Source of the DNA: Scatophagus argus
Lineage: Eukaryota; Chordata; Actinopteri; Scatophagidae
Assembly: GCF_020382885.2 (NCBI RefSeq)
Contig: NC_058516.1
Span: forward strand, 5,178,594 to 5,242,593
Reading direction: 5' to 3'
Length of the DNA stretch: 64,000 nt
Every line of letters begins with the position of its first letter. The first letter of the stretch is position 1. A program made the position numbers and the translations under genes. A model generated the notes under the pieces. That model saw only the letters and a program-made list of their open reading frames with translations, did not search any database and had not been told where the DNA came from. Positions 1 to 64,000 of the stretch are shown one piece after another.

Positions 1-1079
1 ATTGCACCGCCAGCCAGAAAAACAACCAAACTATCAGTTGGGCAACAGCACAAGAAGAGCAGACTATAGACAGTCACTCAGCCATAACAAATGGTGAGCC
101 AAATGTGAAAGGCAGGAATGCTGAGAGTAAAACCGCAACGCAAAACAGCAGCCACGTACACCTGGAAACCCACCACACGGTCTGGAGGCGCCCTTACTGT
201 GACTGTCATAACGACAGAAGATATCTGATCAGTTGATAGAGAAATCAATCAAAATCCAAACTGATGGATCCAGGTTCTCAAACACGAGAATCTGCTTTGT
301 TTCATGGACTGGCAATACAGTAAACTGGATGTTTTGGGGGTTTGAAGCAAAAAAAAAAAATACTAAAAACTAAATGGATCACTGAGAAAATAGGTGGAAG
401 ATTAAATTTGGTGACAGGACGTTAGACAAACTGCCAAAAAAATCACTATCTGCAGCTTCTCAAATATTGACATCGGCCAGTATTCTTTGTTTCATAGGAT
501 GAAGACCAAAATAACTGTTGCTTTTAAGCTGCGATTCAAACAAAACAATGAGCCTGAATCACTTGAATCTTCCTCGTCTGACACTGATCACCAAAACGGA
601 TCACTTGTCATAACATGCAGCAGAAATGTCAAAAACATAAGGCAGAGTAACAATGAAGGTATGCTGAGAGGAAAAAGACAATGAGCAGGCACTATACAGG
701 CAAAATGAACGTGATTCAGCACTGATGGAGGCTGATTAAAAAATGAAAAATATGGACGCAACCGTAAGAAATGACAGACAATAATTACATCAAAATAAAA
801 CAGATTGAGTATCTGATGAGCAGTGAACAAACGGAGACATAATTAGGAAAATTAGCTGGCAAAAAAACCCTGAACTACGCAGTTTCAAGGTTGCATCAGA
901 AAGCGTCTGCGGAGCGACTTTCACCAAAATGTCCAAAAACAGCGCACGTCCACGTATTAATTTGACGTGTCTTATGTCTCCCTAACTCGTCCAGTCTCAC
1001 TCACCTGATGAGCTAAATGTGCCCAAAACGAACAAAACCAAAAGAACCAGAGACGAGCCCGGTCTACACACTCACCCTT
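1..1079. other. Unassigned left-edge sequence
   Basis: No gene recognised. A plus-strand frame is open from the window edge (about base 3) to a stop near 233, but its composition is unremarkable and no domain is visible. It could be the end of a gene lying to the left or a chance frame. A minus-strand stretch ending in a good donor at 1004-1003 encodes a short hydrophobic Leu/Val/Phe run that could be part of a leader peptide, but I see no in-frame ATG for it. The rest looks intronic or intergenic. Confidence 0.3.
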
Positions 1080-1335
1080 CACACCGTGCAGTGAGCAGCT
1101 TCCGACACAGACTACGGCTTTCGTGACGAAACACGTGGACGGAACGCGGAGGACAAGTTCCATCGCGCTTTCCGATTGGCTCCGGCGGGGGCGTCTGGCT
1201 GGTGCGGTCCGCCAATCAGAGCAGAGGTTTCTCAATAAGGTTTTGGGAAAACGCTGTGCTGAAGTTGTACGCGCCATCTGTTTGCCTTTTATTGACCAAA
1301 CACGCACTGCAAGGACTTTAGCGCATGTGACATGT
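1080..1335. promoter_or_regulatory. CpG-rich promoter-like patch
   Basis: This short stretch is much richer in CpG than its surroundings and carries two CCAAT-type boxes (GATTGGC near 1175 and CCAATCAG near 1212). On the minus strand it is followed by two donor-like sites, near 1078 and at 1004, so the most likely reading is the promoter and 5' end of a minus-strand gene running off the left edge. The gene was not identified. Confidence 0.35.
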
Positions 1336-2378
1336 TGAGATGTTCTCATGGCTCGTTTTGGTGGTAGCAAAGCGTTCATCCGACCAGTCAGGGTCAAAGG
1401 AAAAGCAGGTCCTCTACACAGAAATGCGCATGTTTTTCAGTGGTATTTTAGATACTATTTTGGCAGTGCTGTCAACGTGTGCCAAGCAAGATCACTTTTT
1501 AATTGCTTCATGTATAATCAGGTGTTTTTTAACCCTGACTGAAAACAGCAAATATGTCAAATAATACTTCATTTTAAATTCATACTGATTTTTCCACACG
1601 TTTCTGCGCAAATTCTAACACGTAACTGAACTTGGTGGCCATTTAAAAGCTAATCTCACACGCTAAACTGAAACTGTAATCTGAAGCAAAGATTTCATCA
1701 GTGTTAGAGAAAGCAGAACTGAGAGTAGTGGAAAGGCTGGGAAACTAGCTGATTTAGCTTCAGTTGATGTTGCATCAGTCACAGTGGAATTAAAAGGCAG
1801 GGTTTTATGGCATATGAATTGCCCTTTCTTGATCATCCATTTAAAATTTAAATATTTGTGTCTGTGGTTGAAGTGAAACAAAGATCTGTCAGCGGTTGGT
1901 GAAATTATTATTAAGACGTATGACTAACAGTTAAAGATTATCTCAAATTTGACAGCAATAAAGAGGAGGAACCCTGTGTTGGATTATTAACCGTCTGAAA
2001 AATAACCGGCTTGTCCTTATCAGCACATGACCATCATCAATATAACAATGTAGCTGGTGAGTCACTTTAAATTTCATTAATAAACATGTTTCATCAAGGA
2101 AGAGGGATGGATTCATCAACTTTGATATCAGCCTGCTTCGCCATTTCCAAAGCACTCAAAAACAACGCAATGAGATGCCTTCAAATTCTCAGTAATAATC
2201 CTGTGCAATTTGTGGCCATAAAGCTTCATCAGTTAACCAGCGGTTCTCACAAGTTGCGTAACAGCACTGCCGGCATGTACTGTATTAATAATCAGTAACT
2301 TCCTCGAATAAAAGGTACAAAAGAAATACGCTTACATTTACATAAGCAAATGGTGCCAGGGCAGAATTACAAATCTGT
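1336..2378. other. Intergenic, nothing recognised
   Basis: AT-rich sequence with no recognisable exon on either strand. It lies between the CpG-rich patch and the 3' end of u2af1. Confidence 0.5.
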
Positions 2379-2384
2379 TTTTAT
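2379..2384 (-). promoter_or_regulatory. Poly(A) signal of u2af1
   Basis: AATAAA on the minus strand, about 155 bases past the u2af1 stop codon. It is the first canonical signal in the 3' UTR direction. Confidence 0.6.
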
Positions 2385-2537
2385 TGAGAAAGCGACACAA
2401 GCTCGTCTTAAAAAAAGGGAATAAAAGAAAAACGCTTCCAACAATTCACCAAAAAAAGAAAATAAATTTGTCATGACTGCTGGGGTAAATGGGGTGGGGG
2501 GGTGTTTGATAGGACATTGGGTCAGTCTTGGCTTCCT

Positions 2538-5500
2538 TCAGAATCTTCCAGAGCGCTCTCGGTCCCTCGACCGTCGCCTCTCGCGGTCCCGCCGTCGGTC
2601 CCTGGAGCGGGAGCGCCGTTCCCGGGAACGCGAGCGAGAGCGGTGCCTGGTGGGAGAGAAGAAAAGATTAATTTACAAATTCTCACCAATCTTCTGACAT
2701 ACAATGTTTCACTTTCACAGATTTCCACACCTTTTCCTGCGGCGTCCGTACAGCTCCCTTCGAAGCTCCCGTGATATGGGTTTCAGGTGCATGAAGTTGC
2801 AGAAGCCACCTCTGGTGCACTCTCTGAAGTGAGACAGCACATGAAGGGTTAAAACCTGCTCGTGCTTGGTGGAGCAGCGCCAGAAGAAAAAAAGCTGGCT
2901 ATTCGTAGCACATGCAGAGGAGCATGCCAGCTCTCCAAGCAGAACATCTGATCTGTGTGTCCCACACACACTGAATTCATCCTATCACTGGCAGGGTAAA
3001 CAACTTCCAAACTAATGGAAAAACACAGAGGGACTCAAAAAGGAGGACTACGAGTTTCCTCCCACTCTGCAAGGCCAAAGTTTATCTTTGTATTTTAAAG
3101 AAAATGTGGCAATCCACACACAGTGCCCTCACAGCTGGAATGACTTCAGTGCATTTCTGTGGGACACATGCAAGCTGAAAGCAGAGGACATGGTGGGGGC
3201 GCTCGGGGTAAAACTTTGCTTCTTGCGCTCAAAAAGATCGGGCAATAAGGCAAACAACGAAACACCTCAAGGCCATTCTGCTGTTTCAGCTGCACATTTT
3301 TATTAACAAAATGTAATTTAAATTATGTCAATACAGTGCAAACGCAGTAAGCACAGACGTTTTGAGGCCCCTCAGGTGCTTGAGAGTGAACAGTAAAGTT
3401 TCATCATAGATTGTCTAGCTGTAAGGCAGAGTTTCTTCACACCTCAACAACCTGTTCCAAACACCACACATGCCTTCTGCCTCACTGGTTCAGACCCCTG
3501 GGCCACAGGAATCATTTCTAGTTGTGTTGGGTGAAAATGCTGCAATGAACTGCTAACGCACAGAACTGGTGGGATTTCTCGGTCAGATTTGTCACTTAAG
3601 TCAGATGCACTTTTTTCCCAATAAAACTGGCTTGTTAGAATGTAAATAACCCTTTTCATGTTTTTACTCAGTGTTCATTCACTCTTCACCCGTCAACAGA
3701 GCAAACCTAAAGCAGAAATACATTTAAATTAATATAGCAAGTTTTCCTGATATCATGCTGCTACTGCAAAGCTACCAAACTTTTGATGGTCACAGAGATA
3801 AGATGCAAAGATTTGTTGTTTTCCCTGTGTGATATCTGCTCTGCTCTGGTCAGACCAGATAACAAGGAATTCACACCAAGTCTTCTGCCTGGGTGCTGCT
3901 AACATGCAGGTAGGGCAAAGGTCTTAAATTGCACATTTTCACAGAGATGGCTGTGTTAAAAGGACTTAATAAAAAAAAGCTCATTTCACTGCTTTACACA
4001 AATAGTCAGTCTTCACTGTAGTAGGTGTGACTCACCCCATTTCATACTGGCGGCAGCAGGCTTCCCTGAAGTCAGTGACGGGGGACAGCTCTGCGTGGAT
4101 GGGTTGGCCGTTGAACCAGCGGTTGTTCAGGTCCATGACTGCTTTCTCCGCATCCTCCTCACGACGAAACTACACACAGAGGGTGCACATACGTGTGATT
4201 GCTCAGGAAAACTAATAAATTGCAACTAATAGACTGATAATCGCTTAAAATGATTCTGCATATGACAGCTCTGTTTTGGTACAAGCTCCATCAAGAGCCA
4301 CGTTCTTATAATCTCATTAGGGTTAGTTCCACCTCTCTCCAAAACACATTTCGATGGACCAAATACCTTAACATAGACATTGCCGACAAGGTGGTCACCC
4401 AAGTTATCACACACATTCATCTCCTCCACCTCCCCGTACTTCTCCTCCATCTCTGTGAACACCTCCTGTGTGGGAAGTAAGGAAGGGAAACAACAATCAA
4501 CCCGTCCAACAGGTTCTTCTTTCCTACCTTTTATTTCACGTTAAAATACGATTGCAACAAAGAAACTGGTCTGCCAACCAGATCTGTGGGAAATGGTCAT
4601 GCTCGGATGTGTTCTGAGCAATACTGCTGCACGGGGTTATTTGAACCAAGTCACCTTGCCAGAATATTAATTTATACTGAACTGAGAGGTATGCGTTAAT
4701 ATGCTTTGCCTTAGTTAGTCATTATGTTTACACATGAACTGTGTAGCCACAGAGCAAAGACCTGTAAACAAGGTCACAACTGAGTAAAAATAAAAATTTA
4801 TGTAAAATGTCTTCCTTTTCTTTCTCTTTTAAAATTCATTTTAACCGTAATTTTTTCCTCACGGAAAAGTAGTTAGGGTACAACTGTTCCAGATAACTGC
4901 TTTGTAAATATTGGCTTATAAATTGCCAAAAGGCAAATTACACATTTGTGTTGCCAAGTCGCGCGACATGTGGAATGAAGGAGACTCACCTCAAAGAACT
5001 CATCGTAGTGCTCCTGCATCTCCACATCGCTGACAGCGCCTGCAAAGTGTCATCAAGGGGACAGTCAAGTCAAAGCCAGATGGACACTAGTGGTAAAAGA
5101 CAAATGTCTTCAAATGGACACCTTTAGTTTTGAACAAAGAAATCTAACTGCAGCGACACAACAAGATATTTCCTGCTATAAGAGCTACACCCTGTAAATA
5201 TGGATCAAAAGAGTCTGTATGTTATTTGTTACTAGAGACAGCCTTCTCTCTCCCATGCCTTCTCAGCTTAAAATGGCACTTCAACCTATTCCACAGAAGC
5301 AAGGTGAAAACTAGAGCTGACCCCTCTTAGCCTTCCCTGGTTCAGTGGGGTTTTACCTTGATATTATTTGCCAATGTTTGCCTTCATGACAAAACAGTTT
5401 GTCTAACTACATGTACATGATGTGGAGGAGGCCATGGCAGCACATAACGTGTTTTTAGCATTGTACTGTTCAACTACTAACCAAATTGGGGACAGCACTA

Positions 5501-8500
5501 GTAGAAACCTGCTTCAATGAACCAGAAGAAAAAAAAATGTGTTTTCAATGTGAAACTGGTACACAGGCACAGTAAGGTTAATCATAGCTTTTTGGCCAAT
5601 CACATCTCTTTCATATCAGCAAAATGCTACAAAAGCTATGAATATTATTGCATAACAATGACTCAGGAAAACGTACAAGAAATAATGTGATGCATTACAC
5701 ATCCCGAGAGGACAATGTTCCTACACTGAGCCAAATTTAAGTCGGGGTGTGTGATACTGTAAATTAAGTGCAGTCAGTGCTGGGAGGGTCCTGCAGAAGA
5801 AGGGAGAACTTACAGTGTAAACCATCAGCAGACTGGGCAGAGTTTTGAAGGTTATGAAGGTAAATGTTCAAGAGGGAAATGGTCTGAAATACAAAACGTA
5901 AACTTCTGTGACATAACCCAAAATAAAGAGCTGGGGAAGAAAAACTGTGATTAGAAAATTTTTGTGTCAGTTAATCTTTCGTTTACATCTCCTGAGTTAC
6001 AGCTAGTTAGGATTTGTGTTTTAGGGTATTTGCTCCCTTCCCTCTACTTTTAAATCCCATTTGTATTAATTTAGATAATTTACACATTTTGGTTTTGCTT
6101 AGCTTGGATAGGTTGTGATCTACAGAAGCAGGTCCAAAAAATGTATTAAAAGTGAAGCGAAAAACAAGAAAATTCAAACACATAATGATCCAGATGTCAC
6201 ATGTTTTTATACAAGCCGCAATAGATTAGTAAGAGGCCATCACACTTACCTGTATGAGAGGTACTGCTTCAGTTCTGCTAGACTGGCTTCAACACATTTA
6301 CTGAACACAGTGGCCATGTGGTGTCTCACAATGCTACACTGATTGCAAAACAGACAGCAGCTGCTTTTTGTTGGCATTTGGTGATACCTGATGAATGACT
6401 GAACATTTGGTTTGGAACACTTGGGAGATAACCGGGACTCGGCCAGCTAGCCGGGCTGAAGCAGCATCTCGCATCTGTTGTTGTACTGTACATGAGCACC
6501 ACATTAAGGAATCAGAGAGAGAGGTTGCTGTCAAACTTCCAACTTACAGCGAGAAGCGTCGGCTGTCTGCGCACTGTTCTGAGGATTACGGTAGATGTTT
6601 TGAATCAAGATGGTCTGCAGGGTAAAAAACAAATGCATGTGGTCAAACATTGCATGGTTCAGCGCTCGGTGAAGTGTGACAGCCTGCTGCAACCAAAACC
6701 AAGCTATACTGGCCTATAAACCAGCCTCGTTTGCCGCAAGAATGTATTTGTGTGCCACACATTTTCGGCTTGTACACAAATTCCTGACAAGTAATTACTG
6801 ACAAATTAACCAAACTATTCACAAGATCAGAATAATTTAAGCAGAATACTGTGTGCACACAGTACTTAAACAGAAGTTCATATTTAAAACCAAGAAGTAC
6901 CTTATCCACGGTACACAAATGTCTCGCATCGAGCCAAGTCTGAGAGATTACATAGCAAATACACCAAGTTAAACTCATGTCATCATGACTCATGATAGAG
7001 GTGTGTGCCTGAATGAGTCTGAGGATGGCTCTGGAAGTACTGCAGGTCATCCATTCATTGTAGGGTTTGGTGGGTCAATCAATCCCCTCCTTCTGCCCAC
7101 ATGTCAATATGTCTTTAAGCAAGAGGGTGAGCCCCAAAGTTGCTTTCAATCGGCAAGTCAACACCTCCTGTGCAAGTATGTGTGGCAATGGGTGTTTTAG
7201 AGGAAAATACTAAAGTGTTTCGTCCATCATATTAGAATATGTAACTGATGTCAATTTTGCCATTAGCAGTGACATGTCAAGCTCGCACACTAAAGCCGTT
7301 ATTGTAAGAGAAAAACTTCACCTGGCTGAAGGTTGGTTTGTTGTGCAATCTCGAGCAGCGGTCTCCATGTCTGCAAGCTCCAATTTTAAAATAGAAGGAA
7401 CAATTGACCCTGGAGGAAAAAAGAAATTGTGTCATCATGCTCTTGTGTCAATTAATGTGGTGCAGGACACGGCTGATTACATCAAAATTTTTGCTATTGT
7501 CAACAAATGCCATCAAGAAACAAAACCTATAATGCTTCTCGGCCTATCTGTAACTACTATTCTCAGGTCTACTTACCCACAGTAGTATAATATTTTTTCC
7601 AGACATTTCATAATACTGCTGCTGAACATAATGTTAAAAAGACGCTGGTAAAACAGATCCGTGTATTTACTGCAGATTACTTTTGGCAACAGATCCGTGG
7701 ACTAATGAGTATTTAGGGCATCACAGGCTATAAGTGGAGTTGACTTAAAAATTAGTTTTAGCAGTTTTTTCACTTTGATTGAGCTATATGGAGAGGATTT
7801 AACTAAGGCTTTTGACATACAGGCAACATTTGTTCATTAGACAAACATAAGAATAGAAAGCATTCACTTGTTGAACAAGATAAATTGCTAAGGACAGTTT
7901 ATTAACGTTAAATATCGTTATCATTACACGAAATTAGATACATGTTTGAGAGTTACGTTGCAACAACAATAATAATAATAATATAATAGTATTGGGACAC
8001 ATAATTTTGAGGTCTTATAGAGTTAAACAGCATCAAAGTGAAACATTCTATCCCCCTCTCCAGTCATTTGAATTAATGAAATGTAGGTAGATGGCCCTGC
8101 TTGGCTATCTTAATCACTTGTTTGTTTTGTTGTTAGGCAAACCACCGCTTGTACAGACAGCACTAATAGTCTGACTCCAAACATCGTCAAATTATTGCAG
8201 AAAATGTACTTACAAACATAAACATATCTTGACATGTCTAATGACAACAGTTTGCTTGCCACAAGTATGGAGAACGCCTTTTGTTGCACTCCACCGGTGA
8301 AACGGAACAAAACAACGCGCCTGAGTAGGACAGTTACTCTGCTAAGGATCTTATTAATTAACCATGCTACAAGTTACCTGTCTATTTAATCGCCATCTAT
8401 GTTTGCTGCCAATGTTTAAGTGTGCACTAACAAAAAAGTATAATTTTGCAAAAGGACACCTATTGGCGCAAACTACCAGCACACAGTGGCGGCAGGTTAG

Positions 8501-8739
8501 CAAAGGTGCCTTCCTGAGTTTCATTCAATGCGCTAGCTAAGCGTTAGCTTCCTGTTGCTAATGTGAGCTTGACTGTGAGATTATGCGGCTTCTGAAATGA
8601 GCCGCACTAGCGATAAAAAATAACTACTGCAAGAATACGCCATATAAAACTCACCATTTACGTGCTAAATACGTTCAATACTAAATAAAACTTACTTGTC
8701 TTTCTCTGTACCGAAAATGGATGCCAGGTACTCCGCCAT
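2538..8739 (-). CDS. u2af1: U2AF1 (U2AF35), small subunit of the U2 auxiliary splicing factor
   Basis: Nuclear splicing factor that reads the AG of 3' splice sites as a heterodimer with U2AF2. Coding exons: 8739-8696, 7409-7322, then either 6614-6548 or 5883-5814, 5039-4990, 4465-4367, 4169-4036, 2823-2731 and 2646-2538. All junctions are GT-AG and hold one frame, giving 227 aa (228 with the 70-nt exon). Visible in order: zinc finger 1 with C18, C27, C33, H37 and the S34 hotspot residue; the UHM-type RRM (about 45-147) with [11 protein letters not shown] and [17 protein letters not shown]; zinc finger 2 with [12 protein letters not shown]; and an Arg/Ser tail ending RERSGRF. The tail lacks the poly-Gly run of the human protein. 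The start is the conserved [10 protein letters not shown]. Identity is close to certain; the paralogue u2af1l4 is unlikely because the RS tail is full. Confidence 0.96.
5814..5883 (-). other. u2af1: u2af1 alternative exon 3 (isoform a), one codon longer than usual
   Basis: A 70-nt exon with acceptor TTTCAG and donor GTAAGT, encoding [20 protein letters not shown]. The human isoform-a exon is 67 nt and has NIYRNPQN where this copy has NIYLHNLQN, so one codon is added and Arg-Asn-Pro is lost. Phase is preserved. Either the isoform-a exon has diverged in this lineage or it is used less here. Confidence 0.85.
6548..6614 (-). other. u2af1: u2af1 alternative exon Ab (isoform b)
   Basis: A 67-nt exon with acceptor CTGCAG and donor GTAAGT. 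It encodes [19 protein letters not shown] and so matches the vertebrate U2AF35b exon in length, phase and position (upstream of the isoform-a exon). It and the exon at 5883-5814 have the same phases, so including either one alone keeps the frame. Confidence 0.9.
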
Positions 8740-8830
8740 TTTCGGCTCGTCGTAGACGCAGTGATGCACGTCATTACGTAAAGGGAAGGGAGCGCGATTG
8801 CGCATTCGCTACCACCCAACAACTTGCACT
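8740..8830 (-). promoter_or_regulatory. u2af1: u2af1 promoter region
   Basis: GC- and CpG-rich sequence directly upstream of the u2af1 start codon. It includes a CRE/ATF-like cluster on either strand (ACGTCATTACGTAA, about 8767-8780). No TATA box is visible, as expected for a housekeeping gene. Confidence 0.5.
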
Positions 8831-10780
8831 GATAGGGAACGCCACATGTCGGCGCTATTGCTCCAGAAAAATATGTACGACAGGCTGTTCGTCCCATCAA
8901 CGTTTTAATTTGTAGTAATCATATTTGCAATATTGCTCGAATGCCCTCAGTATATCGCTATAATTACTCTTTTTTTGTACATAACCTCACCTTTTACTCT
9001 TCAGTGGTGTAAAGTAACTTAAAGGCTATATCAAGTACTGTATCACTACAGATTTTAGGTATTTGTACTTGAATACTTTCTTTTTCTTCTTCTTATTAAA
9101 TATGATGCAATGTTACAAATGAAAGTAGTAATGACTTAAATTAGATGAAAATAGCTAACTGCATCGGCGACATTAATCTAAAAGTTACAGTTAAGTATAG
9201 AGAATAGTATAACACTTTGATTGTCTAATTTTACTCTGGCTACTTTGAGTACATATTGCTACTGCTTTAATTCAGTAACCCAACAGTAACATAAAGTATC
9301 CCCAGCACAGGGTCAAAACATCCCATTTGTACTAAGACAAGTTAACCCCAGTACTGCAAATACTGTACTGACATCACACCAGGGGAATTTTAACCCAGTG
9401 TGTTTGTGTACATAGTCTGAATTCTTCTTTATATTTATATTTATATCATTTCACAGTCATTATCTGGCAGCTATAAAAACATGAGTATACATAATAAGCT
9501 CAAATAATGCTTTGGCATGGTCACACATGACAACTTGTTAAAAATGGGTCTAAATTCAACTCATGCTAATGTATCTTTATGTGGGGAAAAATCTGAATGC
9601 AGGATATTCATTGAGGTATTTCTCCAGATATGGATGCTTAACATGCATTTATTGTGTATAACTTGTTTCCTTGCTCAAATGTCCACACAATTATAGCCAC
9701 AAATATTAAGTTGTTAGCTGTATTTTTACTTATTTCTTCCCACTGTAGTTGTAAAACCCTTACAATATGGTGCAGTTAGCCCAACTATAGCATTATGACT
9801 CATTAAAGGTTTGAGAAAGTCCACTTTCAGGTTGACTCTTGTGTGTGCCACTTTAGAGTTTTACACAAGGTTAAGTGGAAACAGCAGTACCACTAAAGCA
9901 CGAGATATCTGGACTTATGACTCAAAGGTAGGTCAAAACACTGGACCCTACATTTCCCATAAAATAGGCTAATCTCTATAAACAGATGGCAATAGCTGAT
10001 ACAGTTCAAACGTATCTCTTGAACCCTGATATGATGAGGGTTATTTTTTGCCAAGTTTAGAAATCGCCCTTCAAGCCACAGACTGTATTATATTACAGTC
10101 TTCAGGCCAAATAGATGTCAGAAATAGATGTCTGGGGCTGGTGGGGCAGTATTTTTAAACCTGAATGAAGCTGATTCATTGACAGATAAGTTGTCCACAG
10201 TGTGATGGTGACACCTGATAGCGACATCAACACTCCGCTGTGCACAAAGCCGTACAGGTTTGCAGGAGACGCAGGAAGTGAAGATGAAAGGGAAGGAAAG
10301 GGGAGATGAAGGTGAACCACAGACACTGCCAAGAAGTGATGAAGCTGATGTCAAGGTGTGCAGACTCAAACAAGACTCGGAGACTAAAAGAGAAGAGATA
10401 TGTGGGAGAGGGAGCTCGCAGTTAAACGCCGGGTCTTCGCCACAGCTGCACTGTAAGCAGGGTCAGCGCCTGAATCTGCGGGAATCCCCCTCTCCCCCCT
10501 CTTAGTTTGAGATGTTTGGCTCTGTTGGACCTGCAGCGTTTGCAGAAGCGAGACCACCCACCAGCCTTCAGTCCCCTGCGCTGCGCTCACCGCCCCTACG
10601 TTAAAGAGTCGAGAGGCAGAGGAGGGGAGGGAGAGAGCAGAACAGAAAGAGGAAGCAGCATGTAGCAAAGACTGTCAGACCTCAGCTGAAGAACTTCTCT
10701 GTTTTTTGGGGTTTTTTTAATAACTAAATCAGAATGTGCTCAGCAGAACATTTCCCACTCGGACTGGCTGCGACTGGGAG
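8831..10780. other. Intergenic between u2af1 and btla
   Basis: No exon recognised. This gap separates two divergently transcribed genes and contains the hAT-like fragment annotated separately. The last 300 bases (10450-10780) become GC-richer and probably hold the btla promoter and 5' UTR. Confidence 0.45.
9001..9300 (+). mobile_element. Non-autonomous hAT-like DNA transposon fragment
   Basis: Begins with CAGTGGTGTAAAGTAACT, followed by repeated AAGTACTTGTACTTGA-type words. This is the start and style of a very common teleost non-autonomous hAT-like element whose internal sequence is full of AGTAC/GTACT. The right terminus was not found, so the end is approximate. Similar debris occurs near 39128-39195 and 63185-63262. 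Confidence 0.45.
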
Positions 10781-13708
10781 ATGACGGCAGGTTTTCTGAG
10801 CGCTCCCATCATGAGGCCCAACCACTGCTGGACCGTCCTGCAGGTGTGCATCCTGGTAGTGCAGCTGCTCACCCTAAATGCTGGGGGTAAGTTAGGATTT
10901 TTTTTTGCACACTGTGCTTTCTCAGTGTTTGAACAGTGTTACCTTTCCTTCCTTTGGGTCTGTAATGTGTCAAATCAGGCCTTTTAGCTAAAAGGTCAGC
11001 TTATTTCATTTCATGAGTAGCCATCCATCCATCCATCCATCTTCTCTTCCGCTTATCCGTCAGGGTCAGGGGGGCTGGAGCCCATCCATTCATGAGTAAC
11101 CTTTATCCAAATTCTCTGCTAAAAGGGCTGGCAGCTTTATTTCTGGGAAGTGAACCTTGAAGCGGCGTACGTGTCCATGAAGGATTTAGATTTAAACTGT
11201 ACAATATGAAGGCTGCTCATATCATTTTTAAAAGGACAGAATGGGTGAAAAGCCTCGATGGGCGACTCGGTTTGTCGTAGAAATCGTAACAGATATCATG
11301 TGTTGAATGTGATTGTGCTTTTCATCACATATTTGCCTTTTAACGTATGTAAGTTTCACCACGAGCATCTGAAAAACGTCTGTTTCAGATGCTAAAAATG
11401 ATATGTTTGGTTAATTTCTTCCACAACAGGAGGGTGTTTATCGCATGTGTGGGCGCTTGATGGAAACAGAGATTTTGTGCAGACATGGCAGAAATATTAT
11501 TAAAAACAAGAACCTACTCATTAGACTTATCAATTATCTACCCACTCAGCACTCCTTGTTTGAATAGGCGCTTCCTCAGTGAAAACTGATGGAGAACAGT
11601 GGCCATTTGAATGACTTCATTTACTGCCACCTCTTCATCAGAGATTATTCTGTCATTTCCATGTCTTTGTGGCCTGAGGTGTTTAACAGATGACTAATGC
11701 TGGTGATATGGAGCCAAAAGCTCCAGATGTGCTCCGGAACAGCTGCTACACTGACTAAACTGCTGTTTCTGTGCTCAGGGATTAACTCTGAAACTCAATA
11801 TTCATGAGAAATAAACTGCTTAATGTTAGATTGACAGAAATATTGCAGATTACAGTAGGGGCTGTGACAGGTAAATTAGTGGCTTTGATATTCCCCCATG
11901 AGACAATGTACTTTTGGTGGAGTTCACTCTCACTTCCTTCTCATGTTTCCACTCATCACAAAGATTTAAATTTTCACCGTGTTCAGTTCTTGTGCTTTCA
12001 TTTTTACTGTGTTAAGACATGCATGATGTTTACTGATCTTTTGATCTTGTATTATGCCAATACCTTATCCTTCCTGTGTCACATTCACAATTAGCAACAA
12101 GTGTTAAGCTGCTCATCTATATTTGGTTTGGTGTCGCCTAAATCAGTTTCTTCAGAGTATCTGCAGGGCTTGAAAAGTCTTAGAAGCCTTGATTTCAGAT
12201 TCCTAAAGGATATTACAAAAATTCTTTTGTATTTAATCCAGATGAAGTCAAAACTTTGGTTGTTCACTGTTTATCATCATATTGATGGGGTTTTTTTAAT
12301 CTATTGGTTTGTATCAGGATAAACTGCTGCATTACACTAAACTATCAGGTGAATCAGATGAATTAACCTTCTCTGTTATTTTCCTTTCGCAGGTGAAGAC
12401 TCAGGTTGTGAAATTGAAATTATGGTGCGCCGCAGAACAGTTTATAAGGTTTTTGCTGGGGAGCACTTTTCGATTAACTGCACGGTTGTTTTCTGCAACA
12501 ACTCACCACCAACAGTCTTCTGGCATAAACGTGAGGACTCTGATCCCGTTAATGTCAGCAGTGGTCACATCACAACGAAGTGGACAAAATCAAGCAGTTC
12601 AGAAGGAATATTCTATCTGTTCTTCCAAGGAGTTCTTGAAAGTGACTCAGGTGAATATCAATGTCAAGGTGGAGGCAGCATCAGTCATTCCATCAACGTC
12701 ACTGTCTATGGTGAGTATGAATTTTTATCTAAACTGAACTAAACGGATCCAAGACACCCGCTCACATTGTACAGCTGACATTTCTAATTGCTGAACTCTG
12801 CACTGCTGAATAGCAAATGAACAAACACAGCCTTACACTTCAGCTTCGTTAAATTGTTGTTTTCTGTATCATTAAAACTAAAGACTCTGTTGTTTTATAG
12901 ACAAGTGGGAGCACACCAGCAGTACACCAAAGACTGTCACAAGTAAGAAAAATCTGTTGTGTTTTACTTAGATTTAAATGCATAAACACATTCATGTTGA
13001 GTCAGATTACCTCTGTTGCTTGCAGATGTCACAAGTGTGCCTGATAACCCCCCAAAAAATCTGTGGCTGTACGTCTACACTGCTGCTGGCATAGTGACAT
13101 TCGTCGTCTTGGTGATAGTTATATCTGTCGCATCAATGCTGGGGTGTAAAGGTGAGATATTCAGATTTTTTTTAGACAAATTCTTTCTGAGCGTTTGAAT
13201 AATCATGACATGCAGGACATAATTCCACCAAAATGTCATCATGCAGGAAAATCAAAGAAAGAGACCCAAGCTGACAACCTGGTAAGTCAGAGATACACTT
13301 CAAAAGAGCCACCTCATCCCATTTTACTCCTTAGAACATTTTATCGCAATATAATTTATTATTATTTTTTTTGGATGTGTGCAGTATACGGCAGTCGCTA
13401 TGGTTGCGCAACCCTTTCCACACGCCACATCAAGAGGAAGCCCCACGGTGCCGCCATCTCGGAGGTCTACCCAAAGAAAGTCACTGCCTGCAGAGCCCAA
13501 TGAGTTGCCTCTAGCAGGAGACAACGGGCACCTTTATGGCGGGACGGCAGAGGACAGGGAGGGGTGGAGGAATATGTTGGAGGAAGAGAGGAGTTCTATT
13601 GTCTACGCTGCCCTCAACCATCAGCCTCTGGCGGGGGCTGCTGTTCGGTCCTGGAGGCAGCAGGAGGAGACCTCGGAGTACGCTGCGATCCGGGTCAAAG
13701 ACCAATAG
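10781..13708 (+). CDS. btla: BTLA-type inhibitory receptor, copy 1
   Basis: Cell-surface Ig receptor of lymphocytes; in mammals BTLA binds HVEM and recruits SHP phosphatases. Exons: 10781-10886, 12393-12710, 12901-12942, 13026-13151, 13247-13281, 13385-13708, giving 316 aa. A leader (1-35; an alternative start is ATG 10811) is followed by one Ig domain (36-141). Its Cys layout fits the two main BTLA disulfides: SGC with VFC, and INC with YQC; the third mammalian pair is absent. A stalk and membrane helix (about 171-192) follow. The tail carries ITIM SSIVYAALNHQP (Y283) and a second SEYAAIRV (Y308), matching the GIVYASLNH and TEYASI motifs of human BTLA in order and spacing, plus Y260 and Y210. 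BTLA lies beside CD200 in mammals, which supports the call. Confidence 0.88.
11020..11088 (+). mobile_element. Short retroposon 3' end in btla intron 1
   Basis: Contains (CATC)n followed by CTTCCGCTTATCC, a teleost-wide retroposon end sequence. It is flanked by a 10-base direct repeat, TTCATGAGTA, at 11010-11019 and 11089-11098, which looks like a target-site duplication. Confidence 0.5.
12370..12990 (+). repeat. Duplicated BTLA ectodomain block, copy 1
   Basis: Covers the Ig exon, the stalk exon and the introns around them. It is nearly identical to 15698-16317, introns included. Similarity stops abruptly right after CATAAACACA in both copies. Confidence 0.85.
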
Positions 13709-15141
13709 ACACTAAAAGACCACTGATGAACTTTTCAAACTGAGACCTTCCAGGCTGGCTCAAGATTAAGAGGGGAAACAGTTAACCTCCCAGAGCAACC
13801 GGCATGGAGACAGAAAACCCTTCACAGGCAGCCAAACATTTCCATTTCCATTTTTGTAAAAACTGCTCTCTTATGAGAGCATGCAGATGCTCCAGCTCAG
13901 ACTCCCAGTCTAACAACCCAATCCATCAGTACTGATCCGATCCTACTAATGTGTGTGTATCCTAATAATGCAAACATTCCACCCAATCTATGAGATTTTC
14001 CCTATAAGTGCCAAAATTAGCATCTCATTACATTTAAAGTACATTTAAAAGCCCCGCCCACCTGCACAGGTGTTCAAGTTCAAGTCTGGCAGATCTATGT
14101 TAAGAGTTTTGTGTGCTCCAAATGTGCCAAATTGAACTGGAGTAAACCTGGTCGCTGTGGTTTCCACTCCATTTGGATCCGACACACATAAATGGCACAT
14201 AACAACTTGAATCAAGGGGTTATCTGTGTGGCGTGCAAGCTCATCGCCACCAGCATCAGCAGCACCGCGAAGAATATGATGAATAAACAAGCAGGTTTCA
14301 CATGCCCTAATCCAAACAGAGAAGGAAATGTACTGTCTGTTCCAGTTTACCAGACATATTCAGGAAAAACCAACCTGCTTGGGGCTGAATGCCACAGAAA
14401 TGCTGGAGACGTATGATTGTTGTTTTGGATTTTGTTACTTCTTTGAATTTGCTGACAGTCAGAAAAATCATATCATATAAGATACAAGAGAGTAAATCTA
14501 CAGCACCGTTTCTCACAAAGCTAAATGTATTTTCACAGTATTTTTGTCGACCACTGACATTTCCTTGTGATCTTGGTTTGCTCTCGCCAAAGCTGAAAAC
14601 TGTGACTTTGTGCTCTCGCACATCCATGACTTGAATTTAGTCTTTGCAGTGACATTGCATGTATTAACAGTAATGGTTTCACATGCTTGCGACCTGCACC
14701 ATATCAACCACTGACTCATCTTCTGACTATATGAATGACCTCTGAGCCTTTGCAGCTTTGTGTTTCATGAACAAATTGTTGTCTGTGTTTAACTGCCGAG
14801 CAGAGAATGTAATAAGAATCATTTTGTGCAATGAAATAACATAATGTGCATCCATAACTGTTTGAAACAAGATTACATGTTGTCATCACTGCTGACCGGC
14901 TTTTGTAACGTTTTCTACTGAAAACCCTCAAAGGTTTAGATGCACTGAGGTTGAAAAAAGGGTGTGTGTGTGTGTGTGCGTGTGTGTGTGCATTATAATG
15001 GGGACATGCTCAGACCATATACTGTGGTAATCAAAAAACAGGAAGTAAAAATAACACAACCACACAACCTTCACTGTGATACATAGTGCAGATCTGCATC
15101 GACACTTGTTTCACTGAAGTGGATGTCGAAGTGTTTCCACC
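13709..15141. other. 3' UTR of btla copy 1 and intergenic spacer
   Basis: The first part is probably the 3' UTR, with AATAAA at 14282-14287. A GT microsatellite lies at about 14962-14990. No other exon recognised before the second BTLA-type gene. Confidence 0.5.
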
Positions 15142-17048
15142 ATGAGATTTAAGGGCTGCCTGACTGCTCTTCATGTGTCCGTCTTAGCGGCGCTCCTCCT
15201 CCTCCTCACTTTGGAAGCTGACGGTAAGTTCTGTTATTCTGTCTAAATCTGTGGAGGTCTTTGTGACGGTCCCTCATGAACACAAAGCAGGTAAATGATG
15301 TTCAAGGTTATTGAGACTGGAGAGATTTCAGATATGCCTGACAGAGCACCGGGTGGACGGGTTTTCTCCTGGAAACACCCAAAGACTGAAAGAGGGCAGC
15401 GTTAAAACACAACTGCTAAGTAAATTAATTTTAATTTATTTGGTGTCAGTTCAGCTCCTACTAATGAAGTACGAGTTATGTTCATGAATGGCACTGTGAG
15501 GCGAGAATTACTGCCTTGAGGTTTAGATCCTTGTCTGTGCACACTCGCTCATCAGGTTTTTGTGGTGAAGTTCATTCAGAGAAGTTTCCTTGTCCGTGTT
15601 CTCATGCTTGATCATAAACCATAAGCATTGATGATATTTTTTTAGTCTGTGGGTTGGTCAGCCTAATTTGTGACATTGCAGTAAACTGAATTAATGTATT
15701 CTCTAATTTTCCTTACGCAGGTGAAGACTCAGGTTGTGAAATGGAAATTAGGGTGCGCCGCGGCACAGTTTATAAGGCTTTTGCTGGGGAGCACTTTTCA
15801 ATTAACTGCATGGTTGATTTCTGCAACAACTCACCACCAACAGTCTCCTGGCATAAACGTGAGGACTCTGATCCCGTTGATGTCAGCAGTGGTCACTTCA
15901 AAACAAAGTGGACAAATTTAAGCGGTTCAGAAGGAATATTCTCTCTGTTCTTCCAAGGAGTTCTTGAAAGTGACTCAGGTGAATATTACTGTCGAGGTGG
16001 AGGCAGCGTCAGTCATTACATCAACGTCACTGTCTATGGTGAGTATGAATTTTTAACTAAACTGAACTAAACGGATCCAAGACACCCGCTCACATTGTAC
16101 AGCTGACATTTCTAATTGCTGAACTCTGACTGCTGAATAGCAAATGAACAAACACAGCCTTACACTTTGGCTTCGTTAAATTGTTGTTTTCTGTATCATT
16201 AAAACTAAAGACTCTGTTGTTTTATAGTCAAGTGGGAGCACACCAGCAGTACACCAAGGACTGTCACAAGTAAGAAAAATCTGTTGTGTTTTACTTAGAT
16301 TTCAATGCATAAACACAAAATTAAGATTAGTGTTGTAAGCCTGACACGTTTTGACAATTTGATTGGAGTTTCAGGTAGCACAAAACCCAAGGCAGCAAAG
16401 TGCTTTTACCACATAGATACTGTAGATGACTTCCTGACCTGAATGCAGTTTGATGGTCACAGCTGCAGCACTCAGGTTTGCAGGTGAAACTTCAGCTAAT
16501 CAAAGAACATCCAAACATAGTTTACTAAGCTTTGACTGCACAGATTTCTACAACAATTCACTACCAACAGTGTCCCTGTCAATGTTTATCCACACTGGAC
16601 TGTAAAAGACACAGGAAACTATTCTTCAGGGTTTTTTTCCCAAATAATCCGGTTGAAGTCATGTTTTTGTGGCAACTAAATCACCTGAATGTTTTTCAGG
16701 TGATGACGTACTCCCCCAGACAAACAACATTCAGGAGGTTTTCTGGTCATATGTGCACCGTCTTGTTGGAGTCATCGCATTTGCCATCATAGTCACAACT
16801 TTATATTTTGTACCAAAATATGTGCACGGAGGTGAGGATTTTAAATACAGCAGTTGTTTGGTAGCACAGGCCCTCTGCTGACTTCCTGCTGAAGGTCTAA
16901 TCTGCAGTAATAAAATACTAACTGATCTCCTCTGATGTCAATCCAAGGTATCTGCCGCACACGAAGACGCCAGGACACAGCAAATCTGAGCGGCCAAACC
17001 TCCCATCAAGACTTCTCTGTCATTCATATCTATGAAAACGATCAGTAG
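15142..17048 (+). CDS. BTLA-like receptor, copy 2, short tail without ITIM
   Basis: Exons: 15142-15223, 15721-16038, 16228-16269, 16700-16831, 16948-17048; phases agree and give 224 aa. The leader (1-27) is unrelated to that of copy 1. The Ig domain (28-133) is almost the same as in copy 1 and keeps SGC, INC, DFC and YYC. The membrane exon (148-191) differs from copy 1 and has His-Arg at the outer edge of the helix. The 33-residue tail has no ITIM or ITSM; its only tyrosine is Y220 in HIYEND, a YxN motif of the kind that binds Grb2-type SH2 domains. The two genes therefore look like a pair with one binding surface and different outputs. Whether copy 2 activates, or acts as a decoy, cannot be told from sequence. 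Confidence 0.82.
15698..16317 (+). repeat. Duplicated BTLA ectodomain block, copy 2
   Basis: Partner of 12370-12990. Near-identity extends through both introns, so the tract reflects either a recent partial duplication or gene conversion limited to the ectodomain. Confidence 0.85.
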
Positions 17049-20000
17049 TCTCCACGTCTGTGCCCTGAAACCAATCTAAGCTAAATCTTAACATTTCACT
17101 GTACACATTTTAAGATTGTGATATAACCCGTAATTATTTTGCCTTTGTTATTTATATTTTTGTGTCATTTGCTTTGGGAATAAATGATTGGGGTTCTCCA
17201 CAGCTTTGAAATAATCCTATTTTTTTCCCTTCAAAGAAAAAAATATGTTCATTTTCTTAATTCATTCATTGTGTGTTCACTACCATGGGGAACTGTGAAA
17301 CATGAATTCCTGTAAACCAAACTGTCATGATGCAGAATTGAAGATTCTGACGTGGGAAACCGCGATTGTTCTGGCCAAGGCTGTGTGTGTGTGTGTGTGT
17401 GCAGAATGTGACACATGTACAGGTAACAATATTTTTGCAGACTTCCGGTGCAGAAACCTCTGTTAAATATGTTTTGTTTTTGGTTTTTTTTTGTAGTTAA
17501 TCTATATTGAAGTGTGTGTGTGTTTGACTTTGCACCTCTTTTCTTGGTGCTCTCTTTTGATGTTGATTGAAGCAATCTCTTCTCCTGGGTTCAGTAACTC
17601 TTGTGCATTTAGAGGCAGACAGCCAACTGACGAACAGGAAGCAGAATCAAAACCACATGTTACTTTAACCCACGTAAAGAAAAATGGCTGGAAGTTGAGA
17701 AACAGTAAAGAATACAAAACAATCAGCTGTTGAATGAAGGAAGGTAGCCCACATCATCTTTAAAGTTCAGTAAAGATTTTAATGTGCATGAATAGAAAAT
17801 CACAACCAGGCAAAAAATAAATAAATAAAAATTTTGAAAAAAGTTCAGCAGTAGTTTAATGGAAAGTTAGCTAACTTACAAGCTAATTTAACAGAGCTAT
17901 TAGTACCACATAGTTAGCAAACGAGGCTATGAACCTGTGATTTGAGCTAAATGCTAACACGTGTCAGTTTCATTAATATTAATATATCAATATTATATTA
18001 TATTATATATTTTAACTTTATTTTTAGATTTAGCATTATCATTATCATTAGTATTATTATTATTCATTTTCAGGTATTAGTCGCTAAATTCAGGAAAAAC
18101 AAACCAATCACAAAAATAGTGCTTAGCAAATAAACAAGTACCATTTTCTCCAAAATTGGTCACATTATTTACTGACGTGTACAAAAGTAGCACATTTACC
18201 ATATACTCATATTATTTGTTTAAGGCTGATTCTGTTACAAGGTGAGTTGGATTAGCTGAAATTTTTCCATTCAGTGATTTCAACACGTCTTTCAGTGAAA
18301 CTAGTCAAAGTGCCTATAAAAAGGTTGAAGTCCCAACACGGCGCCTGCAGTATTTCGGTATGAGTCACTTTTAACGTACAGCTGCTGAAGCATATTTCTA
18401 CCAGATGGACACGGAGGAAAACCGTCTTAATATTCTATTTTAGCTTGTCACAAGATCAGCTTTCTCCCACCTTGAATCCAGGAAATGACACCTTTCACTT
18501 CAGACTGAAACCACCAAACTCCATCCTCTGTAAAATTTAATTCTAAAGGTCATGAAACATTTCATTCTTAACAGGAACTACATCCAAGATGATTGATCAC
18601 AGACAATAAGAATTATTTGTTCTTTTCTCTGATCAAAAGGAATGTTGATTAAAATAGTATTAGGACAAAGCTGGTAAAAACAAGGATTACTAGAAAATTT
18701 AAAAAAATATTTAGTAGCGACACTGACTGTCTGATCACACCATGCAGATCTTTATCATCACAAATTAAGCAACCAAAACTGCATAATAGGAAAGTCGCTT
18801 GCAGCTAGTTAAAGGGCCAAAGTGAGTAGAAACTGACTTGTGAAGGGTCAGTGGAGGGCAGTGCAGGGATAGTGGGGAGTTGGGCGAGGCCTCACGAGGC
18901 ACAGGCAGCAGTGTGGCCCGTGGGATGTGCTACCCCTGTGGTTTTGTAAGTGCGAAAGGCACTGATGTTATTGCATTGCTTGCGCAATCTGCCACGGGGT
19001 CGCACACACACTTGCACAACAGAGATGCACCCCACCCAAGAGACTGCATCACCCACCATCCACCATGTGACACATGCAGGTTAAAAGGGTCATTGCCCCT
19101 TCAGGTTCATAAACGAGGAAGTGCAATAACCTTGTGCGTGTGGGATTATGTTCTGTCTTTATTAGATGTAAAAATCTGTTACAGATGAGCTACTTTCTTC
19201 ATTATGTTCTTGTGGTGCAGTGGAATTAGAGAAAATGTGCAAAGTATGAATTAAGGCTGGATAGCAAAAGCAAACCTTGACAGTTCACTTTTTTTCACAA
19301 ATTATGTAAGGTTGCCACCTAGTGGGGTAAAAGCATAACAGAACCTAAATGAAACAGGCAACTGGTCAGACTATATCTTATTGTGCTGGTGATGCAAAGA
19401 TGTGAACAGATCAACAAAACCCTTTAAAACCACCCAACAGCAATTAGTGAAGTCATTAGTTCCTACTGGTCTGACTCCATAAACATTAAAAGCCACCGAG
19501 TGACCAAAAGAAAAACACGAGTGATCTTATTGTGAAATCCACTCAAGGTAGGCACCCAGTTTCCTCCAGATAAGCCTCTGTGTCATGATGAATCATCAAA
19601 TTATTTGTTTTATTGGCTTGTTAGTGTAATAATCAAAATAAATCTGTCAAATCACACAGTACCTCTGAGTGAAAAAGGAACTACTTAACCTTTCCTGTCT
19701 TTGTGAGGTTTGTGGAAACAGTGAGGGGGAAAAAATGTCTATTTCTATGAAAGATCCATCCATCCATTAGATGTAACAAGAATTTTACAAAGGATCCAGT
19801 TCAGACTGCACAGTTAATTTCAGGATAAATTCAGTTTTAGAGTTTTTCAAATCAAGTGCCATCTAGTTCAACCTCCAAAACCTTTTAACCAAAACAATCT
19901 GGATGGACAAGCAGCACAACATGTAAGAGGACAAAACTGCATTGTGCAGACTTAAATTTAAGGTGTGCTTTACTCTCATGGCAACAATTGTTTATCAGCG

Positions 20001-22528
20001 TGTTTTTCATATGAAAACCTTGGTGCGAAACTCAACGTGTCCACGACTTACTGCTGACTCATGCAAATAAATTCCTGAAACAACAATTACATTTAAGGCT
20101 ATCTGTATTTGCACTGGGTAGTCACTTAAACAGTGAATGAAAAACACATAAAGGCACCAAGAGGCAGTTATGCCACTTGCAGGGTCTGAAAGAGTAAAGT
20201 CACTAGAGTGGGCTGTGGAGGAAATGAGTTTACGATTGTGTAACTTTCTGGTGAGGTTACCGCAGCACCCACACATCAAGCAGTGAACACACAGCAGATT
20301 AAGTCTCAGGTTTTTATTTCTATTTGCCGACTCCAAATGCCGACTTCCAAACACTAAATAAGGTGAATACTGATTAATAAACACAAACTGAAGACATGAT
20401 CATTAAACCGAAATAAACAAGAAACAACAGGTTGAGGACTGAGCTAAGCTTCTTCCTTCAATATCGGCTTTTATTAACACTTAAGCCTTATCTTTATATA
20501 CAGATAACTTCACTGTAAAGGTAGATGTTGAGTTAAATCCAACAGCTGTGTTTAATAGTTAATTGATTTTTCTTTTTTCCTGATGAATGATTTATTTTCT
20601 CCAAACCTTCCTGTACACAGCACGTGTATTAATATCATCCCAAATAAAAAGCTAAACTCTCACACTGGTGCTCCCTACAGCTCACACACCGTACAACGAT
20701 GCAAACAAACGCACATGTACACACATGGAGACGTTAAAAATTTCTTTCAAAACACACACACAAACAGTGATTCACAGCCGCATCTTTCATCTGCGTTTGG
20801 GCCATGTTAACCACCAAACACATGAAGGCTACAGGTCGGCCACCCTCTTCTCTGTCCCGCACAGCACAGCAGCTATAAATACCAAACCTTTCATTCTGTC
20901 CCACTCAAACCAACCTTTGAGTCAGATTTTAACCTCGGCCACCCCACTGCTTCTTTCTGATTTACCGTAACTTGCGGGTCTGGCTCAAAACCCGACACGG
21001 CACCCTTTTAATCATCCTTCTTCTCTATATGACAACCACAAATAAGAGGGTTTTCAGGTGACGTAATACCCTGTGGTGGCCATTTTGGATGTCCTCAGCA
21101 ATCAGGGAGCAGTGGCAAAGACCAGCTGATGCGTCAGCCCGGAAAAACGTCTTTCTCAATCAGCTGTGAGTGAAGGAGGGCTGCATGAAGACAAAACCCT
21201 CAGCTGAAACACGTTGGTGTCTTTGTGTTTGCCACATGTCCATGCACCACTCAGGATAAAGTTTCAGTCGACATCTGATGAGAGCTGTGGGGTTTTCGAG
21301 TAAATAACACTTGTGCCCTTTTTGAATAGGACCTACTCACATCCCCACTGATAAATGATTTAATGAATTACTTAAATTACGATTTTAGTAGATTTTTAAT
21401 TTGTTTGTGGTTCTGCAACACGTTAGGTGTGCAGGGTGCAGAGGACTGAGGAGCTGAGGAGTCTCGCAGCCTGCCCTGTGGCCTGGTGGTACTAAAAACA
21501 CTTCAAACCGAGCAAACTCAAGCTAAATATATCAGCTTAAATTAAAATACATATTTTTTTATATATAACTTCTCATGCATCCGCGAGTTGACCTCATCTC
21601 ACGCACACGCTGGACCTCACACGGATTTCAACAATCGCCAAAGTAACCGTTCTACTCTAAGTGTAATACCTGGCATTAAATAATGTGGTTTTTAGTTCTG
21701 TTTACTCTGCAGTAAGTGACAAGCTAAATCTGTGTCTGCACTAGCAGTATGTTCACAGCTCGTGGGAGCAGAACCAGCACACTGGGCTCGGTTCTGTGGA
21801 GGCTCTGTTCCCTTCCTCTGCAGGCTGAGCTGGAGGGCACGGTGCTGAGCAGCTGGGTCAGGCTCAGAGCTCCGCTGGACCCTCATCAAAGCAGCAAACA
21901 CGCCGGCCTCCAAATCAGTCTGGACAGAAAAAAGAGCGAGAGAGAGGAACACACACACACACACGGTTAGTCTATCAGCTTTGTCCAAAGAAACTATCCA
22001 TGTTTCATTTCCCATTTTGCCTTCATCACGCAGATGAAATCCTCTCAGGGTGGAGGATTTTGGGAAGCTGGCCCTTTTTCAGTGTTCCTACCCCTCAAGC
22101 GATGATAACATGAACACAATCTGTCACACCATCTACTGCCTGATGCAACAGACCAAATCAGACGAGCCTGTTTTTCCTTATATGACCGCAAAAACCACAT
22201 GGAAAACAATTTGTAGACTGTTTGGGATGATGTTTCTACCCCAAAGGCTAAAAGTTAGTGGGATGGCTGCTGTATCCTCATAAATGCAAAGCGATGCCAC
22301 TGCTCATACCATGGATTTGTTTAACTAGTAACAGTTGTAACACTTAAAAAATGTACACCTGACAAATAATCTCAAATTCTTTACAATAATCAGATCTGGA
22401 CAAGACTCTCGCCAGACTAGAAGCCTGATCTTAACGCATGTGGCAACTGATTTAGTTTCTGAATCACTGCTATGGAGAAATCATCTACTTTTAATCCTCA
22501 AAGTATGAGTTGTAAGTTGTTTCTCAAG

Positions 22529-22565
<37 letters not shown>

Positions 22566-25500
22566 ACAGCACCGTGGCCAGAGGTTGTAATTACCTGATA
22601 TCAATCCCACACAAGAATGCAAAAATAAACACAGCGAGCACATACACGTCTGCGTGCACAAAACGCCCACTCGCATCCAAAAAAGACCACATGCACAAAA
22701 TAATGAAACATTGCAGGAATTCCTCAGCCATAACGAAGTGCCTGTCACACCTCAATGTACATGTGGTAGCAATGTGAGCTATTTAGGGGCGGCTCGCGGG
22801 GAGACAAGTCCATAGCGTGGAGCCTGGATTGACACATGTAGCCTAAAAGCCAATCAGAGCAAGAGTGACGAGTTAACTCGGCTGTGTGAGGCAGAGAAAA
22901 TCAGTCAAACTCTGCAGAGGCCAGTAAAGGTTTCTCATTATGTCTCATTATGACAATAATTTTAAAGCTTAAGATGGTTATTTCTTTGCAGTGTGATGTC
23001 ACCTTTACCACGTCAGCTATGTGATGTGCTGCCCTGACATCATGACTTCGTTTTCCCAACCTTCAATCAGCGTTGCCCTCAGCTCTGTGATCGCGATTCA
23101 GGACTGTATTTGTGTGCCGGACAGGACATGGTTACTCCCCTGCACTTCCTGCGGTGCTTCACATCGATGGGTGCCCCTGAAAACACTTACTTTGACGAAT
23201 AAAAAGGCTCTTATCTGAGGCCGACTTCCTGTCCTTTTAGTTGTGCCACCACCTTATAGTCTGTACATCTCCACCCAACCCGCCAACAAAAAAATCATGG
23301 AAACCCAGACACAAATAGACCAGCACAGCATTACTGGAAGAACCTCCGGCCTTGACCCTGCTTCCCAGTTGTGATTGAAGCAGGCAGGCTGATGTACGCC
23401 CACTGATTCAGAGGGAACCACAAAAGCCCTCTGTGGAGGCCTCGCGGTGCAGCTTCGACCGCAGACATCACAACTTTTCAGTCCATTCACAGCGGCTTTC
23501 TCTGCCACTGAACATCTCAGGCGCGCTCTAAATATTTGTCAACAAAGAGTTTTACTTTCAGTCTGGCTGCTAGATGGATATTCTGCCTCGCCACTCGTGT
23601 TGTGATATCTGAGCCATGCAGACAGGTTTGCTTTGTATGCCACCACTCCAATGCAAAACCACATTAAAGCTCCTGAGCGGTTTAACTATCTCTGTTAAGT
23701 AATATTTGAGGGACATCTCTTTTAAAAACTCCAGGAAAATAAAACCATAGCTATCTGCATGGCTAGAAACCACTTGGTGCAAGTAAGAAAAGATGCTATT
23801 TTGTGCAAACCAGTCCTTTAACCCGCCTCTGCAAGCTGCCTTTGTGAGTGCAATGAAAGAAGGCTTAAAGGATGTGACAAAATGACTCAGGTCTTAAGAC
23901 ACTCTGCATCACAGCTCCCTTCCCTTAAACAGCAATCTGCATCACATCACAGTAAAAGCCTGTGCTCGCAGCCAGGCCATGACGGGGAAATACAGTACGT
24001 GTGTGTCTGTACAGTCGAGTATGAGAAGGGGCGTTGTTATCAGATGGGCAGGCTTTCAACTTCGCACTCTGTTCCTCGCTGTCACCGCCCCCTCCTCCCA
24101 GGCCTCCCCCGAATGTCTGTCTTCCTCCAAAGTCCAACGGATTAGACAGAGAAAGAGGGCCCTTTCTTGTGGCTGCTAACTCAAGACAATCGGCACAGCC
24201 ACTTGTTATTCCGCTCAGGACCCACGGAGTTGGAAAACGAGGCGACTTGGGCAAAGATTTGGTGGAAAGTCTCAAGCAGGCGGGAGAAAAATCTATTTTT
24301 ACAGCGACCCGGCTGCAGTCTGCTCCCACAGTGAATCTTGGCCACAGATAGTTGAGAAAGAGCTGGTCCAACACGACACTATCAATCTTGTGCAAATATG
24401 GCACTTAAGATTGTCCCCGACTCGTCCTATGAGTTATGTGCGTCACACAAACACAAACACCCTTAAATCAACAGCCTGACTGAGACCATTGCTGTGAGCC
24501 ACGAGGGTGAATGTTGGTTTTGGATCTTGACACGATGAGGTGATGAGGACTGTAGGAGTCAAGGCGATGTGTCACTGGGTTTCCATCTTTGGCACATCAG
24601 GAAAATGGGCGTATGTGCCCTCTGCTTTCTTATCGCGCAAGAAAACAAAGACGAGGAGGAGCCGTAGGAAAATGGAAACTCATTAATCTTCTCACTGAGA
24701 TCTGCTTTGGAAATGCTTTGCCCTGGAAGAATTTTTAAGCTTTTTCAGACTTTACTTGGGTCATGCCACACAAACTAAACTGTACGCTGCCAAATCGAGA
24801 GGAGGCCTGGGACCGTCCTGACCTTGAGACATCAGCGCCCACTTTTGTTTTCCTTCCTTTGCAACTTTTGTTTGGCCAGCAGAGGCACCAACGTCAGCCA
24901 AGGCTTCTGTCTTCGCCGCGATATGTTCAATTTGCCCTGCTTCTCCTCTGTGGGCAGAAAATTTACGATAAAGAGGAAGTGGGCAGCCGTCCACACGCCA
25001 CATGGCACCGCGCTGTTTCCGTAACACCCAGAGGATTTGTTGGAAAAAGGTTAGCAGAAGTCAAGAGCGTGTTGATGGCATACGACTTAACACCCGCCCT
25101 GCCACCTCTGTGGAAAGTAGCAGAAATGTGTAACAAAGCTGTGTGATTTCAGAGAAATGTGAGACATTTACGCTCACTTCACCAACACGCACTTAAACCG
25201 CCTTCACCTTCTCTGAGGTTTTTGTTTTACATACTTCAAATGGCTGAGGAAATTTCCCAAATCATCAATCTGGACTAATTTTGGGCTGAAGTGGAACGTC
25301 TGTTGCCGTCAGCAGATTTCACACCTTAAAAACACTGATTTATCACCAGAAAAAAGGTGTAACACAACACTGACAAAACAGCAGATACGAAGCAGCATCA
25401 GCGTCGTGTTTGTGTCCACCTGAGGGATAGTTAGTCCAGTATTGTCTCCCGTATTGGGCTCCTACAATATCTGACTTCTTAGCTGCTAAATGTGCAAAAG

Positions 25501-26023
25501 AGATGTGCTGAAAGCTAATGAAATACTCTGCAGGGTCACTAAAATGAATAATTCTCTGTGCAGTTGTCACTACAAGCGACTTCTCCTCTCTGAGGTTGGT
25601 TTGCGAGGGCTCATAAAATCCCAGGATGTTTTCTGTTTATGTAATCAGAAGAAATGCGAACATCATAATCACTACGAGGACAAGAGGCACTCGAAACTTG
25701 GCCGGCAAAGCAGGCCACAAGACAAACAATGCACTGCGTATCAGCTGAGTGTTTTTCTCCCAAGCCACTTCTTCTCTTCATCTCCCTCGTGCTGATATCA
25801 TGTTTTAACATGTGGCTTGCGCTGCCATCCTGACCGGGACTCCCTGTACGAAGAAATCCTGTACCTGAACTGGACCCTCCTGGCTAAACACAGAAAGAAA
25901 TGAAATCCTGTGAAACAGAAAAGACCGCATTACCTTCTCCTGGGAGCTGCCCAGAAAAACCTCAGACTTCTGCTGAACTCTGAAGCAGCAAGGAGCGATG
26001 TCAGGAATTTCTCAAACGGCTCT
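17049..26023. other. Large gap between convergent genes
   Basis: Begins with the 3' UTR of BTLA-like copy 2 (AATAAA at 17179-17184) and ends at the poly(A) signal of the first CD200-like gene (AATAAA on minus, 26024-26029). Contains a GT microsatellite near 17383-17400 and a poly(A) run of about 32 bases at 22531-22562. One minus-strand stretch (21919-21692) has a good acceptor (TTTTCTGTCCAG), 75 open codons and a stop, so it could be a terminal exon, but no partner exon or domain was found. The sequence from 23400 to 26000 is GC-richer and could hold conserved regulatory elements. No gene recognised. Confidence 0.45.
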
Positions 26024-26029
26024 TTTATT
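26024..26029 (-). promoter_or_regulatory. Poly(A) signal of CD200-like gene 1
   Basis: AATAAA on the minus strand, about 260 bases beyond the proposed stop at 26286. Confidence 0.5.
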
Positions 26030-26285
26030 CACTTTTCTCACCCACGTTTTCCTGAGCTACCGGGGCCCTGAGACTGGCAAGGGGAAACCCACTAACAGAT
26101 TCTCTCATAACATAAATTTACTTTTTTTTTTGCAACCATCCTTTTTGCACTTCCCAGAAACCCTGTGGAAAGCCACCAGAGCGAAGGCACGACCCTGCTG
26201 CAAACACTTGCCTTTCGCCGGCACTTGTTTCTGCTTGATGTGGACCAAATCGAAATGTAATTAAACGACACCTCAACCAAAACTG

Positions 26286-27739
26286 CTAATTTAAGATGAG
26301 CAGATGTGGCTTGGAGGAGACAACGTGGTGCTTCTCGTGGGACGTGAGGCTGCCGAGTCGGGACTCACCGTCGGTGCAGACGAAGCACTTGCAGAGACAC
26401 ACACACAGACAGAGGAGGAGGACCGCCGCCACACCACACACTGAGAGGAGGATGACCATGGCTGGACCCACTGCGGCACACAAACACACACGTTTATGTT
26501 TCAAAATTACAATGTGTAACTTTACGACATCTGGACTAAACATGTTAGGTGATGTGGCACGAGAAAAGTAATCCTTCTCGTATCCCGCTGCATTACAGGA
26601 TTCAGGACCCCATCAAAGCAGCCGCAATTACCCCACGACGAAAATAGACGGGAGTACACACATGTGGAAAACAAAGGGCTGCTTTCCACTGCACCTCTGC
26701 ACACAAGGATGGAAGGATAGCAGTTTGTGAAACCCTCCGAGACAGAACTGGAACTTTACTTCCAGCTGGTCTACTGTGCACCTAATCTCTCTGAGGGTCA
26801 GTAAGAGCTTACATTCAAAGCTGCAGTTCATTCATTTCCTGTCTTGATGATGTTCATGTTAAATTTTAAAATAAAAATGTTACCCCTGTATCCTTAAAGC
26901 GTTTGTTTTTCCTCTCTTGGGAAAAAAAGGACACAGAAAGGCTCACAAACCTCAAACAAATGGCCATGAATTTCACCAGGATGACTGCAGCTTTTTGTTT
27001 TTCTGTAGCTGTGTCACATATTTGTCACTTCAGTCTGATAAAAACCCACGAGAAGAAGAAGAGGAAGCTCCTCACTGTTTGTGCTGAGCGGCACCGTCAG
27101 GGGTTTCTTCAGGCCCGGGTGGTGCACGATGCACTTGACGGACAGGTCGCTGATGAGCCCTGATTGGAAGAGCAGCGTGCTCGTCACGATCGTCGTGCCG
27201 TCGCCCTGCTCGTAGGCGGACGAAATGGGCGGTCCGAGGGTCCGGTTGTCCCCGCCGACGTTCCACGTGATCTCTGCCGCAGGTCGGGACTGGGCGGTGC
27301 AGTTTGCCTCGGTGACTCCTGTGGCTGAGGTCACATGGCTCACCTCTGTCTTGGGCAAAACTGGCAAAAGGAAGATGGTGTTTATTATTATTGTTCTTAT
27401 ATTAAAAATTCTTTTTTTGTTCAGTAATTTGAGCCAAAGAGTAAAAAGCAACACATTTCCTTTCCTTCTGCCCATTTCATCTGTTTCTTCTTCCTCATGC
27501 TTGCAGCTTTTGGCAAGTTTTCCATTGTCTCAGAGAGCAGAGATTTGTCCTGCACCTTCATAATGGAGATGGACAGACACATCGCCTGTCAATCTGCCCC
27601 GGGGACACAATGGGACAAGTTGTCCTCTGACAGAAAACAGGAGCAAAGCAGCTTTTACTAACTGTGTGGTTGTGTTTGTGCATCTGCATCTCTGGTTCTG
27701 TCAGTTTAGACAAAGCTTGTCCAGCAGAGCAAGGAGGAC

Positions 27740-27774
<35 letters not shown>

Positions 27775-30700
27775 AAGGCCTTGTGTCCAGGGGAACAGTG
27801 AGCCACTCATCCCCTGGGCTTCCTCCCAAATTAATCACTCCTTTCCCCACAGTGACACCCCTCCTTCTGTCAACATTATCACTATAGAAACACAAGCACA
27901 GAAAGGAAGATAAACAACAAACTCGCACTCCTGGAACGTTTGCTCACGACTCCTAAAAGTCAGAGAGAGGTTACGCTTTTTTTAGCGTCCAGTAAGGAAG
28001 AAATGTTGGCGAGGGACGCAAAGCGCCGCAGCAGGTCAGAACAGTAGTTTAATGAGCACAAGGGTGCCTCTGGTTTGTTTATGCACCGCGTTTCCCCTTC
28101 CTGAGTTGTTTCTGGGATGCACACACACACACACACACACTTCCTCTCAGCTTACTGTATGTCATGTGTCAAGATCCCTCGTAAAATATTCCCAGAAAGT
28201 TGTAGATTGTGAAAGGACGTCCCGCCAAGGTCAAATATTACACATAACAGAGAATGAACCGGTTTGCGTTACAAAAATAATGCTTTTTGTGCTGCTCTGT
28301 CTGACAACAAATGACATTAAATATTGCAAAGCTTTGACAATGTGCCTCTTGTTGTTCTTCAGATGCTGGATCACAACCGGTTTGACTCTGGAGTTGCTTT
28401 ACTGGAGGTGGGCGAGTGTTGTTAGAGCTTGTATACATATAAAGCACTAAAAGTGATGAAAAGATGAAAAAAGTGATGAAAGTGACATATTTCGTCATTG
28501 GAGGGAACTCGCTCCAATGAAATTCGTGACATGATATCTACCTCCAGGACATTCATGCTTGTCAATCTTTTGCAAATATGTTTCTGGCAATAACTTCATA
28601 TCAGTACTACATGGCTGGGATGCTCTTGAAAGCAAAGCGAAATGGAGGCTCTCTTCTCACAGACTCAGATTCAAATCAGGCCGAAGCAGTAATGAATCAT
28701 GTTACTGCCTTCATAGAAAACACCAATTCTGGGGGGAAATATGCAGCTTTCAGTGGTCCTCAACTAACTCTATGGAGTGGAGGGAACACTGCTGGAAAAA
28801 TATAGTAAGATTTTTTAAGACCCCCCACCAGGAAAGATACAATAATGAAGGTTCAATCTGTTGGAGACAGTGTGGGTCAAGGGAGGCAAACCACTCACAC
28901 ATATTCTGGGAATGTCCTAAGCTGAGTTCATATTGGAAGGGTATATATAAAATATTGTGCACAGTATTCAAAATTCATCTACCCATGGACATAGAGTCAC
29001 TTTATTTGGGCCATATAGTGTGTTTGAAACAGAGGAGGGATATAAAGCTACTCCAGGCCCTTTTGGCGGCGAGTAAAAAATCAATCACTAGAAGGTGGCG
29101 AACTACAACTCCGCCTACCATACACGATTGGTATGGGGTAACCTTAGAAATATTTAAGATGGAAAAATTGACTTACTCTCTGAGGGCTCAAAAAGATAAA
29201 TTCTACCAAATTTGGCAAAAATGGATTGATTTTGTAACCCCAACGAGAACAGATTTTGTATAACTTTGTATAATACCCGGTTTTAACAACTTTCCCTCTA
29301 TAGTTGAGAAGAATGTAAAAATGTAAACTCCCTTCAGTTCAATTGTATATAGTTACTGTTTTTTGAAATAAGTGGGTGAATACGGATGAGCAGTGTCATC
29401 TTAATTATACGGACTGTAAGGCATTTAAGGACTGAGTCTTGGCACTGGAAAACTGCGACATCTGGATGTTTTCTTTTTCTTTTTTCTTTCTTTCTTTTTA
29501 AATTTTCTTTTTATTACATATGTATAGGACTAAAACAAGGAAAATGGGCAGAGTGTGCTATGTAAAATGTCGAAAAGCTGTAAGTTTAATTGTGGTCTTT
29601 TTCCAAATAAAAAGATAATTACAAAAAAAAAAAGAAAACACCAATTCAAGCTAAACAAAGCAAATTAAAATGTTTAGAAAGCCTTAATTTTGGTCTTTTT
29701 CAGTGTGTTCCCCCAGCTTTGCAGAGAAGGTGTTTCACTGTGACTCAAAACCATCCCGTCCAGGTGAGGTACTCACCATAAACAGAGAGGCAGGCGGTGG
29801 CGCTTTTGGTGCCGTCTGGGTACGTGTGGAACTCGCAGGTGTAGCAGGCCTCATCCTCCATCCTGATGGACTGGATGGTCAGCTGGGTGTCGCTCAGGCT
29901 GCGGCTCAATCTAACCCGACCCATGAACTGATCCGCCACGCTCTGGTGGTTGTCCTTGGCGTAGGACGCCACGGTGGTGGTGTCGCCCTGCTCGGCCGTC
30001 TTCCTCCACAGCACCTGGTGAACCCTCTCAGGGAGGTTGTACCAGCAGGACAGGGTGGACGGCTGACCACTCACGGCGGTCTTGTTGCCCTCCAGGCGCA
30101 CTTTACCTGGGACAAAGGGAATGAACATCATATGATCTGTGACTGCACGTTCGCTGCACGCCGACAGTCAGAGCCGCAGCAACAGAAGGAGTCTGGGAGC
30201 AATTAAAATCAGGTTTAATAGAACAAACAGAAACGCTGAGGCTATCTGAGCGGGTGGGCTTTTTCTCCTGGATGTTCAGACCTTAGTCGACCACTTCCTG
30301 TCTCGCAGTGAGAAAAACAAAAACGCTGCAGAAAAAAGGCTTTGGCTTTGCAGAGCAAAAGAACAAAAGTGCAAATGTTAGGTGTGAGCTGCAGCGCTGA
30401 AAAGTGCTTACCGAAGAGAAGCTACTCTCTGAGATAACAGAAACCAGGAGCCAAAACCCGAAAGCAAACACAAAACCTGACTTCCTGTCGTGGAACAAAT
30501 TATTAAGGGACACTTGATGATCTGAAATATAAAAACACACTCCGATGGCGGGAAATATTAGTTACAGACTTGCCCTGAAAACCAGACTGACCTGTGATGC
30601 TGATGCATGTTACGCCTTCTTGCTGGCCCGAGGGGAAAACGTCAAAGACGCAGCGGTAACAGCCCTCGTCGTCGGGCCGTACCTTCTTGATGGTGATGGA

Positions 30701-31188
30701 GCTGGCGTCGTTGTGGGAGGCGGTGATCTGCACGTTGCCGTCCTGGTGGCTGATCACGATGGGGGCGCTCTGTTTGTACGCCAGCAGGACCTTGCTGTGC
30801 TTGTTGAGCCAGCGCACCTGCCGGACGGTGTCGCCTGTCGCCGTGGTGATGTTGCAGCCGAGCAGGAGGGGACGACCTGCCTCTGCTCTCACGCTGGCAG
30901 GAGCCGTGACCTTACCTGAGTGCAGAGACCACAGCACATTTAATATTAATGTCACCTACAGTTCAGAAGGCTGCTTTAACGCTTCCCATCCTTGTTGTGG
31001 CCTGGCAAAATGCAGTGGCAGAAAAGTGGAGTTAAAGTTTAGAGTATCTGAAATCCTCTTAAAATGAGTCACAGTCAGCTGACGGATGCAAACAGCACCG
31101 ACTGGACGCAGAGCGTACCTTGCGTCCTGGAAACAGCCGCCCCGATGATCCAGATGAGCAGACAAATGGGCAGGGCAGGTCCACTCAT
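26286..31188 (-). CDS. CD200-like (OX-2) membrane glycoprotein 1 with V-V-C ectodomain
   Basis: Probable ligand-type Ig glycoprotein. Exons: 31188-31119, 30915-30592, 30106-29777, 27360-27076, 26470-26286; internal joins are all phase 1 and give 397 aa. Leader 1-23. Two V domains follow: V1 (24-131) with GCNITT, VRWLN and DDEGCYRCVF ending TCISIT, and V2 (132-241) with LSCWYN, VLWRK and EDEACYTCEFHTYPDG ending ACLSVY. The extra Cys in the last strand is a CD200 signature. A C2 domain (242-336) has ANCTAQS and SVKCIV. The membrane helix (341-361) runs into the Cys-rich LCVCLCKCFVC and a 36-residue tail. A possible donor at 26368 would end the last exon earlier; I read through it because the frame closes cleanly at 26286. 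Mammalian CD200 has only V-C, so the extra V is unusual. Confidence 0.82.
27741..27772. repeat. AC microsatellite
   Basis: About sixteen AC units, in intron 3 of CD200-like gene 1. A shorter run lies at 28121-28140. Confidence 0.9.
28730..29632 (+). mobile_element. 5'-truncated L1-type LINE, 3' end with target-site duplications
   Basis: Inserted in intron 3 of CD200-like gene 1, antisense to it. It encodes the C-terminal part of an L1 ORF2, including WREHCWKNIVRFFKTP and the Cys-rich motif CWRQCG...NHSHIFWEC (C-x3-C-x8-H-x4-C), with the frame closing at 29263. A 3' UTR, AATAAA and a short A-rich tail follow. The element is bounded by a perfect 15-base direct repeat, AGAAAACACCAATTC, at 28715-28729 and 29633-29647. 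Perfect repeats and an undamaged frame suggest a fairly recent insertion. It has no reverse transcriptase domain and cannot move by itself. Confidence 0.85.
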
Positions 31189-34104
31189 ATCGCACACTCA
31201 GGCAGGGTTGCTAAATTCCTGATCCAGTATCACATCCAGGCTGCAGCTGCAAAAACACACACACACACACACCGTCAGAGAGCTCCACACCTCAAACCGA
31301 CTTGTGGTTACTGAGTGAAAACGTGAGTGGAGGAGCCGTGGTGGAGGAGTACCCCGTCAGCTGTCCGGCGATGGGACTTGTGGAGCTGGTGGTGGTGGTC
31401 AGCACAGTCGGAGCTGCATCTTAATGGCACACTGTCTGCTGTGCTGTCTGCTGTGACGGGAAACACGAAGCCAGAGGATGACGTGAGCAGTGACAGCATC
31501 GACTCGCAGCATCATCACAGGTCACACACTGCACTCGGCGGCGAACGACTTTGGGAAGTTTGTGCACCTGATGTCAGCTGTTGCCACGGTAGGATGATAT
31601 TTAAACAACAACAACAACAACTTCTGCTGCTGCTGATTCAACAGACATCACCCGCGGGGTCTAATGGAGGCTTTACAAGTTAAGACATAGCATGCGCTTT
31701 GCCCCTGGCAAACCCATAATCACCACTTCGACGATTTCAAAACCTGGAAACCTGAAACCCAACCTCAGAAGCATTACGGCGGTCGGGAGATGAGGCAAGG
31801 AGACGTTAGTCATGCAGGTAATCGTAACCTGAGTGAGACTGAGAGTGCGGACAGCAGCCAAGCACAGCGGCTGGTCGGCTGTAAACATCACAGAGCGTCA
31901 AAGCTCCTGTGTGTCCGGAAGACGCCGGGTGGAAATCTACTTCACATCCTGGACAAAAAAAAAGGTGGAAACAGGGGGCATCAAGACTTTGATCAGACTC
32001 TACAAGTGAACTGAAGTGGACTTGACTGGGAGAGAAAAACCACAAGAGAGACCGGGTCCAGACCTCAGAGGTTTATGGGCGTTATTTGCTCTTTTACAGC
32101 TCCAACCATCTGGCTTTAAACATGCAGCCTGCTCCTGTTGGGCAACAGTTTAATCCCTTTTCCACTACAAAACACCACTGATGTCTGACAGTGGGCCACA
32201 ACAAATCACACTCAATCAGTCAGTCAAACCACAGCACACACAGACAAATGTGAGCTTCCAAATTTGGTGCTTTTGTCAGACGAGTTCACAACTTATGAAA
32301 GCGAGCTCACCAAGAGAGGGAATGAAACCTGAGCCCAAATCCTAAAGATCTGCCCCTGCATCCAGATGTGAGCCGAAACACTGCTGCCACAGCTGGTTCA
32401 GACCACGGGGACAGATGTTGTGGGAGATTTCTTTAACAGATTGCTGTTTTATTGTTTTAACCCAATCAGAGGAGGAGAAAAGAGGTTTTTCATGAACCCA
32501 TTTTGTGGTTGTAAATCTTCCTCCAACAGATTTACCACACAGAAATCAGGAAAACTGATAAAACTGAAAACCTTAGACAGCACTTCAGAAATGTTCATGC
32601 AAAAGAGTGCAAGTGAGTTTCATAAAGCTTTAAGTGAATATAAACTTGTTTTCACTCGGTTCACTGCACCTTACATTTTATTTTAATTTGCATAACAGTC
32701 AGCACTGCTTACATGTTGTATATACATTTTTATATTGCTTTCTATATTGCTATTTTTGCATAATTTGTACAGAGGTGTAATGCTGCTGCTGCACTGTAAT
32801 TTACCAGCCCGGGATCAATAAAGCCTATCGATCTATCTATTTCTTGTTTGGCTCAAACACGTGGAGTCTATGAACTCACAGTGAAGAAACAACGCTACAA
32901 AAACACGTTTAAATTATCCACATTTTCATCGACACATCCTGAAGAGTTTCACCACAACAAGTCAGACAAACTAAATCAGCTTGGTCGTTTCTGCGTTAAA
33001 CAGGAAAGTCTCCAACTCCACGGAAACTTCCAAGTTATTCCGAGCGCGTTTGGCTGCAGCTAAAAGCGACCGTCGTGATAAAAAGGACAAAAAGGACAAC
33101 AAAACTCACCCGCTGACAGATGATGGCACAAAACACAGTCAGCTCTCAGCCCTGGAGTCAGGTGTTGTGAGACTGCGGCACACAAATCCACAGTTCATTG
33201 ATTTAAAGCGCGACTGAAGTGGGTTGAGCTCCTGCAAAACAAGCGTCAAATCTTCTGCAGTCAGCGTGAGGAAAGCACGACCTCTAGTGGCCACGACGTG
33301 CACCTTCAGCCGCACACCTGCTGCATGCGAGCAGCGCATTCCCAGGGACAAATCAAATTATTATTACACAAAATTAATCAGTCACAAAATCAACAGAGTT
33401 TTTCCACTGGCACACTTTCTGGTGTGGAAACGTTAAAATATATCGTGAAGGTTTGAAGAAAAGAAGTAAAAGAACTTTTTCATAATTCAACTGAAAGACA
33501 ACAGCAGACATGTCAACAAAGGGGAGGCGTGGATTTAGAAACTGTTTCAACTGCTTTTATTCAAACAAAAGTACACAATATTAAGCCATCATGTGTACAT
33601 TCCAACGTGCACATTGAAAATTTATATATATACATTCATTTATATATATATACAATATTATATAAAATTAAATGAAAACACTTCATTGGAGCAATGAAAC
33701 ATTCCTCATTCACACTCATATTCACATGCACACAATCTGCTGGGAGTTCATCTTTGCCAAAATTCAGTTTCTTTAAAAAATTTTTATTTACAAAAACCAG
33801 CAGCAGATTTATAACCTACAAACAAACAAAACTCGTGGACATCTTGATGCAGCTGTGGATTAAGGTAAAATATCACAAACAAACACATGTTGCAAAATAC
33901 TTGGCACATAATCACATAACAAAATGATCATGTATAATAAACAAATACAAAAACATAAAACCTGTAGTGTGCATGAATGGTTCCGATCCCACTGAGCTGC
34001 CCTGACAGACGGATCCCAGCGTCGCTTCCTTCGCCACATCAGACCTCATGCTGGCACTCGCGTCTTGTTGATTATTCGCCGTGTCGCTAAGTAATCTACT
34101 TTGG
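31189..34104. other. Spacer between CD200-like genes 1 and 2
   Basis: Upstream region of CD200-like gene 1 and 3' region of gene 2. It holds an (ACA)n run near 31607-31620, a LINE tail (separate entry) and AATAAA on the minus strand near 33783 that could serve gene 2. No exon recognised. Confidence 0.45.
32690..32845 (+). mobile_element. LINE/SINE 3' tail
   Basis: Ends GGGATCAATAAAGCCTATC followed by (ATCT)n, the usual end of several teleost non-LTR elements. Only the tail is present, so the family is not assigned. Confidence 0.5.
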
Positions 34105-35898
34105 TCAGAAGATGATGTGTCGCTGACATTTTGCAGTCGAAGACGGGCTGACACAAGTTTGGTTTTTCTCAGGAGTTATCCGAAGTCTCACGCTTTCGTG
34201 AGAAAGCTTCCTTCAAATGAAAACAAGACATCAGTCAGTTTCTAAATGAGCCCATCAAGTTTGTAGGGAAAGCAAAAACAAACAAACTAAATGAATAAAG
34301 TGTCTTACTTAGGAGTGAATCCAGCTGGTGTTTGGGTCCTGGTCTCCTCAGAGTCCCTCTGTGACAGACTGAAGGAGGGCAGACGTTTATCAGTTGTTTG
34401 GGTTTGTTTCTGAAAAGACGTCGGTCAGTTTTGAACACATGAGACCCTGGTATCACAACCAGACAGATGCTGAGTTGACAGTTAAATCACCTGTTCCAAT
34501 ATTTCCATGTAAGCAGGACTGCGAAGACGCCGACAGCAGTGAAACAAACACAGGAAAACCCGACGAGCAACATGAAGTCTGTGAGAAAAGAGGTGACGTC
34601 AACACTCAGCTTTCAGAAAGAAGCTACAGATCAAATGATGATATCGACTTGAGACGCGCCCAAAGTTTACTCACACACGTCGTTGTTGTCAGATCCAGAT
34701 TGATACGACTCTGAAAAACAAAAGACAGAAGACACGAGCTGTAAAGTCATCATCGCTCTGAAAAAGATCTGTGGCTTTGGAGGAGTTTCTCACCATCAGC
34801 AGACGACCGTTTCACCCCGGGGACCATCAGAAACCTCTCGAGCTGAGGACCATCAAACACTCGCACGACACATCCAACCTGAGTGCTGTTGTCACGGATA
34901 CCTGACAGCACAGCCGTCGTGGTGACGGTGACCGTACCGTTGGTGTTGGTGACCCTGACAGAGCTGGAGTTCGACAGGTGGACGTCTCGCGTCAGGACTC
35001 TCAATGTGACGGCGGGATCGGGTCGACCTGTGGCCGAGCAGGACACGACTGCCTCCTCAGAGGAGTTTGTCCGTCCAACGTGCAGAGCAGGTTCATGCAG
35101 CTCTGCAGAGAAAACAGACCCAAAGGTGTCAGGAAGACCAAAGCGCTCAGCTCAACTGGTTTAAAGTGTAAGTCACCACAATGATGAAGACAGGATCAGA
35201 TGTGTGCTTCTCACCACAGAGCTGAAGGCAGGTTGCAGCAGTGAAAACACCTTCAGGGTAGGTGTTAAACATGCAGTGATAGCAGCCTTCATCCTCCTCT
35301 GACACCTTCTTGATAACTATGGAGCTGCTCTGCAGTCCTGCAGCCGTGAACTCCACTTTGTCTCTGACGTCAGAACTCACTCTTTCACCGAAGCGACTGG
35401 TGTAAGAAGCAAGACTCTTCTCCCCCCGTGATGAAAGCTTCTTCCATGTGACTTGAACAACATCTTTAGACTGCAGGAGCTGACAGCTGAAATGAGCGTC
35501 GTCGCCCACTTCTGCCCTCACAATCCGCCGAGTCTCAATCGGAGAAGTCAGACCTGCAGGGAGTCATATGGTGCTTATAACGAGCCGGAACGCACAAGTC
35601 CAACTCGGTGATGAAGCCTGATTTATTTAGGTGTTTTGATTTGTAAAATATTCATATGAATTAAAATGCAAATGTATTGGCAGGAGCTCGTGTGATCGTT
35701 AACGGTTAGCCAAGAACACTGAGCTAAAGACCAAGCGGAAGTCACACAGATGGAGCCTTTATTCAGTTTGATAAAAGTAAATTACACTAAATTAAATTAC
35801 AGTAAATTGCTTGTGTAGAATCGTTTCTTGTCGTCTGTCTTACCTGTGGAGAAGACTCCAAACACAGGGAGTAAATATATCACCCCACCTCGCGTCAT
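34105..35898 (-). CDS. CD200-like membrane glycoprotein 2
   Basis: Exons: 35898-35844, 35553-35215, 35102-34794, 34710-34675, 34578-34491, 34368-34309, 34210-34105; the total is 993 nt, or 330 aa, with every phase consistent. Leader 1-18. The V domain (19-131) has HFSCQLL, QVTWKK and EEDEGCYHCMFNTYPEG, ending with the CD200-type Cys in TCLQLC. The C2 domain (132-234) has VVSCSATGRPDPAV and VGCVVRVFDG with several N-glycosylation sites. A 12-residue stalk, a membrane helix (about 248-270) and a 55-residue tail without tyrosine motifs follow. The V-C plan and short tail fit CD200 itself, a ligand rather than a signalling receptor. The last two exons rest on splice signals and frame only; an in-frame stop after 34309 would give a shorter form if the intron is retained. 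Confidence 0.85.
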
Positions 35899-37350
35899 CT
35901 TTATTTATCTATGACTCAAATTGAAAAGCCCGCTACTTTCCCAGCATGCAATTCGAGAATCCGGTCAAGCCAGCCTCCCCAGTGTTTTCGAGTTCGAAGC
36001 GATTTCACAATAAAAGCAGTGTCCGGGCAGGTTCAGTCATTAAATGAATAAAATAGATATAATAACTCCTTCCTTATGAACGAATAAATAAATCAAGATG
36101 AATAAAATGTAAACAAAATTAATATAATTAGTCAATATATCATCAAATTGGTTGAATCAAATTCGTTGTGCTATTTCAAGGAAACTTCCTGTCGCCACTT
36201 TCCAATTTCACTTCAGGACGAATGTCACGCAATAACTTACAGGAAGTTCTGATCTAGCATTACAAAATAAAAGTTCTCTAAAAACTTCATTTTTCCTCTG
36301 TTTTCAGAGATGCTGTGAAAAGGAAACACCCTGTTGCCAGTGACCAATTTCACCTCAGGATGACAGTAGCCCACCCCAGGGTGTCGCACAATCAGTTCCA
36401 GGAAGTTCTGATGCAGCATTTCAAAATAAAGGCCATCCAATCACAGAGACGCACCTGCGATTTTAAAAATCGTTGTTTCTGAAGTTCAACTCATATAAAC
36501 CACAGCAACAAAAACATCACCAAGAAATCGTAACATTCAATCCTGACATTTTAATTCAGTGAATAAATATAAACACGAACATGAAAAGAGGTCAGAGAAT
36601 AAATTATTTAAATCGCATGGACTAAAAGATTCATCACAGAAAGACTCTGGACATCATGCCCAGGTTAACATCACAGTTACAACCATACAGTAAATTTGTA
36701 TTTTTAATTATGTGAGCAATAAATAACATGAACAAATGCAAACACTGGACATTAAAGTGCAAAAATTATCAGCAAACTTGGAGTACAATAAGCAAAAAAT
36801 AAAGTCTTCATATCATATATATCTAATTTATATAAGGTATCTGTACTAATTTTGGTCCACCAGGTGGCACTATAGTCACAGTTTGCCTCTTGCAGGACAT
36901 TTCCTTGTTTTCAGCTCCTTTACCAGCTTGCTGCTGCTAATGTTATGGTTCTCTCAACCAAACCTTTACTGTTGCACTGCGCTGCAACGAATGAAACAGT
37001 TTACTTAACTGCCTAAGAGTTTTATTCTCATACATAACTCTTTCTGCTCCACTGGAAAATGTAAACCTTTGACTTCCTTTGTCTCACAGTTGCTTAGAGA
37101 CGACTCTCGTCATACTCCTGTATAAACAGAGGTTGTGGTTCCTGCACGTTTGTATTGCCACGAACAAGCCATTTGCTTGAAGCCCAGTGAAAAGAGCAAA
37201 GTTAAAGTGCAGTTTGCAAGAAATATCAATTAGACAGGATAATGGAGCTCAGCCTTTAGCTTATTTCACTATCACATTGCTGAAATTCAGGCAGGAGATT
37301 TTTATTTTACAATCCTTCCTTGGTCAGATGTGCGAAGGACCAAATACTCG
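35899..37350. other. Spacer between CD200-like genes 2 and 3
   Basis: Contains the promoter of gene 2, with CTACTTTCCCAGCATGC at about 35932-35948 resembling a ZNF143/SBS element. It also holds the imperfect tandem repeat listed separately and, at 37301-37306, the AATAAA (minus) of gene 3. No further gene recognised. Confidence 0.5.
36179..36433. repeat. Imperfect tandem repeat, two units
   Basis: Two related units (36179-36272 and 36320-36433) share AAGGAAAC, CCAATTTCAC, CTCAGGA/TTCAGGA, CAGGAAGTTCTGAT and CAAAATAAA in the same order. They may be part of an older dispersed repeat. Confidence 0.6.
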
Positions 37351-40167
37351 TTAAACATTTTCACCTCTTCTGACGTCTTTTAACCTGCCAGGAAGAGAGA
37401 AAAATAGAGTTTACTTTACTGTGGGCAGGACATCTACTCATCATCTCTACATTTACTGCCTGGCTGAAAATATTTTGCATGGTGTTAGATATCTCACCTT
37501 TTTCGCTTTACTGCAGCAGCAACTGCGATGCAGGATATTAAAAAGACAGCACAGATCACAAGTGCGAGACCTATCGAAGACAGACTTTTCCCTGGAGAGA
37601 AACAACACAGGGTCAGTCAGTATAGAAAGAAGACAAATTACTATGTTCTCCAAAAAGAGGAAGGTGGGAAACTTCTGCTCTACTCTTACTTTTAAAATTC
37701 CCAGACGAATGACGTCTCCCCAGAGAGCCAGTATTTATCAATACATCTCACTGCACTATGACTCAGGGTTTTCATTAGTGTGAAACCTAGTGAGAAGCTG
37801 AAACTGAAACCCCTCAGTGTGTAACACCAGCTGACTCACAGGGACTGTCACTCTATTGCTTCAATTCTTCATTCACTGCATTCTTCAGACTACCTGATGA
37901 CTCTGATTTCAGGGACTTTTTTCATTCCCCGTTCAATGAACTCCTTGGTTATCATATTGTCACTTCAGCAACACCAATCTCCAGCCTACGTAGTTTACTT
38001 TGGATTGAGTACATTATGTAGGCTGTACTTTAGCTAACAAGCAAGTATTGACATAAGTTGTCCTTGGTGTGCTGACTGGCACAAAAAGATCAAACATAGC
38101 GCTTTAAAACTTGTTTTGATCCTGATATCTCACCCTGAAAAAGGTGTGATGGATGTAACCTTCTTGTTCCGCTATTTATCACTTCCTGCAGGTAAACAAT
38201 GATGCTTACTGCTGGGAATTTCCTTGGATAGCACTCTTCCAGTACACTAGCATGATGACAGTGTTGAGAATTCCTAGGCACTTCACTTCCTCAGAAACAG
38301 TTATGTAACGACACCCACTAGTAGGTGATAAAGAAATGACTGATATGCATACCTTCCTCTTCCTTGTTTGGCTTGTCAAGGCTCGGAGCATAATGAATCT
38401 CTTCCTGCCTTTCTCCCCTCGTTCCACTGTTCAGCTGGCAGACCACGTGTCCGGTCCAGCCCGGCTGTACCTGCACAGTGATGTTGCTGCTGCTGGTAAA
38501 TGTGTGGTCGCTGTTTTCTGCTGCAGTGGTTTGCGTTTGGCTCAAGAGGGAGACATCAGTTGAGAGGACCCACTTAATTGTTGGAGTTGGTTTACCCGTC
38601 GCAGAGCAGCTAAACACAAGCTTCTCTGTGTTTTCTCCCTCACTGCTGGCAGGTTGCACACCAGTTTCCACCTCAGATATCCCTTGAGAGAGAATAGATA
38701 CTCGTCACTTTAAGGGATGCAGCCAAAGAAAAAAATTCCAAATTTTAGGCTTCAAACACCCGATATTTTACCAATCTGAGTGTGCTTTCAGAACTTGAAA
38801 GTCCCTGTAGTTTACCTTGCACCGTGAGGCAAGTCTGTTTCCTTTTGGACCCATCAGGATACACATTGAAAGAGCAAATATAACAGCTGTCATCCTCCCA
38901 CGTTACATTCTTCAGAGTGATGGCTGTCGAGCTCAGCGATGCCTCAGTGAAGATCACTTTCCCCTGGTAGGGTTCATTAATTTGCTGTCCAAACCGTTTG
39001 CTGTAGGTTACCAGGTTCTCAATGGAGTCATCCTTGAAGTGTCTCTGCCATGTCACCTGGAGCACACCTGTCAGGAAGAGGGAACCCTCCAGTCAGTATT
39101 TACAGGTGAAACATCAAGCACTGCACTTTGGTGTTTGAGGTACTTTACAAGAGTATTTTATTTTCATGCCACCTTATACTTCTTCTACTTGATGTTTTGT
39201 TACATATCAAACTAAATTACAACATATATATCATATATATATATATATATTACATAAAATATGTTATCTATTGGGTTATAATATATATATAATTCAATTT
39301 CCCCCAGGGATCAGTAAAGTATTACTGATTTTGATCCTGATAAACACAGTTAGTGAATTAATTTACTATTTGACTGATGGAATATTAGTTGGCAACTATT
39401 CTGATCTTCGCTTCACAAATCTTTCATGCAAAAAAGCTTTGGTTCAGGCTTCACAGATGTTAAGATTTGCAGCTTTTCCTTTTGAATTATATCAACGATT
39501 TTAATGTAGTCCTTTACATAAACAGATTAAATTTAGCTCATCTAATTATATAACAGTATCAGTTCTCTGAAAGCCTGTTACTTCTAACAGTGTATTTTTA
39601 TACAGCAGCAGACAGCCTTCCGCCACTGGCACAGGAAACGCCCGCACCTGTGAGGTTGTGCGCTGCGCACCTGTAGTGCGCGTCGCCACCGTAGTCGGCT
39701 GATACGTCTCCGTGACCGGTGATCTGCGACGGCGAGGCTGAAAACAAACACAGAGTGAGGGTCAGCACACACTTCCGTACTTGTTATTCCGTTAAATAAA
39801 TTAAATGACAGCTCTTCAGCGCGAATGAAACGCCGATCGTGTCGGGTGTTCAATAATATAGCAGCGACTATTTTAAATAACGCAAATGTAGCCTGTAAAT
39901 TACATAAGCCTCGAGATAAAAGATACAACATAAGCTCAGCTGTTGAAGCAGCTAACAAACGACAAAAACAAAGAGCAAGAAAAGGTACAGACGGGCAGAG
40001 AAAATAAGAAAAATAATCAGAAATCGTCTACACGAAACGAAAACCGGAACATAAATAAATAAACTACATAAGAGCAATTACAGTCAAAAGTTAAATTACT
40101 ACTGCAGGCACTGGAGTCGCTTACCTTTGAACAGCAAACCGGATAATAATATGAGGACCCGCAACAT
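37351..40167 (-). CDS. CD200-like membrane glycoprotein 3 with split V domain
   Basis: Exons: 40167-40125, 39737-39648, 39067-38816, 38682-38353, 37591-37498, 37384-37351; total 843 nt, or 280 aa. Leader 1-14. The V domain (15-128) is coded by two exons joined in phase 1 between the strand-B Cys (HYRCAAHN) and the strand-C Trp (LQVTWQR). It continues with DDSCYICSFNVYPDG and ends TCLTVQ, the CD200-type Cys. The C2 domain (129-238) has VFSCSATGKPTPTIKW and HVVCQL. The membrane helix (about 244-264) is followed by a basic 11-residue end, RLKDVRRGENV, with no tyrosine. AATAAA (minus) lies 45 bases after the stop. This is again a ligand-type CD200 relative. Confidence 0.82.
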
Positions 40168-40232
40168 TTTCACTGTGGGACAACAACGGCTTTCGGTTTT
40201 CTGTCGGAGCAGGGCTTTAAATCCGGACTGCA

Positions 40233-40244
40233 GAAAGTGAAACC
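40233..40244 (+). promoter_or_regulatory. ISRE-like site upstream of CD200-like gene 3
   Basis: GAAAGTGAAACC fits the interferon-stimulated response element core GAAANNGAAAC. It lies about 66 bases upstream of the start codon of CD200-like gene 3, where a proximal promoter would be. A TTTAAATC AT-rich box lies next to it (40217-40224). Confidence 0.55.
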
Positions 40245-43200
40245 ATTAAAGGGTGTGTGTGTGCGCCTGTGTGTGCGCCTGTGTGTGCGTGTGTGCCTGC
40301 GTGTGCGCGGTAAGTGGGGGTTTCTGAGGTACCTTTCAACGTGATGCTGTATTCAGGTGACTTCACGGCAAAAGGAATTATGGGGATTTATGTGTTCTTT
40401 TTACGCAAGTGTGGTAAGCTCAGGTGTCAACCAATCAACCAATCAATCAATCATTCAGACCTGTGTTTACACGCTGAGAAAAGGGACTGCATTTCCGATG
40501 CTGAACTATGAAGGTAAAATCAATACTTAATAATACAGTATTAACTTAATACAATATTAATAAGATAACAGGAGTGATATTTAATTATTGACAGCACCTG
40601 TTGAGACGACAGGAGCTGTAAAGGACTTTTAGCTCTTTGCTGTTTATTAATTTAAGCAGCCCAAGCAGCCTATTTCAGCCCGCTTTTTTTTATGATTGTT
40701 AATATTAATATTTCAACATTACCTTTGCAGCATCCAGTAAAGTGTTTACTCAACTGTACTGCTTTGACAACAAATCCAGTAACACGAGTAGAAGAAAAAT
40801 CCCAGAATGAGAAGTTCCCTTCTCTGGTGACCACTTGGTGTTATTAGTGTTATGTGTGATCACACTTCCCTGTAGACTTCTTGGCCATATTCTCATAGTG
40901 GTGAGAAGGTGATAACAAAAGTGGGTGTCAGTGGTTCTAGACACGTTGAGCAGCCCAAACCTCACAGCGTGTGGGGAAGCCCAGTCCATGTGAGATTACT
41001 GTGATTATTGTGTGTCCGATAATTTAACAGAAACAAACCTCTGAATTCGCCGAAGTCGCTTGTGTTCTTAGTGTGTGTGTGTCTTATATGGTCCACGGTC
41101 ATCATCCCATAACGGGGCTATTAACGTTTGCTCTGCTAATCTGCCACTTTGTGTGTACCTCAGTTAAACCACGCTGGTCTGAGAGCAGTTTCTGGCCAAT
41201 AATTGGAAATGTTCTGCACCTTGTAAGGATTAATGCCAAACTAAACTGCTCAGTCAACCCTCATGCTTCAAGGCTTCATCACAGCCTTCAGTTAGGCATT
41301 ACTACCCTAAAAGCAGTGGGGCGGTCACGCTCATGTGGAGCAGAGTGGATTCACTTCTTACTCACTTGAAATAAGATTTTTTTTGTTGTGATGCAATTTC
41401 CACCAGTCTCCCTAAAAACGTGACTTACAACTTCCACTCTTATTCAACGCCACCAGCCTCATCACCAAAGGATGTTGGTCATTGTGAAACTTATCTGCAG
41501 GAATTGTGTCAGAGGCATTCAGTTAGGGCCACTGCGTCATTCCTGCATTCCTGTTTGGTTTCCTGCATATTTCATGGGATACTCACAGTCCACGGCGCCA
41601 AAGCTGGGATCACATGCTAACGGATGCCTCGGGATGGACATGAAGCCCCGATGTTGTGACCTGCACATGTGTGTGTGGTACACAGTACACTGTTATGCTG
41701 TTAATCTCATGACTAAAGTCTCCTGTCTAATCTTGTTTACAAACAACACAAAGGGGAAGTTTAATTCCTCTCAACAGAAGAGGAAAGAACCTAAGCGCTC
41801 CTTGGAAAAGGCAGTACTTAAGTAGCCAGTGAACTCACAAGCGCACGAAACAATGTGAAGAATGTAGAGACAGTGACCAAGTGGTCGATGTGGGACAAAA
41901 CTTTTCTGCAGTAAGCAGGACAGTGGATGGTAGCAGTAGATTTTAATTTTCAGAATTACATTCGCTGTGTGAATCATTCAGATTACTCAACTCAAAGGGA
42001 TGAAGGTCAAGCCAAAGCACCTTAATCATGCATTACATGAGCTGATTATAGATTAGGGTTGGATATTGTGCAATTTGTTATATTTCTACATATAAATATA
42101 TATGACTCATCTGCAGCAATAAATTATTTTTTGGAAATTTCTAAAAAATCATTCCAAACTATTGAGTGCATGTGGGAAGTACCTGTTGCTACCTGACACA
42201 CATAACTGCAAACCAGAGCTTTGAGGCTAAAAGCAAAGCAAGCGGCTTGTGGTTGAGCCATATTACACATCCCAGAATAAGGCCACGGCTGTATGATCAC
42301 ATTTCACCAGAAAGCACCATTTATCTCTCTCTCTCTTCTGGTTTTTTTCCTTCAAACTTATCTCTGCAGCAGCTGCAGATAGTCACAATTGGCAGTCGTC
42401 CGCAACATTCCCCTTCAGCCTTACTGGCTTTCAAGTTTAACTGATTGGCTGATTTCAGATTCGGCCCAGTTGCAAGATTTAATCAAAAAACAGTAAAATG
42501 TGCCAAAAGCTTAGTGAGCACTAATGCAGAAGCCCATTATTCATTAAATGATTTCCTAGCCCATCACTGTGTCCTGCAGTGGGTGCCCTGCATTTGCTGA
42601 GTCCTCTGATAGGTGACACCACTTTCACTTCCAGCTGCTCTTGAATCCTGCTCTGGCCTAAGCAAGCCCTCGACAGAACAGCTGACAGCATGACACAGCT
42701 TTGTATCAGCCTTCTATCTGCCTCGGTGCCGAGGTTGTGTTCTGGTTTTTGGCAGCGTTTGTCCCTTTCCTGTTCCTGGTACCTGTTCCTGTGCTTCTCT
42801 TTGTGTGTCAGGGCAGAGCTGCACTAGGCTGACCTACTGTACTTTCCCCCCTGCCAACTCACCTGCACAGCTCCTATGCATTACCTGTAATCAACTCCAC
42901 CTAAAGACGCCAGCACTTAAGCACCAGTTCATCCCTCCAGACTCTGTCAGCTCGTTGCAGTTCCTGCTGCGGTGCACGTCAGGCCGGCATGAGCCAAGAA
43001 TGCATTCATGTGAATCCTCTACACAGCAGGACACTCATTCATGTATATATAATGAATAAATTCTTGTTAAATGATAACAAGTTGTGAGTTTGTTCTGCTT
43101 TTAGGTCCTCCACTTAGCTAAAGCTGACGTTAGACTTACCTCCAGGGGCCGACCCGGCTGGTTCAGTGGGCATCTGATTGCTCGGTAGTCCACCCTCACT

Positions 43201-44993
43201 CTTTACTTGGTTCCCCCACTCTTGTAAGCAGTCATGGGTTAGCAAAATCTTTCATGAGTCATGTCCCTTGGGGCCTGTTTAACAAAAGAAAACAACAAGA
43301 CTTTAACCTGAGGTCGTGTGCGAACACACACACATGACGTGATAGAAGTGCTGAACAGACAGCAGCATGCATTTTAAGTTCCTTAAACACAATCTGTTTC
43401 TGCGGAAAGTGCAAAATCTAAATCCAAAAAGGAACCAGAGCTGTGAGAAACGTGTAGTGCAGGACAAAGTACAGTAAAAACCCATGTACAAACGCCTCAA
43501 AACTGCACATCAAAGTTTATTTATTTCTGATGATAAGCAGCAAACAGTTTATTTTTAGGTCAGTTTGATAGCGTGCGGCGTGAAAGCACACGCCTCATCA
43601 CAAACACATGCTGAATGTACATGCAGATACAGTCAATACAGCTGACTCGTTTCCTCTGAATCTCCCTCAGTGCTGCTTGAAAAGGACTTCAAGTCTGTAC
43701 AAATGTTTCTGTAAAGTCTTCCTTGTTCACTGTAACAAAAGAAAACAACGTGACACTGTGGGTTTCCACTGAACAATAAACAAGTGACGGGATGTACCTG
43801 TGGAGCCTTCATTAATAAAACAGTTTACACAGATGTGGTTTCCTCTGACTGAAAGGAGTCGTAGCTGTCAGCATTCAAATGGAAGCTAATTTGCCTTACA
43901 ATGAAAGGATAAACACGAAAAGAAAACACACAGCAATGTATGAACAAAACAGTCTGGCAAATGGAATAAAACTTAAAAACAACGGATGATTAAAAGTGTA
44001 AATGAAACACAGGTAACCTAAGAAACAGAAATGTATGCATTCCCATATAAAGACAGCTTCAGACAGACAAAAATTAACACTCATGTGACACTTTCTAACA
44101 GTCAAAGTCATACAGAAACTATCGTGTTTTACTTTGACTGTACCTTCAGCTTCTGTGTCAACTGTGTGTCAACATCACACACACACACACAGAACCGCAT
44201 TTCGGAGGGCGCAAGGTTACCTGTTGTAACATCTTTTAATTTATTTATATATTTTTAAATCAATTAATATATAATTTCCATCTTCAGAGACATTATAATC
44301 ATCAGATGACCGCTCATCACGGCGGTACAATATATCAACAGCGTAACAGTGCCACCTTGTGGACAACAGGCGCTGTTGTTAGTTAGTATTAAAGTGCTTC
44401 TCCCTGTCTGCGCTGTATGGCTCCTTGTCCTCTGGCTCCTGCACAAAGATGAATGCATTTTTAAAAAACAAACAAACAAACAAAAAAACCAAAACTTTTT
44501 GATAGTGATAAAGATGTAACATTTTTATTTATCTAGTATGAGGTCTAGACGCTCTGCTCGGTGGCTCTGCTTGTCTTCTGTTGGACTGTTGTCTGTCAGA
44601 CAGCAATGCATTAGCAGTGACTCTTGGTGTTTATTCACTCTACACTGTGTAGTCTTGTTTTGTTTTGAAGACAGGAAGTGGCAGACCACATCTTCCACTA
44701 ATGCAACAATTGACATAAGTCAGGATGTGGACAGAAATAACTGCTGGGTATTTTAAGCTACTTACGTCTAAGATGCATGTGTTGTAGTTTGCTCTGATAG
44801 AATAACTGCACGGCATTGACTGAAACTTGATGAGGCTGAATATCACTTGGCTTACAAAACAACAGCAGCTGGTCTTGTGTGTGGAAGGTGCTGAATGTAG
44901 TGTAAGTTAAAGTAATACTTGTTGAACGCAGCAGATATACAGAATCCACCATGAGTTACATTCCAGGTGTGTCTCACCTGTGACGCACTCCCA
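40245..44993. other. Intergenic between the CD200 cluster and the single-Ig array
   Basis: Starts with a GTGTGTGCGCCT-type microsatellite (40252-40310). The stretch at about 42700-43080, with TATA-like and AATAAA signals, has the look of a retroelement terminal or promoter region, but no coding part was found. A (CA)n run lies near 44177-44191. The sequence at 44240-44990 could contain decayed downstream exons of the neighbouring pseudogene. No intact exon recognised. Confidence 0.4.
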
Positions 44994-45653
44994 TTACATG
45001 GTAAGCCAAGAATAACTATGATGAATTATAATTAGAATGAATATGGCTCCGCCTGTGAGAACTGCTGGACTGCTGGCACGCTCACCCTCTGAAACGTTGT
45101 AAACAAACAAAATAAAGTCCTTGGCAGAAGAAGAAGCTGCTGGCTGCTCCACAGCTCGCAGTACCACGTGGTGTGCTGTTACTGGCACCTGCAAAACGAC
45201 ACGGTGGAAAACACCCACTTTGAATTTAACCAAAGTATGAGGAGAACCGGTCGAATATGTTCCTTCCACAGTGACATTCAAATGGAGAGTGTGTGTTCCC
45301 TTACGGTGTGAACACTCACAGGTGTAACCGGTCAGGTGCAGTCCGGTTCATGAAGCTCAAAGTCGACGACATCCCCGTTTCCCTCTGTGTGATGGCATCC
45401 GGTCTTCTCCCAACCGTTTTCACAGGAGTTGCTGCAATCAATCACAATTGGAAAACAAACAAACAAACAAACAAACACACAGATCACATTTTTAAATTCT
45501 ACTAGACTGACAGTAGAAAGTTAGAGAAAATCTTTAGTTGTCCACAGACAGGAAGATGAAAGAAAAACGACTTGCCGACCTTTGGTGACCTCTGCTGTCA
45601 ATGCACGCAGTTAGCGGCAGAAGCAGTACAAAGCACAGTTTCCATTCAGCCAT
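44994..45653 (-). pseudogene. Decayed copy A of the single-Ig receptor family
   Basis: The leader exon (45653-45590) is fine and encodes MAEWKLCFVLLLPLTACIDS, like its neighbours, but its donor is GTCACC instead of GTACTG/GTACAG. The Ig exon begins at 45431 with TPVKTVGRRPDA as in the other copies. About 145 nt are then missing from the middle of the domain, the frame shifts, and a stop is met before the F strand, whose CECSH is out of frame. The donor after VTVEG is changed from GGTAAG to GGAACA. A short remnant of the membrane exon ends at 44994. This is a host gene that has lost function. A later splice form that skips the Ig exon cannot be excluded. Confidence 0.75.
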
Positions 45654-46987
45654 ATTTGTGAACAAAGCAGCGTGCAGTATCCTGTGCTGAAGCTGCACCT
45701 GAACCTCAAACTCCCACAAACACATGAAAGGCATGTTGACTCTTCTGTAAAGGAAGTGCTGCTTTCACGTTAAGGCGCATGAAAGGTAATCAACGCACGA
45801 AGCACCTGGCACTGCTGATTCTCCAAACGTGGTGAATAACCAAATGAAAAAATGTAGGGATTTTATTATTATTATTATTATTCTTATGACTTGGGAACTC
45901 GTGCTTTTTAGACTAAATACGATCGCTTGTTGGAAAATACCCGCCCTGTGTGACAGATGACACGCATGACACAGCATGCTAAAATGAGAACTGAAACAGC
46001 ACGCAGCTATTGTCAGGTGTGAACACAAGCCGCAGTGCGTATTTCTACAATAAGACTGTGAGTGAGATAAAGTCCAGCGAACGTCACCCCCATCTGGCCA
46101 AAGATAGCGTCTCCTCAGCACCGCGTCCCGCTGCTGTGTGATCAGGCACCTGAGAGGACTGCTTCCTGCTGTGCAGCGACCATAAAACAGTTATCATCAT
46201 CATCATCATCATGGTGTCAGGGTCAAACACACACTGTCTTTGTGCTTACTTTCTGGACAGTTTGTGTGTGACACAGTGTGACACTGATATACGTTTGGTG
46301 TTTTTTTGAAGGGAGGGTGAATAAAAATAATTATAAAAAAAACAAAACAGAAAATAAAATTTAAACGTGCTTGTCAGAACAACACTCATTTCCCTCTGTA
46401 ATTTGGTGCTGAGGAATTAACTGGTCTTCGTCATTGGCTTCTCCTGTGAACTCAGTTTAAGTACAGCTGGTGAATGACTAATGCATCACACACTATATTA
46501 TAACACACCGAGTGAGTACATTTAATGTGACCAGCAGCAGGTTTCTGAGCCGTACAGAAAGGAAAACATCTTTACAGGATGTATTTTACAGAATAACGAT
46601 GCATTTACAGTCCAGCATGACACTCAGTAAGTCAGGTAACTTGGCAGAACACGACACTCTCGTCTTTGCTGACCCGGTTGTTAACTTCAAACAGCATCAG
46701 GGAAACTTTCAACCAGAGAGGGCAGCAGAAGCTATAGCTTGACAGCCTGGTGTGAAATCACACCTGAAACCGATTCTACAAAAAACATTTCCCGTCAGAC
46801 ACGCGGCATTTACACTCAACTCCGTGCAGAAATATTTATAACTGGGGGGCTCCTGCTGACGGATCTTCTGCAGCGCCTGCACAGGTAGCTGCTGTTGTGC
46901 GTAAACATGTCCCCAAGCGGGTTTAATTGCCACATCTATCTCAAACGCTTCAATAAGCCAAAAAATGCGTCATCTTGAATTTTTGAT
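45654..46987. other. Spacer between copies A and B
   Basis: Holds the promoter of copy A, including AGGAAGTG at 45751-45758, a (TTA)n run near 45862-45880, a (CAT)n run near 46195-46212 and the 3' region of copy B. No exon recognised. Confidence 0.5.
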
Positions 46988-48597
46988 TCAAATGTTTTCA
47001 TAGATTTTGCAATTCTGATCAGTCTCTCCATCTGTTTCCTGTTCCAAACAGGAAGTCGATACGCTGCTGCCAGCTGAACTCCTCTTGGCATCCTCTTGCT
47101 GCAGCAGTGAGGAGATGTTCTGGTACAGATCGCATTCTGGAAGCTGGAGGCTTTTGTGGAACTCATATTGCCCATCCTGGTTCAAAGGAAACATCAAAAT
47201 CATGTTTAAAAAGTCCAGCCACATTAGATCCCAGCCTGATTTCTCTGTGCCGTGTTCTGTCAGGGCCTTTTCATGCACGTGTGCAGCTATTCCTTCTGGT
47301 CATTAAGGGATCAGAGAACATATAAAATATAAATATGTGCTTTTACATGAACTTCATGTGGGGCGCTCTCATTTGACATGAGAAACTAAACATCAACGCT
47401 CGGTTAGGACAGAATACAAAGTCCACCTTGGAGGGGTTGTGGCGGCCGAGTGGTTAACACCATACTACACTAAACACGTACGTTTGTCGCTTTTACACCA
47501 ACCCACACCTTTTCCCTCACAGCTTCCTGTTTGCATGGGAACTATTTCTTCAAATAATATAAAAAGGCCTCGGTCAGCGCGCTGAATTTACCGTACGTAC
47601 AAGCAGTCGTGTTGAAACAGCTATTTAAAACAGTTCAAGGCAGAGACAGCAGAACATGCAGCTCACCACAGAGGACGGGGTTTCACAGGCAGACAAGCCA
47701 GGCTCTTCTGACCTCCTGCCCTGTCTGGAAGAAACACGTCAAATGTTAGAAGTGGAACACAAAATACACATAAACGAAAATCACTGATTTACTGATTCAT
47801 AATTCTTTATTTCTCATCGAGAGTCAAAAGCGTTCAGTCTCAGTCACAATTCATCACCTGCGGTGTTTTGTTCTCCAGATACATCCGAGGACAAGTCCGA
47901 GCACAGCAGTAAATGTGGCGACAGCCACGACGATGGACCATATCCAGGAATAACTGCTGCTGAGCTGCACTTCATATGATGCTGAATTTGTTAACACACA
48001 ATGGGAGATAATCTGAGCCCCAACAGAGTGCAGAAAAGGCAACTGGTGAAAATAAATCAAACATTTACCCTCCACGATGATGTTATGATGGGAACTGTAT
48101 GTTCCCTCAGGATGTGAACACTCGCAGGTGTAGTTCCCACTGTCCTCAGGTGTTAATTCGGTCAGGTGGAGAAATGCAACCTGATTCTTTGCCACGAGTT
48201 TGAACCTGGAGTCGCATTCATTCACAAAGCCCCATCTGTGCTGATACAGCAGACGGCACTTACCCCCCCTCGTCCTTCCTGTGCTGATCTCACAGATAAC
48301 CATGAGGATATTCACCAGTTCTTTGGTGCATATTTGAACCACGTCTGGTTCTTTGGCAGTGGTTCTCACAACAGTCACTGTAAGCAACAGGAGGAGAGCT
48401 TCTCAATGACTTTTTGTGATCTTTTTTCATACATTTTTCGATTTCTGAGCGCGCTAGAAAAAGAAAGATGATGCACAATAGACAACTGAAAAACCAGCTA
48501 ACTCGGGACAAACTGAATGTAATGAGGAGCTCACAGTACCTTCAGAGTCAAAGCACAGACACAGTGGCAGAAGAAGAACAAGTTTCCATTGATCCAT
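46988..48597 (-). CDS. Single-Ig-domain membrane receptor, copy B
   Basis: Exons: 48597-48540, 48377-48069, 47981-47858, 47724-47667, 47176-46988; 245 aa with all phases consistent. The leader starts MDQWKLVLLLPL. The Ig domain (20-122) has Cys in QICTKE, VICEI, GGKCRLLYQ, NECDSRF and YTCECS, with no Trp after the strand-B Cys. The usual D-x-G-x-Y-x-C is present as DSGNYTCEC. Membrane helix about 134-157. The tail has Y187 (QYEFHK), Y201 (DLYQNI) and Y242 (KIYENI); the last two are YxN/YxxI motifs suited to SH2 docking, for example by Grb2. The family is not one I can name. Shared leader, exon phases and Ig pattern tie it to copies A, C, D and E. Confidence 0.8.
47434..47460 (+). repeat. tRNA-Ser-like 5' half remnant
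   Basis: GGCGGCCGAGTGGTTAA resembles the D-arm and box A of a serine or leucine tRNA, but no anticodon or T arm follows. It is probably the broken head of a tRNA-derived element in the last intron of copy B. Confidence 0.35.
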
Positions 48598-50623
48598 AAC
48601 TGCAGAGAGAACAACTGCTGTCACTACAGAGCACACTGAGGAGAGGGAGGTTAACAGTGATGCACCCCTTTTGCTGTCTCATCCTTTAAATAAGCACAAC
48701 TCCTTGTAAGTTAATGAGCTCACTGTGACTAACGAAAAAAACCCCAAAACACACCACTTCCTGTGCTTTCAATTTAAGACCCCCCAGTTAGGACCGTTCA
48801 AGTGAGGGCCGTTTGCAAGAACATATTAACACGTACAGAGATGAACACGTCCATAACGATGACGGGTCACTGCACTCACGTCCTGTTGTGTGGAAGTGGG
48901 TTAAATCAGCAGAGGCAAAGCTGAAGGAAGTGCATCATGAGTCATCAAACATGAAGACTAATCTCAGCATTGTGGAAAGACACCAAAGTAGACAGAAGCT
49001 GGATTTTGTTTTCCCCCCCGCAAATTAAGTGTGAGTTTGAGAAAGTTCGATAACAAAGCATCAGCTGATATGTCACGACTTGTTTTGGAGGAGGACATGA
49101 CACTGGTCAGAATAACACGCTCACAGTAGCTCCCTACCCTCCAGATGTTGGCAGAGGTTGGTCTGAACGCTGTCTGTCCTGAGTGAGACCATTAACCAGG
49201 ACAAGAACAACCGGCTCAGTCCAAAGGCAGAGAGGCGACCCAACAGGAGCTGAGGGCGGCACAGAAGAAGACAACAGCGACAACAGGAACATTAGGGATT
49301 ACAGTCAGAGGGATGTCAGAAATAATTTGGACATCAACAGTCAATAAATGGATCCTTAGTCCTCCGTATTTAAAAGCGCCTGTTGATTTACAGTTCAAAA
49401 GGTTAATTATGTGATTAGTAGTACACACCACTATTATAACAAAGCTTATGAGGACACAACTCGCCGTAGTGTGAAAGTATTGATAGACTGACATTCAGTC
49501 TATCAAGAGTTTCCTCCAAGAATCGGCTAACGTTTGTGATGAGCATAAAAAAACGATGCTTTTGCTTTTGTGTTGCGATGATCTTCTAAACTGCTCTGCT
49601 TCTTGCCGGGCTGTGCTTGCAGACTGCATAGCATGAGAAATCAGGGGGCTTGATTTGTGCAAAGCAGCTCAAGATGATCTGCCACAAGAGCACACAAAAG
49701 CTCAGTTTGCTTTTGTTGTCAATGAGTTTATGTAAGTGTGGCAATCAGGCTTCTGTCAACCTTCAATTAGTCTCTGCTGGTAAATATTCCCCTTAAAAAT
49801 GTGTCTGCATACAAACTTTATTCTTAACGGAAAGCAGTCAGGTGTTCAAACGTAGTTAAATATAAATGTAGAACAGAGATAAAAAGGCTAAACAACAGTC
49901 ACAAGCAGGACTGGATGTACCGAGGTCATCTGTTTGGGTAAAAGGTTCTTACTGCCGACTTCCTGTGCAGGCCTGACGACGACGCGTATCTGCGCCGTCA
50001 TGGAGGCAGCAGAGAAAAACTCCGGGCAGGTTAAAGCGAGCACAGGAAGCTCATGCAGGAAGCTGACTGTGACTTGGATGATACGTCTCATGAATTCACC
50101 TTGCAGTTTACAGCCAGACCTTTACAGGAATTTGCATCGAAGGCAATACACGACGGCATGTTTGTTTCAAATAAAACATTGATTTATATATTTATTGGGT
50201 GGCTGCCATCAAACGAACATGTGTCATTTTCGTTTTAACCATTAATTTATTAGATAATTTATTCTGGTCATCATATTTGTCAGACAGTAGATTACATTGA
50301 ATGCACTATGTCCTCTTTTCCTACCTTATGAGGACTTGTATATAGCTGTATATTGTACTGTGTTTACTGTACTTTGTAAATTGTTAATTTATTTTACTTC
50401 TATATTTTTTTGTAACTGTTTTTGCACACTTTTTTCACTCTTTTCTGTTCTTGTGAGCTGCCATGACAAGTGAATTTCCCCACTGCGGGATAAGATAAGT
50501 TCATCTTATCTTATCTTATTTTTTAAAAAAATACTAAAACTTACAAAAGGAACAATATATATACACACATATAAATAAAATCATTCGGTAGGAAAACATC
50601 TATCACAAAAAAATAGGGCACAA
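48598..50623. other. Spacer between copies B and C
   Basis: Promoter side of copy B, with an inverted AGGAAGTG (CACTTCCT at 48754-48761), then unassigned sequence and a LINE tail near copy C. No exon recognised. Confidence 0.5.
50290..50521 (+). mobile_element. LINE 3' UTR fragment
   Basis: Runs TTGTGAGCTGCCATGACAAG, then GTGAATTTCCCCACTGCGGG and (ATCTT)n, the typical 3' end of a teleost non-LTR retrotransposon. No coding part remains. Family not assigned. Confidence 0.55.
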
Positions 50624-51886
50624 TTACACATTTGTGTCATTAGTGTTGACATAAACGCATGTGACAGTAGATGAATAAAGCTCATTCTGCCTCTGCAGGA
50701 AGGTTTCGTATGGCTCGATGTTTTCTTGTCCCTGCAAAAGAACAGAAAACGTTTTAAGTAAAAGTTGTCCTCATAGTTGTGTCTGCCATTAAGTGAGCAA
50801 AAGCAGGTGCAACATGTTGGTGAACGGCACCGTGTTCGGACGACTGGTCAGCAGTTCCAGTTGTGCTCTGTTGGGTAGAAGGACAACAAGTGATTAATTC
50901 ACTTTCCCATGTGTGAGAACAAAATTTGTACTATTTAAATGTGCATACTTAAAGCAATTATGCTTTATTTCAGATTACCCATGTTGAGTTTTTCTGTTGA
51001 TGACTCCCAGGATAACTCCAGTTATAACGACGAATAAACACACACCAATTAAAACATTAACGAGGGGCATTTTGGCAGAGCTGCTTTCAGGTTCTTCCTC
51101 TGAGACAACGTGAAGAAAAATCTTTGTCAGAAAAGCAGAACAGGTAAGCACTTTATCAGAAACACTGAAGACTGTACAAGTGGCACGTTGTACTGTCAGT
51201 AAGTGGAAAACACCCTGTACTCATCTTTCGGTCTTACTGGACCAGCAAGACCGAAAGATGACGAGTAAAACACAAACGTTATAAATAGTTCAGTCATTCA
51301 CCTTCTGCAGTGATATTCAGATGCCTCACTGTCCAGGTGAATCCCTCAGCATTTGAACATTGACAGGTGTAGTTCCCGCTGTCCTGTGGTGTTAACCCGG
51401 TCAGGTGAAGAAACACAGTCTGATTGTCTGTCCCGAGTTTGAATCTGGGGTCACACTTGTTCTCGTAAACTTCTGTTCCGTATCGATAGGCCAGACGACA
51501 CATTTCTCCTCTGTTTTTCTCTGTCCTGATCTCACAAACTATTAGCAGGATAAGATTCTGAGTTTCATTGGTGCAAACTGGATTGACATCTGTCGCTGTC
51601 CCATCTCCTTTTACAAGCAGCTGCCGAACCTCTGCAATCAATACATTAAAATCAAAAACGAACACAGAATGAAACAGTCGACGAGTTTGCACGTTCACTT
51701 TTTATGCACGACCAGAGAGAACAAATTACACAAAGAAAATAATCTGCTGCTCGTTGAATTTAGAAGCATCACAGAACCACATTTTGCTCATGTTAAGCGT
51801 GTTAAAAGTAGCTCCTCTACAGTACCTGTGCCAGCACAAAAAGGCAGCATCACAAGCAGAGCAAAAGACAGTTTCCATCTCTCCAT
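50624..51886 (-). CDS. Single-Ig-domain membrane receptor, copy C
   Basis: Exons: 51886-51826, 51631-51302, 51099-50979, 50867-50831, 50731-50624; 218 aa. The leader is MERWKLSFALLVMLPFCAG. The Ig domain (21-130) has PVCTNE, LIVCEIRTE, GEMCRLAYRYG, NKCDPRF and the F strand DSGNYTCQCS, with the same odd Cys layout as copy B. Membrane helix about 141-164. The tail has Y191 (IEPYETF), Y202 (NELYSST) and Y210 (CVYVNT). Y191 and Y202 are 11 apart, as in copies D and E, but lack the hydrophobic +3 residue of a proper ITAM in the second half. Y210 is a YxN motif. The short fourth exon uses donor GTGCCG, the least certain join. Confidence 0.76.
51221..51261. repeat. Perfect 15-bp inverted repeat
   Basis: TCATCTTTCGGTCTT (51221-51235) and its exact reverse complement (51247-51261) are separated by an 11-base loop. 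It lies 40 bases downstream of the Ig exon donor of copy C, inside intron 2. Confidence 0.9.
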
Positions 51887-52415
51887 ACTGGTCCAGACCT
51901 CGAATAAAAAGCTACTGCTGGCAGCATCCAGTATAATGTAACACAGACAGAAAGACAGACAGTCCCCCTTTGCAATGTTTTTCAGCCCCACAGACCTCAA
52001 ATTCTCAGTTCTCTCAGAGGTCGGAGCTGCTGTGAAGTCTTCTAAAAAGGAAGTGCTGCTGCAGGGTCTCTGCCTTCATGTCAAGTCACTCTAAAAGAGG
52101 AGACAGGCAGCACACAACCCAATCAAAGACCCTTCAGCTCATACACAGTGCTCGCAAAATGAGGCAATGTGGCCACAGGTTGGATATTTCTTTACTCTAC
52201 GGCCACCCCGGGGTTCCATACACTTTTAAATTAGGAATTAATCACCTCCAACAACACACTTTGGCTGATATGGTGGATTTCCAGGCACTTCAGTATTATA
52301 AAGAGTCAAGTTATACTGAAGCTTCCAGGGAAGTCTAATTCAGGCACACTGATTTTGCACATGAACAAAAGAAGTCCACGTGTTGACCGTCACATGTATC
52401 ATCTCCATCTTTGAC
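51887..52415. other. Promoter region of copy C and 3' side of copy D
   Basis: Contains AGGAAGTG at 52048-52055, about 160 bases upstream of the copy C start codon. Nothing else recognised. Confidence 0.5.
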
Positions 52416-53692
52416 TTATATGGTTTCACATATTGTGTAAATTGGATGAAGACCCTCTTTGCCATCTGCTTCCTGATGAATCACTGCATAGACGTGAGCT
52501 GGATCAGAATCAGCAGCTTCAGGGCGACCAAAGGAAACGGTATGGTAGACGTCACCGAGCGGCTGCTGAAGGCTTACGTAGGGCTCATCTTGGTCCTACC
52601 GAAAGAAAACAAAAAGTCGCAGCACGAGACACCACACACACTGAGAAAGAGAAGAGAAAACTACGCTATGCTCACCAAGAAACGTGGACTTGCATATCTG
52701 AGCTCAGATGTGCCTGAGTCTGTTTCTTCTCTGTGAAAACAAATGAACGCCACAGTTAAATCCAGGAGGGATTTCAGAACTATTTGTCACTATTCAGATC
52801 CTGTACTTCAGATCCTCTACAACCTGCAGGCGGATGAGATGGAGCAAACCACAATCCATAAACCTCAAAAAGACATACTCCCGAGTACATTTTCATTCGT
52901 AAAGAGAAAATAAGAACATTTCTGTACCGAGGAACAGCTGGAGTTCCTAATCACTACACACTAAAAGACAAAACACAAACATGAAACCTTTAGTCAGAGT
53001 TTCTCACCTTGGATGGCTCCTTCTCAGGATATGACCACAGGTTATCCCAGCTGTAACCACGAACGCAGCAGCAGCAGCACAGAGAGCGACGGTGACAGCT
53101 GAAATGACCTTTGAGCTGTCCTCTTCATCTGCTAAACACAGTCAAGAAAGGAGATCAAACTGGATTCAGCGCCTGCTGCCATGCTGTTGTTGATCAAACA
53201 AACTTACCTTCCACAGTGACGGCGAGATGGGTCACATGCGTTGCTCTTTGATACGAACACTCGCAGGTGTAATTCCCACTGTCTAGTGGGGTTAAAGTGG
53301 ACAGGTGGATAAATACGGTCTGATTGTCATGTGTCAGAGTGAACCTGGAGTCACATTCATGGTCAAACTGCTCGTCGCACACATACAGCAGACAACACTC
53401 CTTCCCTCGGTGTCTCTCTGTGCTGATCCTACACGTTACAAAGACAATCGAACCCGAGTTTTCACTCGCGCACACCGGAGTGACGTCTGGTTGTCTCCTG
53501 ATGGTTTTCACAACAGTCTCTGCAAACCACAAGAAGCAGACGCTGAGAGACTCACGGCCGTCACACTGAGCATTTTGGTCAACAAACGAGCTGCATAAAT
53601 CACACATAAAGCAGGTTTTGTGCTGTACCTTTGCTGTCAGCGTGCACACACAGTGGCAGAAGCAGAACGAACCAGCGTTTCAGTCCATCCAT
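52416..53692 (-). CDS. Single-Ig-domain membrane receptor with ITAM-like tail, copy D
   Basis: Exons: 53692-53629, 53519-53208, 53128-53008, 52730-52676, 52595-52416; 243 aa with all phases consistent. The leader is MDGLKRWFVLLLPLCVHADS. The Ig domain (22-125) has PVCASE, FVTCRISTE, GKECCLLY, HECDSRF and DSGNYTCECS. The membrane helix (about 133-160) is Ala-rich and uncharged. The tail carries DEPYVSL, seven residues, then YHTV (Y190 and Y201), which fits the ITAM spacing D/E-x2-YxxL-x6-8-YxxI/L with Val at the end. Y220 (HVYAVI) and Y237 (PIYTIC) follow. A receptor with its own ITAM-like pair needs no charged adaptor contact, which agrees with the uncharged helix. Signalling is inferred only. 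Confidence 0.8.
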
Positions 53693-54384
53693 ACTGGGCC
53701 AAAGATCTGAAGCTGAACACACAAGACTGTGCTGACAGGAGGACTGACACGGCTGTCTGAAGTGTTCATATGACGCGCAGACGACAACCTCCAACGCTTC
53801 CTCCTTATTAAGGTTTAGTATAAGCTGATGTGACGCGTTACAAAATGGAAGTGAACCCGACTGCTTCTACTTTCAAGTTATAACATTATATCAGCTTTTC
53901 TCTGGGAAGCGACACATTAATCCTGACGGCAAAAGCTCACATTTAGAAAGTCGCTTTTAGCTGAACGACTCAGTGAGTATCTTGCAGTGAACTTTGAAGG
54001 GAACGACACTGGGATGTTTTGAAATATCTATTCAATATCTATTGGTCAATAAATGGTCAGAATTAACCGCTGCGTCTCACAGAGTTCGAGTCATTCATTT
54101 TATTTACTCATTGTCAAAAGCTTTTATTCTTCTACTCCACAAACATTTTCAAACGTTATGAAAATTAGCATCTTTTAATAATCAATAATCTGTCTACAGC
54201 TGTCAGCTGTATGTGACGGTGGTGCAATCCTCTACACTGTAAGGTTTAACTGATCGTAGCTAATGAGGAACAAAAGTAAATTTTATGACTCTGGTGAAGG
54301 TTTGATAAAATCAATAATAAAAAATGACTGAACGTGAAACAATTGCTGACAAGAGGATCACATTGGACACGACTGATGGTGACT
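53693..54384. other. Promoter region of copy D and 3' side of copy E
   Basis: TGGAAGTG at 53846-53853 is followed by ACTGCTTCTACTTTC, which also occurs upstream of copy E. No other element recognised. Confidence 0.5.
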
Positions 54385-56567
54385 TTAAATGACTTCATAG
54401 ACTGCATCGTTTACATCAGTTCTGATCTCTTTTGCACTGCTTTCCTGTTCCACATGGACATTCGCTTCGTTGTTTCTGGCTGAATTTATTTGTTGATGCG
54501 GCACTGACATCGTCTGGTAGAGATCACCTGCTGGCTGCCCAAGGCTTGTGTAGAGGTTATCAGGTTCATCTTTATCCTACATAAACATATAGATAGAGAC
54601 ATATCAGTGTGTCTCATAAGGAATCCTTGAGAAAGGTTTATGAACTGAAACTGCTGGCTGTGAGTGATAACAATAAATCAGGCACAGCGGCTTCACTTCT
54701 ACCTGCATTACAGGGAAGATCAGCTCTAACGCCTGCAGATATAAGATATGTCAGTAAATCATTAATAAAGGGTCTTTGGTTTCTTAAGTCATTATAAAAG
54801 TCAGTCAGGGGCTTTTCACAACATGACTAACAATCCAAAAGCTATAACTAATAACGGATTATAAATCATTTGCAGAGAACTGATATAATCATTCATTCGG
54901 ATGGTATTTTCAAAAACAAAAGAGCAGCTGTATTAGAAAGTGGTACATCAAATCCTACTGCATCAAGTTAAATGACACAGGTTGAAAAATGGTTTAGTAC
55001 AGTCCGGGAACCTGAGTCATACTGAAACCTGTTTCGCGTCATCTGACCTCATCTGACTCAAATCCCACCGCTCTCTCGCACAAAAGCTGCCACTGTCGGT
55101 CATCTATTTCTCCTTTCCTCAGCGTGTACGCCCATTGGCTACTTTAAAACGTTTATCCCCATCGCTCTCCTGAATGGCAATCAAGCGTGCCAATTGCAGC
55201 AGGATGGAAAAGGCTTTTTGGTTGGCCTAAACATAAAACAGGGCAAAATGTACCCCTCAGCGCAAAATGTACCCCTCAGCGCAAAATGAACCGAAAGTGA
55301 CATTTTGGTTTCAGCATCTCAGAGACGAGCCACCTTTGTCGATTTAAATACTGCATATCACGTGTAAAAACTGCCATCACACCATTCTCAGTTGGTATCT
55401 TCCACGCCAACTGGTGGATTTTGCGAGATTAAAAAGAAAAACTAAGCAAAACAAATACAGTAAGGCCAGAAGAATTGGACTGAGTCCTACTCTGACATTA
55501 AGCAAGAGTGTAATCTTTCCTCTTAACACTTACATACATTTGTCACCATCAGCTACAAGCCTGAAAGATGAATGTGAGCTCCTTACTAAGTTGAATTATA
55601 GGACAAAATAGTAGCACATTTCTCACCAACGAGCAGGAGGTTGCACACACAGATAATCCAGATGATCCGGACCTTGTGCTGCTTCTGAAAAATAAGAGAT
55701 TTGACACAAAACAAATCTCAGAGATCAAAGACAGGACAGCTCTTTTCTCAGTATACATCAACTTCTTCCAGATAAAGTGAGAATTTTTCACCTGCAGCAC
55801 TTTTTTCTCAGGGCGAGCCCAAGAACAACTCCACTCACAGCGGTGAGGGCAGTCCCACAACCAATCACGGTGATGTAGCTGAGCATTGTTAAGGCAGAGG
55901 TGCTGTTCTTGTCATCTCCTAAATGAATTTAAAAAAATTAACTGACCACTACGGCAGTGCTGGCATCTTCTCTGAATCTCTTTGACAATCAAGTCAAATC
56001 AACATACAACAACAGAGTCTGACAACTCGAGGCATCATGTATCTATATACACATAAATCATATTACCTTTCACGGTGACAATGAGATGGAGAACATCTGT
56101 TCCATGAGTGTGTGAACACTCACAGGTGTATTCCCCGCTATCCACAGGTGATAAGCCGCTCAGGTGGAGCAACACAGTCTCCTTTTCTGTCGTAAGCCTG
56201 AACCCGGAGCCACACTCGTGCACGAAGTCCTCTCCATGTTGATACAGCAGGCGACACTCCTCTCCCACGCTCCTCTCTGTTCTGATCTTACAGACTATGA
56301 ATGTGATGGTGTGCATTGTAGCAGAGGTGCATATCGGAGTAACATCTGGGTCTCTCCCAATGGTTTTCACGACAATCTCTGCAAATGTGAGGAAGGAGTG
56401 ACTACACCACGATGAGCACAGTAATTCATTTTAATTCAACTTGTTATTCAAACAAACAGCAAAATTGATCAATTATACGTAATGAAACTGTCCTGTACAG
56501 TACCTTTGGTGTCAAAACACAAACGCAGGGGTAGAAGCAGGACAAACCACATTTTCCATTCATCCAT
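54385..56567 (-). CDS. Single-Ig-domain membrane receptor with ITAM-like tail, copy E
   Basis: Exons: 56567-56504, 56378-56067, 55918-55792, 55684-55627, 54576-54385; 250 aa. The leader is MDEWKMWFVLLLPLRLCFDT. The Ig domain (22-125) has PICTSA, FIVCKIRTE, GEECRLLYQ, HECGSGF and DSGEYTCECS. Membrane helix about 137-160. The tail has DNLYTSL, seven residues, then YQTM (Y196 and Y207), the same ITAM-like arrangement as copy D, and ends AVYEVI (Y247). The large intron before the last exon (54577-55626) includes a 20-base tandem duplication of TACCCCTCAGCGCAAAATG near 55250-55289. Splice sites and phases match copy B exactly apart from small length differences, so the gene looks functional. Confidence 0.8.
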
Positions 56568-57249
56568 AATGGCGGAGAGATTTGAACAAAAGTGCCGCTA
56601 TAAGCTTCGGAGCTGGTAATGGCACATACTTAAAAGGAAGTGCAAGACATGACTGCTTCTACTTTCCAGTTCAGACACTCTGGGGGCGAATTTCTAAAGC
56701 TGGTTTCACCGAAAAGTTTCAACAATTTCAGTTAAAGCCTCATTTCTAAAGAAAAATACTGCATATATATACTGTACATAAAAAGCTAGTAGTACTTTAC
56801 AGAACATGTATATGAAGTCTTTGAACTTTTCCAGGCTGAAGTCACTGATTCTTACTTCTTGAAGCAGGCGCTCAAACAAAATTTCAAACTGAAGCACTTC
56901 GACAATTTTCTTCACTTTCCTAAAGATAAAATTCAAGGACCCTTCAGGGGCTTTGTGGCTATTTTCTGTCAAATTAAAGGACCCAACATAGTTGGAGACA
57001 AGCAACAAGCTTAATTACAACACAAGTCACAGACTTGACAGACTTCTAGGACCCTGTGGGAGTCTTCTTTCTCAAACTCAATAACAAGACGTGGGTTTGG
57101 GTGAATGACGAGAGAAACGTAAAAAGATACACTCTGAGACAGGTGAAAATGTGTTTGAAAGAGAGAAAGAAAAAATACAAAGTCAGTCTGGGTTTGAGAG
57201 TAGGTTACATACCCATAAGAACAAAAGCAGTTCATGGCACACAGCTAAC
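56568..57249. other. Promoter region of copy E and uncertain sequence
   Basis: AGGAAGTG at 56635-56642 is followed by ACTGCTTCTACTTTC, shared with copy D. On the minus strand at about 56710-56960 there is a long open stretch rich in Lys, Glu, Leu and Phe that could be another exon of the unrecognised gene to the right, but its phase could not be joined. Confidence 0.4.
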
Positions 57250-59318
57250 CTTTCTGTGAAGATCTTGGTGATTGTGACTGGTCACTGTTGTGTTGCTGGT
57301 CATCAGTCTGAGGACGAGCTTTACATCTCACAGGACGTGGCGCTTTGGTCTAAAAAGGGACAGAAAATATACAGATTAATTTGTTCTGGTCTTTGAGTTT
57401 GTAGTATGTGGGTATATTCCATTAAAAACATCTCATCTTATGAACTTCAATGAATATTCAAGACTTGCAGCAACGTCAACCAGGTATCATCAGTGTGACC
57501 TTTGTGTCAGCAGCTGCCGTGATGAGGAGGGAAGATGCCTGCAGAGCCTTTCAGGGCGCACAAAGTCATGTTTTGCAATCAGAGCAGCAATAAGAGGTGC
57601 GTGGAGACTTTCATGAATGGCACAGACTCCGCCTTCACACAGGAGGACTGGTCGAAGAGACTGAGGAATCAGATCAGCCTGCCTGCTACAGCACTATGTT
57701 GAATAATTTAATCAAGCGACACCCCACCCGTTACCCACACCCTGCATGTGTACCATCACCATATCAAACTACTGCGCCTAAACTCATAATTCGTTCCTAT
57801 GGCAGTGAAATGTTTACATTGCAGTATCTTTAAAACTTTGTTTGACTCTCTGGGGTTTGATAAAGTAAATGTTTTCATTGCCTTCGTTCCTCAGCTGGAC
57901 AGGAAACAGACTGACACAAGCTGAAACTACAAAGATAGGCAGACGGATCAAAATAGATGCAGGTTTACAGGAGATGGAACAAGGCAGAGCACAATAGCAA
58001 AGCAACAGTCCGCTCTCACTGAACGAGATAATCACAGTGGGCATGCTGGTGATTTTCACTGTGGTTAAAGCGCTGTCATACATTCAAGTAGGTGAATTCT
58101 GAAACTAGGCCGCGATACTGCAGTCATGAAAATGATGGGCATGAAGCAGTACAAACAGTCAAACAGTAGTAAATAAACCTGTGCAAGCTTATGTTCAACT
58201 GTTCAACTAAATATAACACAGATGTGTGGAATTGCCCACAGGCTACAGCACCACAGGATCACCTATGAGGACTACCAGCAGATGTAAATTAATGTAATTA
58301 CTGAATACAAAAAAAAAAAAATCCTGTTATCATCACTGGTCATCAGGCTCAGTGTTTTACGCAAAAAACGTATTTAATATATATTAAATAGATTTAATAT
58401 AAGGTATTGAATGTATTGTACTTTACTGTACTGTGTCATGTCAAGGGATGAGGTGCTCACTGAAAATCTCACCAAAAACACCAAAAAAACAAATAGATTA
58501 TACATTAAATTCAACATAGCAGCCAAAATGTTTAGGAGCATGCACAAAATGTCAAATCACATATCGTGGTATAGAAAATATTACATGTATGTAAAAAAAA
58601 AAAAAATCCATGTCACGAAAAAGAAAAAAAAATGCTTATATTGTTTCAAGACTATTCTGTCCTTTCAAACAACACACAGTAAAGAGGAAACGTGTTTTGA
58701 AAAGGCACATCTGTCTTTGTGCATTTCCTCTGAAAGCTTTGAAGCCTCAAGCCAAAGCCTGACCCACATATACAGTGAAACGTGTCTCACAGCACTCAAA
58801 CGCTCAAAACATTCTGCTTTACACCCCCATCCTAAAATATCACCATCCAGTCCTTGCTCATATAACAATACATTCTGGCATTTTGGCTACTCTGTAATGA
58901 AAAACTAAAACCAGACATAGAAATGTCTGACAGATAAATGACACCATATCTGAGAGCAGGTCAGCCTCAGAGTGATGTTTGTATTAGTAAAACACACACA
59001 GGTGTGGGATTAACCAACCAGAGCCGCTGCTTCCATGCACTTCCATGCAACTAAATTAATAAATAAATAAACTGTTAAAAATAACCTCATGTTCAATCAG
59101 CTTACTCGTAGATGTAGAAAAACATTTACGGCCAAAGATTTTTGATTTTCTTTTATGAATCACGTCTCATGTGAAGAGGAAAGAGGCGTAAAAATACAGA
59201 AATGAAATGCAGATTGACAGAGGAATGCATCGATGAGAAGTCAAACATGTAAGTCAGACTCTGTTTACCTCTTGATATTTCTTCTTCTCCTCCAGCAGCT
59301 CCACACTCTTAGCAGCTT
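57250..59318 (-). CDS. Unrecognised minus-strand gene, two candidate exons (partial)
   Basis: Two stretches look like coding exons. 59318-59269 (50 nt) lies between TGGTCTAG and GTAAAC and encodes AAKSVELLEEKKKYQE, a short charged helix. 57349-57250 (100 nt) lies between CTTTTTAG and GTTAGC and encodes a basic, Gln/Ser-rich segment starting TKAPRPVRCKARPQTDD. The first ends in phase 0 and the second starts in phase 0, so they can be joined. First and last exons were not found. I do not recognise the protein; the charged, low-complexity composition suggests a nuclear or cytoskeletal protein, but this is weak. The stretch between them also holds GC-rich open frames near 57500-57670. Confidence 0.35.
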
Positions 59319-60821
59319 CTAGACCAGACATAAAAACACATCAGAGGCTGGCATCAGAGGCTGGCACTAATACTCACAGTGCAGAAAGTTAAGAGCAAAG
59401 CTACAAGTATGGGAAATAAGTAAGTCCTTCCATTATTACACACCAAAGGCTTTTCAAAACTGTCAAAAATCAAAACAATGGAAAAGGACCTAAAAAGCCA
59501 ATTCAGTGGCCAATTTCCAAACCAATTTGCAGCCACTTAGAGGAAGAAGTGCAGCTATGATCAGCTTCTCAAGAATTAAATTCACCGTCCCCCATTTTGT
59601 CTTTGTGTACGTAAACGCACTGTAGTGCGACCACAAAAATCCCACAGTGGAACAATAAAATGTGTCCTGCTAGAAAAACCACAATGCTTCCCATTTTACT
59701 ACAGCGTGTACACCTGTCAAATGATCAGTGTCTGAAATCTCCAGGCCTCTATGTGAACTACTGAGTGTCTATTAGATATAGAGCAGAAAAAACAGCTCCA
59801 AACTGCCAGGAAATACGACCGACTTAACTGTCAGTTTGTTTGTTTGTTTGTTTTTTTGTTTGCTAACCAACGATTTAAGTTAAAAATTCCCATATTTCAT
59901 CGATTTTTATTTGAATAGATAGTGAACACAGCACTATGTTTACATTTTGCTGATAAAAACAGAAACCAGAGAGGCCAAATTGCTAAAACTAATTCATGAC
60001 CAAACGGTCATATCGGGTTTAAATGGCTCCGGAAATGTATAATATGACTTTCACAATAAAATAATGAACGTATTTTATCTGACAGTTAAAATAGTTGGCT
60101 CTGTGCAGACTATGATGTCAACACACGCTAAAATGTGTTTTACATTGCAATAATTATTTTTTTACGAGATGTGTGACAACTATAAAAACACAAACTTTAT
60201 CTGTAAATCCGATGACTCATTAAAAAATAAAAAACTGCAAACTCCCGCTTTTCTACCCCTAAAAAAATGACAATGAGGTTTCATTCTTTCTGGGTTTTCG
60301 TTGACCAAACACTTCCAGTAAAATCAGATTTTGAATATTTTGCTTGCCGATGGGCACAGCGTCCACAAGGCGGCGCTGTGGAGCCGCAACATTTATTTTG
60401 GTGTGACCCAAAGGATGCTGGGAAATTTTCTCCGAGGAAGCAGCGACATCACACAGGTAAATACCGCTCAACGAGAAGCTTTGAGGACGTGAAGGCACCT
60501 CTTACGTTACATACTGAATGTTTAAACGCATCATGTTGTCGCTCGTAGGTGTTTTTTTTGAGTAAACTCGGAAATCGAGTGCGTATCCGCTTGGTGTTTT
60601 CATTTGTCTGTATGTCCTTTTCATCCCTCCTAATAAAGTTAGCCCGTGTGTTGTAATTCGGAGTGGTAGCTCACCGTGTTTTATCTCGACAGAAGCACAC
60701 GTTGTTTACCGAACCTCGAGTTCGTCGGTTTTTCTAATCTAATTGTGTATCTTTCAGATTTAGCACGGCTACACTTTGTTAGCAAGGAGACTCAGTGAAC
60801 TGCAGGCAGCCATCTCCCATC
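59319..60821. other. Upstream region of gemin8
   Basis: AT-rich until about 60340, then GC-rich. At 60361-60460 there is GGCGGCGCTGTGGAGCCGC, GGATGCTGGGAAAT (an inverted ZNF143-like TTCCCAGCAT) and a donor-like CACAG/GTAAAT near 60457, which together look like the promoter and first non-coding exon of gemin8. A further non-coding exon probably ends at the gemin8 start codon. Confidence 0.45.
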
Positions 60822-62055
60822 ATGGTAGGTGTCATCTCAGACGGCAACACAGAGAGGCACACCCATATTTAATTTAATTTAAGTTCCTTTATTAATCCCA
60901 AGCTGGGAAGTTACTTCACACTCACACACATGAGTGAAACACACAGGAGCAGAGGGCTGCATCAAGCGCCCGGGGAGCAGGGGAGTACCTTGCTCAAGGG
61001 CACATCAGCCGGCTAATGGAGGGTGGGGACATTATCACTCCACCACACACAAATTTTTCCTGCCCGTCCGGTGGGGGAATCGAACCAGCGACCTTCCGAT
61101 CACAAGCCGCTTCTCCAACTTCTAGGCCACGGCTGCCCCATTTTACTGATACCCACATGAAATTCTGCTGTTGTGCAGAGCTCCGCACACACTGAGCGAT
61201 ACAATAAAGCTTTTGAGTGAAACACACCACAGACCTCAGTGTGCAAAGGTAACCAGCACAGCAACGTTAATGTAAAGCCAACAAGAACAAGCGTGACACT
61301 CAATGATCTGAAACTAAGCGTGATCTTTGTGATTGGCAGGCAGACATAAGCACTGTCATGTCCTGGTTTTCCAGCCCCATGTACAGTCGCTACTGGCAGC
61401 ACTACCAGCAGGCCATGGCCTGGCACCAGAGACACAGGCGTGCCTACCGAAAGGCCTTGGAGACTGCCTATGGTGCCGACTACTGCCATCCCAGCAGCCA
61501 CGGGCGGTACGCAGACTGGCACGCCGGAGAGAGTGACAGCAGAGATGAGGAAGATGAGGACGAGGAGGAGAGCAGCTCCGACAGCGAGATCGAGTGCGAT
61601 GTCAGCAACATGGAGATCAGTGAGGAGCTTCGGCAGTACTTCGCCCAGACCGAGAAACACCGAGAGGAGCTAAGTAAGGGAACAAGTGTGGCTTTGTTGC
61701 CTTGAAAGTATCAGATCGAGGACTGACTAAATACTACAAGGTGAAAATATGGCCGACTGTGTATCTAAAAATAATCTGTTTTCCTGTCCTTGCAGAGAAG
61801 CAGCAGCAGATGGAAGCCGAGCAGCAGGACAGCTACGTGCCAGCCGATCAGGACCTGCGCGGCGTCTCCTGGCGAAGCAGCGCGGCCCCTCCCTCCGAGC
61901 GACCTGGTGAGAGACGCGGGGCCGAAATGAAGAAGCTGTACGGCGAGGATGCGGCCAAGATCCTGGCTATGGAGGCGGCAATGCAGCTCACTTTTGACAG
62001 AAACTGTGACCTCAAACAACCCAAGTACTGGCCTGTTATCCCACTGAAACTGTAA
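60822..62055 (+). CDS. gemin8: Gem-associated protein 8 (SMN complex)
   Basis: Component of the SMN complex that assembles spliceosomal snRNPs; in mammals it bridges SMN with Gemin6/7. Exons: 60822-60824 (ATG only), 61340-61673 and 61796-62055; 198 aa. The N-terminal [20 protein letters not shown] matches the conserved YARYWQHYHQAMAW block. An acidic stretch follows, then [32 protein letters not shown] and the conserved end [11 protein letters not shown]. The one-codon first exon is supported by a clean ATG/GTAGGT junction and by the frame joining ADISTVMSW; a downstream ATG at 61358 is the alternative start. AATAAA at 62887-62892 fits the 3' end. Confidence 0.93.
60869..61140 (-). mobile_element. 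tRNA-derived SINE in gemin8 intron 1
   Basis: Read on the minus strand it starts TGGGGCAGCCGTGGCCTAGA. It has a box A-like TGGCCTAGAAGTTGG (61116-61130) and a box B GGTTCGATTCC (61076-61086), then the common TGCCCTTGAGCAAGG body and an AATAAAGGAACTTAAATTA tail. Promoter boxes look intact. Confidence 0.75.
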
Positions 62056-63834
62056 TGGTGGCTGATCTGGAGGAAATCCCTGCTCCAGTCCCTGGTTGAA
62101 ACGGCGGCTTTGTCGTGTGACGGATGATGGCTGTTGATGCTGCTGATGTACAACAAATGGTTCCAGTTATCCGAGGGTTGGAGGTTATTTTAAGCACGAA
62201 AAAAAAGTTGCACAAATTATCTGAGATCTGAAATTCACTGACCTGTCAGCCGTTGCTCCAGATGAAACCTTACGATTTGCTTCACGTTATGTTGGATTTG
62301 TTGTCGCTTTACACCTTTACATAAGTTATTTATAGCTCAGGGTCAGTCACACAGCACTGTCCTACATATCCCATGTCCGAGACACTGCGCAGCTCCACAT
62401 AGTCCTCTCTTTGCTAGTCTCTGGATTTTAGCTCAAAAAATAAAAGTGGGTGTCTGCTGAGGGTCAGAGGTTCAGTGAAGCTGTTCCTGTTGGTGATGTG
62501 AATGTATTCAAACAACATGTGCCTGCATGTTTCCACTCAATCTGTTTTTGTTTACCCTCGAGCTTGGTGATGTTACATGCAGCAGTAGGTCCTCTTAAGC
62601 CTGTCAACTTGGTTTAACCACAAAAATATTATCAAACCCCCTCCTCCTTTGTTCAAATTTAGAAACGTTCCTGCACGGCTGCTTTTGATATTCCACTCTT
62701 CAACATACACGAGGAGCGAGTTGTTGTTGTTGTTGTTGTTGTTGAAGCCTCTCGGATTCTGACATTTCATCAGGTTCAAAGCCGTTCGTGTGGTTTCTCA
62801 GGAAGGACGTTGACTATTCTCTTTAATCTTGTGCTTGCACACTGTGCACACTGACTGGTGTGTATTTTAATATAAGTTCTGTTTATAATAAAGTGTTTTA
62901 TGTCTGGATGTCTCTCGTCCACTTCTGTGTAAAGGCAGTCGAGCTCTTGATTACATAACTGCTATTAAACTGATGGTTCTGTGGGGGTTGAGAGATGATT
63001 AACGGGAGAGGAATGGAGTTAAAACACATGCAATTTGATTTTTTGTGAAACCTTTTTAGGCCTTTACTACTGTTACTTAAATGAAACCTCCTGAGATCTT
63101 TTGAAGGGTGGAGCTGCTAACAACTCATACATGTGATACATGATAAGCTTTGTGGTTCGATAGAAAACCTTGACTTTGACAATAAATGTAGTAAAAGAGT
63201 AAAGAGTATTTACCTCTGAAATGTAGTAAGTACTTCAACATTACATCTAAGTACTTGAGTAAATGATAGATACTTTATTGTTCCCGAGGGAAATTCAATA
63301 TGTAGTTCGATGAAATTCAATCGAATGCAACTGGACTTAGTTATTTGACTTGACTTGACTGGACGTCCAGTTGCATTCGATTGAATTTCCTTGAGATCAC
63401 CATGACCTGGATGAATGAGAATATTCACAGGCTGACTTCTGCTATTGTACTGCTGTAGTAGTAATATGTATTAAAATGTATTATCTCGGGGGGGGGGGGG
63501 GGACAAGCTCCTGCACTGGTCCGAGTATGTGTGCTGTGTGCCAGTAAATACCGCAGCTCCTTCCTGCATCTCAACACCTGCCTTTCTCATTCAGTGACGC
63601 TCGGAGAGCCATGAGGGCACTGTGTTTGGATTAATGAAGTCTGATCCATTTCTAGTCGCGGCCGTGACGTCACCCCGCCCCCTCCGCCCCCCTCTGATTC
63701 CCAAACGGGACGTCCAGTTGTTTATATGCCGCCGCCCCCCCCCCACCTCGAAACAACAACCTGTGGACATCCTCACCGTCTCGGAGTGTGCTCACTTCTT
63801 CTCAGGGCCAGTTTCCGCGGGAGCTGCTAATAAA
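62056..63834. other. gemin8 3' UTR and gpm6b promoter region
   Basis: Includes the gemin8 3' UTR to about 62910, a (GTT)n run at 62721-62743, hAT-like debris at 63185-63262, the hairpin listed separately and a 15-base poly(G) at 63488-63502. From 63600 the sequence is CpG- and GC-rich (SP1-type CCCCGCCCCC) and is probably the promoter and 5' UTR of the next gene. Confidence 0.5.
63312..63389. repeat. Perfect 25-bp inverted repeat with 28-base loop
   Basis: Arms at 63312-63336 and 63365-63389 are exact reverse complements (the left arm starts GAAATTCAATCGAATGCAAC). Just to the left, TACTTTATTGTTCCCGAGGG is the reversed tail of a teleost non-LTR element, so the structure may be a fold-back made during insertion. 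Confidence 0.9.
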
Positions 63835-63838
63835 ATGG
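63835..63838 (+). CDS. gpm6b: Probable first coding exon of gpm6b (partial)
   Basis: A GC-rich 5' region ends in ATGG followed by donor GTAGGTGA, so the first exon codes only for Met and the first base of the next codon. PLP/DM20/M6 family genes have such a one-codon exon (Met-Gly, phase 1), and GPM6B is the neighbour of GEMIN8 in human Xp22. The call rests on synteny and this exon form; no other part of the protein is in the window. Confidence 0.45.
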
Positions 63839-64000
63839 GTAGGTGAACGACTTTCTGCACTTTTCTCTTGCTGTCTGCACTCGCAGGGGAAATCGGGTCC
63901 CTTTTTGTCGGATTCCTGACATTTGGATGCTGTCCTCCAGCAGCTCCGGGAAGCTTTTCTGGCTCCAGCGTGTCCGCCTGCCTGTTAATCAGTTTAAAGG
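63839..64000 (+). other. Start of intron 1 of the last gene
   Basis: Follows the GTAGGT donor; nothing else visible before the window ends. Confidence 0.4.

Follow-up and report, generated by a model that had tools for sequence, protein, structure and literature searches.

Five tandem gene copies lie head to tail on the (-) strand between positions 56567 and 44994 of the window (the whole 64-kb stretch of DNA that was analysed); four (A to D) are intact and the fifth (E) is a pseudogene. Gene models were rebuilt with GT-AG introns, and each intact copy has five exons and an in-frame stop, the exons corresponding in order to a leader, one V-type Ig domain, a stalk with membrane span, a short exon and a tail. 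The exon-end phases are 1, 1, 2 and 0 in all four. Gene A (54385..56567; 250 aa) has its leader at 56504-56567, V exon at 56067-56378, stalk and membrane span at 55792-55918, short exon at 55627-55684 and tail at 54385-54576. The corresponding exons of gene B (52416..53692; 243 aa) are at 53629-53692, 53208-53519, 53008-53128, 52676-52730 and 52416-52595, and those of gene C (50624..51886; 218 aa) are at 51826-51886, 51302-51631, 50979-51099, 50831-50867 and 50624-50731, the fourth having a weak donor (ACG/gtgccg). Gene D (46988..48597; 245 aa) is composed of exons at 48540-48597, 48069-48377, 47858-47981, 47667-47724 and 46988-47176. Gene E (44994..45653) retains an open leader exon (45590-45653), a broken, out-of-frame V exon that lacks its middle (45430-45260), and a membrane-span remnant assigned by eye (45086-44994). 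These models bear out the initial annotation in its description of five same-strand copies with phases 1-1-2-0, one Ig domain and tyrosine-bearing tails (all four intact genes agree), and in its recognition of one dead copy among tandem immune receptors. The common leader that it described, WK...LLLPL, holds as an approximate pattern only, with gene B lacking the WK and gene C reading LLVMLP.

Searched against Pfam, the open frames that contain the Ig exons reach V-set at E-values of 2.6e-6 to 7.9e-5, and three of the four pass the Pfam cut-off. Ig exon identities are 47-56% across five reported pairs (the pair B-C is outside that set), and all six pairwise dN/dS values for these exons lie in the range 0.30-0.62, from which we conclude that these exons are constrained; the suggestion that the genes are fast-evolving is not borne out, as no value above 1 was seen. 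No C2 exon is present in any of the intact gene models, whose second introns are 148, 79, 202 and 87 bp long. The best 21-residue hydrophobic window of the membrane span is uncharged in each intact gene. A tblastn search of the 64-kb window identified no further copies; the BTLA exons alone gave matches, and these were weak (E 0.4-0.6).

GEMIN8 flanks the cluster on the right (61307..62055, (+) strand). A BTLA pair is located at 12362..16881 on the (+) strand, with the V exon of copy 1 at 12401-12712, its tail exon at 13385-13705, and the V exon of copy 2 at 15729-16040; when a profile of the two V exons (at 12.4 and 15.7 kb) was searched against the PDB, five BTLA chains came out on top (5.1e-11 to 6.1e-9). 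Between these and the cluster are CD200-like genes, the probable ligands (26286..39092, (-) strand), with V exons at 29775-30098, 30590-30892, 35213-35539 and 38814-39065, and C2-type exons near 27077-27361, 34750-35151 and 38318-38704. CD200/OX-2 is the best match to a profile of the four V exons (29.8-39.1 kb; 1.2e-19), with CD226 (4.9e-18) and nectin-3 (5.4e-18) close behind, and the three V exons tested of the four have the CD200 cysteine layout, sharing positions -3, 0 and +15 with human CD200. The reported location beside BTLA and CD200 genes is thus upheld. Human 3q13 holds CD200, BTLA and CD200R together. PMC7915401 cites titles according to which CD200R maps to 3q12-13 and CD200 to chromosome 3.

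Searches that use sequence alone do not assign the cluster to a family: neither CD200R nor any other single family was singled out by PDB searches, hhalign, a panel HMM or pairwise Z scores. In the PDB, phmmer and hmmsearch with the cluster sequences gave generic Ig matches. The panel HMM placed THY1 above mouse CD200R1, with human CD200R1 low, and pairwise shuffle Z scores placed CD7 and THY1 first, with human CD200R at 1.55. Searches of viral, phage and prokaryote collections revealed no relatives, the one match, in a MAG (L001), being of a generic Ig kind. The hhalign comparisons gave 52.6% for the window BTLA (36 columns), 28.1% for the window CD200 (58) and 20.8% for CD200R (74), with E-values that come from very small sets and are not database significance. 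The BTLA alignment (P 1.4e-4 over its 36 columns), the presence of BTLA in the window, and the appearance of TIGIT at ranks 38 and 48 of the VIA fold comparison for gene A would be expected if the cluster were a BTLA, TIGIT or CD160-like branch. We regard this as extremely improbable: the alignment is confined to the strand E-F-G stretch, CD200R entries stand higher in the VIA lists, and the extra cysteines of BTLA and CD160 do not form a C'/D pair. An assignment to BTLA/CD160 through an extra C/C' disulfide was dropped because the predicted strands place the cluster cysteines on the assigned C' and before D. A TIGIT-like assignment through PEGTY in gene D was likewise rejected, this motif being missing from A, B and C; a T(F/Y)P(D/E)G-like motif is present in gene D only, as SHPEG.

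The initial annotation had proposed comparing the predicted fold with those of TIGIT, CD28, CD300 and CD200R. For the predicted folds of genes A and D, CD200R structures came first in both of the comparison programs used (VIA and Foldseek), by small margins; for gene D a single AlphaFold model of the five was good (80 versus 42-57). The ordering below first place is mixed. JAML is level with the second CD200R entry (12.1) and above the third in VIA for gene A, a nanobody is level with the fourth (10.2) for gene D, and JAML, CAR, nectin, CRIg, CTLA-4, BARF1 and nanobodies are all also high among the matches listed. Human CD200R1 is at rank 18 for gene A in VIA, and is not among the Foldseek matches listed for either gene; CD200RLa is the sole CD200R entry among the best 50 Foldseek matches listed for gene D. 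Catfish NITR10 is at rank 31 in the same gene D search. For gene A, Foldseek TMq values are 0.69-0.78 for CD200R, as against 0.50-0.58 for CTLA-4, and up to 0.75 for JAML and CAR, which exceeds two of the four CD200R values (0.69 and 0.71). In Foldseek, CTLA-4 chains appear from rank 6 (E 1.7e-4) with gene A as query, and one (6xy2) stands at rank 23 with gene D; the best 50 VIA matches listed for the two genes include none.

The cysteine layout points in the same direction as the folds. In the CD200R V domain a disulfide links strand C' and the C''D loop, as described by Hatherley et al. 2013 (PMC3664923), and cysteines occupy the corresponding places in each of the four intact copies; in the models of A and D these are on the strand assigned as C' and before D, and would form a putative disulfide. 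A comparison set of 34 V domains was assembled (27 human sequences, three CD200R sequences from PDB alignments and four from the window), and the cysteine spacing rule is obeyed only by CD200R (3/3), CTLA4 and ICOS; the rule misplaced the F cysteine of CD28, which groups with CTLA4 and ICOS by eye. The C'/D spacing itself is 14-15 in the cluster, 15-16 in CD200R and 18-20 in CTLA4 and ICOS. The cluster V domains have Cys in place of the strand-C Trp. This counts against a place in the CD200R lineage, since mammalian CD200R keeps the Trp and carries a second Cys where strand B ends.

The C'/D pair, the absence of a strand-C Trp and the single V domain are all shared with CD28, CTLA-4 and ICOS, and gene A has a YxxM motif (YQTM); together with the CTLA-4 chains in Foldseek, these features could indicate a fish branch of that family. 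We consider this very unlikely, given the lower CTLA-4 TMq values, the longer C'/D spacing of CTLA4 and ICOS, the absence of a MYPPPY-type FG loop from the sequences of A to D, and the CD200R/nectin-type C2 exon of the nearest relative in the genome. That relative was identified by comparing the gene A Ig exon with the fish's own 571-Mb genome, in which one other match alone passes E<=0.001, namely a V exon on contig C11. It has the same Trp-to-Cys change and the same cysteine pair as A to D, and is 20-28% identical to them (blastp, among the matches listed, from a very small set whose E-values are not database significance). A C2 exon follows it, a feature by which this CD200R-like gene differs from A to D. 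The C2 exon fits CD200R best, with nectin-1 nearly as good; in PDB searches the two are in effect tied (1.5e-5 for CD200R and 1.4e-5 for nectin-1), and the V exon reaches CD200R at E 0.067 only. In a partial gene model examined by eye, the membrane-span exon seems to carry an Arg and the tail to have no Tyr. From these sequences, assignment of the contig C11 gene to CD200R rather than nectin-1 is favoured by a small margin, and is not settled because the nectin-1 C2 scores nearly as well.

The near tie with nectin-1 also bears on a further alternative, that the cluster is a separate fish IgSF receptor family resembling CD200R through convergence or distant cousinship, with the contig C11 gene being nectin/JAML-like. 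The high positions of JAML, CAR and nectin in the fold lists, the failure of sequence searches to yield a named family, and the missing C2 domain and NPxY are consistent with this. We think it unlikely, as both fold models, the cysteines, the V and C2 exons on contig C11 and the location all lean to CD200R. Our preferred reading, which we hold to be quite probable, is that these tandem genes make up a single-V-domain branch of the CD200R lineage, adjoining their probable CD200-like ligands; we place them there because predicted fold, cysteine layout, nearest relative genome-wide and location agree, and no single sequence test does so by itself. Rather than an undescribed family matching no named receptor, as had been proposed, the genes probably represent a known family in single-V form. 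The similarities to CD200R and CD200RLa (mouse 4bfg, 4bfi and 4bfe; human 9gwt) include the predicted V fold, the C'-C''D cysteine pair, CD200-like neighbours, multiple family copies, and tail tyrosines with the same separation in A, B and C. The cluster differs in lacking C2 and NPxY, in having Cys for the strand-C Trp, in its uncharged membrane spans, and in the ITAM-like tails of A, B and D. Since the C2 domain and NPxY, hallmarks of CD200R in mammals, are absent, we stop short of calling the genes CD200R1 orthologues, and regard them instead as a probable single-V branch of that lineage. The features that stay unusual are the single-domain form and the divergent tails. Human CD200R1 isoform 3 is also described as lacking the C domain (PMC7915401).

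The tails contain three tyrosines in A, C and D, and five in B. Two of these are 11 residues apart in A, B and C, as are Y286 and Y297 of CD200R. Gene A has DNLYTSL-x7-YQTM and a C-terminal AVYEVI; gene B has DEPYVSL-x7-YHTV, plus LRYASP, HVYAVI and PIYTIC; and gene D has His where the first Tyr of the pair would stand, with CDLYQNI and a C-terminal KIYENI. The gene C tail, EPYETFLQRQNELYSST, is the one most like that of CD200R, whereas at this position the tails of A, B and D are closer in appearance to ITAMs. No strict ITAM, defined as YxxL/I-x6-8-YxxL/I, and no strict ITIM or ITSM is present in any of the four tails; a relaxed ITAM (LIVMF) is found in two, A and B, and arises in 0.5% and 2.4% of shuffles. 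Pfam reports no ITAM and nothing relevant in the four tails, and it also misses the DAP12 tail; the tail exons of D and B matched nothing relevant in the PDB. The CD200R tail carries NPxY. CD200-CD200R acts as a brake on myeloid cells, and the receptor is unusual in that it employs Dok adaptors while lacking an ITIM (PMC3664923 and PMC7915401). None of the four tail sequences has NPxY, and gene C has NELY.

These features suggest how the proteins might work. They would be expressed at the cell surface, where the V domain would bind CD200-family ligands on other cells, and Src-family kinases would phosphorylate the tail tyrosines. Gene C would signal in a CD200R-like, inhibitory manner; A and B, whose tails are ITAM-like and whose membrane spans are uncharged, would signal on their own and be activating. 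If C is inhibitory and A and B are activating, then the cluster possibly functions as a paired inhibitory/activating set. We also offer, tentatively and as less probable than not, a fuller scenario in which the set is self-contained and one tyrosine pair in the last exon drifted between CD200R-type inhibitory tails (C) and ITAM-type activating tails (A and B, with a remnant in D); because of this proposed drift to ITAM-type tails, the activating members would need no DAP12. It would suggest that the ITIM-less CD200R tail came from an ITAM-like ancestor, and that C2 was lost in this fish CD200R branch beside a co-expanded ligand cluster. A cluster that sets probable ligands next to single-domain receptors, and that combines CD200R-like with ITAM-like tails, would open the origin of the CD200R tail and of activating/inhibitory pairs to testing.

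No description of such a family was found in the titles and abstracts of the open-access papers searched. Fish CD200R names are in use, including a salmon 'CD200 receptor 1A-like' (PMC7593592) and the sea bream cd200r1a (PMC9391476), and the cluster genes may therefore already bear that name in annotation.

The Ig exons of the four intact single-V receptor genes (A–D) share a CxC motif, in which a cysteine two residues past the F-strand Cys is invariant in all four copies; none of the three CD200R chains compared has this second cysteine. Numbered on the gene D exon, this residue is C86, and a possible partner is the Cys that replaces the strand-C Trp.

The minus-strand gene on contig C11 of the same genome has two domains and is CD200R-like. 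Read by eye, its membrane-span exon seemingly contains an Arg and its tail seemingly has no Tyr, features that would resemble those of activating or decoy members. Outside the genome, a contig filed under a Hydrogenedentota MAG has Ig-like repeats (L001:3801-4166), and their match to the A–D family is a generic Ig match, nothing more specific.

Two CD200-like V exons (30.6–30.9 kb and 29.8–30.1 kb) lie upstream of a single C2 exon (27.1–27.4 kb), all on the minus strand of region 27077-30892. The exon order V, V, C2 possibly encodes a V-V-C2 protein, or else a C2 exon may have been lost. Judged by eye, a 242-aa open frame (28535-29263, plus strand) resembles the terminal part of a reverse transcriptase ORF of LINE type; Pfam returned nothing for it at E≤0.01.

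Two BTLA copies are present in the window, both on the plus strand (12401-13705 and 15729-16881), and the V of copy 2 is 83% identical to that of copy 1. IVYAALNH and TSEYAAIRV are both encoded in the tail exon of copy 1; copy 2 lacks a counterpart of this exon within the window and could be a short-tailed partner.
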